Source: an uncultured Sphingomonadaceae bacterium (lineage in GTDB: Bacteria > Pseudomonadota > Alphaproteobacteria > Sphingomonadales > Sphingomonadaceae). Taken from it: 64,000 bases of DNA. The stretch is taken from contig CANMNF010000002.1 in assembly GCA_947499255.1 (NCBI GenBank), positions 136,430-200,429 of the forward strand, written 5' to 3'. Below, in pieces: positions 1 through 64,000 of this stretch (positions within the stretch are counted from its first letter, which is position 1; the number at the start of each line of letters is the position of its first letter). The notes beneath the pieces are model-generated. The model was not told the DNA's origin, did no database searches, and saw only the letters and a list, made by a program, of their open reading frames with translations. The translations under genes and the position numbers were made by a program.

Positions 1-172
1 TGCCCTCAAGCCGCCAACCCGCCACATCAGCGGGAGCGCTAAGCGTGTTGGAATAAACCAGCCGTTTTTGCACCGAGCGTTCAGTGCTCTCTTGCGCCAA
101 CGCCTTTGAAGCGGAGAGCAATGGCAAACCTGCCAAAAGACCGCGTCCAAATCCTCTACGATCCGCTTTCAA
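1..172 (-). CDS. Exported protein, N-terminal part only (runs off the left edge)
   Basis: An open frame of 57 codons starts at a TTG at 172 and continues off the window. A GGGAG ribosome-binding sequence lies six bases upstream of the TTG. The predicted N terminus has a twin-arginine pair (DRRGFGRG), a short hydrophobic stretch and an Ala-Leu-Ala cleavage site near residue 26, which together look like a Tat or Sec export signal. The mature part begins with Glu-Ser-Thr and contains a segment ending in ADVAGWRLEG. This resembles the start of DUF1961-type secreted proteins, but that link is from memory and weak. The gene is short here only because the window cuts it. No upstream gene is co-oriented except the rRNA operon, which ends at the terminator at 261-293. 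Confidence 0.55.
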   Translation of the reverse strand, partial: MKADRRGFGRGLLAGLPLLSASKALAQESTERSVQKRLVYSNTLSAPADVAGWRLEG

Positions 173-260
173 AACCTGCTCCCGTTGAATTGCAGCACAG
201 CTTGTAACACGCAGCGCGACAAACACGGAAAAAATACGTGCAGCTCAGAAGGGCAAACGC

Positions 261-293
261 AAAAAACCGCTGCGGCGAATGACCGAGCGGTTT
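261..293 (-). terminator. Intrinsic terminator after tRNA-fMet
   Basis: On the minus strand an 8-bp perfect stem (AAACCGCT / AGCGGTTT) with a 14-base loop is followed by a run of six T. It lies 18 bases past the 3' end of tRNA-fMet and is the natural end of that transcript. Confidence 0.8.
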
Positions 294-311
294 GAAGTGC
301 TGGAAAAAACT

Positions 312-388
<77 letters not shown>

Positions 389-600
389 TCACCGATTGTG
401 CCCCAGATGCCGGCAGGGCCGTGCGGCCCTTTGGCTTTCCTCGCTATCAACCAGCAAGCTGGCCTTCGCTGTGGGCGCGCGGTCGCGCTTGCGGTCTTTC
501 GGACCGAACAGATCAGCTTTGAACAAAGTTCAAGAACCGATCCTCTCAGGGAATGACCCCTGAGAAATCACGCCACCACAAAATTTGCTGCAGAGACGCG

Positions 601-633
601 AAAAAGGGCTGCCCCGGGTGGGGTCAGCCCTTT
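601..633 (-). terminator. Intrinsic terminator between 5S rRNA and tRNA-fMet
   Basis: Minus-strand stem AAAGGGCTG / CAGCCCTTT is extended by CCCC / GGGG past one bulged A, with an ACCC loop, and is followed by five T. It sits 45 bases downstream of 5S and upstream of tRNA-fMet. The bases between it and the tRNA (389-600) hold no other feature that could be supported. Confidence 0.85.
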
Positions 634-677
634 GTCACTGTGAATGGGTTAAAACCTTGCTTGCCCGCTAGCTACAA

Positions 678-795
678 TGCCTGGCGGCGACCTACTCTTC
701 CAGTGCTTAAGCACTAGTACCATCGGCGCTGTTTGGTTTCACGGCCGAGTTCGAGATGGGATCGGGTGGGTCACAAACGCTAGGACCACCAAGCA
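678..795 (-). rRNA. rrf: 5S ribosomal RNA
   Basis: About 118 nt. The ends pair (TGCTTGG... with ...CCGCCAGGCA) and the internal CCGATCCCATCTCGAACTCG segment is the conserved 5S core. Ends were set from this terminal helix and may be off by a base or two. Confidence 0.93.
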
Positions 796-816
796 ATGAA
801 GCTAGCGGATGGGCAA

Positions 817-961
817 GGTTTTTAAATCGATGCACCTAAGTGTTTAGGCGATACCATGTGTTGGTATTGTGTGCGTCTAGAACGATCATCCGGCTTGGAT
901 AAATCCTCCTCAACAGCAAACCGAGCTTTCACTCAGGCCTGTCGTTGATGGTGGGATCCAA

Positions 962-968
<7 letters not shown>
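817..968 (-). other. 3' arm of the 23S precursor processing stem
   Basis: Two blocks here are complementary to sequence flanking the other end of 23S. Bases 817-833 are an exact 17-nt inverted match to 3919-3935. Bases 935-968 match 3752-3785 over most of their length (shared core TGTCGTTGATGGTG). In the precursor RNA these would bring both 23S ends together in a long helix, the usual RNase III substrate. Confidence 0.8.
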
Positions 969-3751
<2,783 letters not shown>

Positions 3752-3757
<6 letters not shown>

Positions 3758-3935
3758 GAATCCACACCATCAACGACAAGCCTGCATAACGCTTAGTCGC
3801 TTAAAGATCGTGCGGAGGAATTATCTCAGCCAGATAATCATTTAATTGATTTGTGATGATATCGATCGCGTTAGAGCTGTGACCCGAAGGTCTCACCCTT
3901 TGCGACGATACCGCCACGGCATCGATTTAAAAACC
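3752..3935 (-). other. 5' arm of the 23S precursor processing stem
   Basis: Partner of 817-968. The 17 bases at 3919-3935 are the exact reverse complement of 817-833, and 3752-3785 pairs with 935-968. It lies in the spacer between tRNA-Ala and 23S, just downstream (in transcription) of a boxA-like element. Confidence 0.8.
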
Positions 3936-3941
3936 CATTCA

Positions 3942-3955
3942 CAATGTCAAAGATC
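3942..3955 (-). promoter_or_regulatory. boxA-like antitermination element before 23S
   Basis: On the minus strand the sequence reads GATCTTTGACATTG. It matches the leader copy (6102-6115, GCTCTTTGACATTG) except at its first bases. boxA in rRNA leaders and before 23S recruits NusB/S10 for antitermination; the function here is inferred from position and similarity. Confidence 0.7.
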
Positions 3956-4026
3956 GCAAGCGGCAAATCCGCTCACTACCGACCGAAGTCGGATAGTTTT
4001 TCATTTCATCCTGGAAACTTGTTTGC

Positions 4027-4102
4027 TGGTGGAGCCTATCGGGATCGAACCGATGACCCCCTGCTTGCAAAGCAGGTGCTCTCCCAGCTGAGCTAAGGCC
4101 CC
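4027..4102 (-). tRNA. tRNA-Ala (TGC)
   Basis: 76 nt, starting GGGGCCTTAGCTCAGCTGG and ending with encoded CCA. The anticodon is TGC in the loop TTTGCAA. It lies in the 16S-23S spacer, the standard place in alphaproteobacteria. Confidence 0.97.
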
Positions 4103-4121
4103 ATAACAGCAAAACAAACAA

Positions 4122-4198
<77 letters not shown>

Positions 4199-4288
4199 AC
4201 ATTCGCCCTTTGCGGGCCAAAAGGCCGCGTGGGCGTGAGCCAGCTCAGGCGCCGACCCCAGACACATGTGTCTAGCGACGGTTTCCAG

Positions 4289-4314
4289 TGATGAAAGGAC
4301 ATGAGGACGACGGC
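4289..4314 (-). other. 3' arm of the 16S precursor processing stem
   Basis: These 26 bases are the reverse complement of 6068-6093 with three mismatches (shared core TGATGAA-GGACATG). The two arms flank 16S and would form the helix cut by RNase III during 16S maturation. Confidence 0.8.
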
Positions 4315-4375
4315 AATGTTCTTTAGAAAACAGAGGAAGCACTTCCGGGAACAAGTCCCGGCGCTTTCCGCCGTA

Positions 4376-5872
<1,497 letters not shown>

Positions 5873-6067
5873 GTCACATACTAAACAAGCACGAGGAAAA
5901 CCTCGCTAACCTGCTTAGCATGAGCTTCAAGGAGCCGATACCTGCACTGTCAAACGTAATGGATACGAATGAACATGCATCATCAAAACCAGGCGTGGTG
6001 CCCGATTAGGATGTGGCGTCGGCTTATGAAAACCGGTTACCGAGGCCTTGAGGTCCTCGGACCGGGC

Positions 6068-6093
6068 GCCGTCGCCCACATGTCCCTTCATCA
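6068..6093 (-). other. 5' arm of the 16S precursor processing stem
   Basis: Partner of 4289-4314, matching 23 of 26 bases as an inverted repeat. It lies in the rRNA leader just downstream (in transcription) of boxA. Confidence 0.8.
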
Positions 6094-6101
6094 AAAATCT
6101 A

Positions 6102-6115
6102 CAATGTCAAAGAGC
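6102..6115 (-). promoter_or_regulatory. boxA in the rRNA operon leader
   Basis: The minus strand reads GCTCTTTGACATTG, the form of boxA common in alphaproteobacterial rrn leaders. It lies about 130 nt after the predicted transcription start and before the 16S processing stem. Confidence 0.75.
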
Positions 6116-6244
6116 CATCCAACAGGAAAAAGCGGACAGTAAACGTTTCCCCGATTTACACCGGGGGACCGGCTGTCTGCTTATGTTGGCGACCAACTCG
6201 ATGAAGGCAGTTAAGAAACCGTCTGCTCCGTGTCGGTGAGAGGC

Positions 6245-6273
6245 CATATATGTGGGCCTTTGAGTCGGGTCAA
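6245..6273 (-). promoter_or_regulatory. Main promoter of the rRNA operon
   Basis: On the minus strand TTGACC (6268-6273) and TATATG (6245-6250) are separated by exactly 17 bases, a strong housekeeping-sigma promoter. Transcription would start near 6238. That gives a leader of about 365 nt that holds boxA and the 16S processing arm. Confidence 0.8.
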
Positions 6274-6637
6274 CGGGTTTTTGCAATTTTATTTCAAAAA
6301 ACCTTCATCTCTCTGACAAACAACGATTTTTTAGACGTGTTTAGGGCAGGCCCAGCGCATTCACCGAAAGCCAGAAACGCCGATTACGGAACCCCTTCAC
6401 CTATACCCTGCGGTTCAGACCTGGTTTGTTGTTGAATTGGCTCCATTCGCGGCTGTCCGTTAGCGACTTGCCATGTCCGCTTTATCTGCGGTGGCACCTT
6501 GATGCCTATATACAAGGTGAAAGAATGGTCAGCGCTGGGCCATCGACGCGCGATTATATTGAGGTATTCTTTACGTCCGCATGGTTAAGGCACTATCGGA
6601 TAAACAGGCGCATCGCAGGAACCCGGCCATCGTGCAT
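6274..6637. other. Gap between the rRNA promoter and the first glycosyltransferase
   Basis: No gene could be supported. The A/T-rich part near 6283-6335 lies just upstream of the rRNA promoter and could act as an UP element or activator site. The rest must contain the divergent promoter of the glycosyltransferase, but no clear -35/-10 pair was found. Confidence 0.4.
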
Positions 6638-7642
6638 ATGAGCGACATTACATCCAGCCCCGCCCTTTGTGTGGCGATGAGCGTCTATAATGGCGAGCGC
6701 TTCCTTGCGCCTGCTATTGAAAGCATACTGGGCCAGACCTTTACCAATTTTGAATTTCTCATCCTTGATGATGGCTCCAGCGATGCAACACCGAACATCA
6801 TTCAACGCTATGCCGCGCAGGACAATCGCATCCGCCCCATCATCCGCGACAATCGCGGCCTGATCGTCAGCCTCAACCAATTGCTGGCCGAAGCGCGCGC
6901 GCCCATTATCGCACGCATGGATGCTGATGACATGTCGCGCGCAGATCGGTTTGAGAAGCAGATGGCTTTTCTTGAAGCCAACCCTGACCACGGTATCGTG
7001 GGCAGTTGGAGCGAGGACATTGATGCGCATGACGAGCCGTGGCTGGTCGAAGCGCCTGAGCATCCGCTCAAGCATGAAGAGTTTTTGCACAATATCCGCT
7101 TTGGCGGGCCGCTATTGTGTCATCCGGTGGTGATGTTTCGCACCGATATTGTGCGCCAGGCGGGCGGGTATCACGCGGCATTCAAACATTGCGAAGATCA
7201 CGATTTGTGGCTGCGCTTGTCCTCCATTACCAAAATGGCCAATATTCCAGAACGGCTGATCCGGTATCGCCATTATCCCGAACAGGTGTCCAAGCGCCAT
7301 GCGACTGAACAGCAAATAGGGGCCGCGGTTGCATATGAAGCATGGCGCGTGCGCGATGGCGGACACGATGATCCCACAGCAAAACTCAACACACTGCCTG
7401 CTATCGAAGAGCTTGATGCCTTGTTTGGCACCGAAGGGGTTGCGCGCAAAGTACGCGCCCATGTGACCAGCGGCATTTTGCATTCGCCAACAGGCCTGCG
7501 CGGTCAAGGCTTTGACATTATCCTCAAGCACATTCGCGATGGCGGTGATCGCAAAGGGCTGTGGCGCACCGCCGGCAGGCTGGTCAAATATGGTGAGCCG
7601 GGGCGCGCTTTGCGTCTGACTGCCGCTTTGGCCACAAGTTAG
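6638..7642 (+). CDS. Family 2 glycosyltransferase
   Basis: A 334-residue GT-A fold enzyme expected to transfer a sugar from a nucleotide donor during surface polysaccharide synthesis, on the cytoplasmic face of the inner membrane. The N-terminal part has the nucleotide-binding signature (AMSVYNGERFLAPAIESIL, then LILDDGSSDAT) and the metal-binding acidic motif MDADDMSRADR about 85 residues in. The C-terminal part has the EDHDLWLRL motif typical of GT2 enzymes. The start at 6638 (MSDITSSP) puts the first beta strand near the N terminus, as in relatives. An in-frame ATG at 6581 would add 19 residues with no homology logic. A flippase and a second glycosyltransferase follow on the same strand, which suggests one polysaccharide pathway. 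The sugar substrate cannot be told. Confidence 0.88.
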   Translation: MSDITSSPALCVAMSVYNGERFLAPAIESILGQTFTNFEFLILDDGSSDATPNIIQRYAAQDNRIRPIIRDNRGLIVSLNQLLAEARAPIIARMDADDMSRADRFEKQMAFLEANPDHGIVGSWSEDIDAHDEPWLVEAPEHPLKHEEFLHNIRFGGPLLCHPVVMFRTDIVRQAGGYHAAFKHCEDHDLWLRLSSITKMANIPERLIRYRHYPEQVSKRHATEQQIGAAVAYEAWRVRDGGHDDPTAKLNTLPAIEELDALFGTEGVARKVRAHVTSGILHSPTGLRGQGFDIILKHIRDGGDRKGLWRTAGRLVKYGEPGRALRLTAALATS

Positions 7643-7665
7643 GCTGCCGGCAAAGCGCCTCGCTT

Positions 7666-9216
7666 ATGGCTCAGGACATACCTTCAACCCAACCCACCCG
7701 TGAACCTGCGGTGATGAGCGTGCGCGCGGCGGCTGTGTGGTCGATGGCCAGCCAATATGGCGGCTTTGTCATCCAATTTGCGACATCGGTGATTATCTCG
7801 CGCTTTTTCCTCGCGCCGGATGAGGTGGGTTTGTTCTCCATTGCATTGGCGGCGGCGATGCTGGTGGCGGTGTTGCAGGATTTTGGCCTGTCGCGCTATA
7901 TCTCTGGCCTGCCCAATCTCACGCCTGAAGACGTGCACCGCTCAAGCTCTGTTGCGGTGATCTTTTCGCTTATCGTCACCGCATTGATTGCCGCGCTCAG
8001 CTTTCCGCTGGCTGCGCTGTATGGTCTGCCGCAATTGGGGCCGCTGCTTTTGATCATCGCAGGCAGCTATCTGTTTTTGCCGATGTCGATTGTGCCGCTG
8101 GCTTTGATGGCGCGCGAGATGCGGTTTTCCGGGCATTTTGCCGTGCATGTGGGTTCGGCCAGCGTCCATGCGGCGGTGGCGCTGTTTCTGGCTTGGCAGG
8201 GCTATTCCTCCTTCGCGCTGGCTTGGGCAGTTTTGGCCACCGGCTTTGCCAAAGGCGTGATCGCGCAGTTTTTAAAGCCTGCGCGCTTTATCCCGCTGCG
8301 CCTTGATGGGTTGAAACCGATCCTCAACTTTGGCGGCTGGACCAGCGCGCTTTATATAACGGGCGCCTTGGGATCGCGCAGCCCGGATATGATTGTGGGC
8401 AAGCTTTTGAGCCTCACTGCCACCGGCCTGTTCAGCCGCGCCACCAGTCTGGCCGAACAATTCCGCATGTTGATTGCAGGCGCGATTGGCGGCGTTTTCT
8501 ATCCCGCCTTTGCGCGCATCCGCGATGAGGGACAGCCTTTGGGGCCAGCTTACTTGCGGGTCTGCGCAGGATATTCAGCGATAGTATGGCCCGGCATGGC
8601 CGGACTGGCGCTGGCGGCAGAACCGATTGTGCTGCTTTTATATGGAGAGCTTTGGGCAGGCGTTGCCCCATTGCTGACAATGGTGGCGATCAATGCCGCT
8701 GTGATGATCGGCCTGCCATTGGTAAGCGAGCTGCCTATTCTGCTGGGTCGGATCAAATCGCTGCTGATCCGCAATATTGCCGAGACGGTGATTTCCATCG
8801 GGCTGCTGATTGCCGGATCGATGATTGCAGGCGTGTGGGGTGCAGCGGCATCGCGGCTGGTTTATGGCGTGGCATTCTTCGCACTTTATCTTGGCTTTAT
8901 GCATCGCCTTGTCGGGTTTGACATGCGCGGCTTTGTGATCGCTCATGCCAAAAGCCTGGGCGCGACTTTGGCCGCGATTGCACCGCTTGGCGCGACGTAC
9001 TTGCTGTGGGCTGGACCAGGCGAGATCGGCTTTGTCGCGCTGTGCCTTGCAGTGGGCCTGGGCGTTGTGTGCTGGCTGGCGGCGATGCTGGGCCTGCGCC
9101 ATCCGGCAATGGATGATCTGCGCCGCACAGCAGGGCCGATGGTACAGCCATTTTCGCCTCGGCTTGGCTCCTTCATTCAGCCAAAAGATCCCGCCGCGCC
9201 GGGCCGCTCAGTATGA
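7666..9216 (+). CDS. Wzx-type polysaccharide flippase (MOP superfamily)
   Basis: A 516-residue protein made almost entirely of hydrophobic helices, about 12 to 14 in number, as in oligosaccharide flippases that turn lipid-linked sugar repeat units across the inner membrane. After a polar N-terminal tail of about 20 residues comes the typical opening helix (AAVWSMASQYGGFVIQFATS) and a second helix ending DEVGLFSIALA. The C-terminal tail is polar and proline-rich. It lies 23 bp after the GT2 gene and overlaps the next gene by four bases (ATGA at 9213), so the three are probably translated together. Family membership is clear; the exact repeat unit is unknown. Confidence 0.85.
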   Translation: MAQDIPSTQPTREPAVMSVRAAAVWSMASQYGGFVIQFATSVIISRFFLAPDEVGLFSIALAAAMLVAVLQDFGLSRYISGLPNLTPEDVHRSSSVAVIFSLIVTALIAALSFPLAALYGLPQLGPLLLIIAGSYLFLPMSIVPLALMAREMRFSGHFAVHVGSASVHAAVALFLAWQGYSSFALAWAVLATGFAKGVIAQFLKPARFIPLRLDGLKPILNFGGWTSALYITGALGSRSPDMIVGKLLSLTATGLFSRATSLAEQFRMLIAGAIGGVFYPAFARIRDEGQPLGPAYLRVCAGYSAIVWPGMAGLALAAEPIVLLLYGELWAGVAPLLTMVAINAAVMIGLPLVSELPILLGRIKSLLIRNIAETVISIGLLIAGSMIAGVWGAAASRLVYGVAFFALYLGFMHRLVGFDMRGFVIAHAKSLGATLAAIAPLGATYLLWAGPGEIGFVALCLAVGLGVVCWLAAMLGLRHPAMDDLRRTAGPMVQPFSPRLGSFIQPKDPAAPGRSV

Positions 9217-10367
9217 TCGCGTTGTCCTCCCATACAATCGCGCCTGATTGCGATATCAAGCGCGCCTCCCCGCGGCCCTCTGCCATGCAAGGTGGCGATT
9301 ACGCCGCGCGCTATGATTGGGATACGCTATTTTATGATGTGTATCGCAGCGGGCGTCATGTGGTCTTTCAAGGCCCGCCATTTTTGGACCTGTTCGATCA
9401 TCTCAAAGCCGCTGCCCCGTTCAAAGGCGCATTTGGCTTCCCACGTTTTGCCGCCAAACATTTTGACGCCAGGAAACGCGGTGAGATCTGGCTGAAAAGC
9501 GATGCGGCAAAGTTCGCAATTGATGGTCCGCTGGGCCGCTTCGATATCACCGTTCAGCCCGATATGGCCGCGATGTTTGCCGGGCGGCGCGTTATCACCA
9601 CGCTATCGCAGAACAATGATCTGCGCTGGATCGCGGACTGGGTGCGCTTTTATCGCAGCGGTCATGGCGCAGATGGCGTGCTTGTCTATGACAATGCGTC
9701 CAGCGCCTATACGCTCGAAGATTTGCAGGCCACATTGGATGAAGCAGCGCAAGGCATCCCCGCCCTCGCCGTGTCATGGCCGTTCAAATATGGCCCGCAA
9801 GGCGGAATGGCAGGCGCCGTGAATGGTGTGGAAGCCCCTTGGGACAGCGATTTTTGCCAGACAGGCTCGCTCCAACATGCCCGCTTTCGCTTCCTCACCA
9901 AAGCGCGCAGTGTTCTCAATGTTGATATTGACGAGCTGGTGCTGGGTGATCATGGCGGCTCGATTTTCGCTGCGACGGAAGCCAGCCATGCAGGCTTTAT
10001 CAAGTTTCCCGGCCGCTGGATCGCAACCTATTCGCCCCAGCCGGCCACGCGCGAGACATGCCGCCATGCCGATTTTGCCCATTATGCGGCGGATGAAAGC
10101 TTGGACTGCCCGCCCAAATGGTGCGTTGTGCCTGGAAAAGGCGATAAGCGTTCCGATAGCTGGTCGGTCCACAATCTGTTTGGTGCCAAAGCCAATAAAC
10201 ACGTCAACACCGCATGGCATTATCGCCATATGCGCGGCATCACGACAAGCTGGAAAGAAGAACGCTGGCAGATGGGTGATGGGGCAGCTGGCGATAAATT
10301 GGTGCACGACGAAGCTCTTGCCAGCGCATTTGCCACAGCAGGTTTGGAGGGTGGCCGCCTTTCGTGA
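9213..10367 (+). CDS. Glycosyltransferase of the GT92 / GT2-like type
   Basis: 384 residues with the pattern of glycosyltransferases that act on surface glycans. RRVITTLSQNNDLRWIADWV starts the nucleotide-binding fold. It is followed by YRSGHGADGVLVYDN and later by the acidic motif NVDIDELVL, expected to bind the metal and sugar nucleotide. A NTAWHYRHMRG segment near the C terminus is typical of GT92-like proteins. There is no signal peptide or membrane span. The ATG overlaps the flippase stop codon (ATGA), showing translational coupling. The specific sugar is unknown, and the family assignment (GT92 versus a DUF in the same clan) is by recognition only. Confidence 0.7.
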   Translation: MIALSSHTIAPDCDIKRASPRPSAMQGGDYAARYDWDTLFYDVYRSGRHVVFQGPPFLDLFDHLKAAAPFKGAFGFPRFAAKHFDARKRGEIWLKSDAAKFAIDGPLGRFDITVQPDMAAMFAGRRVITTLSQNNDLRWIADWVRFYRSGHGADGVLVYDNASSAYTLEDLQATLDEAAQGIPALAVSWPFKYGPQGGMAGAVNGVEAPWDSDFCQTGSLQHARFRFLTKARSVLNVDIDELVLGDHGGSIFAATEASHAGFIKFPGRWIATYSPQPATRETCRHADFAHYAADESLDCPPKWCVVPGKGDKRSDSWSVHNLFGAKANKHVNTAWHYRHMRGITTSWKEERWQMGDGAAGDKLVHDEALASAFATAGLEGGRLS

Positions 10368-10397
10368 TACTCTTGCCGCATTGAGAGGAAATCATTG

Positions 10398-11378
10398 ATG
10401 CTGGGCGTCTTCACCAATCTTATCGCCGCCGCGAGTGCAGTTGTTGTACAGCCCGCCGCTCGACCTGATCCGGCGGCACTGCCACCTGCATTGCCACCTG
10501 TCGAACTTTCCCAAGCCGAAATCCTCGCACTGGAAACTGAACGCTTCAGCCGGCTCACCGTGCCTGTCACCATTCAGGGCGAAGGGCCGTTCCGTTTTAT
10601 GATCGATACCGGCGCGCAGGCTACCGTGCTGTCGCGCAGCCTGGCAGATAATCTCATGCTGGAGGACCGGTCACAGGCGATGCTTGTTGCCATGGCCAGC
10701 AGGGAAATGGTGGAAACCGCGCGCGTTGCAGATATCGGCCTTGGCAGCCGCGAGTTTTCCGTACCGCAGGCGCCCGTTATCGATGATCGCAATATTGGTG
10801 ATGCCGACGGTATTTTGGGCATTGATAGCTTGCAGGATCAACGCGTCCTGTTCGATTTTGAAAACCGCCAGCTTGCCGTGGCGCGGGCGCGTGATCTTGG
10901 CGGCGATCGCGGGTTTGATATCGTGGTGCGCGCGCGCCGCAATCTGGGTCAGCTGATCATTCACCGCGCTCGCATTGATGGCGTTGGCGTGGCGGTGATC
11001 ATCGATACCGGCGCGCAAAGCTCAATCGGCAATCTCGCACTTGCCAATCGCTTGCGCCGCTCCGGCCTTGCCACCAGCGCAGTGGTAACTGACATTAACG
11101 GCGTGCAAGTGAAAAGCCTTGTGAAAATCGCCAGAAAGCTCACCATGGGACGCGCGCAGATCAACAATATTCCTATCGCGTTTACCGATGGGCCGACTTT
11201 TACAGAGCTTGGCCTTGCGGATGAGCCTGCTTTGGTGCTCGGCATGAGTGAGCTGCATCTGTTTCGCCGGGTGGCGATTGATTTTGATCGCAGGCGCATC
11301 CTGTTCGATCTGCCCGAAGGCTCCGATATCGGTTCGCGCAACGTGTTTGAAAATAGCCAAAGCCTGCGCCGATATTAA
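10398..11378 (+). CDS. Retropepsin-like aspartic protease with two catalytic domains
   Basis: 326 residues with an N-terminal hydrophobic segment that may be a signal peptide or anchor (GVFTNLIAAASAVVV). The active-site triad appears twice: FMIDTGAQATVLS near residue 70 and VIIDTGAQSSIGN near residue 205. Retroviral-type proteases need two such half-sites, normally from a dimer; here both are in one chain, as in eukaryotic pepsins or two-domain bacterial clan AA proteins. A periplasmic location is likely. A GAGGAA ribosome-binding site lies 8 bases before the ATG. The gene follows the glycosyltransferase by 30 bp. Its substrate is unknown. Confidence 0.75.
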   Translation: MLGVFTNLIAAASAVVVQPAARPDPAALPPALPPVELSQAEILALETERFSRLTVPVTIQGEGPFRFMIDTGAQATVLSRSLADNLMLEDRSQAMLVAMASREMVETARVADIGLGSREFSVPQAPVIDDRNIGDADGILGIDSLQDQRVLFDFENRQLAVARARDLGGDRGFDIVVRARRNLGQLIIHRARIDGVGVAVIIDTGAQSSIGNLALANRLRRSGLATSAVVTDINGVQVKSLVKIARKLTMGRAQINNIPIAFTDGPTFTELGLADEPALVLGMSELHLFRRVAIDFDRRRILFDLPEGSDIGSRNVFENSQSLRRY

Positions 11379-11435
11379 AGCTCTTCATGCAAAGCGGCTT
11401 GTGCAGCCGCGCTCCAGCCACCACTTGACCCGGCA

Positions 11436-13313
11436 ATGAGCCTGCACTCAACATCTGACAAGCCAGCCGACAAATCTGCTCCCAAGCGTGTTGCCAAGCG
11501 TGCTCCTAAACGTGCTGCGGGTGAAACCGCGGATTGGGAAACGATGCGCCGGTTCCTGCCCTATCTGTGGCCATCAGGCCGGCCAGAGCTAAAACGCCGC
11601 ATTATAATCGCGGGCTTTTTTGTCCTGATCTCCAAAGCAATCGTGCTCTCCCTGCCTTTCGCCTATGCGCGCGCGGTGGATACGATGAGCGAAGGCAGCG
11701 CGTTGGAACAAGGCGCGTGGGTCGCGATGGGACTGGTGCTGGCCTATGCCGCAGGCCGGTTTGGCAATGTGTTGTTCGATCAATTGCGCAATATCGTTTT
11801 CAACCGCGTGGGCCAGCAGGCCGTGCAGACCTTGACCGTTGATGTGTTTGAACAATTGCACCGCTTATCGCTGCGCTTTCATCTGGGGCGGCGCACCGGA
11901 GAGCTGACGCGCGTGGTCGAACGCGGGACCAAATCGATCAATATGATGCTGTATTTCCTGCTGTTCAATATCGCACCCACCGCGATCGAACTGGTGGTTG
12001 TCTCAGTGGTGTTTTACGTAATTTTCGGCTGGGAACTGGTGGTTGCCAGTCTGGCGACAATAGTGCTGTTTATCTGGACAACACAGGTCATCACCGATTG
12101 GCGCACCAAGCTGCGCAAAGACATGAATGATCTGGATGGCCAGGCGATGGCGCGCGCTGTCGATAGCCTTTTGAATTACGAAACCGTCAAATATTTCGGC
12201 GCGGAAGAGCGTGAGCGTGAACGCTATTCCCGCTCCGCCAGCGCTTATGCCGAAGCGGCCACCAAATCCGAAGATTCGCTTGGCCTGCTCAACATCATTC
12301 AGGCGCTCATCCTCAATCTGATGATGGGCGGCGCGATGGCGTGGACCGTGTGGGGGTGGAGCCAAGGGCGCTTGTCTGTTGGTGATCTGGTGCTGGTGAA
12401 CACCTATTTGCTGCAATTGTTTCGCCCGCTTGATCTTTTGGGCTGGGTTTATCGCACGATCCGCCAAGGGTTGATCGATATGGCCGATATGTTCAATCTG
12501 ATCGATACCTCTGTCGAAGTGCGCGATGCGCCGGGCGCGCCTGCTTTGCTGGTTCAAAAGCCGGGCATCGTGTTTGACAATGTCGCCTTTGGCTATGATG
12601 AGGATCGCCAGATCCTGCACGGCCTCAGCTTTGAAGCGCCTGCTGGTGCAAATATCGCGCTTGTCGGACCATCGGGCGCGGGCAAATCCACTATCGGGCG
12701 GTTGTTGTTCCGCTTTTACGATCCGTGGTCAGGCCGCATTATGATCGATGGGCAGGATATCAGCACGGTGAGCCAGGCAAGCCTGCGCGCCAGTATCGGG
12801 ATCGTCCCGCAAGATACCGTGCTGTTCAATGATAGCGTGCGCTACAACATCGCTTATGGCCGCGATGATCCCACCGATACTGCGATCCGTACCGCTGCCA
12901 GAGATGCTGCGATCCTGCCTTTCATCGAAAGCCTGCCGCAAGGCTTCGACACCGAAGTGGGCGAACGCGGATTGAAGCTATCGGGCGGTGAGAAACAGCG
13001 CGTGGCGATTGCGCGAACGCTGCTCAAAGATCCGCCGATCTTGTTGCTTGATGAAGCGACAAGCGCGCTGGATACGCGGACCGAGCAGGATATCCTTGCA
13101 ACTTTGCGCCGGGTCAGCAGCGGGCGCACCACGCTAGCCATTGCGCATAGGCTTTCGACCATTTCAGATGCCGACACAATCATTGTAATCGATGCAGGCC
13201 ACGTGGCTGAACAAGGCACACATGCCGCTTTGCTGCGCGATGATGGGCTGTATGCCGAAATGTGGGCGCGGCAATTGGCCGAACAGGATGAAACCCACGA
13301 ACCCGCGCAATAG
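11436..13313 (+). CDS. Atm1-type ABC exporter
   Basis: A 625-residue half-transporter with a fused six-helix membrane domain (about residues 50-340) and nucleotide-binding domain. The Walker A motif GPSGAGKST, signature [16 protein letters not shown] and Walker [14 protein letters not shown] are intact. The membrane domain resembles NaAtm1 of Novosphingobium and mitochondrial Atm1, which export glutathione conjugates and glutathione-bound metals. The N-terminal tail of about 40 residues is unusually rich in Lys, Arg and Ala. It should act as an inner-membrane homodimer. The SulP transporter gene follows after 122 bp, in which a short hairpin (13399-13417) lies just before that gene's start. 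Confidence 0.9.
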
Positions 13314-13435
13314 GCTGCGCCAAGAGCGCAGGCGGCCAAAGACTAAACTTGTGTTGCAATGCAGCATAACCTAGAGCCGCGCGCACGATCATAATAAAGC
13401 GCCTGCTTACAAGGCGCGGCTCAGGGACACCCATA

Positions 13436-14929
13436 ATGCTCGACACTGCCACGCTGCGGCGGGATTGGCTTACCAATCCAAAGAAAGAGATCCTTGCCGG
13501 GATCGTTGTTGCGCTGGCTTTGATCCCTGAAGCAATCGGGTTTTCCATCATTGCTGGCGTTGATCCGCGCGTGGGCCTGTATGCCTCGATCACCATTGCG
13601 ATGGTGATCGCGTTTACAGGTGGCCGTCCGGGTATGATCTCTGCCGCAACCGCTGCTGTGGCGGTTGTTGTCATCCCGCTGGTGCGTGATCATGGCGTGG
13701 AATATCTGTTTGCCGCGACCATTCTAATGGGCATTTTTCAGCTGATCGCCGCTGCCTTGCGGCTTGACTTGTTGATGCAATTTGTCAGCCGTTCGGTCAT
13801 CACCGGCTTTGTAAATGCGCTGGCGATCCTTATTTTCATGGCGCAATTGCCCCAGCTTATCGATGTGCCGTGGATGACCTATCCGTTGGTCGCAGGGGCA
13901 TTGGCGATCATCTATTTGCTGCCGCGCCTGACCACGGCTGTGCCTTCTCCACTGGTGGCGATTATCGTGCTGGGTGCGATCACCATCGGGCTGGATATGA
14001 ATGTGAACACGGTGTCCGATATGGGCGAGCTGCCCGAAGGCCTGCCCTATTTCATCGTCCCTAACGTGCCCCTGACGTGGGAAACACTGGCGATTATCGC
14101 GCCTTATGCAGCGACGATGGCGGCCGTCGGCTTGCTGGAAAGCCTGCTCACCGCGCAGATCGTTGACGATATGACGCATACTGACAGCAACAAACAACGC
14201 GAAAGCGGCGGCCAGGGCATTGCCAATGTGGTGGCTGCATTCTTTGGCGGCATGGGTGGTTGTGCGATGATCGGCCAATCGGTCATCAACGTGACAAGCG
14301 GCGGGCGTGGGCGTTTGTCCACCTTTACCGCTGGCCTGACTTTGCTGGTCTTGCTGTGGTTGCTTGGTCCGATTGTGGGTCAGATCCCGATGGCCGCATT
14401 GGTCGCTGTGATGATCATGGTGAGCATCGGGACATTCAGCTGGAACTCGATCCCCAATCTTAAAAAGCACCCATGGCAAAGCAGCGTTGTGATGCTGTCC
14501 ACGGTGGCCGTGGTTGTCATGACGCATAATCTGGCGCTCGGCGTGCTGGTGGGCGTGTTGTTATCAGCCTTCTTCTTCGCCAGCCTTGTCTCCAAACTGT
14601 TCGAAGTAGAGCGCAAGCGCGATGATCAAACCGCGACATACGTCGTCACCGGCCAGATCTTCTTCGCCAGCGTGGACCGCTTCTCCAACGCCTTTGGCCG
14701 CGAAAGCGAACGCCCCGACCCTGCCGATCATGTGATAATCGATGTGTCAGGCGCGCATTTCTGGGATATTTCGGGGGTTGGCGTGCTCGATAAGGTGGTC
14801 GAACGCATGCGCCTTAATGGCCGCAGCGTGAAAGTGGTCGGCCTGAACGAAGCCAGCGCAGACTTGATCGACAAATTCGCGCTGACAGACAAAACCGGCG
14901 TTGAAATCGGACTGGCCCCGCATCCTTAG
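13436..14929 (+). CDS. SulP-family anion transporter with a STAS domain
   Basis: 497 residues: a membrane domain of many helices (to about residue 390) and a C-terminal STAS domain with the loop [17 protein letters not shown]. The N-terminal segment [20 protein letters not shown] is the SulP family hallmark. Family members carry sulfate, bicarbonate or dicarboxylates, usually with Na+ or H+. The substrate cannot be read from sequence here. An AGGGA ribosome-binding site precedes the ATG by 8 bases. The stop codon overlaps that of the convergent peptidase gene: the four bases TTAG at 14926-14929 hold both stops. Confidence 0.9.
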
Positions 14930-17781
14930 GGCGACAGTGTTAAGCTAGCCGAAGACAGATCAAGCGCGTCTTGCGCAATCACTTGCACGCCAGACCTGAT
15001 CGCGCTCAGTTCATCAATGAATGTCTCGGCCCTACCCACCACCACGATGGTCGCGCGGGCCGGGTCAAAGTGTTTTTGCGCGATCTGATTGGCCGCTTCC
15101 ACATCCACCGCTTCCAAACGCTGTACATATTGTTCCGCATCTTCGGCTGGCATATTAAACGCCAGCAAATCAGCGATAATATTGGCATATCCAGCCGAGG
15201 TTTCGCGCGCGCGGGCATGTCGGCCAGTCAGGTAAAGCCGCCGCTTATCCAGCCAATCTTGATCAATTGGCGCATCATCAAATCCGCCCAGCGCATCCAG
15301 CATAATCGTCACCACCTCACCCACCGTTTCATGCGCGGTTTGCGTGCGAGCGATATAGATCGGATCATCGGCCAAGCTGGCGATATTGGAATAGGAGCCA
15401 TAAGACAGCCCGCGCTGGGTGCGGATTTCGTCAAACAAACGGCCACTTGAACCCCCGCCAAGCACCGCATTGGCCAACGCCAAGGCCGCATGGCCGGGCT
15501 TGTCCCGGGCAATTCCGCGACCTGCGATGTAAACAGCCGCCTGCCCCATTTGGGGCGCATCGATCACAATCGTTCGCGGGGCAAGCGCTTGCCCTGCACG
15601 CTCCATCACAGGTTCAGGCGCTGGCCTATCGCTGCGCCAATCGCCAAACAGGCTTTGTCCCAAAGCAATCGCATCGGCAGGCGCAATGCCGCCCGTGATC
15701 ACCATTTTGCTGACCGCCGGGTGCCATGTGGCGGCTTGATAGGCTTGCAAATCATCGCGCGTGATGGCGGCAATGCTTTGCGGTGTTCCGCCTGTCTGAT
15801 TGCCATATGGGGCATCGCCGTAAAGCGCTGGCATGATCGCCATTCGCGCCAGATTGGCAGGATTGACCATGCGCGATTGCAAACCTTCAATCCACCGCGT
15901 CTGCTCACGCGCAAATTCATCCTGGCGGTAGGCGGGATTGCGGATGACATCGGCAAAGACTTCGCCCGCCGCCAACAGATTTTGCGTCGGCGCGGTCAGC
16001 GTAAAGACTGTCGCATCCTTGCGCGCACCAGCGCTTAACCGCGCGCCCAAGCTTTCCAGCCGCATGGCAATTTCTTCGCCAGTGCGCGTGATGGTGCCAT
16101 CTTCTGCCAGCGATGCCGCCATATCGGCAATGCCAGCTTTGGCGCGCGCATCGCGGACAGAGCCTGCCTGGATCACCAAAGTCACCGTTGCCAAAGGCAC
16201 CTCGCCTGTTTGCGCAGCGATAATCTCCATCCCATTGGCGAGATTATAATGCACCAGTTCAGGCGTGCTGAGGTCTGGCACGGCGCCGGGAGCTGGCGGT
16301 GCTTCGCGCTGATCCTCGGGCAGCACTACGAATGGTTCGCGCTGCGGTGCGGGCAGTGTGACAAATTCTGGCATGGGCACGGGGTTGGCGAAATCCGCCG
16401 GGTTCCATTCGCCTTCACCTATCGTGATATCGGTGCGCGCTACGGGCGTGAGATAGGTCTGCGCGACACGGCGAATATCCTCGCGCGTGGTTGCCGCAAT
16501 GCGGGCTAGGCGCAGATCCGCCATTCCAGCATCGCCAGAACGCACCAGATATTCGCCCAGCTCTCTGGCCCGGCCAGCCGCTGTTTCACGGCGGCGCAAA
16601 GCAGAGGCGATGATCTCATTCTTCGCCTCGTTCAATTCCGCCTCGCTCACCAATTGGTTTCGCACAAGCTCCATTTCAGCATCCAGCGCCGCCTTTGCTG
16701 CGGCAAGATCGCCATCGGGACTGACAAAAGCGAGATGGCCATAGGTGCCAACTTCGCCCTTGCTTGAACCAGGCAAGCTCATTTGCAAAGCCAGCCCACT
16801 GCGGATGAGCGCTGTCTCAAACCGGCTGTTATCGCCGCGCCCCATAATGGCTTCGAGCACGTCCATCACGGCGGCATCGGGATGCGCCGTGCCGGGCAAT
16901 TGCCAGATGGTGCCAATGGCAGGCATTGGGATATTGGGCGCAAAGGCATGCGCCACACGCGGCGATGTGCGCGGTGCATCGCGCACGGTGATGGTTGTGG
17001 GGAAAGGATTGGCGCGCGGCGCAATGTCGGCAAAATAGGTATCGACCAAAATGCGCAAGCGCTCCACATCAAAATTGCCAGCGACAATCAGTGCGGCGGT
17101 ATCCGGCCCATAATACGCTTCGTGAAAAGCCAGCCCATCTTCCAGCGAGGCCGCATCCAGATCTTCTATTGAGCCGATTGAGGGCCGCCTGTGCGGCATC
17201 AGATCATAGCTGATTTCCGGCAAGGTCAATCGCGATATGCGGCCATAAGGCGGCGCAAAAACACGGGTGCGCAATTCCTCTTTTACAACCGCGCGTTCGT
17301 TTTCAAAAACTTGTGCATCCACCACCGGAAATGCCATCCGCTCCCGGTGCGTCCACAGCATCGTTTCGAGAAACTGCGCGGGCATGGTTTCGTGATAATT
17401 GGTGCGGTCCATAGAATTGGACGCATTGCGCGTGCCGCCATTATCCGCGGTCAACCGATAGATCAGATTATACGGCATGTTGCGCGTTTTGCGGCTGAGA
17501 ATATGCTCAAACAAATGCGCAAATCCCGCGCGCCCTTCGGGATCGAGCTTGGCCCCCACCTTGTACCACATCGAGGTGAAAACGGTGGAAGTCGTATCAT
17601 CAGGAATGGCGATGACTTGCAGGCCATTGTCCAGATGCCATTCGACATATTCAATGTGAGGCGTGGTGACAGCAGCTTGCGCAGATGCGGTGGGCGGGGT
17701 CTGAGCATCTTGAGCAGTGGCCGGAGCCGCCAGCATGCAGGCACCCAAAGAAAAACACGAACCAACCCATCGTTTTAGCAT
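14926..17781 (-). CDS. M16-family zinc metallopeptidase, double-domain, exported
   Basis: A 951-residue pitrilysin-type protein with a signal peptide (cleavage near ATAQDA, residue 24). The inverted zinc motif HLFEH is at residues 89-93, and the further Glu lies in ENERAVVKEE about 75 residues on, so the N-terminal half should be an active peptidase. The C-terminal half (from about residue 500) repeats the fold and has an Arg/Tyr region (TQRGLSYGSYS) that usually helps bind substrate; it has no zinc motif. Proteins of this length form a clam-shell in one chain and degrade peptides in the periplasm. It lies upstream of no close partner: hslU ends 131 bp before its start. Substrate unknown. Confidence 0.9.
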   Translation of the reverse strand: MLKRWVGSCFSLGACMLAAPATAQDAQTPPTASAQAAVTTPHIEYVEWHLDNGLQVIAIPDDTTSTVFTSMWYKVGAKLDPEGRAGFAHLFEHILSRKTRNMPYNLIYRLTADNGGTRNASNSMDRTNYHETMPAQFLETMLWTHRERMAFPVVDAQVFENERAVVKEELRTRVFAPPYGRISRLTLPEISYDLMPHRRPSIGSIEDLDAASLEDGLAFHEAYYGPDTAALIVAGNFDVERLRILVDTYFADIAPRANPFPTTITVRDAPRTSPRVAHAFAPNIPMPAIGTIWQLPGTAHPDAAVMDVLEAIMGRGDNSRFETALIRSGLALQMSLPGSSKGEVGTYGHLAFVSPDGDLAAAKAALDAEMELVRNQLVSEAELNEAKNEIIASALRRRETAAGRARELGEYLVRSGDAGMADLRLARIAATTREDIRRVAQTYLTPVARTDITIGEGEWNPADFANPVPMPEFVTLPAPQREPFVVLPEDQREAPPAPGAVPDLSTPELVHYNLANGMEIIAAQTGEVPLATVTLVIQAGSVRDARAKAGIADMAASLAEDGTITRTGEEIAMRLESLGARLSAGARKDATVFTLTAPTQNLLAAGEVFADVIRNPAYRQDEFAREQTRWIEGLQSRMVNPANLARMAIMPALYGDAPYGNQTGGTPQSIAAITRDDLQAYQAATWHPAVSKMVITGGIAPADAIALGQSLFGDWRSDRPAPEPVMERAGQALAPRTIVIDAPQMGQAAVYIAGRGIARDKPGHAALALANAVLGGGSSGRLFDEIRTQRGLSYGSYSNIASLADDPIYIARTQTAHETVGEVVTIMLDALGGFDDAPIDQDWLDKRRLYLTGRHARARETSAGYANIIADLLAFNMPAEDAEQYVQRLEAVDVEAANQIAQKHFDPARATIVVVGRAETFIDELSAIRSGVQVIAQDALDLSSASLTLSP

Positions 17782-17912
17782 TCGTAAACAGCCCCTATTG
17801 CCGCACTGGTTTCACCGTAAACCAACTTGCCTTTACACGCGCTGTCATTCGACAATGCGCCAATCACGCTCGACTGACGGCAACTTTGTGAAAGCTGTGC
17901 GCCCCAACGCAG

Positions 17913-19211
17913 CTACAAGATATATTTCGACAGATCCGCATCGCCCGCCAGCTCGCCCAGCTTTTCGCGCACGTAAGCTGCATCGATGGCGACGCTTTCA
18001 CCGGCCTTGTCTTCGGCCTCGAAGCTCAATTCCTCGAATAGTTTTTCCATCACCGTTTGCAAGCGGCGCGCGCCGATATTCTCGACGCTTTCGTTCACTT
18101 GTGCGGCAATGCGCGCGACTTCGGCAACGGCATCATCACCCATCGTGACGGACAGATCTTCGGTGCCCAAAAGCGCCTTATACTGCTCCACCAGATTGGC
18201 TTTGGTCTCAGACAAAATCGCTTTGAAATCATCCTGCGTTAAAGAGCGCAGTTCGACGCGGATCGGCAAACGGCCCTGCAATTCGGGCAGCATGTCGGAT
18301 GGTTTGGCGACATGGAACGCGCCTGAGGCGATGAACAGCACGTGGTCTGTTGTCATCGGGCCATATTTGGTGGCCACGGTGGTGCCTTCGATCAGCGGCA
18401 GCAAATCGCGCTGCACGCCTTCACGGCTGACAGAACCGCCGCGCACATCGCTGACCGCGATTTTATCGACTTCATCGAGAAAAACGATGCCGTTCGTCTC
18501 GGCATTTTGCAAAGCGACGCGGGCCACATCGTCTTGATCCATGCGCTTTTCAGCTTCTTCATCGACCAGCTTGTCCCATGCTTCGGGGACTTTCAATTTC
18601 TGCTTTTTGGTGGGCTTTTGCCCAAAGGCTTTGCCCATCATTTCTGACAGATTGATCATCGTCGCGCCGCCGCCCATGCCGGGGATATCCATCTGCATAT
18701 TGGGCGCTTCTTCGACGTCGATCTCAACTTCGGTATCGTTCATCGCGTTCTCAACCACGCGCTGACGAAAGCTTTCGCGCGTCGCTTCGCTGGCATTATC
18801 GCCGACCAACGCATTGAGCAGCCGATCCATCGCCGCAGCGCTCGCCGCCTCGCGCACGGATTCGCGGCGATTGTCTTTTTCCAGCCGGATCGCATCTTCC
18901 ACCAGATCGCGCGCAATCTGCTCCACATCGCGCCCGACATAGCCAACTTCGGTAAATTTGGTCGCCTCCACTTTCACAAATGGCGCATTGGCAAGCTTTG
19001 CCAGACGGCGGCTGATTTCGGTTTTGCCACAGCCGGTGGGGCCGATCATCAAGATGTTTTTGGGCGTCACCTCATCGCGCAGATCATCGCTGAGGCGTTG
19101 GCGCCGCCAGCGATTGCGCAAGGCCACAGCCACGGCGCGCTTGGCGTCCTTTTGGCCGATAATATGTTCATCGAGAGCGGCGACAATCGCCTTGGGGGTC
19201 AAGCTATCCAT
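17913..19211 (-). CDS. hslU: HslU, ATPase subunit of the HslUV protease
   Basis: 432 residues of the AAA+ unfoldase that feeds proteins to HslV. Walker A is GPTGCGKTE at residues 57-65 and Walker B is [10 protein letters not shown]. The I domain carries a GMGGG-containing loop. The protein ends DLSKYIL, the tail that inserts into HslV pockets to activate it. Length is normal. Its gene normally follows hslV directly; here an acyltransferase gene lies between them. Transcription probably comes from the heat-shock promoter at 20978-21006 through all three genes. No strong ribosome-binding site was seen before the ATG. Confidence 0.97.
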
Positions 19212-19259
19212 TGCGAAGGTATTTGGCGCTTATCGCCACCACTTCAAGGGTGGCATCGT

Positions 19260-20369
19260 TCACGATGCGACAGGCGATGCAACAGGTGATTGGGCCGCGC
19301 CGAACTTCACATTGAGGAAGCGGGTCATGGGCCGCTCAACCCATAAGAAGAACAGCCAGCTGACAATCACCGTGCCGATAATTAGCGTGACCATAAAGCC
19401 CCACGCCCCGCCCGGCGGAAGCAGCGCTTGCCACACAAAAGTCCAGAAATGCGCAGCGGGCACATGCAACAGATAGAGCGCGAAGCTGATATCCCCCAGC
19501 CGATCCACCAAAGCCGGGCGCGGCCAGCGAATCTCACCACCCATAACGGCAAAGGAAAGCAGGATGCCAGGGATCGCGGCCCATAAAAGATAATCGGCCC
19601 GCACCGGCGCATAATCAATCGGCTTATCGAGTAGCAGCGGGATCGCGACCGCCAACACCAAAGCGGCCCAGCGTACAAAGCCGGGCGCGGTATGGCCCCG
19701 CTCTCGCCACAAGGCCAACACCATGCCGGCGATAAACACCAACGCCACAGGGCGCGTTGCCATCCACAAGGGCGCATTTTGCGGCTGAAAAACCTGTCCC
19801 GCCGCCACCAGCGCGACCAATGCCAGCACGGTCAAACCAATCGCGACGGGCCGCCGAAACGCGACAAACAGGCCGAATAGAAAATAGAACACCATTTCGA
19901 AAAACAGCGTCCAGCCAACCCACATGATCGGCAAAGCGAGAGTAAAATCACCAGCCGTCCAATAAGGCCACAGCGCCAGGGATTTGGCGAGATGCGTGCT
20001 ATCAAAGCTGCCTCCGCGCAGGATCATGACAATTGCCACCAGCACGAATGTCGCAATCCAATAAGGGGGCAAAACGCGCACCGCGCGGCGCGTCCAAAAA
20101 ATGCGCATCGCACCCGGCGCTGCAAACAGATGGCGGGATGATACCACCATGATGTAGCCTGAGATAATAAAGAACCCGCACACCGCGATATTGCCCGCAT
20201 GGGTGCCCGGATCATAAATGGCCGAGATATTCAGCCCGCGGCCAATGTAATCGCCAAAGGCATAGGCCTGATGCAGCGCCACCACCAACAAGGCAGAGAC
20301 AAAGCGCATAAACTGGATCGAGATCAGCCGACCCTCGCCAGCATTCTTCGTTGCCGCGCCCGAAATCAT
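19260..20369 (-). CDS. Acyltransferase-3 family membrane protein (OafA/YrhL type)
   Basis: About 369 residues with around ten membrane helices. The start has the family pattern SIQFMRFVSALLVVALHQAY with the conserved Arg and His, then CGFFIISGYIMVVSSR, and WTRRAVRVLPPYW after it. Relatives transfer acyl groups to sugars of surface polysaccharides at the inner membrane. The ATG at 20369 was chosen because GAGGGGG lies seven bases upstream; longer starts at 20387 and 20402 lack this. The gene sits between hslV (40 bp upstream) and hslU (48 bp downstream) on the same strand. It has no known role in proteolysis, so it looks like an insertion into the hslVU operon. It may modify the polysaccharide made by the 6.6-10.4 kb cluster, which is a guess. 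Confidence 0.85.
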   Translation of the reverse strand: MISGAATKNAGEGRLISIQFMRFVSALLVVALHQAYAFGDYIGRGLNISAIYDPGTHAGNIAVCGFFIISGYIMVVSSRHLFAAPGAMRIFWTRRAVRVLPPYWIATFVLVAIVMILRGGSFDSTHLAKSLALWPYWTAGDFTLALPIMWVGWTLFFEMVFYFLFGLFVAFRRPVAIGLTVLALVALVAAGQVFQPQNAPLWMATRPVALVFIAGMVLALWRERGHTAPGFVRWAALVLAVAIPLLLDKPIDYAPVRADYLLWAAIPGILLSFAVMGGEIRWPRPALVDRLGDISFALYLLHVPAAHFWTFVWQALLPPGGAWGFMVTLIIGTVIVSWLFFLWVERPMTRFLNVKFGAAQSPVASPVAS

Positions 20370-20409
20370 CCCAATGCCCCCTCGCATTCGCGGGCATTGC
20401 AAGCGCCGC

Positions 20410-20970
20410 TTAGACTTCCTCTAACGTAACATTGCCATTGGTAAAGACACACACTTCTGCCGCCACTGCCATCGCGCGCCGGGCGATCTTTTCCGCATCG
20501 TCTTCATAATCGGACAAAGCGCGCGCTGCTGCCAGCGCATAATTGCCGCCCGAACCAATAGCCGCAATGCCGCCTTCCGGCTCCAACACATCGCCATTGC
20601 CGGTAAGAACCAGCAGAGTTTCTTTGTCCGCCACAATCATCAAGGCTTCCAGATTGCGCAGATATTTGTCGGTGCGCCAATCCTTGGCCAGCTCCACCGA
20701 GGCGCGCAGCAATTGGCCCGAATATTGCTCCAGCTTGCGTTCCAGCCGTTCAAACAGGGTAAAGGCATCTGCGGTCGCGCCAGCAAATCCAGCAATCACT
20801 GTGCCATCATCGCCGATCCGGCGAACCTTGCGGGCATTGGGTTTCATCACCGTATTGCCCATGGACACTTGTCCATCGCCAGCGATAATAGTTTTATCGC
20901 CGCGCTTTACGCCAACAATGGTGGTGCCGTGCCACTGGATCAGGCCGTGGCTCGCCGCTTTATCGTCCAT
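20410..20970 (-). CDS. hslV: HslV, peptidase subunit of the HslUV protease
   Basis: A 186-residue threonine peptidase. The catalytic Thr is the first of TTIVGVKRG (residue 16 from this start) and becomes N-terminal after removal of a 15-residue leader. [26 protein letters not shown] and [16 protein letters not shown] are the family motifs. Twelve copies form a double ring that HslU caps. The start at 20970 (MDDKAASHG) gives the normal length. ATG at 20979 is possible, but it overlaps the predicted -10 element CCCCATAT of a heat-shock promoter, so transcription would begin after it. With the 20970 start the mRNA would be leaderless or nearly so. Confidence 0.93.
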
Positions 20971-20977
20971 CACCGGC

Positions 20978-21006
20978 ATATGGGGCGAATGCTGCCAAGC
21001 TTCAAG
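20978..21006 (-). promoter_or_regulatory. Heat-shock (sigma-32/RpoH) promoter of hslV
   Basis: The minus strand has CTTGAAG (21000-21006), 14 bases, then CCCCATAT (20978-20985). This matches the E. coli sigma-32 consensus CTTGAAA-N11-16-CCCCATNT at all but one fixed position. hslVU is a classical RpoH target. The predicted start of transcription is near 20970-20972, at the hslV start codon. Confidence 0.75.
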
Positions 21007-21084
21007 CAAGGCCTCACCCCATAGATCTAACCCCATACATCTCACCGCGCGCACGGCATCGCGCGCATGCCCGGCAGTGCGAGA

Positions 21085-21552
21085 TCAGCGCGGTACGCCC
21101 GCGCCGCCGCCGCCTGCACCCACAGTGCCGATATTGCCGAACAGATCATTAAAGAAGCCACGTTCGCGGCCCAGAGTTGGCGTGGCATCGCCATCGGGCG
21201 AAATCCGCACAACTTGATCCATCCCTGTGCGATCTGCCGACAAAACATTGCCAGCTTCATCAAAACGCACTGCCAGAACGGTATGGCGATTGATGCGCGG
21301 GCTGCCAAAAGGTGCCTGCTCTGTCCGGCTGGAGACGTAATACCACACCGGATCACCAAACTGGCTTTGCAATGTGGGGCGGCCCAGCGTGCCTTCAACA
21401 GATTGGCGATTATCAAGGCCGGGTTGAACACTGGCAAGCAGCACTTCATCCACGATATAGCCTTTGTGATCGGTAATTGATGAACAGGCCGATGCAGCCA
21501 AAACTATGCCTGCCGCTCCAATAAGTCGCGCGGTTGATGCCATCATCGTCAT
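21085..21552 (-). CDS. bamE: BamE-type outer-membrane assembly lipoprotein
   Basis: 155 residues with a lipoprotein signal ending VLAASAC, so the Cys should be lipid-modified and the protein anchored in the outer membrane. The SmpA/OmlA fold is shown by HKGYIVDEVLLASVQPGLDN, then GRPTLQSQFGDPVWYYVSS. BamE supports the BAM complex that inserts beta-barrels such as the TonB receptors found elsewhere here. The C-terminal tail (residues about 130-155) is Gly-rich and extra. The start at 21552 was chosen because GAAGGA lies nine bases upstream. The gene is divergent from the bc1 chaperone gene and ends 79 bp before the hslV heat-shock promoter. Confidence 0.88.
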   Translation of the reverse strand: MTMMASTARLIGAAGIVLAASACSSITDHKGYIVDEVLLASVQPGLDNRQSVEGTLGRPTLQSQFGDPVWYYVSSRTEQAPFGSPRINRHTVLAVRFDEAGNVLSADRTGMDQVVRISPDGDATPTLGRERGFFNDLFGNIGTVGAGGGGAGVPR

Positions 21553-21715
21553 GCTAATCATTCCTTCGAGAGCGCGCTGCGATTGCCTCACCGCGCAGCC
21601 TTCCTATATTCTGTGGCGGATGCTGTAAGGCCTTGTGCCGCATCCCGCAATCCCGCCTTCCAAGAAGGCGTTGAACAGCTGCTTAACACAGCCAATTATT
21701 GATGAGTGTCTGGTA

Positions 21716-22237
21716 ATGAATTTTCTCTCCCGCCTGTTTGGCACCGGTCAGGACCCGCGCCAAGAATTGCGCGATTTGTGGCATGAAACCGTGCGTGTCA
21801 GCCGGGAGCCGGATTGGTACCGCGCTGGCGGGGTGAGCGATAGCATTGATGGCCGCATGGATATGATCATGGCGGTGCTGGCCCTGGTGATGTTGCGCAT
21901 GGAAGCCAGCCCCACGCTCAACCGCAAAACCGCGTTCATCACCGAATTGTTTGTTGCCGATATGGACCGGCAATTGCGCGAAAAAGGTGTCGGCGATCTG
22001 ATGGTCGGCAAAAATATCGGCAAGCTGGTGAGCGCGCTTGGCGGGCGCATGGGCGCTTTGCGTAAAGCGTTTGCCGATGGCGCGGATAATACCGCATTGG
22101 CCGAGGCGCTGGAGCGCAACCTCACGCTTGAGCAAGAAACGCCCAACGCCGAACTAATCGCGCAAATACGCACGCTGCAATCGCAATTGGCACAACAATC
22201 AGATGACACGCTTTTGGCAGGAGCGATCCGCGCATGA
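21716..22237 (+). CDS. Ubiquinol-cytochrome c chaperone family protein (CBP3/UQCC1-like)
   Basis: 173 residues, starting MNFLSRLFG. Family-typical features are the segment WYRAGGVSDSIDGRMDMIMA, a hydrophobic helix after it (VLALVMLRM), and ELFVADMDRQLREKGVGDLM followed by IGKLVSALGGRMGAL. Eukaryotic CBP3 helps translate and assemble cytochrome b of complex III; the bacterial protein is presumed to aid bc1 assembly. The end overlaps the next gene by four bases (ATGA), so the two are coupled. The start at 21716 is preferred over an upstream frame at 21635 because conservation begins here. Confidence 0.85.
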   Translation: MNFLSRLFGTGQDPRQELRDLWHETVRVSREPDWYRAGGVSDSIDGRMDMIMAVLALVMLRMEASPTLNRKTAFITELFVADMDRQLREKGVGDLMVGKNIGKLVSALGGRMGALRKAFADGADNTALAEALERNLTLEQETPNAELIAQIRTLQSQLAQQSDDTLLAGAIRA

Positions 22238-22761
22238 ACACGCCTGCACCGCCAGAATTTAGCTATCCCATGGATATTCGCGGCATTACGGCAGAACCGG
22301 TGAAGCTGACCGCCGATCAGGCGCAGCGCGAGGCATTGGCTGCGCGTTTCGCTATTGTTGCGGTGGACCGCCTGGAAGCAGAAATCATGTTGGAGGCCAA
22401 TGGCTCCGATGTGACAGCGCGTGGCACCATCCATGCCGATATCGTGCAAAGCTGCGCGGTTTCCGGCGAGGATCTGACAGCGAGCGTGGAAGAACCGATC
22501 GAATTGCTTTTTGTGCCGGAACGCGAGATTGCCGTGGCTGAAGATGAAGAGATTGAACTGACCGCAGAAGAGCTGGACGAAATTGCATATTCCGGCACCA
22601 GCTTTGACCTCGGTGAAGCGGTTGCGCAAACGCTGGCTCTGGCGATTGATCCTTATGCTGTCGGGCCAAAAGCGGAACTGGCGCGGCGCGAGCACGGGCT
22701 TGCGGGCGAAGAAGCAAGCGGACCAATGGCAGCAGCGCTCGCCGCACTCAAAAAGGATTAA
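22234..22761 (+). CDS. YceD-family protein (DUF177, large-subunit rRNA accumulation)
   Basis: 175 residues, acidic in its middle. DUF177 features are the two Cys-less halves around SCAVSGEDLTASVEEPIELLF and the acidic stretch before ELDEIAYSGTSFDLGEAVAQ. The run LALAIDPYAVGP with downstream LARREHG is typical of alphaproteobacterial members. The family affects 23S rRNA accumulation and often precedes rpmF, but no L32 gene follows here. It is translationally coupled to the bc1 chaperone gene (ATGA). The gene ends 240 bp before the convergent ssb stop; that gap holds a dispersed repeat. Confidence 0.85.
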   Translation: MNTPAPPEFSYPMDIRGITAEPVKLTADQAQREALAARFAIVAVDRLEAEIMLEANGSDVTARGTIHADIVQSCAVSGEDLTASVEEPIELLFVPEREIAVAEDEEIELTAEELDEIAYSGTSFDLGEAVAQTLALAIDPYAVGPKAELARREHGLAGEEASGPMAAALAALKKD

Positions 22762-22884
22762 CAGGGCCATTTTGGCGCTTGCCGCTTTCCTACAAGCTGT
22801 GATGATCGGCAGGTAGGGCGCTCGTTCTCGACCGCTCTTTCAAATCGTTGATTTCACGCCCAAAAACACGCGCTCACAGCCCCA

Positions 22885-22941
22885 GAGGTTTTCCCCTTCA
22901 GGACTGTGTCCAACGTGTCCATTTTGTAGGATTTTGCCAGA
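22885..22941 (+). repeat. Dispersed intergenic repeat, copy A
   Basis: This stretch closely matches the reverse complement of 59704-59762. The core CTTCAGGACTGTGTCCAA is identical and continues with few differences through GTGTCCATT and GGATTT. The best block, about 45 bp, has roughly four substitutions and one indel. It lies between the convergent yceD and ssb genes. Substitutions fall at all codon positions, so it is not a shared coding segment. Copy A also sits in the 240-bp gap that holds four spaced TCAAAA motifs (22948-23005). Confidence 0.75.
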
Positions 22942-23001
22942 GCCTTAATCCGGCCTCAAAAACGCCCTGAATCAAAACAACCTGCCTCAAAATGGCCCAC
23001 A

Positions 23002-23538
23002 TCAAAACGGAATATCGTCATCTAGATCATCGTAGTTGGAGCCGCCGCCTGATTGGCCACCGCTCTGACCTCCGCCTTGGCCGCCCCCGCTTTGGCCGCC
23101 AGCATAACCGCCGCCCTGACCGCCACCTTGACCACCACCGCGCGATCCGCCGCCGCTATAGCCACCGCCACTACCGCCGCCGCCTTCACTGCGACCATCG
23201 AGCATCGTCAGCGTACCGTTGAAGCCACGCAACACCACTTCGGTGGAATAGCGGTCATTGCCGGTTTGGTCCTGCCATTTGCGCGTTTGCAACTGACCTT
23301 CCACGAAGACTTTGGAGCCCTTCTTCAAGAACCGCTCAACCACGCCGACAAGCCCGTCAGAGAAGATCGCGACTGTGTGCCACTCGGTCTTCTCCTGCAT
23401 ATTGCCATCGCGGTCCTTATACCGCTCTGTCGTGGCAAGACGCAGATTGGCCACGCGGCCCCCGTTTTGGAAGCTGCGGATTTCCGGGTCTGCCCCCAAA
23501 TTCCCGATCAGCATAACCTTGTTAAGTGAGCCTGCCAT
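23002..23538 (-). CDS. ssb: Single-stranded DNA-binding protein
   Basis: 178 residues. The OB fold (about 1-110) begins GSLNKVMLIGNLGADPEIRS and has the typical TEWHTVAIFSDGL and VEGQLQTRKWQDQ segments. It is followed by a long Gly/Ser/Gln-rich linker and the acidic tail DDDIPF that recruits partner proteins. Homotetramers bind single-stranded DNA in replication and repair. It starts 48 bp after the feoB stop on the same strand and may use a promoter inside the feoB 3' end. The glycine-rich linker is coded by near-repeats of GGN codons, which are not a DNA repeat element. Confidence 0.97.
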   Translation of the reverse strand: MAGSLNKVMLIGNLGADPEIRSFQNGGRVANLRLATTERYKDRDGNMQEKTEWHTVAIFSDGLVGVVERFLKKGSKVFVEGQLQTRKWQDQTGNDRYSTEVVLRGFNGTLTMLDGRSEGGGGSGGGYSGGGSRGGGQGGGQGGGYAGGQSGGGQGGGQSGGQSGGGSNYDDLDDDIPF

Positions 23539-23569
23539 ATTGCTAGTCCTTCGCGTGTGTGCCGACGGT

Positions 23570-23603
23570 CTACAATCCTAAGGATCCTACAATCCTAAGG
23601 ATA
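23570..23603. repeat. 17-bp tandem duplication at the feoB stop codon
   Basis: Two adjacent 17-bp units (CTACAATCCTAAGGAT plus one base) differ only in the last base. The second unit contains the feoB stop codon (23587-23589) and the last codons; the first is its downstream copy. The duplication leaves the FeoB end unchanged but adds a second in-phase-looking stop region before ssb. Confidence 0.85.
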
Positions 23604-25434
23604 GAGCCGCCCAATAAGTGATTCCCGCTGTTATGTAGGCCAAGGCGAACAGATAGCCCAACATCAAGATGGGCCATTTCCACCCATTCGTTTCACGGCG
23701 TGCCACAGCAATGGTCGAAAGGCACTGCGGCGCGAACACAAACCACGCCAAAAACGCCAATGCCGTGGGTAAGCTCCAACGCGCTGCAACTTCGGCTTGA
23801 AGTGCAGCCATAGTGGCATCTTCGTCTTCGCTTTCAACGGCATAGGTGGTGGCAAGGCTAGCCACCGCCACTTCGCGCGCGGCCATTGCCGGCACCAGAG
23901 CCAGCGTCATTTCACGGTTGAAACCAACCGGTTCGAACACCGGATGCAAAACGCTGGCAATCTGTCCGCCATAAGAGACATCAAGCTGATTCTCGCCCGG
24001 TCCAGCTTTGGGGAAAGTCAATGCGAGCCACAAGATCACGGTTGCAGCAAAGATGATCGTGCCTGCGCGGCGCAAGAAGACCCATGCCCGCTGCCACAAA
24101 CCGATCAGCAGATCCTTGAGCCGGGGCCATTGGTAACGCGGCAAAGCCATGATGAACCCGCTCGCCGTGCCAGCTGTAAGAGTGGAGCGCAGCACCAAAG
24201 CCACCAGAATAGCCCCGACGATCCCCGCGATATACAGCGTAAAAAGGACCAAACCTTGCAAGCCGATGCCCGGCCCCACGCTCTGTTCTGGAATGACCGC
24301 TGCGATGATCACCGCATAGACCGGCAAGCGCGCTGAACAGGTCATCAAAGGCGCGATCAGGATGGTGGTCAGCCGGTCTTTGGGATCAGCGATTGCACGC
24401 GTGGCCATAATGCCGGGAATGGCGCAGGCAAAGCTGGAGAGCAGCGGAATGAAGCTGCGACCAGATAAGCCAACGCTTGCCATCAAACGGTCCATGATGA
24501 AGGCCGCGCGCGCCATATAACCGGACGCTTCCATCACCAGAATAAACGCAAACAGAATGACGATCTGCGGCAGGAACACGATAACCGAGCCGACACCAGC
24601 AATCACTCCTTCGGTGAGGAAATCGCGGAAGAACCCGGCAGGTATGGTCGCCGCCACGCCTTGCGCCATCAAACCGCCCAACCCTTCCAGAGCATCGGCA
24701 AAAGGCGCAGCCCATGCGAAAACCGCCTGAAAGATCACGAATAACAGGCCAAACAGGATGATCGGTCCGGCCCATGGATTAAGCAGCACCTTATCAAGGC
24801 TCTCATGCAAGCGCGCCTCAGCACTTTGCGAAATCACGGCGCCTTTGGCCATAGTGCGCGCGGCCAAACGGCGCTCGGGCAGCGTTAGCTCACCCACACC
24901 GTGGCGGTTCGCGGTGTCCTGTACGTTCGCCTTGTCCAACGCATCGCCAAGCGCATCCAGCCCGCGCTTGCGCACTGCCACAGTTGGGATCACCGGGACG
25001 CCCAGCGCTTCGCCCAAAGCCTTGGCATCGAGCACCAGCCCATCACGCTCAGCCAGATCGACCATGTTGAGCGCGACCACCGTTGGCAGACCAAGCGCCA
25101 GCACTTCCTGCGCGAAGACAAGATGCTGTTCCAGATTGCCTGCATCAATCACCAGCACCAGCATGTCCGGCTTGGCTTCACCGGGGAAATTGCCGGTCAC
25201 AACGCGCTGCGTCACGTCCTCATCGGGGCTGGCCGGATCGAGCGAGTACGCGCCGGGTAAATCGACCAGCTCCACCGGCTCACCACTGGGCAAGGCCATG
25301 CGGCCTGCTTTGCGCTCAACCGTGACGCCGGGATAATTGGCGATCTTCTGCCGTGCCCCGGTAAGCGCGTTGAACAATGCGGTTTTCCCGGCATTGGGAT
25401 TGCCCAGCAAAGCTATACGGCGCGGCTGGCTCAT
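23587..25434 (-). CDS. feoB: FeoB, ferrous iron transporter
   Basis: A 615-residue inner-membrane Fe(II) transporter. The N-terminal G domain has G1 GNPNAGKTALFNALTG, switch region NYPGVTVERK, G3 DLPGAYSLDP and the G4 motif NMVD. The membrane part has two Gate regions (near SFACAIPGIMATRAI and VPAMAAREVAVASL) with conserved Cys in ACAIPG and TCSARLPVY. It is shorter than the E. coli protein (773), as in many alphaproteobacteria. The ATG overlaps the feoA stop (ATGA). A Fur-like site lies upstream of feoA, so iron repression is expected. Confidence 0.96.
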   Translation of the reverse strand: MSQPRRIALLGNPNAGKTALFNALTGARQKIANYPGVTVERKAGRMALPSGEPVELVDLPGAYSLDPASPDEDVTQRVVTGNFPGEAKPDMLVLVIDAGNLEQHLVFAQEVLALGLPTVVALNMVDLAERDGLVLDAKALGEALGVPVIPTVAVRKRGLDALGDALDKANVQDTANRHGVGELTLPERRLAARTMAKGAVISQSAEARLHESLDKVLLNPWAGPIILFGLLFVIFQAVFAWAAPFADALEGLGGLMAQGVAATIPAGFFRDFLTEGVIAGVGSVIVFLPQIVILFAFILVMEASGYMARAAFIMDRLMASVGLSGRSFIPLLSSFACAIPGIMATRAIADPKDRLTTILIAPLMTCSARLPVYAVIIAAVIPEQSVGPGIGLQGLVLFTLYIAGIVGAILVALVLRSTLTAGTASGFIMALPRYQWPRLKDLLIGLWQRAWVFLRRAGTIIFAATVILWLALTFPKAGPGENQLDVSYGGQIASVLHPVFEPVGFNREMTLALVPAMAAREVAVASLATTYAVESEDEDATMAALQAEVAARWSLPTALAFLAWFVFAPQCLSTIAVARRETNGWKWPILMLGYLFALAYITAGITYWAALSLGL

Positions 25435-25682
25435 ATGCGTTTCACTTGCATGGCGCGGGCATGGACGCGGCGGATCGCCACAAGCGAGCGGCCCACCATC
25501 AATGCAATCGGATCGCGCCCGGCAAAAACGCCGCGATGGGCAATCGCAATACGCGCGCCTTCATCAATGCCAAGCGCGCGCAAACGCTTGCCCTCGCCTT
25601 GCGCCAGATCATCCCACGCAACCGCGATGATTTCAGCACGATCATGCGGGGTCAATTGGTCAAGAGTTAGCGCATCTTTCAC
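25431..25682 (-). CDS. feoA: FeoA, SH3-like partner of FeoB
   Basis: 83 residues, a small cytoplasmic SH3-like protein needed for FeoB function. Features are the motif RLRALGIDEGARIAIAHRG in the middle and the closing VGRSLVAIRRVHA. It starts at a GTG (25682) with no strong ribosome-binding site. It is first in the feoAB operon, 28 bases downstream of the Fur-like site. Confidence 0.9.
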   Translation of the reverse strand: MKDALTLDQLTPHDRAEIIAVAWDDLAQGEGKRLRALGIDEGARIAIAHRGVFAGRDPIALMVGRSLVAIRRVHARAMQVKRI

Positions 25683-25709
25683 AGCGATGGCGGGTGCCAG
25701 AGCGCCGCT

Positions 25710-25733
25710 CTATTTGCAACTCATTATCAATAG
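25710..25733 (-). promoter_or_regulatory. Fur-type iron box before feoAB
   Basis: The minus strand reads CTATTGATAATGAGTTGCAA and then ATAG. GATAATGA matches one arm of the Fur box, and GTTGCAA matches the outer part common in proteobacterial Fur sites (TTGCAA...). The site begins 28 bases before the feoA start, where it would block the promoter. It fits iron repression of feoAB; the regulator (Fur versus another iron regulator) is inferred. Confidence 0.6.
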
Positions 25734-25754
25734 GGCAGCAGGTGCGCCGCGTCG

Positions 25755-26408
25755 CTAGCTATTGGGATAGCGCAGCCGGCCCAGAAAGCGGGTGAAATCA
25801 AACGTCTCCCGGCTTTTCAGCAATTGCGATTTAGCCTTCTCAAACTGCATCACATTCTCAATCCGGCGATCAAGGAAAGCGCGCGTTTCTTCCCAATCGT
25901 CGCTTTCATCCTCGACGAAAATGGCCAAAGTCGCCGCATAGATCGAACCCAAAATGGCGCGCTTGGTATAATGGTTGTAATCGGTTGCAGTATCGCCAGC
26001 CAACCGCCACATTGCATCCGCGCTTCTCCAGCCGAGTTTCAAGCTGGTCGGCACATTTTGCGGCATCGCCTGAATAGCGAGCGCGCGGCGCAATGCCTCT
26101 CGCAATGGCGCAATATGGGCAAGCCGGAATTCCACCAGCGTGCGGATGCGTTCCCGGATCGACATATTGGCAAGGCGGCCATCGGCAAATTCGGCCTCCA
26201 TCGCCGCATCGGTTGAAGCAATCCACGCGGTGATCGCTGTCATCATGCCGCCTTTGAAAGCAAGCTTGGCGACGTCTGGATCGATATCAGCCATTTCCGC
26301 TGCCGCGATCAATGCCTCTTCACCCCAGCCATCAAAGGCGGCCTGCGCTGCAACCTCTGGTGCAAGGGCAAGGCGAATCTCATCCAAAGTGGCATCTTGG
26401 GCGATCAT
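25755..26408 (-). CDS. COQ9-family ubiquinone biosynthesis protein
   Basis: 217 residues, all-alpha. The TetR-like fold has a lipid-binding C-terminal half with the family segment WRSADAMWRLAGDTATDYNHYTKR (about residues 128-150). COQ9 binds isoprenoid lipids and helps COQ7 act on ubiquinone precursors; the bacterial proteins are assumed to do the same. No signal peptide. An ankyrin-repeat gene starts upstream and its stop codon is 15 bp away, so the two are probably one operon. The bc1 chaperone and SCO genes nearby also serve respiration. Confidence 0.88.
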   Translation of the reverse strand: MIAQDATLDEIRLALAPEVAAQAAFDGWGEEALIAAAEMADIDPDVAKLAFKGGMMTAITAWIASTDAAMEAEFADGRLANMSIRERIRTLVEFRLAHIAPLREALRRALAIQAMPQNVPTSLKLGWRSADAMWRLAGDTATDYNHYTKRAILGSIYAATLAIFVEDESDDWEETRAFLDRRIENVMQFEKAKSQLLKSRETFDFTRFLGRLRYPNS

Positions 26409-26423
26409 GGTAACATCCTATGC

Positions 26424-27044
26424 TTAAAACGCGGGGCCATACAAAGCGCCGGCATCTTCGCCAGCGTCATTCTTGTCGGCATGTTCTTCGATCGTATCGA
26501 TCACGCGTGTATCGCCGCGTATGGTCTGGGCATAGGCGCGCGCGCTGCGGCCTGAATTGTCCGTTCTGTCAGGATCGGCTCCGGCTTCGAGAAAGACCTC
26601 GATCAGTTCCAGATTGCGATTATGCACAGCGGTGATCAATGGCGTTTCGCCAGTATTGCTGGAAACATCGACGCGCGCACCAGCTTTGATCAAAGCTTCC
26701 GCGCCTTCGATAAAGCCCAATTGCGTTGCCAGCATTAACGGGGTGACGCCGTTCTTATCGGCAATATTGGGGTTCGCGCCTTCTTGCGTCAGCCAGCGGA
26801 CCCAAGTCAGATTGCGCTGCTGCGTCACCAGATGCAGGCCCGTCTCTCCACTAGAAAGATCGCGTGCGTTGATTACCGTGGTGCCTGGTTGGCGCAGCAT
26901 TTCTGTGGCGGTCGTGCCGTCCCGCTCCTTCACCGCTTTCAAGAATTCAAAGCCGTCCGAATAAAACTGCGCGGCCACAGGCGCGCCAGCCAAAAGGCTC
27001 AGCGATGCCAGTCCAACAATGATGAATTTGCGTAGAGCGACCAT
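26424..27044 (-). CDS. Exported ankyrin-repeat protein
   Basis: 206 residues with a signal peptide (cleaved near AGAPVAAQF) and at least four ankyrin repeats. Clear examples are GETGLHLVTQQRNLTWVRWL, NGVTPLMLATQLGFIEGAEAL and TGETPLITAVHNRNLELIEV. The product should sit in the periplasm and bind another protein. The start at 27044 is set by AGGAGG 11 bases upstream; an earlier in-frame ATG at 27137 would overlap the divergent SCO gene. It is in operon with coq9. Partner unknown. Confidence 0.85.
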   Translation of the reverse strand: MVALRKFIIVGLASLSLLAGAPVAAQFYSDGFEFLKAVKERDGTTATEMLRQPGTTVINARDLSSGETGLHLVTQQRNLTWVRWLTQEGANPNIADKNGVTPLMLATQLGFIEGAEALIKAGARVDVSSNTGETPLITAVHNRNLELIEVFLEAGADPDRTDNSGRSARAYAQTIRGDTRVIDTIEEHADKNDAGEDAGALYGPAF

Positions 27045-27128
27045 AGCCACCCGGCCTCCTGCCAATAATTTGCGCGAAACCCCCTGTTTCGGGCCATTCG
27101 CTTCTTGCGGCTCATGCGTTAGCAGAGC

Positions 27129-27776
27129 ATGAACCAAATTGTCATGCCTATGCGTAAACTCTCTTCGCTTCGCTTTGCACTATTTTGTGCAGCCGCTCTT
27201 GCTGTGGCCAGTTGCAGCCCGCGTCAGTCTTCAACTGCGGCCAATGCGCAGCGACCGCTTAGCGAAGGGCAATTATATGGCTCGACCATTGGCGGCGCGT
27301 TTGAATTGACAAGCACCGATGGTGAAACGGTGCGCTGGACCGATTTCGATGGCAAATGGCGCATGGTCTATTTCGGCTATGCCTATTGCCCCGATGTGTG
27401 CCCGTTCGATGTACAGCGCATGATGCTGGGATATAACGCTTTTGCCGCCAAAAACCCGCGCTTGGCCGAGGATGTGGTGCCGATTTTCATCACCATCGAT
27501 CCTGAACGCGATACACCGCAAGTCATCGCCGATTTCACCGAGAATTTCTCCGATGATCTGGTAGGGCTAACCGGAACGCAAGAACAGATCGACGTCGCTG
27601 CCGATGCCTTTGCGGTGTACCGCAAGAAACGCGAAGTCAGTGAAAATGGCGGGTATTTGATGGATCATACCAATATCGGATATCTGATGGCCCGCGATGG
27701 AGAACCCGTCGCATTGCTTTCGGTCGATAAAAGCGGAGAGACGGTCGCGCAGGAATTGGCGACATGGGTACGCTAA
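27129..27776 (+). CDS. SCO1/SenC-family copper chaperone, lipoprotein
   Basis: 215 residues of thioredoxin-like fold. A lipoprotein signal ends ALAVASC. The copper motif is CPDVCP (residues 90-95), and the distal His is in DHTNIGYL. SCO proteins load copper on cytochrome oxidase subunit II in the periplasm. Alternative starts are at 27144 and 27150, since several ATGs precede the signal peptide. Its 3' end overlaps the YcgN gene by 13 bases. Confidence 0.9.
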   Translation: MNQIVMPMRKLSSLRFALFCAAALAVASCSPRQSSTAANAQRPLSEGQLYGSTIGGAFELTSTDGETVRWTDFDGKWRMVYFGYAYCPDVCPFDVQRMMLGYNAFAAKNPRLAEDVVPIFITIDPERDTPQVIADFTENFSDDLVGLTGTQEQIDVAADAFAVYRKKREVSENGGYLMDHTNIGYLMARDGEPVALLSVDKSGETVAQELATWVR

Positions 27777-28210
27777 GGGATCGCTTCTGGGAGCTGGAGC
27801 TTAAAGCACTCAACAGCGCCGAATGGGAAGCCTTGTGCGATGGCTGCGGGCGGTGCTGCCTGCACAAGCTGGAAGATGAAGACACCGGCGAAATCGTGGA
27901 AACGAATGTCGCGTGCAAATTGCTCGATACGCAAAAGGCGCAGTGCCGCGATTATCGCCACCGCAAAGCCTTTGTGCCCGATTGCCTGCAACTCACCCCG
28001 CGTCTTGTTCAAGAAGTACCGTGGCTTCCTGAAAGCTGTGCTTATCGCCGCCGCGCCGAAGGCAAAGATCTGCCCGAATGGCATTATCTGCTAACGGGAA
28101 GCAGGGATGCGATGATCCATGCGGGTGCGTGTGTGGCAGGGCGCTGTGTAAGCGAGATTGATGCAGGACCGCTGGAACATCACATCACCCAATGGGGCAA
28201 GCCGGGATGA
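27764..28210 (+). CDS. YcgN/UPF0260-family cysteine-cluster protein
   Basis: 148 residues with the family's cysteine pattern: CDGCGRCCLHKLEDE near residue 25, then CKLLDTQKAQCRDY, DCLQLTP and a final CVAGRCVSE. These cysteines probably bind a metal or iron-sulfur cluster; the function is not known. It overlaps the end of the SCO gene and the start of the peptidase gene (ATGA at 28207), so the three genes form one transcript. Confidence 0.9.
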   Translation: MGTLRDRFWELELKALNSAEWEALCDGCGRCCLHKLEDEDTGEIVETNVACKLLDTQKAQCRDYRHRKAFVPDCLQLTPRLVQEVPWLPESCAYRRRAEGKDLPEWHYLLTGSRDAMIHAGACVAGRCVSEIDAGPLEHHITQWGKPG

Positions 28211-28953
28211 TTGACTGGCTGCGAAAAGATGTGCCCAAGCCGCAATTTGCGCCCACGATTGCTGTTGCCGGGCAAGATCTGCCCATCGCCATCCGCCGCC
28301 ATGCACGGGCCAAACGGTTGACCATGCGGGTCGCGCCTGATGGCAGCGAATTGCGGGTCACCATTCCCAAATGGGGGCAATCGCGCGATGCCTTGGCGTT
28401 TGCCAATACCCGGCGCGAATGGATCGCCAATCAACTGGCTAAAGTGCCTGAACAACGCCGCATCGTGCCAAAGGCGCAACTGCCCTATCGCGGGCGAGAG
28501 ATCACAGTTGCGTGGGGGCAAAATGCACCGCGCACACCCCATCTTGTGGGCGATGCGCTGGTGGTTGGCGGGCCTGCCGATACGCTGGAGCCGCGCATCC
28601 GCCGCTGGTTGGAACACGAAGCTTTGGAAACTGCGGCACATGACCTTGTGCATTATTGCGCTCGTTCCAAAGTGCCCGTGCCTGATCTGCGCCTATCGCG
28701 GGCAAAGCGGCGGTGGGGAAGCTGTGCGGGCAGGCCGGGTGGTGATCGGTGTGTGCGGATAAACTGGCGTTTGATCATGGCGCCTGATCATGTGCGCCGC
28801 TCTGTTGTGGCGCATGAAGTGGCGCATCTCACCCATTTTGATCATTCGCCAGAATTTCACGCTTTGCTGGGCGACATATTCGATGCTGATCTGCCTGCGG
28901 CTGATCGCTGGCTGAAGGAGCAAGGCCGCTCACTTTATGCAATCTGCCCGTGA
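28207..28953 (+). CDS. YgjP-like M48/DUF45 metallopeptidase
   Basis: 248 residues. The zinc motif is HEVAH (VVAHEVAHLTHFDHS) with a third ligand site near HSPEFHALL, and the N-terminal half has the DUF45 opening RRHARAKRLTMRVAPDG. The domain KRRWGSCAGRPGGDRCVRINW precedes the zinc site, as in YgjP/SprT-like proteins. No signal peptide, so cytoplasmic. The ATG at 28207 overlaps the YcgN stop; an upstream ATG at 28192 would lie inside that gene. Substrate unknown. Confidence 0.88.
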   Translation: MIDWLRKDVPKPQFAPTIAVAGQDLPIAIRRHARAKRLTMRVAPDGSELRVTIPKWGQSRDALAFANTRREWIANQLAKVPEQRRIVPKAQLPYRGREITVAWGQNAPRTPHLVGDALVVGGPADTLEPRIRRWLEHEALETAAHDLVHYCARSKVPVPDLRLSRAKRRWGSCAGRPGGDRCVRINWRLIMAPDHVRRSVVAHEVAHLTHFDHSPEFHALLGDIFDADLPAADRWLKEQGRSLYAICP

Positions 28954-29017
28954 TCTTACTCGCCAGTGATCTTAAACGGGCTAGCGTCGCGCGCGCCGCT
29001 TACCTATCTAAGCGGTC

Positions 29018-29515
29018 ATGAAAGGCTTTTTCCGCAGTATCTCTCTCAAAGCCGCCGTGGTCGATTTCGCATCACAGTGGCAAGAAGACACACCGCATCG
29101 CTGGCCCATTTTGGGCGTGGCGATGGCCTGCACCTTTGCGGTTTTCATGCTGTTTATTCCCGATAGCCAGCGCGCCGCTTTGCCCCGACCCGAAGTTGAT
29201 TACATCACCACTTTTGCCCCCGATCGCAGCGATGCTGAAATCATTGCATCCAATTGCGCCAATCAGGCGTTTAAGGATGAACTCGAAGCTCGCCTTGCCG
29301 AACGCGCAGAATTGCGCCGCGATATGTATCGCGCACTGGGCCGGGCAACCTTTGTCGATGTGGATGAAGCAGTAGCCGAAGCCGAAGCCGAACAAGAAGC
29401 CGCGCGCGAGGCATCAGGCGCACTCACTGAGGAAGAACTTGCCGCTGAACAAGCCCGCTCGGTCGAAGAATATTGCGCGAGCGCGGCCGGAAGCGCTGCT
29501 GTCGATGCGCGGTGA
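29018..29515 (+). CDS. Single-pass membrane protein with an acidic tail, unknown function
   Basis: 165 residues. About 30 cytoplasmic residues are followed by one hydrophobic span (WPILGVAMACTFAVFMLFIP). The outer part is rich in Glu and Ala: it has one Cys pair (SNCANQAF and EYCASAAG) that could form a disulfide, and a coiled-coil-like stretch of Glu-Ala repeats between. It was not matched to a named family. Its end overlaps the ribD start by 11 bases, so the two are probably co-translated. The pairing with riboflavin genes may be only positional. Confidence 0.75.
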   Translation: MKGFFRSISLKAAVVDFASQWQEDTPHRWPILGVAMACTFAVFMLFIPDSQRAALPRPEVDYITTFAPDRSDAEIIASNCANQAFKDELEARLAERAELRRDMYRALGRATFVDVDEAVAEAEAEQEAAREASGALTEEELAAEQARSVEEYCASAAGSAAVDAR

Positions 29516-30491
29516 TGATCCGCGCTGGCTGGCCGCTGCGGCCGCTTTGGCAGAGCGTGCGCGGCCCGAAAGCCGGCCCAATCCCGGCGTTGGCGCAATT
29601 ATTGTGCGCAAAGGCCGCGTGGTGGGGCGCGGGTGGACGCAAGCTGGCGGTCGGCCTCATGCCGAAGCTGCCGCGCTGGCGCAGGCGGGCGATCTGGCAA
29701 AAGGTGCAACGCTTTATGTAACGTTGGAGCCGTGCGCGCATCTGTCGCAGCGCGGGCCAGCCTGTGCTGCTTTGGTAAGCCAAGCCGGGCTGGCGCGTGT
29801 CGTGGTCGGCATGGCGGACCCCGATACGCGAACAGCCGGCGATGGCCTCGCCCGGCTGGAGCAAGCAGGCGCATCTGTCAGCTGCGCGCATTGGCCAGCG
29901 CAAAAGCTTGGCCTGTCCGGCCACACTATGGCGCTGGACCATGGCCGCCCCGCCATCACGCTCAAACTTGCGCTGTCATTGGATGGCTGCATCGCTTTGG
30001 CATCGGGGGAAAGCCAATGGATTAGCGGGGTCTATGCGCGCGCCCATTGCCACCGCGAACGCGCGCGCCATGATGCGATTGTCATTGGCGGCGGGACGTT
30101 GCGCGCAGATCGCCCCAAGCTTGATGTGCGCTTGCCGGGTTTGGAAGCGCGCTCGCCTGATCGCTTTGTCCTCACATCTGGCGACGTGCCCGATGGCTGG
30201 CGCAAATTGGCCAGCCCCGGTGATTGGGCGGCGCTTGGCGATGTGCGCTATCTTTTCGTGGAAGGCGGTGCTGGAGCGGCGGCCGCATTCCTCAGCCGTG
30301 ATCTGGTGGATCGTCTACTGATTTATCGCGCACCGATCCTTATCGGCAATGGACGCCCCGGCTTGGCTGACATTGGGCTTACCAGCCTTGGTGATGCGCA
30401 TGGCCGCTGGGCGCGCACAGACCTTCGGCCGCTTGGCAACGACATTCTCGAAGTCTACAGCCGCACGCGAAGAGCGCAAAAAGGGGCGTAA
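29505..30491 (+). CDS. ribD: RibD, bifunctional riboflavin deaminase/reductase
   Basis: About 328 residues. The N-terminal deaminase domain has zinc ligands HAEAAAL and the paired cysteines in LEPCAHLSQRGPACAAL, preceded by SRPNPGVGAIIV. The C-terminal reductase domain starts at ITLKLALSLDGCIAL and includes HDAIVIGGGTLRADRPKLDVR and FVEGGAGAAAAF. It makes the pyrimidine intermediate of riboflavin. The start at 29505 was chosen by homology; it lies inside the end of the preceding gene. No FMN riboswitch was seen upstream. ribE follows after 9 bp. Confidence 0.95.
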   Translation: MRGDDPRWLAAAAALAERARPESRPNPGVGAIIVRKGRVVGRGWTQAGGRPHAEAAALAQAGDLAKGATLYVTLEPCAHLSQRGPACAALVSQAGLARVVVGMADPDTRTAGDGLARLEQAGASVSCAHWPAQKLGLSGHTMALDHGRPAITLKLALSLDGCIALASGESQWISGVYARAHCHRERARHDAIVIGGGTLRADRPKLDVRLPGLEARSPDRFVLTSGDVPDGWRKLASPGDWAALGDVRYLFVEGGAGAAAAFLSRDLVDRLLIYRAPILIGNGRPGLADIGLTSLGDAHGRWARTDLRPLGNDILEVYSRTRRAQKGA

Positions 30492-30500
30492 GAGGGCACT

Positions 30501-31118
30501 ATGTTTACTGGCATCGTCACCGCCATTGGCACGATTGAAAGCGTTGAAAAGCGAGGCGATTTGCGCATTCGGATCGCGTGCCCGTTTGATCCCGCCACCA
30601 TCGCCATGGGCGCATCAATCGCATGTTCGGGCGTGTGCCTGACAGTGGTGGAGCGCGGCGGCGAAGCGGGCAAGGCGTGGTTTAGCGTCGATGTCTCTGC
30701 CGAAACCGTCTCACGCACAGCCAAAGGTATGTGGACCCAAGGGCGAAACCTTAATCTGGAGCCATCCTTGCGCATTGGCGATGAGCTAGGCGGCCATATT
30801 GTCACCGGGCACATCGATGCAGTGGGCCGCGTCCATGATTGGGAGCCGGAAGGCGATTCCATGCGTGCGATGATCGTTGCCCCAAAAGAACTTGCACGCT
30901 TTATCGCCGCGAAAGGCTCCATCACTTTGGACGGCGTATCCTTGACCGTGAACACCGTGGAAGACAGGCCCGATGGATCAGCCTTGTTCGGCCTCAACAT
31001 CATTCCGCACACAGCCGAAGTCACCACATTGGGTGGGCTGCGCCAGGGCGGCGAAGTCAATCTGGAAATCGATACCATCGCGCGTTATCTGGAACGCATG
31101 CAGGCGCTGCGCAACTAA
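30501..31118 (+). CDS. ribE: Riboflavin synthase alpha chain
   Basis: 205 residues with the classic opening MFTGIVTAIGTIES. Two similar lumazine-binding barrels follow, with matching segments CSGVCLTVVE and ITLDGVSLTVN, and the N-terminal domain GGHIVTGHID. The trimeric enzyme dismutates two 6,7-dimethyl-8-ribityllumazine molecules to riboflavin. A GAGGG ribosome-binding site lies just upstream. It is coupled closely to ribD. Confidence 0.96.
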   Translation: MFTGIVTAIGTIESVEKRGDLRIRIACPFDPATIAMGASIACSGVCLTVVERGGEAGKAWFSVDVSAETVSRTAKGMWTQGRNLNLEPSLRIGDELGGHIVTGHIDAVGRVHDWEPEGDSMRAMIVAPKELARFIAAKGSITLDGVSLTVNTVEDRPDGSALFGLNIIPHTAEVTTLGGLRQGGEVNLEIDTIARYLERMQALRN

Positions 31119-31139
31119 GGCTATCGTGCAGGCGTGCCG

Positions 31140-32312
31140 TTAGGAAACAGCGGCAAGCGCGCCCACGAATTTATCGATATTGTCCAGCGTCAGCCCAGCG
31201 ATATTGATGCGGCCATTGCCTGCCATATACACGCCATGCTCTTCACGAAGAGTGATCACCTGATCCTTGGACAAAGGGAGCATGGCGAACATGCCCTTTT
31301 GCTCGCCCAAAGGTTTGAGATCTACCGCGCCCGCTTGACCCGCTTCGGCAAGCTTGGCGCGCACTTCGCCAATGCGCGCGCGCATCGAGGCCACTTCATC
31401 AAGCCAGCTTTTGGTGAGCGCTTCATCTTCAAGGATAAGGCGCACAACCGATGCGCCATGATCAGGCGGCATCGACCAATTGGCCCGCGCCAATGAAAAA
31501 GCGTTGGTCATGATCTTTTGCGTATCGTCCGCATTCGCGCCCAGCGCATACAGCGCGCCAACACGATCCCGGTAATACCCGAAATTCTTATCACAGCTGT
31601 AACACACCAGCGCTTCGGGCACTTTGGCCAAAACGGCGCGGACACCGTAGGCATCTTCTTCCATGCCATTGCCAAGCCCGTGATAGGCAAGGTCAAGAAT
31701 AGGCAGCACGCCTGTTTCTGCCAGCAGATCGGCGATCTCGTCCCATTGCTGGGGCGTATAATCGATGCCGGTCGGGTTGTGACATGCACCGTGCAACAAA
31801 ATCGCATCGCCTTTGCCCATACCGCGCAATGCCTGACGCAAAGCCTGCATATTGGCGCTGCCATCGGGTGCGGCATGAGGATAGCCTACGATATCGAGGC
31901 CAAGATCGGCACAGATCTGATTGTGATTGGGCCAGGTTGGGGTGCCAACCGCCAAATGGGTGACACCTGCCCGCATCGCGAGCGCCGCAGCCAAACGCAC
32001 AGCGCCCGTGCCGCCAGGCGTTTGCATTCCACCAAGGCGATTGTGCACCGGGCAATCCGCGCCAAAAATATGCGGCATCAACGCTTTGACGAAACCCATA
32101 TCGCCTTCAGGACCGAGATAGGCCTTGGTCGTCTGCTGTTCGAGCAGCTTGCCTTCGGCAGCTTTCACCGCTTCAAAAACAGGCGTTGCACCATCGGCGG
32201 TGCGATACACGCCCACGCCAAGGTCAATCTTGTCAGACCGAGTATCGGCATCGTGAAGGGCGATCAGCGCAAGCAGCGCGTCGGGCGGTTGTTTATCTAG
32301 TCTGTCCAGCAT
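31140..32312 (-). CDS. Aromatic/aspartate aminotransferase, class I
   Basis: 390 residues of a type I PLP enzyme. The N terminus has KIDLGVGVYRTADGATPVF, as in TyrB/AspC. The PLP lysine is in SCDKNFGYYRDRVGALY, where Asp stands in place of the common Ser before Lys. The substrate-binding Arg should be in the C-terminal NGRINIAGL. Pyridine-ring contacts HGACHNPTGIDYT and DLAYHGLGNG are intact. It transfers amino groups between aspartate or aromatic amino acids and 2-oxoglutarate. It is convergent with ribE, 21 bp apart. Whether Asp or Tyr/Phe is preferred cannot be told. Confidence 0.9.
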   Translation of the reverse strand: MLDRLDKQPPDALLALIALHDADTRSDKIDLGVGVYRTADGATPVFEAVKAAEGKLLEQQTTKAYLGPEGDMGFVKALMPHIFGADCPVHNRLGGMQTPGGTGAVRLAAALAMRAGVTHLAVGTPTWPNHNQICADLGLDIVGYPHAAPDGSANMQALRQALRGMGKGDAILLHGACHNPTGIDYTPQQWDEIADLLAETGVLPILDLAYHGLGNGMEEDAYGVRAVLAKVPEALVCYSCDKNFGYYRDRVGALYALGANADDTQKIMTNAFSLARANWSMPPDHGASVVRLILEDEALTKSWLDEVASMRARIGEVRAKLAEAGQAGAVDLKPLGEQKGMFAMLPLSKDQVITLREEHGVYMAGNGRINIAGLTLDNIDKFVGALAAVS

Positions 32313-32425
32313 AGCGCGCGGCTAATGCCTCTCGCCGTGCGCAAGTGCAAGGCCGAATCGTGCGCTTTGTAACCGACTGTCGATAAGCTGGACATCAACT
32401 GTGCAGCTAAGCCTCAGCGCAGCGA

Positions 32426-33256
32426 TTAAAAAGGCAGCCAACGCTGCTTTTTGGAAAACTTCATATAGCCGGCATTGACGCCCAGACGCAGCCCAGCACC
32501 AACGCGAATAGGGATCAGCACAACGCCCTCTTTGCGCAAGTAGCTGGCATTAAACCCACCCACAAAATAGGCCGCGCCTTCACCTGAGGGATAGCGTTCA
32601 TAAATCTGCTCGGTATCGTGCAAATTGTACACCAGCACAAAAGTGTTGCCAGCATTCGCGCCTGCATCAAAGCCAATCGAAGGCCCCGTCCAATAAATCG
32701 GCATATTGCCTTCGATGGCATGATGCAGCGTGCCCGAACCATACCGCAGGCCTACCACAAATGCGCCGCCGCCTTCGCGCCCAACGATATACCCATTGGG
32801 CTCACCCTGCTCTTCCAGAATATCTTCGATCAGACGCGCAAGACCTTCAGCCCCTTTGCCAAACAGCCCCTCGGCTTCACCGATCAAATCGTCCTTGGCA
32901 TAGGTATTGGGCGCAGGTTCAGCGGGTTCTGCTTGCGGAACTGGCAGAGCGCGCGGATCGGCGGGAATTGCGGCATCGCCTGTATACTCACCTGTATAAT
33001 CGCCCTGCTCGTAATCAGGCGCACTGTTTGGCGGCAATTCAGAATAGCGTGTTGATGGCGCTTCGGAAGCAGGATCATCATATTGAGAGGCGGCAGGTGC
33101 AGCAGAGCTTTCCCCCGCCAAATCGCCATCGATCATCACATCGGGATCAACCGTCTCAATCTGCTGCGCCATAGCAGGTGCGGTCAATATGCTAAGAGCA
33201 GCAAGGAACGTGGCAAAAACAGCGCCGCGCGATTTCAAAGCAAGTCCGGCAAACAT
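32426..33256 (-). CDS. EipA-type envelope protein (DUF1134)
   Basis: 276 residues. A signal peptide ends APAMAQQ, then comes a long, Pro/Ala/Asp-rich linker to about residue 130. The DUF1134 domain runs from about 145 to the end (PNGYIVGREGGGAFVVGLRYG, then PIYWTGPSIGFDAG, ASYLRKEGVVLIPIRVGAGLR). EipA supports cell-envelope integrity in Brucella and Caulobacter. The start at 33256 is set by AGGAG seven bases upstream; the in-frame ATG at 33400 adds no meaningful sequence. The linker is longer than I recall for relatives, which is an impression only. Confidence 0.88.
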   Translation of the reverse strand: MFAGLALKSRGAVFATFLAALSILTAPAMAQQIETVDPDVMIDGDLAGESSAAPAASQYDDPASEAPSTRYSELPPNSAPDYEQGDYTGEYTGDAAIPADPRALPVPQAEPAEPAPNTYAKDDLIGEAEGLFGKGAEGLARLIEDILEEQGEPNGYIVGREGGGAFVVGLRYGSGTLHHAIEGNMPIYWTGPSIGFDAGANAGNTFVLVYNLHDTEQIYERYPSGEGAAYFVGGFNASYLRKEGVVLIPIRVGAGLRLGVNAGYMKFSKKQRWLPF

Positions 33257-33470
33257 GGTATTCTCCTTCAGCGTGGCTGCCGCATAGCGATCAGCGAACA
33301 CGCACCCAGCCACCAAAAGAGTCCTCCGCGCCTGAAGCAGCAATGAACACGCGGTAACCTGAGTCCATTTCGCGCCGAGCTGAATCAAATCCCTACACAA
33401 ATTGCTTGGTTTTGCCCTCTTGTGGCGGGCAGGCCGTCTCGTTATAGCCCGCCACTTGCCGCACAGGTCC

Positions 33471-33562
33471 GGAGACGTGGGTGAGTGGCTGAAACCAGTT
33501 CCCTGCTAAGGAACCATACTTCTATCGAGGTATCGAGGGTTCGAATCCCTCCGTCTCCGCCA
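33471..33562 (+). tRNA. tRNA-Ser (GCT)
   Basis: 92 nt with a long variable arm (TACTTCTATCGAGGTA). It starts GGAGACGTGG and ends with encoded CCA; the anticodon is GCT in CTGCTAA. It is alone on its strand, between eipA (divergent) and the response regulator. Confidence 0.96.
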
Positions 33563-33800
33563 TTTCCGTCCGGCCTACGGCTCGCTACTCGAGGCCGGCT
33601 TTTGAAGTTACTGGGCGATTTCCCGGCATAGGGGGCAGACCCATCAACGCTTCCCCGATTTTAAGCGCTCGCTGCATCTTTGCAGCTCTACGCTCTCAAC
33701 GTGGAAGCTCAGGTTTTCGCTGAGACGTTTTGCCAATGTCGCAATGGAGCCAACCGGGCTGCGTTAAGTGTCAGGCATTGCCCGCGCACAGGCCATGCGA

Positions 33801-33840
33801 GTATGGGCGAATATGGGCAAATACGGGTGGATATGGCCCT
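33801..33840 (+). repeat. Four 10-bp tandem repeats upstream of the response regulator
   Basis: Four consecutive 10-bp units: GTATGGGCGA, ATATGGGCAA, ATACGGGTGG and ATATGGCCCT. Ten bases is about one helical turn, so the shared ATGGGC faces lie on one side of the DNA. They sit about 75-115 bp before the regulator start, where a DNA-binding protein could act. Confidence 0.7.
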
Positions 33841-33854
33841 CCTCTTCGGCTCAT

Positions 33855-33872
33855 TTGTCATATGCGAGTCAT
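33855..33872 (+). promoter_or_regulatory. PhoB-box-like 11-bp direct repeat before the response regulator
   Basis: TTGTCAT-ATGC-GAGTCAT: two 7-base half-sites on an 11-bp period. It matches the E. coli Pho box CTGTCAT-AWAW-CTGTCAY at 11 of the 14 half-site bases. It ends 44 bp before the regulator start, a usual place for PhoB-type autoregulation. The link to phosphate is inferred from similarity. Confidence 0.5.
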
Positions 33873-33916
33873 TTATGCCCGGCAGACAGCACCTCGAAAC
33901 CGGGGTGACATCTGCC

Positions 33917-34591
33917 ATGCAACGCGTGACGATATTTACAACTGATCGCAAAGCCGCAGACTTTGAAGACTTTGTGCTGGATGACAGCACTTTCACTTTC
34001 ACTCGTCTTGATCCCGATGGAGCAAACGGATTGATCGATGGGCCGGTATGGGCGTTTATCGATTGGGTGCTTGAAGATTTGTCCGGCCTTGAGATGTGCC
34101 GCCGTTTGCGCACCTCTCCCAAGCTTGGCGAAGCACATATCACCATGGTTCTCGATGCCGATGACCCGGACGACATGCGCCGCGCGATCAAGGCTGGTGC
34201 GGATGATTATGTGACCAAACCATTGGATCGAAAGACAATCCTCGACAGAGTGTTGGCCTTATATGCAAGCGAGCGTCGCCACGGTTTGACGCAAGTGATT
34301 GATCTGGGCGATTTGCACATCAATGTGGCAGGGGAACAAGCGCGCTGGCAGGGGCAGCAAATACAATTGCGGCCCAATGAATTTCGCGTTTTGCGCTTTT
34401 TGGCTGAAAATCCCAACCGCGTGCTTTCCCGCCAGGAGCTTGTCGATGCACTCGGCAAATCGGGTGATCCGTCCTATCTGCGCACCGTAGATGTGTGGAT
34501 CAAACGTCTGCGCTTTGGTCTGCGCGATGTCGAGGCGGGCCATTTGCTGCGCACCGTTCACGGCAAGGGCTACGTGCTCGATATTCCCTGA
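33917..34591 (+). CDS. PhoB/OmpR-type response regulator with a non-canonical receiver
   Basis: 224 residues: a receiver (1-115) and a winged-helix DNA-binding domain (about 125-224; ANRVLSRQELVDAL-like core, then VDVWIKRLRF and RTVHGKGYVLDI). The phospho-acceptor Asp is present (FID49W) and so is the conserved Lys (K101 in TKPLD). The usual Thr/Ser of the LTA motif is replaced by Asp (VLD80A), so the switch may not follow the normal path. No histidine kinase gene lies nearby. The ATG at 33917 puts the first beta strand at the N terminus; an earlier ATG at 33874 is possible. The gene is convergent with the TonB receptor gene and faces an intrinsic terminator. Confidence 0.85.
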   Translation: MQRVTIFTTDRKAADFEDFVLDDSTFTFTRLDPDGANGLIDGPVWAFIDWVLEDLSGLEMCRRLRTSPKLGEAHITMVLDADDPDDMRRAIKAGADDYVTKPLDRKTILDRVLALYASERRHGLTQVIDLGDLHINVAGEQARWQGQQIQLRPNEFRVLRFLAENPNRVLSRQELVDALGKSGDPSYLRTVDVWIKRLRFGLRDVEAGHLLRTVHGKGYVLDIP

Positions 34592-34596
34592 ACAGC

Positions 34597-34627
34597 AAAA
34601 CGGCCCCTCACGCTTGTGAGAGGCCGT
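34597..34627 (-). terminator. Intrinsic terminator of the TonB receptor gene
   Basis: On the minus strand an 11-bp stem with one C-A mismatch (ACGGCC/GGCCGT and CTCAC/GTGAG) and a four-base loop is followed by TTTT. It lies between the convergent stop codons of the regulator and the receptor gene and may also help end regulator transcription. Confidence 0.75.
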
Positions 34628-34660
34628 CTAGAGTCGCCAGTGTTCGCAGATGCGCTTCGC

Positions 34661-37345
34661 TTAGAACTCGATGGAAAGCGATGCGCCAATGGTTGTGCCA
34701 ACATCATAGGTGTTGATTTCAAACCGATCCGTGCCGTTGGTCTGAAATTCTTCGTTCCCGCGGCCAAAGATATTGCGCGCTTCCAGCTTCAGCTCAGCAT
34801 CTCCGCCAAACATGGCGATCCCTTGCCGATATACCAGATCAACTGTCAGCCCGGGATCTTCCAGAATGTCGGGCAGGCCAGCGGTACCCCGGCTGGTCAC
34901 GCGGTCGCTTGAATAGTTCACCAGCACGGTGAATTGTTGCAAGCGATCAATATCCTCAAGGCTCATCTGGAAATTGGCCAGATGATCGGATTGCCCGGTC
35001 AGCGGGCGACCATCGACAAACAGATTGGTTGCCGGTGTTGCACCACCCGGGAAAAGCTGCGTGATATCATCTGTCTGCACAGAAATATCGGATTGCGTAT
35101 AGGTGTAATTGACTAGAGCGACCAATTCCTTGGTCGAGAAGAAACCGCCCATATCATACAATTCGAACGTGTATTGCGCATCGAATTCAGCACCATACAA
35201 AGTCGCGCTTGGCGCATTGGCAAAGCTGGTAAGCTGCGCATTGTCCGAGAAGGTCGAAAATGCCTCAATCGGATTTTCAATATCCTTGTAGAAGCCGGCC
35301 AGAGTGATCTTGTCGGGTCCACCAAAATAATATTCAACGCGGGCTTCGTAATTGGTCAGCTCGCTATCTACCAAAAGCGGATTGCCGTTGAATTGGCGGT
35401 TGGTTTCAGGGTCAAAATAGGTCTGAAAAATCAGCTCACGAAATTGCGGGCGTGCGATAGTTTTGGAAGCGCTGGCGCGCACCTGAAAATCAGGGATCGG
35501 CTCCCAAGTGACAGTCGCAGCAGGCAACCAGTAATCATTGGCAAGCAGGCTGGAGGAGCCAGAATTTACAGGCGTGGCAAACACTTCCACCGGATCAACC
35601 GATTGCTCGGCATCTTCATAACGCACGCCAACATCCAATTGGAGGCCCAGAACAGGCTCCCAATTGATTTTGCCGTATCCTGCATGAACCACCAACTCTG
35701 CCTGGAATGCGGGATCTGATGTGGTGGATTCGATCAAGCCGATATCAAACGCATCGATGATCGCATCGCCCAGTAGCAAATCGGGGCGCAACAGGCCCAC
35801 CGCATCGGGAAAGCTGGTTGGCGCATTGAACAAAAATTCGCGCCGCGTGGAGAAGCGATCAGTGTCATTATAGGCATAGCCAACCGTCAGCGCCATTGTA
35901 TCAAAAATGGGATAGCTAAAGTCGATCCCTGTTGACCACAGCTCTTCCTGCAGATCGGAAAACACCACCGAGGCATCGCCCGTTTGGCGATCCAGCACGT
36001 TGATAAACTGATCCGACAAGCTGCCTTGCGCATTATCGCGGACATAGGTGAAGGTGTACTCGAACGGTGCTTCGCGATTGGTGCGCGCATAGCCACCGCG
36101 CAGATCAACCGAGAGATCACCAAATTCAAGTTCACCCACGATTTGGGAATTCATCAACTGCCGTTCAAACCAGCCGGTTTGCTGCTGCTGAATGCTGTCA
36201 TCATCCTGAAAATCTTCGCCTTGGTTCAAGCTTGCCTGCTTAAGCGAATCGCGAATGAAAAGATTGGTCCAGCGGAAACGATGATCACCGATCTCCAGCC
36301 CAAAGCCGAGCAACGCATTCACCAAAACACGGTTGTCGGTCACCACATTGCGGAAATCATTATCGAGAGAGAAATCGGCCAGAATGGTTTGCGATGTGAT
36401 GTTGCGCGTACGCCATTTGTTGCTGACAGATGCGGTGGCAATAATGCCAAGACGGCCATCATCGCCCACATCCACCGCGGTGCCTGCGGTTATGCCACCA
36501 GACCAGTTCACAGGAACATCGCCCAGCTTTTGCAACAAGATCAGGTTCGGATCGCCAAGTTGTTTGGCAATGTCGAGTTGGGTAAAGCCAACCCCGGCGC
36601 TATCGGGCACGTTTTCATCGAGCGGTACATCGCTCAAACGCGCGCCGCTGTTGAAAAAGGTTTGCAGCGCGGGCGGAATATCGCGCGTGCCATCATCGAA
36701 ACCAACCCAGTCAAAATCAGACCCGTAAAACGCCAAGCCATTGCCCAGGGTTGTTTCGGTATCGCCGCTCACGCTGGAGCTGACTTTGATGAAACTTTCA
36801 TCGGGGATTGCGCGCGTGGTGAGGTTGATTACACCGCCGCCAAATTCACCGGGGAAGTTGGCCGAATAGGTTTTTTGCACCAGGCTTGATGCCACAACAC
36901 TGGTCGGGAAAATATCAAGCGGGACAACACGGCTAAGCGGCTGAGGCGATGGCAGCGACAAACCATTGAGCAAAGCCAGCGAATACCGATCACCAAGACC
37001 ACGCACGAAGACAAAGCCCTGACCTTGCACTGAAAGGCCCGTTACACGGCCCAATGCGCCAGCGATGTCGCCTTCGCCTGTCCGCGCGATTTGCTCAGTA
37101 GACAGAACGCTGACAACTTGCGCAGACCCTTGCGTCGGATCACGATTGATGCGGCCGGTCACAACAATGGTGTTGCCACCTGGAATAGAGATATCGGGTT
37201 GCTGGGGCGCTTCTTGCTGAACGTCCTCATCACCATCGATCTGTTCATCGGAAGACGCGTCCTGCGCCTGTGCCAAAGCGATGCCGGGAACGGTCATCGC
37301 GGTGGTGAGCAGGAGCAGCCCCGCCAGCTGCTTGCCAGTGGTCAT
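34661..37345 (-). CDS. TonB-dependent outer-membrane receptor (large)
   Basis: 894 residues. The signal peptide ends GIALAQAQ, followed by an acidic linker (about 30-50) and the TonB-box/plug start NTIVVTGRINRDPTQGSAQ. The plug has FVFVRGLGDRYSLALLNG and FGGGVINLTTRAI. The barrel is long and ends in Phe (GASLSIEF), as outer-membrane barrels do. It would import a substrate using energy from TonB-ExbBD. The same strand carries a large lipoprotein gene upstream with a 12-bp perfect hairpin in the gap, and a PhoB-type regulator faces it downstream. Substrate unknown; phosphate compounds are a guess from the operator-like repeats. Confidence 0.92.
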   Translation of the reverse strand: MTTGKQLAGLLLLTTAMTVPGIALAQAQDASSDEQIDGDEDVQQEAPQQPDISIPGGNTIVVTGRINRDPTQGSAQVVSVLSTEQIARTGEGDIAGALGRVTGLSVQGQGFVFVRGLGDRYSLALLNGLSLPSPQPLSRVVPLDIFPTSVVASSLVQKTYSANFPGEFGGGVINLTTRAIPDESFIKVSSSVSGDTETTLGNGLAFYGSDFDWVGFDDGTRDIPPALQTFFNSGARLSDVPLDENVPDSAGVGFTQLDIAKQLGDPNLILLQKLGDVPVNWSGGITAGTAVDVGDDGRLGIIATASVSNKWRTRNITSQTILADFSLDNDFRNVVTDNRVLVNALLGFGLEIGDHRFRWTNLFIRDSLKQASLNQGEDFQDDDSIQQQQTGWFERQLMNSQIVGELEFGDLSVDLRGGYARTNREAPFEYTFTYVRDNAQGSLSDQFINVLDRQTGDASVVFSDLQEELWSTGIDFSYPIFDTMALTVGYAYNDTDRFSTRREFLFNAPTSFPDAVGLLRPDLLLGDAIIDAFDIGLIESTTSDPAFQAELVVHAGYGKINWEPVLGLQLDVGVRYEDAEQSVDPVEVFATPVNSGSSSLLANDYWLPAATVTWEPIPDFQVRASASKTIARPQFRELIFQTYFDPETNRQFNGNPLLVDSELTNYEARVEYYFGGPDKITLAGFYKDIENPIEAFSTFSDNAQLTSFANAPSATLYGAEFDAQYTFELYDMGGFFSTKELVALVNYTYTQSDISVQTDDITQLFPGGATPATNLFVDGRPLTGQSDHLANFQMSLEDIDRLQQFTVLVNYSSDRVTSRGTAGLPDILEDPGLTVDLVYRQGIAMFGGDAELKLEARNIFGRGNEEFQTNGTDRFEINTYDVGTTIGASLSIEF

Positions 37346-37420
37346 GATCGGGATTCCCTCATGAGTCGATCCAAAGTCTGGCGAACAATTATGTCCGCCT
37401 TGAAAACAGGTAAGTAAGGC

Positions 37421-37452
37421 CGGGGCGCGCTGAACTGAAACAGCGCGCCCCG
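37421..37452 (-). other. Perfect 12-bp hairpin between lipoprotein and receptor genes
   Basis: The arms CGGGGCGCGCTG (37421-37432) and CAGCGCGCCCCG (37441-37452) are perfect complements around an 8-base loop. No T run follows on the minus strand, so it is unlikely to be a plain terminator. In the transcript it would cap the 3' end of the lipoprotein message or lower read-through to the receptor gene. Confidence 0.75.
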
Positions 37453-37466
37453 ATCTCTAAAGGTCA

Positions 37467-39065
37467 TTAAAAGACCGGTACGTCCAGGCAGCTGCCGGTA
37501 TTGTTACCAAAGGACACTGCCGAGCTGTCACAGGTCCAGCCCTGGGTCCAGTCATTGGAAGATGTTACCGCGCCAATGAAGGTCGTGGCTTCAAAGAAGG
37601 AGCCGAGCGTGGTCGCATCGAAGACTGTCGCGAACGTATCTTCGTTGGCACCGTTCAGGTAACCGCTGGTGATCGTGTTCATGAAAGTCTTGTTATTGCC
37701 AGCGCCAAGATCGAAGGCTGCCTCGGCCTGCGCCGCAGTGGTCCCGCTGCTTCCGTCGCGGAAGTTCCCGCTGCTGGTTGCACCATCACAATCCAGCGCC
37801 ACAGAATTGAAGCGCGGCGGGCCAACATCGTCCAGTCCGGCATCAGCTGCGCGCAGCGTTTCAGAAAGGTCAATGCGGATACAAGGCGTACCGTTGGCAG
37901 AAGCGTCCCAGATCACGGTATTGTACAGACCATAATCAGTACCGCCACGGATGCGGACAACCTGATCATCATCCTTACGCTGGATGAAGGTGGCGTTTGC
38001 AATAGTCGTATTTTGACGCGGGGTTTGATCCTGCAAGCCGTTATTGGAATCGGCTTCGATAATTGTGTCACCAATTCCGGCGCGTTGTGCTGCGATAACG
38101 AATTGCAGGTTCGTCTTCACACCGGTGTCGGTATCGATGGAATCATCTTCTGCACCCGCAACGATCAGGTTCTTGATGTTGACGAAGCCGCCGAAGAATT
38201 CAACGCCATCATCCGATGAGTTGACCGATTGAATGTTGGAAAGCGTCGTGCCTGTACCTGTGCCGCCTGTGGTCAGCGATTGCAGCTCGCTATCGCCAGA
38301 AAGAACAAAGCCGGAGAAGCGGATCTGCACAAAGCTCATCGAACCGGAGCTGTCATCATTGGTTGCGCCGCCAAAGAAGTTTGGCTGTGCAGCGCCTTCA
38401 ACCTGACGTTCACAATCAATCGTGCCTGGTGTTGCGAGCGCCTGGAAACAATCGGTAACCGGTGCGCGGCCTGAAAGGACAATGCCGCCCCACTGGCCCG
38501 AGCTATCAGCATTGTTGATGCCCAGAATATTGTCGCGGCTGGTAAAGATGATCGGAAGGTCAGCTGTACCGTTTGCGTCAATTGAGTTGCCGCGCGTCAC
38601 ATTGAGAAACGAGGAGCCAGCGGCGTAAACGATAACGCCTGGTTCAATCGTCAGTTCAACATCGGTGTCACTCAGGCCATCGCTATTGTCAGGCGTTGGG
38701 CCACCGTCCGTGCCGATGCTGGTTTGGCCGGGCAGTCGATACAACAAGCCTGGAATACGTGCGAGTGTAGATGAAGCGTTGAGGCGCTCTGGCAAAGCAC
38801 AAACGCGCCACTCGCCTTCGGGACCGGTAATAGTGCCTTCATCGGCCAGACCTTGAGGGTCAGAAATTGTCGGGCAGCCATTGGCCGGTGTCACAAGCGC
38901 CTGTGTCGGCGTTGGTGTCGGCGTAGGCGCCGGTGCGTTGATGACGTCGCCTTCATTGATGGTCACATTGCCACCAGTGCCGGGCGAGGCGATTTCTTCT
39001 GGGCCACAGGCGGCGAGCGCCATAATCGAGCAGCCAAGTACGAGAGAACGAGATAGGTTAGTCAC
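37467..39065 (-). CDS. Large lipoprotein, likely surface-exposed with a beta-helix fold
   Basis: 532 residues from a GTG at 39065, which has AGGGGA ten bases upstream. The signal ends ALAAC, giving a lipidated Cys about 20 residues in. A short linker has a PTPTPTPT repeat. The body has segments such as LPIIFTSRDNILG, SGQWGGIVLSGRAPVTD and GVEFFGGFVNIKNLIVAG, typical of right-handed beta-helix proteins, and several Cys pairs. The upstream TTG frame to 39098 lacks a ribosome-binding site. It was not matched to a named family, but its TonB-receptor partner suggests substrate capture at the surface. An operator-like site lies about 79-96 bp upstream. Confidence 0.75.
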   Translation of the reverse strand: MTNLSRSLVLGCSIMALAACGPEEIASPGTGGNVTINEGDVINAPAPTPTPTPTQALVTPANGCPTISDPQGLADEGTITGPEGEWRVCALPERLNASSTLARIPGLLYRLPGQTSIGTDGGPTPDNSDGLSDTDVELTIEPGVIVYAAGSSFLNVTRGNSIDANGTADLPIIFTSRDNILGINNADSSGQWGGIVLSGRAPVTDCFQALATPGTIDCERQVEGAAQPNFFGGATNDDSSGSMSFVQIRFSGFVLSGDSELQSLTTGGTGTGTTLSNIQSVNSSDDGVEFFGGFVNIKNLIVAGAEDDSIDTDTGVKTNLQFVIAAQRAGIGDTIIEADSNNGLQDQTPRQNTTIANATFIQRKDDDQVVRIRGGTDYGLYNTVIWDASANGTPCIRIDLSETLRAADAGLDDVGPPRFNSVALDCDGATSSGNFRDGSSGTTAAQAEAAFDLGAGNNKTFMNTITSGYLNGANEDTFATVFDATTLGSFFEATTFIGAVTSSNDWTQGWTCDSSAVSFGNNTGSCLDVPVF

Positions 39066-39143
39066 AGCGTGCGGTCCCCTGAAAAAACCGAGAATCAAAA
39101 AGGTCGAATGCGATGTCGCAATTCAGGCTGCTAGGGATGGCAC

Positions 39144-39161
39144 ATGACAGTTTGTTTGCAG
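39144..39161 (-). promoter_or_regulatory. PhoB-box-like operator before the lipoprotein gene
   Basis: On the minus strand CTGCAAA-CAAA-CTGTCAT: two half-sites on an 11-bp period, the second a perfect Pho half-site. The same 18 bases recur at 39299-39316 with three differences. It lies about 80 bp before the lipoprotein start, where a PhoB-type activator would bind. Confidence 0.55.
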
Positions 39162-39298
39162 TTTGGATATTTCACTCAAATGAACATCAATCGGGACTGA
39201 ACAAACAGGCGTGTGAATATGCGCTAAGGGACAGAACGAGGGCGTTTTCTGGTCGGATTGATCGGACCAAAAGAATATTGTTTCTGTTTTGTGACAAT

Positions 39299-39316
39299 AT
39301 GACAGTTTTGTTGCAT
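39299..39316 (-). promoter_or_regulatory. Second operator-like copy before the TPR gene
   Basis: On the minus strand ATGCAAC-AAAA-CTGTCAT, 15 of 18 bases as at 39144-39161. It lies 50-67 bp before the TPR gene start, in the shared divergent region, so one regulator could control both genes. It reads toward the lipoprotein gene, so for the TPR gene its orientation is reversed. Confidence 0.5.
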
Positions 39317-39365
39317 TTGGTGCTTTTGAGGTTCATTTCTCCGTTATTGATAAGGGAGAATTGAT

Positions 39366-39734
39366 ATGAGCATCATGACCGCACTTGGCGTTTTGCTGCT
39401 GGCCCAAGCCTCTCCGGGAGCAACGGCCGAACAAGCGACTGATACCAAAAATGCTGCGTTTGAAGAAATTAGCGCAGGCGAAAACCGCGAAGCGATTGCC
39501 ATGCTGGAAATGGCTCTGACCGATAACCCCGATGATCCGGCACTGCTGATCAATCTGGGATCTGCTTATGCAGAATTAGGCGAATATGATCAGGCCGCGC
39601 AATATTACCGTGCTGCTGCCAAAAGCGGTGTTCGCTATCGCCTTGAACTGGCTGATGGTGAATGGGTGGATTCCCGCCGTGCTGCCCGCGTTGCGCTTTT
39701 GCGCCTTGAAGAACGTGCGCTGGCCATGCGTTAA
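39366..39734 (+). CDS. Small exported TPR-repeat protein
   Basis: 122 residues. A short hydrophobic N terminus (MTALGVLLLAQASPGATA) serves as signal peptide. Two tetratricopeptide repeats follow: NREAIAMLEMALTDNPDDPA and PALLINLGSAYAELGEYDQA-type. The C-terminal part has the basic run DSRRAARVALLRLEERALAMR. An AGGGAG ribosome-binding site lies seven bases before the ATG. It is divergent from the lipoprotein gene, shares its operator region and has its own intrinsic terminator. It may bind a partner in the periplasm, perhaps in the same uptake system. Confidence 0.82.
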   Translation: MSIMTALGVLLLAQASPGATAEQATDTKNAAFEEISAGENREAIAMLEMALTDNPDDPALLINLGSAYAELGEYDQAAQYYRAAAKSGVRYRLELADGEWVDSRRAARVALLRLEERALAMR

Positions 39735-39756
39735 GCGATTGCTTTTACCTCTATGG

Positions 39757-39793
39757 AAGGGCCTGTAGTGTTTATCGCACTGCGGGCCCTTTT
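39757..39793 (+). terminator. Intrinsic terminator of the TPR gene
   Basis: The stem AAGGGCC / GGCCCTT is extended by paired TAGTG / CACT(G), with a loop of about seven bases and TTTT after it. It lies 23 bases after the TPR stop codon. Confidence 0.75.
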
Positions 39794-39887
39794 CATTTGC
39801 GCCTATATATAAGGCAGCTTGCGCGGCTGGGACTGTCACGCGGCTGTCATTTGTTGTAAGCAGTAGGGCTGCTTTAGAAGGGTCCAC

Positions 39888-40520
39888 ATGATTCTGCGCG
39901 CCATCATCTCTGCCACAGCCTGTGCGCTGGCGCTTGCCAGTGCATCGTCGGCGCGGGCCGATGTGCTGGAAATCGGCACGGATGGAGAGGTACTGTGGAT
40001 TGCAGGTGAAGCTGCTGGCCAAGGTCTGATTTCCGCTCCTGTAGAATTGGAAGAAGTGCCTGCCGAAGCGCTTGCTCTTATCCCCGAGAATGCCGTGGGC
40101 GATAGCGCGGCCACGCAAACGGGCATTCCTGCCCAATATGCAGAATATGTGCGCGAACTCGCGATCCGGTTTGATCTTAGCCCGGCGCTTATCGAAGCCG
40201 TTGTCTGGCAGGAAAGCCGTTGGCGCGAAAACGCGGTTTCGCCCGCTGGCGCGCGCGGCCTTGCGCAATTGATGCCGGGGACGGCCCGCGATCTGGGCGT
40301 GGATGCCGATGATCCGCGCGCCAATCTTGAAGGCGGCGCACGCTATTTGCGCGAACAGCTTGACCGGTTTGACGGCGATCTGGAAAAAGCGCTGGCCGCT
40401 TATAATGCCGGGCCGGGCCGCGTGATCCGTGCCAATGGCATTCCCCAAATCCGCGAAACGCGGGCCTATGTGGCCAGCATTATGGGCCGCTTATCTGATT
40501 ATTCCCGGAGTACTGAATAA
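39888..40520 (+). CDS. virB1: VirB1-like lytic transglycosylase
   Basis: 210 residues. A signal peptide ends SSARADVL. The transglycosylase domain (about 85-205) has the catalytic Glu in VVWQESRWRENAVSP, then GLAQLMPGTARDLG and AYNAGPGRV. It would cut peptidoglycan to let the secretion channel through. It is first in an eight-gene virB row and is followed by virB2 after 2 bp. General periplasmic lytic transglycosylases look alike, so the virB1 name rests on gene order. Confidence 0.85.
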   Translation: MILRAIISATACALALASASSARADVLEIGTDGEVLWIAGEAAGQGLISAPVELEEVPAEALALIPENAVGDSAATQTGIPAQYAEYVRELAIRFDLSPALIEAVVWQESRWRENAVSPAGARGLAQLMPGTARDLGVDADDPRANLEGGARYLREQLDRFDGDLEKALAAYNAGPGRVIRANGIPQIRETRAYVASIMGRLSDYSRSTE

Positions 40521-40522
40521 AT

Positions 40523-40813
40523 ATGTCTGTCTTTTCCCGTATCGCTGCTTTCGCGGTGCTGCTTATGCCGACCGCCGCCTTTGCCCAGGACCCGCAAGGC
40601 TCTGGCCCGATTGTGGCAGCACTTGCCTGGATGCAGAACACGCTGCTCGGCTCTGTCGCGACGGCAGTTGCGGTGATGGCTGTGGCCGCGGTTGGTTTTA
40701 TGATGCTGACAGGCCGGATGAACTGGCGCTTTGGTGCAACGGTTATTATTGGCTGCTTCATCCTGTTTGGCGCAGCATCTATCGTGGCTGGCATTCAAGG
40801 CGCGGCGAGCTAA
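40523..40813 (+). CDS. virB2: VirB2/TrbC-type pilin
   Basis: 96 residues: a signal peptide (cleaved near TAAFAQDP) and two hydrophobic helices (VATAVAVMAVAAVGFMML and FGATVIIGCFILFGAASIV) around a short basic loop (TGRMNWR). This is the layout of VirB2 pilins. They form the extracellular pilus and the channel tip. Confidence 0.88.
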   Translation: MSVFSRIAAFAVLLMPTAAFAQDPQGSGPIVAALAWMQNTLLGSVATAVAVMAVAAVGFMMLTGRMNWRFGATVIIGCFILFGAASIVAGIQGAAS

Positions 40814-40819
40814 ACGCAG

Positions 40820-41104
40820 ATGGCCAATCTTGTCCGTCACCGCGTGCACCGCGCACTCACCCGGCCACAAATGTTTGCTGGCGTCACGATGAATTTCTTT
40901 ATCATCAATATGATGGTGACAACGATTGCCTTTTTGATCCTGAAAAGCTTCTGGATCGTTCCGATACCGATCATAATGCATGGCATCGGTTATTTGGCGA
41001 GCTTACGCGAACCGCGCATTTTTGATCTGTGGATCACCAAGGTTTCACAATGTCCGCGCATCAAGAATTACAAACACTGGGGTTGCAACAGCTATACTGG
41101 CTGA
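40820..41104 (+). CDS. virB3: VirB3-like inner-membrane protein
   Basis: 94 residues with two membrane spans close together (VTMNFFIINMMVTTIAFLIL and IVPIPIIMHGIGYLASL), then the polar tail REPRIFDLWITKVSQCPRIKN. VirB3 pairs with VirB4 at the base of the channel. It lies 6 bp after virB2 and 52 bp before virB4. Confidence 0.85.
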   Translation: MANLVRHRVHRALTRPQMFAGVTMNFFIINMMVTTIAFLILKSFWIVPIPIIMHGIGYLASLREPRIFDLWITKVSQCPRIKNYKHWGCNSYTG

Positions 41105-41156
41105 GCGCCCATGTATTGAACCGCCGCGCAAATGATCGCGCGGCATGGAGCATGAA

Positions 41157-43622
41157 ATGACAACCCAAGGCCCCGGCAAATGGCCCGGTAAATGGCTGGG
41201 AGCTGCCGCATGGAGCGCTAAAGAAGCGCATGCCGGTGATCGCCTGCCTTATGCGCGGTTGGTTGATGGCGATGCGTTATTGCTGCGCGATGGCGCTTTG
41301 ATGGGCGCATTGCAGGTGCCCGGCCTGCTGTTTGAAACAGAAGATACTGACGCTTTGAATGCCCATGCGGCAACGCGCGAAGTTATGCTGCGCAGCAATC
41401 TTGATGCGCGTTTCGTTATGTATCATCACGTTATTCGGCGGCGCGTCAGTGTCGAACTGAACGCGCAGTTCGATGATCCGCTTTCCGCCCACATCGATGC
41501 ACGCTGGCGGGAAAAACTCTCTTCCGGTGCGCTGTTTGTAAACGATCAATTTATCACGCTGGTACGCCGTCCTGCGCGCGGCAAAGCGGGCCTTGCTGAA
41601 CGCATGGGCAAGTTCTTCAAGAAACGCGCGATCGAAGGGGACGATGTTGATCCTAAGGATCTGCGCTCACTTCGTGCCGCGTTGCAGGCATTGGCCGCAA
41701 GTTTGGGCGATTATGGTGCGCAGCCGCTGGGCGATTATGACGGACCAAGCGGGGCGACCAATAACGAACTGCTCGAATTGCTTTCTGCGATCTATAATGG
41801 CGAAATGCGCCCTGTGCGCCGCCCCGATGATGCAACAGATATCGGCCATATGTTGCCTTATCGCCGGGCCAGTTTTGGCCTTGATGCGATGGAATCGCGC
41901 GGTGCTGGCGGGGTGGATTTCGGCTCAATGTTGAGCCTGAAGGATTATCCTGACGCAACCAGTCCCGGCCTGCTCGATGCGATGTTGCGCCTGCCGTTTG
42001 AAATGATCGTGTGCGAAACTTTCGCACCTATCGAACGGCAAACCGCGCGCGAACGCATTGATCTGGCGATCCGCCGCTTGCGATCTGCGGATGAAGATGC
42101 GCGCGCTGAGCGTGAAGAAATGATGGCCGCGCGCGATGAACTGGGCGCAGGCTCGGTTAGCTTTGGCGATCATCACCTCTCCGTTCTGGTGCGGGAAAGC
42201 GATCTGGAGCGTCTGGACGATGCCACCGCCGCTGTTTCTGCCAGCCTATCGGATACCGGCGCGATTGTGGTGCGCGAAGATACCAATCTGGAGCCTGCTT
42301 TCTGGGGTCAATTCCCCGGTAATGAGCAATATCTGGTGCGCCAGTCGATGATCTCGACAGCCAATATGGCAAGCTTTGGCAGCTTGCACGGCTTTGCTTT
42401 GGGCCAAGCTGAAGGCAATCATTGGGGCGATGCCGTCACGCTGCTGCAAACCACCAGTTCAACGCCGTTCTTCTTCAATTTCCACAATGGCGATCTGGGC
42501 AATTTCTCGGTTATCGGGCCGTCTGGTTCGGGCAAGACGGTGGTGATGAATTTCCTCGCCGCGCAAGCGCAGAAATTTTCACCCCGCACCATATTGTTTG
42601 ATAAAGATCGCGGCGCGGAATTGTTCATTCGCGGCATTGGCGGCGACTATGAACGTATCAATGCAGGCGCGCCCACCGGCTTTAATCCGCTCGCTTTGCC
42701 CGATAACCCAGTTAATCGCGCTTTCTTGCGTGATTGGCTTTCGGTTCTGCTGAATGCGCAAGGCCCCGAAGAAAGCGCCACCATCGCTACCGCAGTCGAT
42801 GCCGCATACGCCAATGATGCAAGCTTGCGCCGTCTGCGGCATTTCAAGGAGCTGCTTTCCGGCACCCGCCGTCCGCAGCCCGGTGATCTGGCAGACAGGT
42901 TGGCTGCGTGGATTGATAATGGGGAGCATGGCTGGCTGTTTGATAACGAAACGGACCGGCTTGACCTTACCACCCGCGTGATGGGTTTTGACATGACCGC
43001 GCTGCTGGAAAATCCCAAGCTCCGCACGCCCACCATGATGTATCTGTTCCACCGCATTGATGAACGGCTCGATGGTCAACCGACCATGATCCTGATTGAT
43101 GAAGGGTGGAAAGCGCTCGATGATGAGGTGTTCGCCGCGCGCATTCGCGATTGGCTCAAAACCTTGCGTAAACGCAACGCACTGGTCGGTTTTGCCACGC
43201 AAAGCGCGCGTGACGCTTTGGACAGCAAAATCTCCACCGCGCTGGTAGAGCAAACTGCCACGATGGTGTTCATGCCCAATGCCCGCGCGCGCGCTGAGGA
43301 TTATTGCGATGGCTTTGGCCTGACCGATCATGAGCTGGCGCTGATCCGAAGCCTGCCTGCGCATAGCCGCTGCTTCCTTGTGCGACAGCCCGATGCCAGC
43401 GTTGTTGTGCGCCTTGATCTGTCTGACGCGCCCGAAGTGTTGACGATCCTTTCTGGCCGGGAAAGCTCTGTGCGGCGGCTTGATCTGCTGCGCGAAGCAG
43501 TGGGCGATGATCCGGCGCAATGGTATCCCGCTCTCACCAATCGCCGCTGGCCCGGCGATGCGCCGCCCAAAGGCATCGCCACAGGTGCCGATGACAATCT
43601 CAATTGGGAAGCTGCCGAGTGA
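41157..43622 (+). CDS. virB4: VirB4 ATPase of the type IV secretion channel
   Basis: 821 residues. The N-terminal half (to about 400) is the VirB4 CagE/TrbE domain. The C-terminal RecA-like domain has Walker A GPSGSGKTVVMNF and Walker B TMILIDEGWKALDD, then GFATQSARDAL. VirB4 powers channel and pilus assembly from the inner membrane. The start at 41157 was preferred to 41145 because GGAG lies five bases before it. The next gene overlaps the stop by GTGA at 43619. Confidence 0.94.
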   Translation: MTTQGPGKWPGKWLGAAAWSAKEAHAGDRLPYARLVDGDALLLRDGALMGALQVPGLLFETEDTDALNAHAATREVMLRSNLDARFVMYHHVIRRRVSVELNAQFDDPLSAHIDARWREKLSSGALFVNDQFITLVRRPARGKAGLAERMGKFFKKRAIEGDDVDPKDLRSLRAALQALAASLGDYGAQPLGDYDGPSGATNNELLELLSAIYNGEMRPVRRPDDATDIGHMLPYRRASFGLDAMESRGAGGVDFGSMLSLKDYPDATSPGLLDAMLRLPFEMIVCETFAPIERQTARERIDLAIRRLRSADEDARAEREEMMAARDELGAGSVSFGDHHLSVLVRESDLERLDDATAAVSASLSDTGAIVVREDTNLEPAFWGQFPGNEQYLVRQSMISTANMASFGSLHGFALGQAEGNHWGDAVTLLQTTSSTPFFFNFHNGDLGNFSVIGPSGSGKTVVMNFLAAQAQKFSPRTILFDKDRGAELFIRGIGGDYERINAGAPTGFNPLALPDNPVNRAFLRDWLSVLLNAQGPEESATIATAVDAAYANDASLRRLRHFKELLSGTRRPQPGDLADRLAAWIDNGEHGWLFDNETDRLDLTTRVMGFDMTALLENPKLRTPTMMYLFHRIDERLDGQPTMILIDEGWKALDDEVFAARIRDWLKTLRKRNALVGFATQSARDALDSKISTALVEQTATMVFMPNARARAEDYCDGFGLTDHELALIRSLPAHSRCFLVRQPDASVVVRLDLSDAPEVLTILSGRESSVRRLDLLREAVGDDPAQWYPALTNRRWPGDAPPKGIATGADDNLNWEAAE

Positions 43623-44812
43623 ACGGTATTGCCGCCTGTCAACAAGCCATGGAAGGCGTGGGCGCTGGCATTGGCGCGAGTTTGCGCGGTGTCGATTGTG
43701 CTGCGTCCGCGATGGCGCAGGCGGCGTTTAACAACATTTTTTCCGAAGGCAGCGCATTTGGCCCGATCCTGACGATCAGCCTTGTCCTGTTTGTTGCCTT
43801 TATTGGTTTCGGCATGATTACCGGGCGCCTGCCTATCCGCATGTCGTCCTTCACGCCTAAAATGGTGACACTGATCGCGGTTGTGACTTTCGCCACCAGC
43901 TGGTTCATATTTCAAACGATCTTCTGGAATCTTGCCGTGCTTGGCCCGGACTGGATTGCCAGCACGATTATGGGCACCGATGGTTCGGCCACCACGATTT
44001 TTGCTGATAAGCTCGATATCGTGATGCTGTCCTTGATGGAAGCATCGGGCGGTGATGCGATGGACAATGACACCTCGATTTTCTCACCGCCCGGATTGCT
44101 GTGGTCTGGCGGCACGATGTTGCTGCTGGGCACTGTGGGCGTTCTGGCGACATGCAAGATCGCGCTGGCCATCCTGATGGGATTGGGGCCGATCTTTATT
44201 CTGATGGCGTTGTTCGATGGCACGCGCGGCTTGTTTGTCGGGTGGCTCAAAGGCGTTGTGCTACTGGCCCTTGCCCCGCTTTTTGCCGTGATCGGTGGAT
44301 CGCTCATGCTGGAGCTGGCCATTCCTGTGCTTGCCAGCTTGATGGAAACGCCCGGACGCATTGATGTGCGGCCAGCCATGGCGTTCTTTATGATTGGCGC
44401 TGTACATTTGGCGCTGATGTTCATGGTGCTCAAAGTCGCTACCACGATGGTAACCGGGTGGAGCGTGTTTGGTCTGGCGCGCGGTCAAATCGACGATGGC
44501 CCAGCTAACGCAGCGCCTGGCTCGGCAACAATGCGCGGCGCACCGCCCGCGACCTTTGCCAACACCAATGCCAGCCAGCGCAATGCCGCCAGTTCGCCAG
44601 CGCCCGGCCGCGATATCCGGGTCACGGCCAATTCACCTTCACCCGCCAATGATACAGGCGGCAGCACCAGCGTAACGCGCGAAACGCGCATTATCGCTGG
44701 AGGCTCAGCCGCCACATCGGGCGAACCAAGCCCATCGAACAGCAATCGCGCGCGCGGCATAGGCAGCCGGTTCCGCTCTGCCCCCGCGCGCAATACGGAG
44801 AGAACCCAATGA
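43619..44812 (+). CDS. virB6: VirB6-type inner-membrane channel protein
   Basis: 397 residues from a GTG that overlaps the virB4 stop (GTGA). Five or six membrane spans cover about residues 40-290, including LTISLVLFVAFIGFGMITG and VLLALAPLFAVIGGSLMLEL. A soluble tail rich in Ala, Pro, Ser and Asn follows. VirB6 helps form the inner-membrane pore for substrate transfer. Its end overlaps virB9 by ATGA. Confidence 0.87.
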   Translation: MNGIAACQQAMEGVGAGIGASLRGVDCAASAMAQAAFNNIFSEGSAFGPILTISLVLFVAFIGFGMITGRLPIRMSSFTPKMVTLIAVVTFATSWFIFQTIFWNLAVLGPDWIASTIMGTDGSATTIFADKLDIVMLSLMEASGGDAMDNDTSIFSPPGLLWSGGTMLLLGTVGVLATCKIALAILMGLGPIFILMALFDGTRGLFVGWLKGVVLLALAPLFAVIGGSLMLELAIPVLASLMETPGRIDVRPAMAFFMIGAVHLALMFMVLKVATTMVTGWSVFGLARGQIDDGPANAAPGSATMRGAPPATFANTNASQRNAASSPAPGRDIRVTANSPSPANDTGGSTSVTRETRIIAGGSAATSGEPSPSNSNRARGIGSRFRSAPARNTERTQ

Positions 44813-45576
44813 TCCGTGAGAGTATTTCCACTCTCTTTCTCGCGACCGCCTTGGTTGCCATGCCCGCCAAGGCCGATGATCCGCGCCTGGTGGAACGGCT
44901 GTATGATCCGGCGCAAATTGTCACCGTGCAAGGCCGCGTGAATGTTCAATCGACCATCCGGTTTGACGATGATGAGATGATCGAAAACGTCGCCATTGGC
45001 GATAGCCAGAAATGGCAGGTCACTCCCAATCGCCGCGCCAATTTGTTGTTCGTCAAACCGCTGGCCCCGCGTGCGGCCACGAACATGACCGTGGTAACCA
45101 GCAAACACACCTATCTGTTCGATCTGATCGCCAGTCCCAATCATCGTTCCCCGCTATATGTGCTCACCTTCATCTATCCCGAAGTGGAAGCAGAAGAGCC
45201 GGAATTGACCGAGAATGAAGCCGACGGGCCAAACGCGATTGAGCTGGCCGCAGCAAATGACGATCTGGCGGTGCTTGATCCCACTATGCTCAATCGCCAA
45301 TGGGCCAAGATGGGCGATGCTGTTCTGCATCCCAGCGATATTTATGACAATGGCGATGTCACATTCATGGCGTGGCCAACAGATGCGCCCATGCCGGCTA
45401 TTCTGGTGAAAGATGAAGCGGGCACCGAAGGCCCTGTAAATTTTGCAGTACGCGGTGATACAATTGTTCTGGATAGCGTGCCGCGCGAAATCGTTCTGCG
45501 TTCTGGCGAGGATGTCGCCACACTTGTTAATCAAGGCCCAATGGGGGCCCGTCAAACAGCCGGAAATGGCGGCTGA
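44809..45576 (+). CDS. virB9: VirB9-type core-complex protein
   Basis: 255 residues. A signal peptide ends AMPAKADD. The N-terminal domain starts DPRLVERLYDPAQIVTVQGR and goes on to GDSQKWQVTP and NMTVVTSKHTYLFDL. The C-terminal beta domain ends near VLRSGEDVATLVNQ. VirB9 forms the outer-membrane-spanning ring with VirB10 and normally binds the small lipoprotein VirB7. No Cys follows its own signal peptide, and no virB7 gene was found next to it. Confidence 0.92.
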   Translation: MIRESISTLFLATALVAMPAKADDPRLVERLYDPAQIVTVQGRVNVQSTIRFDDDEMIENVAIGDSQKWQVTPNRRANLLFVKPLAPRAATNMTVVTSKHTYLFDLIASPNHRSPLYVLTFIYPEVEAEEPELTENEADGPNAIELAAANDDLAVLDPTMLNRQWAKMGDAVLHPSDIYDNGDVTFMAWPTDAPMPAILVKDEAGTEGPVNFAVRGDTIVLDSVPREIVLRSGEDVATLVNQGPMGARQTAGNGG

Positions 45577-45603
45577 TGATATGCACTGGCTGAGGAAAAG
45601 CTG

Positions 45604-46722
45604 ATGAAACTTGCCATGCGACTGCCTGAAAAAAACGGCGCCGTTGATACAGCCGATGTCGATCCGCGCGATGAAGCGACAACCGAGGTGATCGACCTTG
45701 CCAGCCGCACATCCTATCCCGCCGTCGCCAATCGCAAAGGCGGTTCGGATGCGCTTGGCTTGTTTGCGGGTATTGCTTTTGTGGCAATGCTTGGCGCGGC
45801 GACTTTGTGGGGTCTCAACGCGGGTGGAGATACGGCTGCAGACGATGAAGCTTTAACGCAAGAGCCTGCCCCGCCGCCTGTGCAAACAGCTACCGCGCCA
45901 TCACCCATCTCCAACTTGCCCAGCGCCAATGCGCAAGTCGCCGATCCAGTGCCTGCGCCTGTTCTGGCCCGGGCGCCCACAGTGCAAACGGGGCCTGTCA
46001 CCAATCCCTATTCCTCCCCCACCTTGGTGTTTGATGGCGCGCCAGCACCAAGCACTGTCACAGCTGCCAGTGTCGATGCGGCAACTGCCAATCCCACCAC
46101 TGCACCGGGTGGCGGCGCAGCGGGTGAATTTGCTGCGCGCGTTGGCGGTGTTGGCGGCGGACCAGCACTGGCCCGGCAAGACGTCAATCCCACCACCACG
46201 GTGACGCAAGGCACGATGATCCCGGCCATTCTGGAAACCGCGATCAACACCGATGTGCCCGGTTTCGTGCGTGCGGTGGTGAGCCAGGATGTGCGTTCTT
46301 ATGATGGCAGCACCATTCTTGTCCCGCGTTCCAGCCGTCTGGTCGGCCAATATCAATCAGGCCTGCAAGCAGGGCAAAAGCGTGTTTATGTGATCTGGAC
46401 GCGGGTTATTCGGCCCGATGGTGTTTCTGTTTCTTTGGGCAGCCCCGCTACGGGTTTTGACGGCACCACCGGCCTTGCTGGCGATGTCGACAATCACTTT
46501 TTCTCCCGGTTTGGATCGGCCATGCTCCTGTCTGTGATCGGCGGTCTGACGACTGTTGCCAGCGGCGGGACTTCGGTTGTGCTGGGCGGCGGACAAAGCG
46601 CGGCAACCACCGCTTTGCAACAAGATGGCCAGCGCCCCCCGACCATCCGTGTCAAAATGGGTGAGCCGGTGCGTGTCTACACCGCGCGCGATCTTGATTT
46701 CAGTTTGGCGCCCAAGATCTGA
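45604..46722 (+). CDS. virB10: VirB10-type core-complex protein
   Basis: 372 residues: a cytoplasmic tail of about 50, one membrane span (LGLFAGIAFVAMLGAATLWG), a long Pro/Ala-rich periplasmic stretch (about 75-195), then the TrbI-type beta-barrel domain. That domain starts TTTVTQGTMIPAILETAINTD and holds SRLVGQYQSGLQAGQKRVYV and VRVYTARDLDFS. VirB10 links the inner-membrane ATPases to the outer-membrane ring. It lies 27 bp after virB9. Confidence 0.93.
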   Translation: MKLAMRLPEKNGAVDTADVDPRDEATTEVIDLASRTSYPAVANRKGGSDALGLFAGIAFVAMLGAATLWGLNAGGDTAADDEALTQEPAPPPVQTATAPSPISNLPSANAQVADPVPAPVLARAPTVQTGPVTNPYSSPTLVFDGAPAPSTVTAASVDAATANPTTAPGGGAAGEFAARVGGVGGGPALARQDVNPTTTVTQGTMIPAILETAINTDVPGFVRAVVSQDVRSYDGSTILVPRSSRLVGQYQSGLQAGQKRVYVIWTRVIRPDGVSVSLGSPATGFDGTTGLAGDVDNHFFSRFGSAMLLSVIGGLTTVASGGTSVVLGGGQSAATTALQQDGQRPPTIRVKMGEPVRVYTARDLDFSLAPKI

Positions 46723-46731
46723 TCTGCGTCC

Positions 46732-47778
46732 ATGTCTGCTGATATTCATCCTCTGCCCGATTCGCTTGCACCTGAAAATCTCGCCACGCAGGCGGCGGTG
46801 AAAGAACCGCAGATCATTGCCGGCTCTGTCTATCTTGATGCTTATCTTGCGCCATTTCGCGATTGGTTGGAACGCGATACCGTTACAGAGATTTTGGTGA
46901 ACCAGCCGGGCGAGGTGTGGATTGAAGACGCCGCCAGCCCCGGCATGCAGCGGATTGAAGACCCCTCAATTGATGACAAGCTGATCCAGCGCCTTGCCGA
47001 ACAAGTCGCGCGGGTCAGCCATCAGGGCATCAACCGTGAACATCCCTTGCTTGGCGCGACCTTGCCTGCCGAAGAATTTGGCGGCGCGCGTATTCAGTTT
47101 TGCGGACCGCCTGCGACGCGCAAGCATTGGGCGCTGGCTATCCGCCGTCATCGCCGGCTCGATCTGCCGCTGGATGCTTACGACACCGGTCCGCTGCATG
47201 CGATGGCAGAGCAATCTATGCCCGATCCGGTGGAACAACCCATCCCATTCTTGCGCGCGGCCATCGCGGCCAGAAAAACCATCCTGATTTCCGGCGGTAC
47301 ATCGACGGGTAAAACAACCTTCCTCAACGCCATGCTGGGTGAAATTCCGCGCGAAGAACGCGTCGTGCTGGTCGAAGATACACCGGAACTGAAATTCCCC
47401 GGCGCCAATGGCGTGGGCCTTGTCGCGGTGAAAGGTGAATTGGGCGAGGCGAAAGTTGGCGCAAACGAATTGTTGCAATCCGCCTTGCGGCTGCGCCCTG
47501 ATCGCATCGTGCTTGGTGAATTGCGCGGCGCGGAAAGCGTCTCCTTCCTGCGCGCAATCAATACTGGCCACCCCGGCAGCTTCTCGACAATTCACGCAAA
47601 CAGCCTTCGCGGCGCGTTGGAACAGCTGTCGCTCATGGTCATGCAAACCGGCATCGGTCTCACCCGCTCTGACACGATAGCTTATGCCTCCAGCGTCATT
47701 GATGTAATCGTCCAATTGGGCCGCAGTGAAGGCAAGCGCGGCATCACCGCAATCGCGCGTGCCAAGGATATTGCCTGA
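46732..47778 (+). CDS. virB11: VirB11-type hexameric ATPase
   Basis: 348 residues. The N-terminal domain has DWLERDTVTEILVNQPGEVW. The C-terminal ATPase domain has Walker A ISGGTSTGKTTFLNAML, the Asp box VVLVEDTPELKF, Walker B LRLRPDRIVLGELRGAE and the His box TGHPGSFSTIHANS. It switches the channel between pilus building and export. It is last in the virB row; a stretch with two weak hairpins (47783-47804 and 47868-47887) separates it from ppk1. Confidence 0.93.
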   Translation: MSADIHPLPDSLAPENLATQAAVKEPQIIAGSVYLDAYLAPFRDWLERDTVTEILVNQPGEVWIEDAASPGMQRIEDPSIDDKLIQRLAEQVARVSHQGINREHPLLGATLPAEEFGGARIQFCGPPATRKHWALAIRRHRRLDLPLDAYDTGPLHAMAEQSMPDPVEQPIPFLRAAIAARKTILISGGTSTGKTTFLNAMLGEIPREERVVLVEDTPELKFPGANGVGLVAVKGELGEAKVGANELLQSALRLRPDRIVLGELRGAESVSFLRAINTGHPGSFSTIHANSLRGALEQLSLMVMQTGIGLTRSDTIAYASSVIDVIVQLGRSEGKRGITAIARAKDIA

Positions 47779-47867
47779 AGGATTGCGCGTTGATTGGCGC
47801 GCAAAAATGACACCGTATGCAAACCTGTTGCGCGGCTTGCCCAAAAGCGTAACACAATCGCATCTTA

Positions 47868-47887
47868 CCGCGATTTGCGGCCCTTTT
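47868..47887 (+). terminator. Weak candidate terminator after virB11
   Basis: A 4-bp stem (CCGC / GCGG) with a GATTT loop is followed by CCC and TTTT. It is too short to be convincing. Another hairpin at 47783-47804 (TTGCGCG / CGCGCAA) has no T run. One or both may end the virB message. Confidence 0.3.
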
Positions 47888-47921
47888 GTACATTTGGCCC
47901 AATCACAACTTCTGGATGGTC

Positions 47922-50111
47922 ATGAACACGCAGCCCCAGCCAATTGATATTGCCAGCCTCTCGGCAGAAGAGCTTTATTTCAATCGCGAGCTTTCGTGGC
48001 TTTCCTTCAATGAACGCGTTCTCGCTGAAGCCAACAATGAAGCGTATCCGCTGCTGGAACGGCTGCGGTTCTTGTCCATTGCGGGCAGCAATCTTGATGA
48101 GTTCATGATGATCCGCGTCGCAGGCCTGGCCGGACAAGTGCGTACCGGCATTTCAGAGATTTCTATCGATGGACTAACCGCGACAAAACAACTTGCCGCT
48201 ATCACAGTGAAGCTGCGCGATTTGGAAGCCAAGCAGCAACAAGCGCTCTCGACCTTGCGCCCACTGCTGGAAGAGCAGGGCATCCACATCAAAGGCGAAG
48301 ATCGGATAGACGAAGCGGCTGAACACTGGCTGCGTGAATATTTTGTCGATCACATCATGCCGGTAATCACTCCGCAAGCGATTGATCCTGCGCACCCCTT
48401 CCCCTTTGTCGCCAATCTGGGTGTGGGTGCATTGTTCAATCTGGAGCGCGAAAGCGATGGCAGTGAGCTGGTGGAAATGGTGTTGATCCCCAGCGCCTTG
48501 CCCCGCTTTATCCGCATTCCGCCTGAGATTTTGGGTGATGAGGCGATCTATGTGGCAATTGAGCGGTTGGTATGCCGCTATGCCAAACTGCTCTTCCCCG
48601 GTTTTACCATTCGCGGTGACGGCGTTTTTCGCGTGCTGCGGGATAGCGATATTGAGGTGGAAGAAGAGGCCGAGGATCTGGTGCGGTATTTCCGCAGCGC
48701 GATCCAGCGGCGGCGGCGCGGGCAGGTTATCATGCTGGAGATCGATGAAAGCTTCGATCCTGCCGCTGAAGAACTGCTTCGCACGCAGCTTGGGCTGGAA
48801 CAAGCCTTTGTGACCAAAACCGATGGTATGCTGGGCATGGTCGGCCTTGGTGATGTGGTGAAAGAAGATCGCCCGGATTTGAAATTCACACCCTATTCTC
48901 CGCGCTATCCTGAACGCGTGATGGAGCATGACGGCGATGTTTTCACCGCGATCAGCGAAAAAGATATCGTCATCCACCACCCTTATGAAAGCTTTGAAGT
49001 GGTGGTCGATTTTCTGCGCCAAGCCGCCGCAGATCCTGCCGTCGTATCCATCAAGCAAGCGCTTTACCGCGCAGGCCAGCAATCGCCCGTCATCAATGCG
49101 CTGACAGCCGCTGCCGAAGCAGGCAAATCGGTCACGGCTGTTGTGGAACTCAAGGCGCGCTTTGATGAAGAGCAAAACCTCAAATGGGCAGGCGAGTTGG
49201 AGCGGGCCGGCGTGCAAGTCATTTACGGCTTTATCGATTGGAAAACGCATGCGAAAATCAGCATGGTCGTGCGCGAAGAAGATGGCGGATATCGCACCTA
49301 TTGCCACTTTGGCACGGGCAATTATCACCCCGTCACCACCAAGATTTATACTGATTTGAGCTACTTTACCGCCGATCCTGCTCTGGGCCGCGATGCCGCG
49401 AAATTGTTCAACTTCATCACCGGCTATGTCGAACCCCAAGCGATGGAACATCTCGCAATTTCTCCGCTCGATCTGCGCGAACGGCTTTATGAAGATATCG
49501 ACCACGAAATTGCTCTGGCACGCGAAGGCAAGCCCGCTGCAATCTGGGCCAAGCTCAATTCGCTTACCGAAAAAGGCATTATTGATCGCCTTTACGAAGC
49601 GAGCCAGGCAGGCGTGCAGATCGTGCTGGTTATTCGCGGTATTTGCTGCCTGCGCGCGGGGGTTCCGGGCCTTTCAGACAATATCAGCGTCAAATCGATC
49701 ATCGGGCGTTTTCTCGAACACAGCAGAATCTGGGCATTCGGCAATGGTGAGGAATTGCCGAGCGACAAAGCCAAGGTCTATATCTCCAGCGCTGATGCGA
49801 TGAGTCGTAATCTCAATCGCCGGGTGGAGACTTTGGTGCCGATCATCAATGAAACCGTGCATGATCAGGTGCTCGAGCAAGTGCTGCTCGCCAACCTGCT
49901 TGATACTGAACAAAGCTGGCTGCTCGATGGCGAGACGGGCGAGTATGAGCGCGTGATGGTGGACGATGACGCTGAAGATACCGATGGCAATGGCGTGCCC
50001 GGTTTTAACTGCCATGATTATTTCATGACCAATCCTTCCCTTTCAGGCAGAGGCGGCGCGCTTAAGGAAAGCCGCGTCCCCAAGCTCGCTTTGCGCAAGG
50101 GCGCTGTATGA
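47922..50111 (+). CDS. ppk1: Polyphosphate kinase 1
   Basis: 729 residues. The N-terminal part has ELYFNRELSWLSFNERVLAEA and SNLDEFMMIRVAGL, family hallmarks. The catalytic C-terminal part has the phospho-histidine region KTHAKISMVVREE, then GTGNYHPVTTKIYTD, and LEHSRIWAFGNGEE. The enzyme makes long-chain polyphosphate from ATP, reversibly. The ATG at 47922 is the best-supported start; in-frame upstream codons lack conservation. Its stop overlaps the ppx start (ATGA). Synthesis and breakdown of polyphosphate are thus coupled in one transcript. Confidence 0.96.
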   Translation: MNTQPQPIDIASLSAEELYFNRELSWLSFNERVLAEANNEAYPLLERLRFLSIAGSNLDEFMMIRVAGLAGQVRTGISEISIDGLTATKQLAAITVKLRDLEAKQQQALSTLRPLLEEQGIHIKGEDRIDEAAEHWLREYFVDHIMPVITPQAIDPAHPFPFVANLGVGALFNLERESDGSELVEMVLIPSALPRFIRIPPEILGDEAIYVAIERLVCRYAKLLFPGFTIRGDGVFRVLRDSDIEVEEEAEDLVRYFRSAIQRRRRGQVIMLEIDESFDPAAEELLRTQLGLEQAFVTKTDGMLGMVGLGDVVKEDRPDLKFTPYSPRYPERVMEHDGDVFTAISEKDIVIHHPYESFEVVVDFLRQAAADPAVVSIKQALYRAGQQSPVINALTAAAEAGKSVTAVVELKARFDEEQNLKWAGELERAGVQVIYGFIDWKTHAKISMVVREEDGGYRTYCHFGTGNYHPVTTKIYTDLSYFTADPALGRDAAKLFNFITGYVEPQAMEHLAISPLDLRERLYEDIDHEIALAREGKPAAIWAKLNSLTEKGIIDRLYEASQAGVQIVLVIRGICCLRAGVPGLSDNISVKSIIGRFLEHSRIWAFGNGEELPSDKAKVYISSADAMSRNLNRRVETLVPIINETVHDQVLEQVLLANLLDTEQSWLLDGETGEYERVMVDDDAEDTDGNGVPGFNCHDYFMTNPSLSGRGGALKESRVPKLALRKGAV

Positions 50112-51616
50112 TCGCCACCTCATCACGCAGCGCCAAAAAGCCCAATGGCAGGAAAATTGGCCCCGAACGCGCAGTTATCGATATCGGCTCCAACACGGTG
50201 CGCATGGTCATTTACGGCGGGCCGCGCCGTGCGCCGGTCGTGTGGCTGAATGAAAAGGTAACCGCCAAGCTGGGACGCGATCTTGCCGAAACAGGCCGCA
50301 TTCCGGACAAGGCGCTGGAATTGGCGCAAGGCGGCTTGGCCCGGTTTGCCGCCATTCTGGAAGATATCGGTATTTCCGAAGTCCATTGTGTCGCCACAGC
50401 AGCTGTTCGCGATGCTGAAAATGGCAGCGATGTGGTCAAAGCTGCCGAAGAATTGGGCCTGACAGTACAGGTGCTCTCGGGCGAGGAAGAGGCGATCACC
50501 TCAGCCTATGGTGTGATTGGAGCGTTCCCCGGCGCACAAGGCGTGGTGGCTGATCTTGGCGGCGGCAGTCTGGAATTGGTCGCAATTGGCGATGAAGAAG
50601 CGAGCCAAGGCGTCAGCCTGCCACTGGGCACTTTGCGCCTCCCCGCATTGCGCGAAAAAGGCGAAAGCAGCTTTCAAAAAGCGATTGAGAAAGATTTGAA
50701 ACAGGCAGGCTGGGCGGCAAAGCATCCCGGCCCGCTTTACATGGTTGGCGGCACATGGCGCGCGATGGCCAATTTCGCGATGCATAAAGAAGATTACCCG
50801 CTCACCGATCCGCATGCTTTTTGCCTGACCACACAAGAAGCGGATCGCGTTGCAAAAAAGCTGGCCAAATCCGATCCAGAAACGCTGCGTTCGATCAGCG
50901 GCATCTCCTCCTCGCGCGCCGCCAGCCTGCCTGATGCCGCCGCCATGCTGCGCCCGGTATTGGAAAAATTGCAACCCGATGGCGTGGTGTTTGTATCGTG
51001 GGGGCTTCGCGAAGGCGTCTTGTATCGTGAGCTATCGCCGGCTGCGCGCAAGCAAGATCCCCTGCTGGCAGCAGTTGCCCAATTCACCGAACCGCGCGGT
51101 TCCTCGCTCACCAATGCAACGCAGATTGCGGCATGGACTGCCGCGACAGCAGGAGCTGCAGGGACCGGTGGTAATGGCAATGAACGCCTGCGCCTTGCAG
51201 CAACATTGATGGCGATGGCCGCCGCCCGGTTGGAGCCGAATATGCGGTTAGACCATTGTTTTGACTGGGCCATGCACAAACGCTGGCTGGGCCTTGATCA
51301 TGAAGGGCGCGCTATGATCGGTGCTGCATTGCGCGGCGCCTGCGGCAAACCTGATCCGACCGCTGCACTCAACCAGCTGGCCGATGAAGAGACATTGCGG
51401 GAAGCGGCAGGATGGGGCCTTGCGATCCGGCTGTGCCGCCGAATTGGTGCGGGATCGCGGTTGTCATTGCTCACCAGCAAGTTGCGCATTGAGGATGAAA
51501 CTCTGGTTTTGTGGGTCGATCCCACGCGCGCTCAATTGGTGTCTGACGGTGTGATAAAGGATCTGGAAAATCTGGCCAATTGGCTTGATCTGGACCACCG
51601 GCTTGAAACCAAGTAG
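50108..51616 (+). CDS. ppx: Ppx/GppA-type exopolyphosphatase
   Basis: 502 residues of the actin/Hsp70 fold. The N-terminal phosphate-binding segment is AVIDIGSNTVRMVIY, and the second is GVVADLGGGSLELVAIG. The catalytic Glu should be in SGEEEAITSAYG. A C-terminal HD-like helical domain covers about residues 320-500. The family removes terminal phosphates from polyphosphate or pppGpp. It is translationally coupled to ppk1. Confidence 0.94.
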   Translation: MIATSSRSAKKPNGRKIGPERAVIDIGSNTVRMVIYGGPRRAPVVWLNEKVTAKLGRDLAETGRIPDKALELAQGGLARFAAILEDIGISEVHCVATAAVRDAENGSDVVKAAEELGLTVQVLSGEEEAITSAYGVIGAFPGAQGVVADLGGGSLELVAIGDEEASQGVSLPLGTLRLPALREKGESSFQKAIEKDLKQAGWAAKHPGPLYMVGGTWRAMANFAMHKEDYPLTDPHAFCLTTQEADRVAKKLAKSDPETLRSISGISSSRAASLPDAAAMLRPVLEKLQPDGVVFVSWGLREGVLYRELSPAARKQDPLLAAVAQFTEPRGSSLTNATQIAAWTAATAGAAGTGGNGNERLRLAATLMAMAAARLEPNMRLDHCFDWAMHKRWLGLDHEGRAMIGAALRGACGKPDPTAALNQLADEETLREAAGWGLAIRLCRRIGAGSRLSLLTSKLRIEDETLVLWVDPTRAQLVSDGVIKDLENLANWLDLDHRLETK

Positions 51617-51712
51617 TTTTTTGACGTTTTTGTGACAGCTTGAGACTACCCTTGCGCCTTGGTGCGTGTTTGGGCACCTGTGACCACTTCAACGCAAAGC
51701 AAAGCCAGAACC

Positions 51713-51967
51713 ATGCCGCAAACACCCGATCCTAAGCCCGCCAAGGCCAATGACGCTGTCGATCAAGACAGCTTGGGCCTCAAAACATTGGCCAAAGCGA
51801 TCCCTGCGCGCGAGTTTCGCCCGCGCGCTGCATCCGTGCGGCGATTGGCCGAAGCGGTGCTGGAAGAGCGCAAGAAGCCCAAGGGCAAGAAGAAATCTTC
51901 AACTGGCAAGAAACGCAAATTGGCCAAAATCCCCGGTCAAAAAAAGGGCCGAAAGAAAAGCAAATAG
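51713..51967 (+). CDS. Small lysine-rich protein of unknown function
   Basis: 84 residues. The first half is mixed, with DSLGLKTLAKAIPAREFRPRA and a helix VRRLAEAVLEERKK. The last 32 residues are almost half Lys (KKPKGKKKSSTGKKRKLAKI, then PGQKKGRKKSK). It should bind nucleic acid or an acidic polymer such as polyphosphate. It lies 96 bp after ppx on the same strand. It was not matched to a family. The reading frame is supported by its composition and by a clean frame, but no strong ribosome-binding site was seen. Confidence 0.55.
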   Translation: MPQTPDPKPAKANDAVDQDSLGLKTLAKAIPAREFRPRAASVRRLAEAVLEERKKPKGKKKSSTGKKRKLAKIPGQKKGRKKSK

Positions 51968-51986
51968 TGCAAGGCGCGCGGCGCAT

Positions 51987-54020
51987 TTAATATCCCAGCT
52001 GTACACCCAGCCAGATCGTGCGCGGCACACCCAGATCAATCGCTCCGCCCGCATTGCGCGTCACAATCCGCTCATCCAGCAGATTTTCTGCCCGAGCGAC
52101 AACGGCAAAACGCTTGCTCAAAGGTATCTGCATATACGCGCCAAGCGTGGTGGCCGCAGGCAAGATGCCGGTTTCCTGATCACCTTCAAATTGCTGCGAT
52201 ACATGGCGCAAGGTGAGCGCTGCCACTGCGCCGCATTCACACGCATAGGACGCGCGCAAATTGGCTGAGAACCGCGGCACTTGCGGTGGGCGATTGCCAT
52301 TAAGCGCAACGGCTGCACCGCTATCGCGTACCTTAGCATCGGTTAGTGTGGCGCTTAGATCGAGAGAGAATGGCCCGCGTGCAAACTGCGCTTCTGCTTC
52401 AATACCTTGCGCATCAATCGCTTCCAGATTGCGGCGCTGGCGCAGATTGGGGGCCAGCGTCACATTGGCGATGGCGCCTTTTAAGCGATTGTCAAAAGCG
52501 GTGAGGCTGAAGGAAACCCCATCGGCAGGCGCGATATCTGCGCCCACTTCAAAGCCTTCCAAACGCTCTGGCTCCAGCTCGGCATTGGCCTGCGTCACCA
52601 AAGGGAAGATGACAAAGGGACGCAGCAACTCATTCAAAGTTGGCAGGCGAAATCCGCGATAAGCTGCGGCGCGCAATTGCACCGCGTCGCTCGCTTGAAA
52701 CACCGCGCCACCGCGCCAACTGCTTTGCCAATCGGCCCGGCCTGCAAACTGATCATCGCTTAGCACCGCACCGCTGGGATCAAGCGCGCGATAAAAGCCA
52801 TCAGCAATGCGATACCGGTCCGCACGCAAGCCGCCCGTCAGCGTCAAAGCCGAGGTGGCTTGCCAATCATGCTCAACATAAAAGCCTAGATCGCTCGTCT
52901 CACCGCCAGCAAAGCGGTTCTCTCGCAAGGCCTGCGTAAAAGCAGAAAAAGCATCTTCAAACAGCTCACCTTTGCTACGCCTGTAATCTGCGCCCAGCCG
53001 CAAAGTGTGTGCATCACCCAAAGGCGGGCGCAGCTCCAGCTTGCCGCCAAGCCCGCTGGCAGGTGTATCCTTTTGGTCAAGCACTTGGGTAAAGCGCGAG
53101 GAGGAAATCACGATATTGGTGAAATTGCGCCATTGTCCGTAACCAAGCGCTTCAAACTGCCATTCCCCGCGTCCAACCAGCCGCAGCGAAATGTCCTCTC
53201 CGCGAATGGAGCTGTCCGCGCCTTCAAAGCGCAAAGTCCGCTCATCGCGGAAAGCAAGGCCGCTTAGCTGCACTTCCATGCTATCGCCCAACGGTTGTAC
53301 CAAGCGTCCACTGGCAGACCAGCCATCAAAGCGCGCCCGCGCACTGGCAGGCACACGGTCAGCTTCAGGCGTGGTAAAAAAACCGCGCCCTCGATCCCAG
53401 CGTCCGCTGATCACCGCATGACCTTCGCCAATTTGCGGAGCGATAGTAGCGGCAAGCTGCGTCGCGCCGCGATTGTTGACAAGAGCCGAGGCGGTGCCTG
53501 CGCGCAATTCGTTTGGTCCTGCACTTTCCAGCCGAATTGTGCCTGCCAGCGCGCCTGCGCCAAATGGCCCCGCACCGCCGCCACGCGTGACATGCGCTGA
53601 ACTAAGCCGCTCTGGCGCAATCGCGCTGTAAGGGATGTAGCCAAAGAAGGGATCACCCATCGGCACGCCATCGAGCAAGACCAGCGCCCGGCTTGCCGCA
53701 TTGCCGCCAAGCGCGCGCAAAGTCGCGCCTTGCGCCGATGGATTGGCAGAGCGGCTATCGGAACGGCGAAACTGCTGGAAGCCGGCTATGTTGCCCAGCG
53801 CATCTTCCAATCGGCCAGAATTGGCGGTGATCAATTGATCACGCTCCAAAGTCACGCTCGCATAGGCGGGGGCTGCGGGCGTATCGGGCAGGCCTTCGCC
53901 GGTTACCACGATCACAGTGCCATCCCCTGCCTCTTGCGCGAAAACAGGCGCCGCACTGATCAGCGCAGACCCGGTCAGCAACCCTGCCGCAAGCGACTTA
54001 AAGCCCGTTGAGGAAATCAT
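51987..54020 (-). CDS. TonB-dependent outer-membrane receptor
   Basis: 677 residues. The signal peptide ends AAPVFAQEAG. The TonB box is GTVIVVTGEGL, and the plug has SRALVLLDGVPMGDPFFGYI and GAGPFGAGALAGTIRLES. The barrel covers about residue 190 to the C-terminal Tyr (IWLGVQLGY). The plug resembles that of vitamin B12 and siderophore receptors. The ATG at 54020 lies inside the end of the upstream gene, a 23-base overlap that implies coupling. No iron box was seen near. The substrate is unknown. Confidence 0.9.
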   Translation of the reverse strand: MISSTGFKSLAAGLLTGSALISAAPVFAQEAGDGTVIVVTGEGLPDTPAAPAYASVTLERDQLITANSGRLEDALGNIAGFQQFRRSDSRSANPSAQGATLRALGGNAASRALVLLDGVPMGDPFFGYIPYSAIAPERLSSAHVTRGGGAGPFGAGALAGTIRLESAGPNELRAGTASALVNNRGATQLAATIAPQIGEGHAVISGRWDRGRGFFTTPEADRVPASARARFDGWSASGRLVQPLGDSMEVQLSGLAFRDERTLRFEGADSSIRGEDISLRLVGRGEWQFEALGYGQWRNFTNIVISSSRFTQVLDQKDTPASGLGGKLELRPPLGDAHTLRLGADYRRSKGELFEDAFSAFTQALRENRFAGGETSDLGFYVEHDWQATSALTLTGGLRADRYRIADGFYRALDPSGAVLSDDQFAGRADWQSSWRGGAVFQASDAVQLRAAAYRGFRLPTLNELLRPFVIFPLVTQANAELEPERLEGFEVGADIAPADGVSFSLTAFDNRLKGAIANVTLAPNLRQRRNLEAIDAQGIEAEAQFARGPFSLDLSATLTDAKVRDSGAAVALNGNRPPQVPRFSANLRASYACECGAVAALTLRHVSQQFEGDQETGILPAATTLGAYMQIPLSKRFAVVARAENLLDERIVTRNAGGAIDLGVPRTIWLGVQLGY

Positions 54021-54588
54021 CGCCCAATGTTGATGCAGGCGGCGCTGGCTTGGTTGTGGGTTCAGCCTCGTTTGAGGTTTCCTCAAGGTCAGTGTCATCG
54101 GTGGGGGAAGTCTTTTCCAAAATAGCGTCGCGTCGGTGATAGGCGCGGCTTGCGTCAAATGGGCCAAGCGGCATCGCGGCGTCGACACGGATCAAAGGAT
54201 AGGGTGGCAATTGGGTTCCCACATAAATCAAGCTTGCGGTATCCTCCCCTGTCAATTCCAGCCGGAAGATATCAGGGATCGCACCGGGACGCGGATCATC
54301 AAAGCTCAGCTCCACCCGCCCTGCAAATTCCAGCCCCGCCATTGAGCGGACCTGTTCGCTGCCAGTCATCCCAGTGAAGATCACGCCATTGCTGCGAAAG
54401 CTGTTTGGCCGTGACCATGTGCCCGACCATTCGCCGTCCTCGTTTTGCTCCACATCGAAGCGGAAGACGACAGCCTCTTCGATCTGAAAAGCCCAGCTGC
54501 CTTGCAACGCCTGCTGTGCGGCGGCGGGCATGGCTGGGATAAGCGCCAGCAGGAAGGCGAGCATGAAACGCAGCATCATGGCAACCAT
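53998..54588 (-). CDS. Exported protein of unknown function, upstream of a TonB receptor
   Basis: About 196 residues with a signal peptide (MLRFMLAFLLALIPAMPAAA, cleaved before QQALQG). The mature part has an anti-parallel beta pattern (WAFQIEEAVVFRFDVEQN, then GLEFAGRVELSFDD and FRLELTGEDTASLIYVG), like small ligand-binding beta-barrels. The last 40 residues are Thr/Glu/Pro-rich. It overlaps the receptor gene, so the two products probably work together. Starts at 54579 or 54576 are also possible. Family not recognised. Confidence 0.65.
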   Translation of the reverse strand: MVAMMLRFMLAFLLALIPAMPAAAQQALQGSWAFQIEEAVVFRFDVEQNEDGEWSGTWSRPNSFRSNGVIFTGMTGSEQVRSMAGLEFAGRVELSFDDPRPGAIPDIFRLELTGEDTASLIYVGTQLPPYPLIRVDAAMPLGPFDASRAYHRRDAILEKTSPTDDTDLEETSNEAEPTTKPAPPASTLGDDFLNGL

Positions 54589-54719
54589 CTTTGCCGCGCG
54601 GCCCCCCTGTTTGGCAAGCGAAACACGCGGCCTTGCGCGCGCCGCTTCGCATTGCCACTTGGGCGCGCGAAGCCTAAGGTTTCGCCCAATTGCTCGAAAC
54701 AGCACAATACAGGACAAGT

Positions 54720-55634
54720 ATGGCCGATATCATTGATGGACGCGCAATTGCTGCGCAGCTGGACGAGCAGACCAAGGCGCAAGTGGACGCAATGGTTGAT
54801 GCAGGCCAGGCGCGTCCGGGCCTCACCGTTATCCTTTTGGGCGATGATCCCGCCAGCCAGGTCTATGTGCGCCACAAAATCAAAGCCTGCGCGCGCGTGG
54901 GCATTCGATCGACCGAACATCGCTTGTCCGCCGATACGTCGCAGGATGATCTGCTTGCCCTGATTGCCAAGCTGAACGCGGATGACGATGTGCATGGCAT
55001 TTTGTGCCAAGTGCCTTTGCCGCCGCATATTGATCCATTGAAAGTGCTCGGCTCCATCGCGCCTGAGAAGGACGTGGATGGCTTTCACCCGGTTAATGTA
55101 GGCCGCCTTTCGACAGGGACAGGCGGCATTATCCCGTGCACGCCTTTGGGCGTTATGATGCTGATCGATAGCGTGCTGGACGACCTGACCGGCAAAGATG
55201 TGGTGGTGATCGGCAAATCGAACATTGTCGGCAAGCCGGTGGCCAATCTTCTGCTGGACCGCGAAGCGACGGTCACGGTCACGCATATCTACACCGAAGG
55301 TTTGGCACAGATTGCGCGCAAGGCCGATGTCATTGTCGCTGCCGCCGGAGCGCCGCGCCTTGTGAAAGGCGATTGGGTGAAGCCGGGCGCGGTGATCATC
55401 GATGTGGGCATCACGCGGGTCCGATCGGATGAAGGCAAAGACAAGTTGGTGGGCGATGTCGCCTTTGATGACGTGCAACATGCCAAAGCTGTCACCCCTG
55501 TGCCCGGCGGCGTTGGCCCGATGACGATTGCCTGCCTGCTTTCCAACACCGTGCGCGCCGCACAAGCCGCTGAACTGGGTCAGCAAGCTTCCAGCTCAAC
55601 CGTGCCGCCTTTGCCCAGAGTGCAGCAAGTATGA
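54720..55634 (+). CDS. folD: FolD, methylenetetrahydrofolate dehydrogenase/cyclohydrolase
   Basis: 304 residues. Active-site Lys is in VYVRHKIKACARVG; LCQVPLPPHIDP, VDGFHPVNVGRL, IPCTPLGVM and the NADP loop VIGKSNIVGKPVA follow. The enzyme interconverts one-carbon tetrahydrofolate forms. Start 54720 is set by AGGA six bases upstream. Divergent from the exported-protein gene. Its stop overlaps the next gene by ATGA. Confidence 0.97.
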   Translation: MADIIDGRAIAAQLDEQTKAQVDAMVDAGQARPGLTVILLGDDPASQVYVRHKIKACARVGIRSTEHRLSADTSQDDLLALIAKLNADDDVHGILCQVPLPPHIDPLKVLGSIAPEKDVDGFHPVNVGRLSTGTGGIIPCTPLGVMMLIDSVLDDLTGKDVVVIGKSNIVGKPVANLLLDREATVTVTHIYTEGLAQIARKADVIVAAAGAPRLVKGDWVKPGAVIIDVGITRVRSDEGKDKLVGDVAFDDVQHAKAVTPVPGGVGPMTIACLLSNTVRAAQAAELGQQASSSTVPPLPRVQQV

Positions 55635-57136
55635 GTACTGCCCCGGACCATGATGTTGTAATCATTGGTGCCGGGATATCGGGCATTTCGATGGCGGCGC
55701 ATATGGGTCTCATTTGTCCTGATCGCAGCTATACGATTGTTGAACGGCGCAGCGCGATTGGCGGGACATGGGACTTGTTCCGCTATCCCGGAGTGCGCTC
55801 TGACAGCGATATGCACACGCTGGGCTTTGTGTTTGAACCGTGGCTGCATGACGATGCGATTGCCGATGGCCCTGCGATCCTTGACTATCTGAACCGCACA
55901 GCGAAGACGCGCGGCATAACCGAGCATATCCAGTTCAACACCGAGGTGGTGAGCACCGATTGGGACCCCGTGGCCGCTATGTGGACCATCCGCTCGCGCG
56001 GGCCAGATGGGGCGGAGAGCGAGACGACCGCGCGCTGGGTTTATTTCGCCAGCGGGTATTACGATTATGACAATCCGCATGATGCCGCCCTGCCCAATAT
56101 CGGGCAATTTGGCGGCGAAGTGATCCATCCGCAATTCTGGCCGCAGGATCTCGATTACGCTGGCAAGCGCGTGGTGGTTATTGGATCGGGTGCAACCGCG
56201 GTAACCATTGTACCTGCAATGGCCGATAAGACAGCGAGCATGACCATGCTCCAACGCACGCCCACATGGATGGCATCAGGCCCGCGTCAGGATCGCTGGA
56301 ACCGCCTGTTCCGACGCTGGCTGCCGGAGAAAGCGGCCTATTGGCTGACCCGCCAGAAGAACATCCTTTTGCGCAGCTATTTCTTCAACCTTTCGCGGCG
56401 CAAGCCGTTGAAACTGGCCAAAACGTTGCGCCGGTTTTTGCGCCGTGATCTTGGCCCTGCCTATTCTCAAGAGCATTTTGAACCGCCTTATAATCCGTGG
56501 CGGCAACGGCTGTGCCTTGTGCCCGATGGTGACCTGTTCAAAGCTGTGCGTTCGGGCAAAGCTTCGCTGGAGACAGATACGATTGCCGGTTTCGATGCAG
56601 AAGGCGTGAAGCTTTCCTCTGGCAAGCACCTGCCCGCCGATATCGTCATCACCGCCACAGGTCTTCGCCTTGTGTTAGCCGGAAAGGTAGCGATTTCGAT
56701 TGCGGGGGAACCTGTCGATCTGACCAGGCATTACTTCTATCGTGGCACCATGTTCTCCAACATTCCCAATCTTAGCGTCGTGTTCGGCTATCTCAATGCC
56801 AGCTGGACTTTGCGGGCGGACAATGTCGCGGCCTATATCGCCAATGTCCTCAAGCAGATGGACGAAAACGGCAGTCTTATCGCCACACCGCTTTTGCCAG
56901 CAGGAGAAGAGCCAGACGAGGTCGAGCCGTTCGACTATTCATCCGGCTATCTCCAACGCGCCCGCCCGCTCATGCCCAAAAGCGCAGCGCGATTGCCGTG
57001 GCGGCTCAACCACAATTACCTCATGGACAAAGCCGACTTTCGCAATCGCCCGATATCAGATGGCGTGCTGCGCTTCGCTAACCCGCAAGTTGCCAAGGGC
57101 ACAGCGCCAAAGCCGATGAAAGTGGCACCGCAATGA
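55631..57136 (+). CDS. Flavin-containing Baeyer-Villiger-type monooxygenase
   Basis: 501 residues. FAD site VVIIGAGISGISMAAHMG at the N terminus, then the Baeyer-Villiger signature FGGEVIHPQFWP (FxGxxxHxxxWP) near residue 155. The NADPH site is VVVIGSGATAVTIVPAMA. Relatives insert oxygen next to ketones or oxidise heteroatoms. The substrate is not known. It overlaps both neighbours by ATGA, so the folD-monooxygenase-cinA row is one transcript; the grouping seems not to be a pathway. Confidence 0.9.
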   Translation: MSTAPDHDVVIIGAGISGISMAAHMGLICPDRSYTIVERRSAIGGTWDLFRYPGVRSDSDMHTLGFVFEPWLHDDAIADGPAILDYLNRTAKTRGITEHIQFNTEVVSTDWDPVAAMWTIRSRGPDGAESETTARWVYFASGYYDYDNPHDAALPNIGQFGGEVIHPQFWPQDLDYAGKRVVVIGSGATAVTIVPAMADKTASMTMLQRTPTWMASGPRQDRWNRLFRRWLPEKAAYWLTRQKNILLRSYFFNLSRRKPLKLAKTLRRFLRRDLGPAYSQEHFEPPYNPWRQRLCLVPDGDLFKAVRSGKASLETDTIAGFDAEGVKLSSGKHLPADIVITATGLRLVLAGKVAISIAGEPVDLTRHYFYRGTMFSNIPNLSVVFGYLNASWTLRADNVAAYIANVLKQMDENGSLIATPLLPAGEEPDEVEPFDYSSGYLQRARPLMPKSAARLPWRLNHNYLMDKADFRNRPISDGVLRFANPQVAKGTAPKPMKVAPQ

Positions 57137-57897
57137 CGAAATCTGACCGCATCTGGACCGCCGGGATGATCGTGATCGGCGATGAGATCCTGTCTGGCCG
57201 CACGCCTGATGCGAATATCGCGCAAGTCGCCAAATGGCTGCAAGTGCAGGGCATCCGCCTTACCGAAGTGCGCGTGATTGCCGATGATATGGATGCAATT
57301 ATTGAAGCGGTGAATATCCTTCGCGAACGCTATGATTATCTTTTTACCACCGGCGGCATCGGGCCAACGCATGACGATATCACTGTCGATGCCATTGCTG
57401 CAGCTTTGGGCGTGGATGTTGTCATTCATCCTGAAGCGCGCGCTATGCTGGAAGCTTATTATGTAGGAAAGCCCGGCGGTTTGACCGAAGGGCGGTTGCG
57501 CATGGCGCGCGCGCCGCAAGGTGCCGATCTGATCCGCAACAAGATGTCAGGTGCGCCCGGCATCCGTGTGGGCAATATTTGCATTCTTGCTGGTGTGCCG
57601 CATATCACTGCCGGAATGCTCGATGCTTTGACCGGAGAGCTGGAAGGCGGCGCGCCGCTGATTTCGGAAACCGTTGGCTGCTGGGTTGCTGAAAGCGAGG
57701 TTGCGGGCATTCTGAGGGAAGTGGAAGATGGGCACGAAAGCTGTCAGGTCGGCTCCTATCCTTTCTTTCGCGAAGGCCAGACCGGAGCCAATTTTGTGAT
57801 CCGTTCGACCAGCCGCGATGAGCTGGAAAGCTGCGTTGATACGCTATGTGATGCGCTGGCCACGGCAGGGTGGGACTTTACGCCCGGCGGCATCTGA
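57133..57897 (+). CDS. CinA-type MoCF-domain protein
   Basis: 254 residues of the molybdopterin-binding (MoaB/MogA-like) fold. Features are MIVIGDEILSGRTPDANI and LFTTGGIGPTHDDITVDAIA, then APGIRVGNICILAGVPHI. It matches the N-terminal part of CinA; the PncC amidase domain is absent. CinA N-domains of this kind hydrolyse ADP-ribose in some bacteria. Overlaps the monooxygenase gene by ATGA. Confidence 0.88.
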   Translation: MTKSDRIWTAGMIVIGDEILSGRTPDANIAQVAKWLQVQGIRLTEVRVIADDMDAIIEAVNILRERYDYLFTTGGIGPTHDDITVDAIAAALGVDVVIHPEARAMLEAYYVGKPGGLTEGRLRMARAPQGADLIRNKMSGAPGIRVGNICILAGVPHITAGMLDALTGELEGGAPLISETVGCWVAESEVAGILREVEDGHESCQVGSYPFFREGQTGANFVIRSTSRDELESCVDTLCDALATAGWDFTPGGI

Positions 57898-57994
57898 ACC
57901 ACGGCGCAAAAAGGGAGCAGACGCAGCGCGCCAGCTCCCCGTTGTCACCTTAAAACATGCGCAAGCCACAATGCTGCGCACGTCTGAAAAGCGA

Positions 57995-58177
57995 TTAGTC
58001 TTCTTTGCTGACCTTGGGTGTGCCGTCGAACTCACGTTGAGCCACGACATAGGCATAGATCAGGCCGATCAACATCAGCAAACCGGCAGTGCCCGCCACG
58101 ATGGGCAAGTTGAATGCGACCGCGATGACAAGCAACGCCACGACCACAAGAAAGGTATAAAGTGTCACTTTTGACAT
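57995..58177 (-). CDS. Small membrane protein, unknown function
   Basis: 60 residues, two hydrophobic spans (TLYTFLVVVALLVIAVAF and VAGTAGLLMLIGLIYAYVV) and a polar tail ending KVSKED. The start at 58177 gives Met-Ser-Lys; the in-frame ATG at 58210 adds 11 residues of little sense. GGGGA lies near the start as ribosome-binding site. Downstream of the rplA terminator and convergent with cinA. Confidence 0.65.
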   Translation of the reverse strand: MSKVTLYTFLVVVALLVIAVAFNLPIVAGTAGLLMLIGLIYAYVVAQREFDGTPKVSKED

Positions 58178-58314
58178 GTTCTGGTCCCCATAATTTCGCG
58201 CGCCACACATGGCGCTGTGTGCAATTACTCACTCTGCAGGTCGGGATGACTAAAGGAGAATGGTTAAAATAGGCATAATTGCGTGGGGGTCTGGTAAGTT
58301 TTGGGTAGGAACCA

Positions 58315-58350
58315 AAGGAAAGGGGCCGGAGGATTTCTCCCCCAGCCCCT
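58315..58350 (-). terminator. Intrinsic terminator after rplA
   Basis: On the minus strand AGGGGCTGGGGGA pairs with TCCTCCGGCCCCT (two mismatches) around a GAAA loop, followed by TTTCCTTT. About 75 bases after the rplA stop. It closes the rplKA message; rplJ-rplL are not next. Confidence 0.7.
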
Positions 58351-58424
58351 GCTGTGTTCTAAGCCTTTTGGGAAAGCGCTAATGTCGCTTCCAGGGCGGC
58401 CGCGCGGTTAGCGCACTGGCCCAA

Positions 58425-59117
58425 TCAGGCTCCTTCGACTTCGCTCAGATCAACCTTGAGGCCAGGGCCCATGGTTGTGGTAAGCGAGATCTTCTTGACG
58501 AACTTGCCTTTTGCACCGGTTGGCTTGGCTTTCACAATCGCGTCGGTTAGCGCTTTGAAGTTGGCTTTGATCGCGTCATCCTTGAAGGATAGCTTGCCGA
58601 TGCCGGTATGGATGATGCCCATCTTCTCAACCCGGAATTCGACCTGGCCGCCTTTGGCGTCCTTAACGGCCTGCTCCACATTGGGCGTAACAGTGCCCAG
58701 CTTGGGGTTCGGCATCAGGCCCTTGGGACCCAGCATCTTACCCAAACGGCCAACAACGCCCATCATGTCCGGTGATGCGATCACACGGTCATAATCGAGG
58801 TTGCCTGCCTGCATGTCTTCCATCAGGTCTTCTGCGCCAACCTTGTCAGCGCCAGCAGCTGTGGCCTTATCGGCATTGTCACCGCGCGCAAACACAGCAA
58901 CTTTCACATCTTTACCTGTACCAGAAGGCAGCGAGATCATGCCGCGAACCATCTGATCGGCATGACGCGGGTCAACACCCAAATTCATGGCGACTTCGAC
59001 GGTTTCGTCAAACTTCTTGGAGCCAAATTCGCGCAATGTCGCGATGGCTTCGTCTACCGTGTACAGCTTTTCGCTGTCGAGTTCGGCAACGCTCTTTTGC
59101 TTTTTCGTGAGTGCCAT
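58425..59117 (-). CDS. rplA: Ribosomal protein L1
   Basis: 230 residues, normal length. [20 protein letters not shown] at the start, then [20 protein letters not shown] and [19 protein letters not shown], the L1 hallmark. L1 binds 23S in the L1 stalk and, in many bacteria, its own message to limit L11-L1 synthesis. The start at 59117 leaves 4 bp after the rplK stop. Confidence 0.97.
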
Positions 59118-59121
59118 GGTC

Positions 59122-59553
59122 TTAGCCCTCCACCACTTCAATGCCCATCGAACGGGCGGACCCGGCGATGATCTTGGTTGCTTGATCGATATCGTTTGCG
59201 TTGAGGTCTTTCATCTTGGCCTCTGCGATTTCGGCAAGCTGGCTGGTCTTGATCGAACCGATGATGTCTTTGCCAGGTTCTTTTGAACCGGATTTGATCT
59301 TCATCGCTTTCTTGATCATGAAGCTGGCAGGCGGTGTCTTGGTCTCAAACGTGAAGCTGCGATCGGCATAGACCGTGATCTTTGTCGGGATCGGAGCGTT
59401 CTTTTCCATGTCCTGCGTGGCAGCGTTGAACGCTTTGCAGAATTCCATGATGTTCACGCCGCGTTGACCCAATGCAGGGCCGATCGGCGGAGACGGGTTG
59501 GCAGCGCCAGCAGGCACTTGAAGGTTGATGTAACCCTCGATCTTCTTGGCCAT
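59122..59553 (-). CDS. rplK: Ribosomal protein L11
   Basis: 143 residues. [37 protein letters not shown] and the C-terminal RNA-binding domain with [18 protein letters not shown] lies six bases before the ATG. It binds the GTPase centre of 23S. Usually directly follows nusG; here a permease gene and a 316-bp gap with its own leader precede it. Confidence 0.98.
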
Positions 59554-59587
59554 GAGAGGCCTCCTTTTCTCACTGTCGGCAACGCTT

Positions 59588-59638
59588 GCGGGATGCCTCA
59601 TGGTAAGCGGTCAAACGGTGCATCGCTGCACCTCCCGC
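59588..59638 (-). promoter_or_regulatory. Structured leader of rplK-rplA (candidate L1 autoregulatory site)
   Basis: On the minus strand an outer stem GCGGGA / TCCCGC encloses a perfect hairpin GGTGCA-GCGA-TGCACC and an ATGA near the closing arm. It lies 35 bases before the rplK ATG. L1 represses its operon by binding such a leader in E. coli; the role here is inferred from place and structure. Confidence 0.4.
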
Positions 59639-59665
59639 ACGAGCTCCCTTGTCAGGGAAGGCGCG

Positions 59666-59693
59666 CCAATAGCGCAATGGCGCAAAAAGGCAA
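59666..59693 (-). promoter_or_regulatory. Candidate promoter of rplK-rplA
   Basis: TTGCCT (59688-59693) and TATTGG (59666-59671) with a 16-base spacer on the minus strand. It would start transcription near 59660, before the structured leader. It is moderately weak, but the gene needs its own promoter if the upstream permease is a separate unit. Confidence 0.35.
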
Positions 59694-59703
59694 GTCTTTA
59701 GCG

Positions 59704-59762
59704 CCTTGGCAAATCCAACATAATGGACACATTGGACACAGTCCTGAAGGCGAAAACCCTTG
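59704..59762 (-). repeat. Dispersed intergenic repeat, copy B
   Basis: Reverse-complement partner of 22885-22941. It sits just upstream of the rplK promoter candidate, between that and the permease gene. Confidence 0.75.
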
Positions 59763-59869
59763 GCCTGAAAAACGGGTGTTTCAAGATGGTGTGAGAGACA
59801 GAGCCAAGCCATCCCCCGCCCCTGTCACATGCCTCTGCCATCACGCCGCTTTGTAGGACAGTGTTTTGC

Positions 59870-61189
59870 CTATTGCGCCGCGGCAGATGTCCGCTTGCTT
59901 GTCTTGCCAAACAGCAATGCAAGCACCGCGTAAGCGATGACAGATGCGATCAGGCCGACCAGCGCTTTGGCAATCCATTCCGGCGCAAAGAAGGTGCAAG
60001 CCACACCAATGCCATATGCGATGAAAGCAAGTGGATTGATGGTTGGCATGGTTTCTGGCGCGAAACTGTCAAAACGGCCACGATCAACCAGATAAAAGCT
60101 TGCCAAAAGCGGCCCGATCAGCGGCGGTGCAATCGTCACCAAAAGATCGATAAAGCCCATAAACTGCTGATAAATGCCCAGCCCCACGACCGTGCCGATC
60201 AGCCCGCAAATCACCGTCATCACGCGTTGAGGCCGTTTGAAAACGCTCGCGGTTTGCACCGCTGGCAGATACAGGTTTGCATCGCCTGTGGTCCATAAAG
60301 CAAGGCTCATCGTCAGCACGCCAATGCCACCGATAATCGCGCCTTGGGCAAGCATGTAAGTGGTGAAATCATAAGTGCCCGAAACAATTCCGCCCATCGC
60401 GCCGATGACTTGCAAAAACCATTGCGAAATCATCAACACGATGAAAGGAATGGCAATCGCCACCCATGCCTTTTTCGCAAATCGCGAATATTCCGGCATC
60501 ACAATTGCACCCACAATCCATGATCCGATCACAATATTGACTGCCTGCACCATAGTCAGCGGTGCAGTATCTGCACTTGTTTCGGACTGGGCCAGAAAAG
60601 CGTCCCAGCCGCCGGCTGCATCAATATTCATCCATGCAGCATAAAGGCCCACAAGCACCAGCACGATCACCGCAGGAATGGAAACCAGCTCCAGCCCTTT
60701 CACGCCAAAATAGGTGGTGACAGTAAACAACAGCCCGGCAAAGATCGCGACGGCATAAAAGGCGCCTGTGTCAAAGCTTTGCGTCCATGCAAAGCCGAAC
60801 GCGCCTACGATAATGCCTTGCCACCCGATAGTCAGCAAAGCGACCAGAACAACCGGCCCTGCCGCGCCCAGCGTTCCGTACACCATGCGATATAACAGGC
60901 CTGAATTGCACGCGGTCTTGTAACCGACATAAGCAACCAGCGCGCCGATCACGAAATTGATCGAATTGCCGATGAAAGTGGCCGCAACGATATCGCCAAA
61001 AGCAAGCCCGCTGCCCAGCGTCCCGCCAACGATCAGCCCGGTGACCAGAAAGCCCCAGCCAAATGCGAGCGTTAGCAGCGGCACTGTATCGCGCCGTTGA
61101 TCATCGCGCAGCGGTGCATGGGGATTGTCAGAGGACTGGGCCTCTTCTTCCGGGTTGTATGCCCACCACTTTTTAAACCCGTCGCTCAT
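59870..61189 (-). CDS. NCS1-family nucleobase permease (cytosine/purine type)
   Basis: 439 residues with about 12 membrane helices. LLTLAFGWGFLVTGLIVGGTLGSGLAF is the first helix pair; VGYKTACNSGLLYRMVYGTLG and IVGSWIVGAIVMPEYSRFA-like segments are family typical. It imports a nucleobase or related compound with H+ or Na+. GGAGAA lies five bases before the ATG. It sits between nusG and rplK on the same strand, where no gene is expected. The gaps on both sides (306 and 316 bp) suggest insertion as a separate unit. Confidence 0.88.
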   Translation of the reverse strand: MSDGFKKWWAYNPEEEAQSSDNPHAPLRDDQRRDTVPLLTLAFGWGFLVTGLIVGGTLGSGLAFGDIVAATFIGNSINFVIGALVAYVGYKTACNSGLLYRMVYGTLGAAGPVVLVALLTIGWQGIIVGAFGFAWTQSFDTGAFYAVAIFAGLLFTVTTYFGVKGLELVSIPAVIVLVLVGLYAAWMNIDAAGGWDAFLAQSETSADTAPLTMVQAVNIVIGSWIVGAIVMPEYSRFAKKAWVAIAIPFIVLMISQWFLQVIGAMGGIVSGTYDFTTYMLAQGAIIGGIGVLTMSLALWTTGDANLYLPAVQTASVFKRPQRVMTVICGLIGTVVGLGIYQQFMGFIDLLVTIAPPLIGPLLASFYLVDRGRFDSFAPETMPTINPLAFIAYGIGVACTFFAPEWIAKALVGLIASVIAYAVLALLFGKTSKRTSAAAQ

Positions 61190-61495
61190 GAAATTCTCCG
61201 TGCCAGATCGAAACATGCGCGATAGGCCAGGAACTGCAAGCGCATGAGAGCCAGCATCCGCCCCGCGAATATTCGCCCATACATAAAATGCAGCTTGATA
61301 CGTGAGACACGCCTCAAGGATCGGACAGCGTAATAAGGACAAGCTGACGCGCCGCGCATATCGCGCATTGAGGGACAACGGCCAGAGGCAGCGCCTCCAG
61401 CGATCAGCGGCACACGTCCAACGGCGCTAAATACCTTGGCCGGGAATGTCTTGGCAGGAAATGTCAGTGTCTGCCTTGATTGAGACGCCGAGGCG
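61190..61495. other. Gap between the permease gene and nusG
   Basis: 306 bp with no supportable gene. Only a small inverted repeat at the nusG stop (AACGCC / GGCGTC, 61485-61498) was seen, too short for a terminator. A promoter for the permease should lie here but none was clear. Confidence 0.4.
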
Positions 61496-62035
61496 TTATT
61501 TGACCAGTTCGACCTGCTCAAATTCAAGCTCAACCGGCGTTGCGCGGCCAAAGATCGAGACCGAAACCTTGACCTTCTGCTTGTCGAAATCGAGCTCTTC
61601 CACAACGCCATTGAAGCTGGCGAAGGGCCCTTCGAGAACTTTGACCTGATCGCCGATCTCGTAATCGATCTGGATTTCCTGCTTGGGCGCAGATTTGGCT
61701 TCTTCGACGCCGCCAAAATACCGCGCAGCCTCTTTTTCAGAGATCGCTTGCGGCTTGTTATTGTTGCCCAGAAAGCCGGAGACTTTGGGCGTGTTTTTCA
61801 CCAGGTGATAAACATCATCGGTCATTTTCAGCTTGGCCAGCACATAGCCGGGCATGAATTTGCGTTCGGTCTGAACCTTTTTGCCGCGTTTGATTTCGGT
61901 GATGGTTTCGGTAGGCACTTCGACCTCTTCCACACCTTCGGACAGGCCAAGGCGTTCCGCTTCGGAAAGGATCGCTTCGCGGACTTTGTTTTCAAAACCG
62001 GAATAGGCGTGAATGATATACCAGCGAGCAGCCAT
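61496..62035 (-). CDS. nusG: NusG, transcription elongation factor
   Basis: 179 residues. NGN domain with RWYIIHAYSGFENKVREAIL and FMPGYVLAKLKMTDDVYHLV, then the KOW domain with IGDQVKVLEGPFASFNGVV. It aids RNA polymerase processivity, Rho action and rRNA antitermination (with boxA, as in the rRNA operon here). It lies 41 bp after secE. Confidence 0.97.
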   Translation of the reverse strand: MAARWYIIHAYSGFENKVREAILSEAERLGLSEGVEEVEVPTETITEIKRGKKVQTERKFMPGYVLAKLKMTDDVYHLVKNTPKVSGFLGNNNKPQAISEKEAARYFGGVEEAKSAPKQEIQIDYEIGDQVKVLEGPFASFNGVVEELDFDKQKVKVSVSIFGRATPVELEFEQVELVK

Positions 62036-62076
62036 GTCAGTTGATCTCTATTCTAAAAGTCAAAGTTCAAGCGGGA

Positions 62077-62301
62077 TCAAACGATTTCCAGCAGCCAGCG
62101 CACTGTCGCGCCAAACACTGAATCCACGCCGAGGAAAAACAGCGACAAGATAATCACAAGGATGAACACGAAGATCGCCGTGCGAATGGTTTCTTCGCGC
62201 GTCGGCCAGACGACCTTGGAGGTTTCGCTACGCACTTGGCGCACGAACTCACCCGGGCTCGTCTTCTTCTTTTTGACTTCTGCCTTGCCTTCGTCAGCCA
62301 T
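62077..62301 (-). CDS. secE: SecE, preprotein translocase subunit
   Basis: 74 residues with one span (TAIFVFILVIILSLFFLGV) after the conserved EFVRQVRSETSKVVWPTREE. Part of the SecYEG channel. First gene of the secE-nusG unit. A tRNA-Trp often precedes it in other bacteria; none was seen here. Confidence 0.95.
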   Translation of the reverse strand: MADEGKAEVKKKKTSPGEFVRQVRSETSKVVWPTREETIRTAIFVFILVIILSLFFLGVDSVFGATVRWLLEIV

Positions 62302-62416
62302 GCTGCCTGATCCGTCGCTACAAATTTATCACTTGCTTTCCGGGTATGGCTCTTCGCCGCCCCAGTTGAAGTCTGGGAGGGGCTTGTCGAGTCTCCGATG
62401 TCGGAAAGCGTGATTG

Positions 62417-62445
62417 CATTTAGGGCCGGTCTTGGCGCTTGGCAA
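62417..62445 (-). promoter_or_regulatory. Candidate promoter of secE-nusG
   Basis: TTGCCA (62440-62445) and TAAATG (62417-62422) with a 17-base spacer on the minus strand. Start near 62410 gives a leader of about 110 nt. The -35 resembles that of the rplK promoter candidate. Confidence 0.45.
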
Positions 62446-62483
62446 GGGTATGTCGTCAGGGCATGTCGTAAGGGCAAGTCGAA
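62445..62483 (+). repeat. Three 13-bp tandem repeats between secE and the symporter
   Basis: Units AGGGTATGTCGTC, AGGGCATGTCGTA and AGGGCAAGTCGAA run head to tail. They end at the -35 of the secE promoter candidate and so lie where an activator of secE could bind. Confidence 0.7.
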
Positions 62484-62585
62484 AGGGGGCAGATTTGCTT
62501 GCCAGTGTAACATTCGCTCTGGCCAGCGGCGCACCATCGCATTAGCACTGATTTTTTCGCCAGTTGGACAAGAGGGGTCTTTCAC

Positions 62586-64000
62586 GTGGCCGCAGCACAA
62601 TCGACCAGCCTGATTGATCGGGTCACCAATGTTTCAGACTTTATCTGGGGCGGGACCTGGAATGGCGAAGTTTTGGGATGGCTTTCCATTGGGGAGCAAC
62701 CCATTCCGCCGATGACGCTGATCTTGTTGGGCATTGGCCTGTATGTGATGGTCGGCCTCAAATTCTATCCGATCCGCAATCTGGGCAGCGCGTTCAAAGG
62801 CCTTTTTGCTGGTCGCAAAGGCTCTGGTAATGGCGAGATTTCCCCCTTCGCTGCGCTTTCCACCGCGCTTTCTGGCCAGGTGGGTACTGGCAATCTGGCC
62901 GGCGTGGCCACTGCCATTGCGCTGGGCGGACCGGGCGCGATTTTCTGGATGTGGGTGACTGCGCTGGTCGGCATGGCGCTGGCTTTTGCCGAAGGTTCGC
63001 TGGCCATCCGATACCGTGAGCGAACCAGTGACGGTGCCTATCGCGGCGGCCCGATGAGCTACATCATGATGGGTCTGGGGCCAAAATTCACATGGCTCGC
63101 AATCGCGTTTTGTATCGGCACTCTCGCCTCTGCTTTGGTGACGGGCAATATGATCCAGTCCAATGCGGTGGCAGACGGGCTGACCGAACTGTTTGGCCTT
63201 GAAGAATGGCTGGGCGGCGCGATTGTTGCCGTGCTGGTCTTCATCGTGATTATCGGCGGGATCAAATCGATTGGCGGGGTGGCTGAAAAGATTATCCCGT
63301 TCATGGCGGCCGCTTACATCGTTATGGCGATTATCGCCTTGATACTGAACTTTGCCGATATCCCCGCAACTTTCGGCCTGATCTTTCACGGCGCGTTTAA
63401 CCCTCAGGCGGCGACCGGTGGCTTTGTTGGTGCGGCGATCATGCTGGCGATCCGTGCCGGTGTTGCGCGCGGGCTGTTCTCTAATGAGGCGGGGCAAGGC
63501 TCCACACCTATCGCGCATGCTGTCGCGCAGACGAACGATCCTGAACAACAAGGCCGCATGGCTATGCTGGGCACGTTCATCGATACGATCATCATCTGCA
63601 CCATGACAGCGCTGGTGATCCTGACCGTGCAAGGCGATTTCACCGGCGGCGGCGAAGCGGTGCCCCATGCGTGGAATTCTGACCTTGAAGGCTTTGCCAT
63701 GACCAGCGGCGCGTTTGCCGCAGCTTTCCCTGTGCAAATCGCCTCCATCCCCATTGGCACGCTGATCGCTTCGACCGCGCTGATCCTGTTTGTCTTCACC
63801 ACGCTTTTGACGTGGAGCTATTATGGCGAGCGGGCGATCACCTTTATCTATGACCGCGTGCCCGGCTCCACCCGTGGCGGCGAAAAGGTGTTGCACATGA
63901 TCTGGCGCGTGCTGTGGTGCGTGGTGATCTATGTTGGATCAACGCAGGATTTGACGCTGGTATGGCGGCTTGGCGATATCTCCAATGCGGCGATGGCACT
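62586..64000 (+). CDS. Alanine/glycine:cation symporter (AGCS), 3' end missing
   Basis: At least 471 residues, open to the right edge. It starts at GTG (62586) with GAGGGG nine bases upstream. The family signature RAGVARGLFSNEAGQGS is near residue 292. Other features are FAALSTALSGQVGTGNLAGV and MDMW-type helices; about ten spans are present. The product imports alanine or glycine with Na+ or H+. The opposite strand has a long open frame, which is an artefact. Confidence 0.93.
   Translation, partial: MAAAQSTSLIDRVTNVSDFIWGGTWNGEVLGWLSIGEQPIPPMTLILLGIGLYVMVGLKFYPIRNLGSAFKGLFAGRKGSGNGEISPFAALSTALSGQVGTGNLAGVATAIALGGPGAIFWMWVTALVGMALAFAEGSLAIRYRERTSDGAYRGGPMSYIMMGLGPKFTWLAIAFCIGTLASALVTGNMIQSNAVADGLTELFGLEEWLGGAIVAVLVFIVIIGGIKSIGGVAEKIIPFMAAAYIVMAIIALILNFADIPATFGLIFHGAFNPQAATGGFVGAAIMLAIRAGVARGLFSNEAGQGSTPIAHAVAQTNDPEQQGRMAMLGTFIDTIIICTMTALVILTVQGDFTGGGEAVPHAWNSDLEGFAMTSGAFAAAFPVQIASIPIGTLIASTALILFVFTTLLTWSYYGERAITFIYDRVPGSTRGGEKVLHMIWRVLWCVVIYVGSTQDLTLVWRLGDISNAAMA

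Follow-up and report, generated by a model that had tools for sequence, protein, structure and literature searches.

The stretch of DNA analysed here, a 64-kb window (64,000 nucleotides; G000:C2:136430-200429) from a 2.96 Mb genome in six contigs, raises the question of what joins an orphan response regulator, a TonB-dependent receptor, a surface lipoprotein and a small TPR protein, and which protein acts on the operator-like sites between their genes. A sequence-only reading had proposed an uptake unit controlled by the orphan regulator, perhaps under phosphate limitation. The explanation that we regard as reasonably probable is that the locus is an ElpS unit under Pho control in which a reduced VirB apparatus has taken the place of the type II exporter. 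The larger point lies beyond the stretch covered by the earlier reading: a virB operon with a Pho box ahead of it takes the position that a type II secretion system (T2SS) has in relatives.

Gene layout and its conservation

In the window, an eipA-like gene and a tRNA-Ser gene are followed by the genes for the orphan regulator (RR), the TonB-dependent receptor (TBDR), the lipoprotein and the TPR protein. Downstream of the TPR gene lie virB1, 2, 3, 4, 6, 9, 10 and 11, then ppk1 and ppx. The features are listed by position and strand.

33855..33872, + strand: Pho-box-like operator ahead of RR, TTGTCAT-ATGC-GAGTCAT, TTGTCATATGCGAGTCAT; conserved, score 11/14
33917..34591, + strand: orphan OmpR/PhoB-family response regulator with a pseudo-receiver (Pfam Trans_reg_C 1e-19, partial Response_reg)
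34661..37345, - strand: TonB-dependent receptor, CC0171-like (Pfam plug and barrel; TIGR01782 under cut-off)
37467..39065, - strand: putative ElpS-family surface lipoprotein, lipobox LAAC, right-handed beta-helix
39131..39136, - strand: candidate -10 of the lipoprotein promoter, CCTAG-like (TAGG on the + strand aligned in 19/19)
39144..39161, - strand: Pho-like box of the lipoprotein promoter, minus strand CTGCAAA-CAAA-CTGTCAT, ATGACAGTTTGTTTGCAG; score 11/14
39279..39316, - strand: composite Pho-like element between the lipoprotein and TPR genes; conserved 0.89 to 0.90, n=19
39366..39734, + strand: small TPR protein with a signal-like N-terminus, presumably exported (Pfam TPR_16, TPR_19)
39833..39850, + strand: perfect Pho box ahead of the virB operon, CTGTCAC-GCGG-CTGTCAT; 14/14
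39888..40520, + strand: virB1-like lytic transglycosylase (Pfam SLT 1.7e-26)
40523..47778, + strand: virB2, virB3, virB4, virB6, virB9, virB10, virB11 (Pfam TrbC, VirB3, CagE_TrbE_VirB, TrbL, CagX, TrbI, T2SSE)
47922..51616, + strand: ppk1-ppx, directly 3' of virB11 (Pfam)

The four-gene unit put forward in the sequence-only reading held up, with RR, receptor, lipoprotein and TPR genes kept together in 17/17 same-genus loci on contigs spanning all four. An order-wide sample of 247 genomes, each at 90% completeness or more, contained clear RR orthologues (E 2e-57 or better) in 68, all within the window's family. Seven further rows, 41-48% identical, were borderline (G217, G117, G145, G253, G115, G131, G180), and RR-like rows at 34-40% identity were taken as PhoB-like and excluded from the counts. 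Of the 71 order genomes with both genes, 66 have RR no more than 15 kb from the lipoprotein gene; 66 of the 68 genomes with a clear RR have the lipoprotein, 64 of them within the same distance, and one genome without it (G179) carries RR about 4 kb from gspD. The receptor adjoins the lipoprotein in nearly all compared loci covering both flanks, as expected from the earlier description of a beta-helix lipoprotein with a receptor partner, and the TPR gene adjoins it in most type IV secretion system (T4SS) loci and some T2SS loci, being undetected at L132 and L148. The beta-helix class is supported by Foldseek, which gave a single match at E <= 0.001 with a low TM-score and points to nothing finer. 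A sequence search of solved structures yielded a single match, at E 0.22, which was taken as chance.

A VirB layout like the window's was found in five named loci, all Erythrobacteraceae: Erythrobacter L199, Pelagerythrobacter L215 and L231, Qipengyuania L218 and Altericroceibacterium L226. In the same family, Alteriqipengyuania L223 has RR and no VirB within the examined stretch, and L232, a Caenibius MAG named Erythrobacteraceae, has gspD and not the VirB layout. Membership of the virB operon in the unit and the relationship to ElpS had both been overlooked in the sequence-only reading.

Operator-like sites and their likely binder

The two similar 18-mers noted earlier are exact: 39144-39161 (ATGACAGTTTGTTTGCAG) and 39299-39316 (ATGACAGTTTTGTTGCAT) are identical at 15/18 positions, and the site described before the regulator, 33855-33872 (TTGTCATATGCGAGTCAT), does have two half-sites spaced 11 bp. 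By itself the pair is weak, since pairs matching at 15/18 arose in 3/200 dinucleotide shuffles of the lipoprotein-TPR intergenic region; it is conservation among same-genus genomes that places the sites beyond chance. In the lipoprotein-TPR alignment (19 genomes, median 18-mer identity 0.66) the most conserved 18-mers were 39292-39309 (0.90) and 39279-39296 (0.89), which both fall in the element on the TPR side, followed by 39061-39078 (0.88) and 39048-39065 (0.86) at the lipoprotein start and then by 39145-39162 (0.85, n=19) over the lipoprotein-side site. Upstream of RR (18 genomes, median 0.57), 33856-33873 reached 0.78, exceeded in that region only by the coding-region start (n=18), and GTCA-N7-GTCA was aligned in 18/18 genomes. 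Within the genus, then, the sites fall in the best conserved non-coding stretches of 18 to 19 genomes.

The second 18-mer forms the right-hand half of a bigger element, overlooked earlier, that comprises four half-sites and has the consensus TTGCA-N6-TGACA-N3-TGACA-N6-TTGCA in relatives. In the window its outer left half-site is degraded, and the lipoprotein-side site is without an extra half-site present in relatives. The conserved CCTAG-like hexamer at 39131-39136, which we infer to be the -10 of the lipoprotein promoter, sits just downstream of a Pho half-site, and a comparable arrangement of box and -10 occurs at several same-genus porin promoters.

The Pho box of the E. coli type has the consensus CTGTCAT-N4-CTGTCAY, a direct 11-bp repeat. 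Sites were scored out of 14 against this consensus, with shuffled sequences as control. Within the genus, mean scores were 11.2 versus 8.65 shuffled for the RR region (n=18), 10.7 versus 9.1 for the lipoprotein-TPR region (n=19) and 12.3 versus 8.6 for the TPR-virB1 region (n=19, with L040 at 8 included). Across 40 loci of other genera the corresponding values were 10.9 versus 9.2 upstream of RR (n=22), 11.5 versus 9.3 upstream of the lipoprotein (n=32) and 12.6 versus 9.2 upstream of virB1, where the box scored at least 12 in 19/21 loci. A score of 11 was attained by 7/380 control chunks of 250 nt from the window's own genome. The box at 39833-39850, also overlooked earlier, is the sole 14/14 match in the window and is kept in 17/18 same-genus relatives; it is missing only from L040, which is without VirB genes downstream and was excluded when sequence conservation of the virB1 upstream region was measured. 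The other window sites score 11/14 under the stricter scoring and are near matches to the Pho box, and the lipoprotein-side boxes are imperfect, at 10 to 13 of 14. At some loci the top lipoprotein-upstream score comes from a neighbour's box (the virB1 box in G255), and the top score ahead of RR differs from the aligned site in 3/18 (L040, L044, L048).

Lipoprotein-upstream boxes were scored in all 80 named loci. Among them, the 42 type II loci lacking an RR match in the examined stretch scored 11.43 versus 9.06 shuffled, and 21/42 reached at least 12, compared with 0.36% of shuffles. The 33 named loci with neither gspD nor VirB4 in the examined stretch, a set that includes the wrongly bounded stretch of L238, scored 10.94 versus 9.16. 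Five Caulobacteraceae lipoprotein promoters reached just 8 to 10 (L191, L201, L210, L216, L228); ahead of six out-of-family lipoproteins strict regexes gave no match and scores were 7 to 11 of 14. A strict-pattern scan of the own genome returned five matches versus one in the control, three of which precede porin/pst, RR and virB1. The matches at C2:277338 and C4:19054 lie within ORFs from a simple longest-ORF search and were taken as chance.

These scores, together with the conservation, support the earlier claim of OmpR/PhoB-type tandem sites. It is very improbable that they are not operators but promoter elements or repeats arisen by chance: the shuffled 15/18 pairs would allow it, as would half-sites doubling as -35 elements, but neither accounts for position-specific conservation across 18 to 19 genomes or for box scores that carry across genera.

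The genome has a true PhoB that passes TIGR02154 (347.3 bits, cut-off 296.2), encoded elsewhere with the PhoU and Pst genes in one run (pst-phoU-phoB). The Porin_O_P gene heading this run is preceded by a Pho box, TGTCATTTGGCTGTCAT, and because of this box and of scores that beat shuffled sequences we regard the sites as Pho-box-like. The role of the PHO box is described in PMC11208175. A first regex for porin promoters was too strict, matching 4/21 loci, and the remainder were read by eye. A division into a PhoB class and an RR class of operators was considered and dropped: same-genus porin boxes, for example CTGTCACAAAACCGTAAT (L095), resemble the TGCAA-type sites, and since some come close to them the two classes merge.

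RR itself is not PhoB. TIGR02154 is its best NCBIfam match, at 131.9 bits under the cut-off of 296.2, and the true PhoB lies elsewhere in the genome. Its phosphoacceptor Asp is retained in 38/40 orthologues and the acidic position (PhoB D12) is D in 18/40, the receiver Lys occurs in 1/40, the window's own, and the Thr/Ser in 0/40. With the receiver Lys and Thr/Ser lost in its family, RR is not a typical response regulator, and there is no kinase gene among its neighbours in the window. Three Arg and one His of PhoB contact DNA. At the corresponding positions of RR the three Arg are kept in 40/40 orthologues and the His is Trp in 40/40, and because of this exchange the DNA specificity of RR may differ from that of PhoB.

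It could nevertheless be RR and not PhoB that is the main binder, in a self-regulated local unit whose signal may be other than phosphate. RR accompanies the lipoprotein-receptor pair in most T4SS loci as well as in three genomes with gspD elsewhere (G113, G178, G209), its three arginines at the DNA-contact positions are invariant and the site in its own promoter is conserved in 18/18. We consider this reading unlikely, given that type II loci lacking RR in the examined stretch still carry boxes ahead of the lipoprotein gene, that the own porin/pst promoter has a box of like kind and that the His to Trp change may have altered specificity. The virB1 box points the same way: among seven RR-less VirB genomes examined it scored at least 12 in five (G129, G118, G039, G106, G134) and 9 to 10 in G163 and G177, both without the lipoprotein, so that it is kept in 3/3 with the lipoprotein and 2/4 without. 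The earlier claim that the orphan regulator is the controller was not borne out, given the true PhoB in the pst operon and the boxes in these RR-less genomes and in the 42 RR-less type II loci. The housekeeping PhoB is the likelier binder, since a true PhoB is present and the boxes persist in most RR-less genomes checked; RR, a PhoB paralogue whose receiver is degenerate, perhaps acts as a modulator at these promoters.

The lipoprotein-receptor pair and its proposed export machinery

Lipoprotein matches of 38-39% occur in Phenylobacterium (L190, L221) and Brevundimonas (L191, L201) beside a receptor and gspD, and the order lipoprotein-receptor-gspD is found in Phenylobacterium, Brevundimonas, Hyphomonas and Sphingopyxis loci. 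Passages of PMC2996285 describe the arrangement cc0170 (elpS)-cc0171-gsp in C. crescentus and comparable ones in S. alaskensis and H. neptunium, and tie the Caulobacter ElpS family to phosphate starvation and type II secretion. Homology and layout place the window's pair in the ElpS/CC0171 family, with C. crescentus ElpS itself compared by description. The pair is homologous to ElpS yet not of the T2SS-linked form, because gspD over the curated cut-off was found in 0/19 same-genus genomes including the window's own (three of them <90% complete). The Pho-like boxes are consistent with induction of the window lipoprotein by phosphate starvation. Two results in the same passages of PMC2996285 count against a Pho-unit reading: cc0171 was constitutive by RT-PCR, and a change in intracellular phosphate was not detected.

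The virB operon encodes the VirB4 ATPase and the channel parts VirB6, VirB9 and VirB10 (Pfam). No VirB8, VirD4 or relaxase was found among the operon proteins scanned with Pfam, a scan that a highly divergent VirB8 would escape. The genome's only Pfam VirB8 is at C2:38571, beside another VirB4, and none of its four VirD4-like places falls within the window. With VirB8 and VirD4 missing from the operon a working channel is not assured, and the missing recognisable VirB8 is a real difficulty for the export reading. Ptl itself is not known to include a VirD4. Export of a periplasmic cargo by VirB would have precedent, since, in the portion of PMC12857230 cited here, some T4SSs are without VirD4 and Ptl moves its substrate from the periplasm.

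The ppk1-ppx pair follows virB11 directly, in equal order and direction, in 12/15 other genomes checked (inverted in one, unseen in two). This strengthens the earlier remark linking ppk1-ppx to phosphate. The phosphate theme as such is likely right. The virB11-ppk1 gap contains no Pho box (best score 9/14), and C. crescentus ppk1 is given in the excerpt of PMC11208175 as phosphate-regulated but outside the PhoB regulon. Among the papers listed, we recognised none that deals with a T4SS under Pho control or with the present virB operon of Erythrobacteraceae; in the portions concerned, PMC9241875, PMC9723273 and PMC10040529 name T2SS or T4SS genes without a Pho link or this operon, and a halotolerance table in PMC10040529 includes clusters for VirB3, VirB4, VirB8/TrbF, VirB9 and TrbI.

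The two secretion systems are distributed in a complementary manner. VirB4 orthologues were defined by 64% identity or more, with 38-57% matches taken as other T4SSs, and gspD was counted over the curated cut-off only, which excluded weaker secretins (G194, G220, 277-279 bits). Among the 144 genomes of the window's family that have the lipoprotein, 74 have VirB4 only, 69 gspD only, one both (G050) and none neither (Fisher's p 5e-41, ancestry ignored). The distance to the lipoprotein gene is no more than 15 kb for VirB4 in 66/75 genomes with both, and for gspD in 48/70. Counting against an exchange, six genomes retain the VirB4 orthologue, and 12 gspD, in the absence of the lipoprotein. In passages of PMC9241875 both T2SS and T4SS are overrepresented in Qipengyuania (Erythrobacteraceae), which does not fit mutual exclusion unless the T2SS label there covers other secretins; the intact systems named for Erythrobacter sp. 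3-20A1M in an excerpt of PMC9723273 are T4SS, Sec-SRP and Tat, with T2SS unlisted there.

The virB operon might be a separate system, for DNA uptake as a source of phosphorus or for contact-dependent delivery, that shares merely Pho control and neighbourhood with the pair. Of the six genomes with a VirB4 orthologue and no lipoprotein, four were checked and two of these keep the Pho box, and in 9/75 genomes with both, VirB4 and the lipoprotein gene are separated by over 15 kb or sit on different contigs. Complementarity with gspD is true of those nine genomes too, however, and the operon proteins scanned include no VirB8, VirD4 or relaxase. Furthermore, since type II secretion of Caulobacter belongs to the PhoB regulon in the excerpt of PMC11208175, VirB would occupy the regulatory place of the T2SS. 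We regard the separate-system account as a serious possibility, though a doubtful one.

The history of the exchange was examined in a tree of lipoprotein-receptor pairs, using 56 of 65 loci (64 relatives' plus the window) in which both proteins exceeded half length and a label was available; G012, with no VirB at the locus, was unlabelled. The label requires four changes, forced by the starred branches, versus 16.1 for shuffled labels. Counted separately, the changes number four for VirB, three for T2SS and five for RR. The complementarity may be a by-product of ancestry, in which one or a few lineages lost T2SS and gained VirB with no functional exchange. As such a reading would have it, 32/37 VirB rows form one clade, and an independent-pairs test comprised just four pairs, three opposite and one tied (sign test p 0.25), non-significant because about four changes are too few. 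Set against this are genus g27, which contains both VirB and T2SS states, the four changes forced by the starred branches, and the fact that no lipoprotein genome of the family sample is without both systems. On this evidence the ancestry by-product is unlikely, if by no means negligible. With four pairs at p 0.25, the exchange itself is suggestive and not proven.

The distribution suggests an exchange of export machines beside conserved lipoprotein-receptor genes. In its fuller form, our proposal is that in Erythrobacteraceae and relatives a reduced, VirD4-less VirB system replaced T2SS several times as the PhoB-controlled exporter of the ElpS lipoprotein, while cargo, receptor and Pho control stayed; we offer this tentatively, at somewhat less than an even chance. 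Under low phosphate, PhoB from the pst operon would probably bind the boxes ahead of RR, between the lipoprotein and TPR genes and ahead of virB1, switching on the lipoprotein, the TPR protein and the reduced VirB apparatus. The receptor gene behind the lipoprotein and ppk1-ppx behind virB11 would fall within the same phosphate-starvation unit. RR may recognise similar half-sites and is most likely a Pho target modulating these promoters, not the primary sensor. The lipoprotein may mobilise a phosphorus source at the cell surface, with the receptor taking up the product, and the VirB apparatus most likely took over export of the lipoprotein or of co-secreted enzymes. If true, this would be a natural case of cargo and regulation persisting while a trans-envelope machine is swapped for an unrelated one; it would also give a conserved virB operon a function and tie a T4SS to the phosphate starvation response.

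Comparison with known systems

The window sites resemble the E. coli-type Pho box in that half-sites close to CTGTCAT are repeated directly at 11 bp ahead of genes, in a genome that encodes PhoB. They differ in that several have a degenerate TGCAA half-site and composite spacing of 8 and 11 bp. Similarly, RR keeps the arginines that contact DNA in PhoB (TIGR02154) but falls under the cut-off of that family, and the receiver Lys and Thr/Ser are lost among its orthologues.

The operon is like VirD4-less T4SSs of the VirB type in having homologues of VirB1-4, 6 and 9-11 and no coupling protein, and its proposed substrate, as for Ptl, would be periplasmic. Unlike those systems it has no recognisable VirB8, is conserved across a family and is Pho-boxed, and the proposed substrate would be a lipoprotein of the cell's own surface.

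The ElpS-CC0171-T2SS locus of C. crescentus shares with the window a lipoprotein adjoining a TonB-dependent receptor and a link to phosphate starvation, and homologous pairs in Caulobacteraceae, Hyphomonas and Sphingopyxis precede gsp genes in equal order. The window pair, in contrast, has no gsp genes downstream and its genome no T2SS secretin over the cut-off; in their place the locus has a VirB T4SS, an orphan regulator and a TPR gene.

Flank of the unit and the regulator's receiver

The orphan response regulator is adjoined in the window by eipA and a tRNA-Ser gene (32429-33562), and among 18 loci of the same genus these neighbours recurred only in L046. The unit of regulator, TonB-dependent receptor, surface lipoprotein and TPR gene is constant while its flank varies between same-genus loci. 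Within the regulator itself, the receiver lysine (window 34200-34240) was present in the window's protein and missing from the remaining 39 of 40 orthologues. One orthologue (L122, in genome G179, which carries no lipoprotein) lay about 4 kb from the type II secretin gene gspD.

VirB systems and the adjoining ppk1-ppx pair

The ppk1-ppx pair (window 47922-51616) follows virB11, and the two were adjoining and equally oriented in 12 of 15 further genomes; the pair was inverted in one of the 15, and it was not seen in two. Four loci (L134, L135, L136, L137) retained the VirB operon with the lipoprotein-receptor pair absent from the stretch, and here the Pho box preceding virB1 scored 12 of 14 in L134 and L136 and 9 to 10 of 14 in L135 and L137. 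Beyond the window, the same genome carries a second type IV secretion system (G000:C2:38571-42702) that includes VirB8 and a VirB4 with 51% identity and one in-frame TGA.

Lipoprotein copies with stops and homologues outside the family

Lipoprotein matches in six genomes of a single genus, g14 (G242, G132, G148, G249, G214, G229), are perhaps copies in decay, since each contained one or two in-frame stops. Most homologues outside the window's family (L050, L051, L052, L053, L054 and other families) carried two domains in tandem and were about 900 to 1000 residues long, with the receptor adjoining in four of these five loci. The lipoprotein-receptor pair was also found in a Steroidobacteraceae MAG (L207) and a Rhizobium sp. 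MAG (L229), and the lipoprotein in an Arenimonas MAG (L227), occurrences that may reflect either binning error or horizontal transfer.
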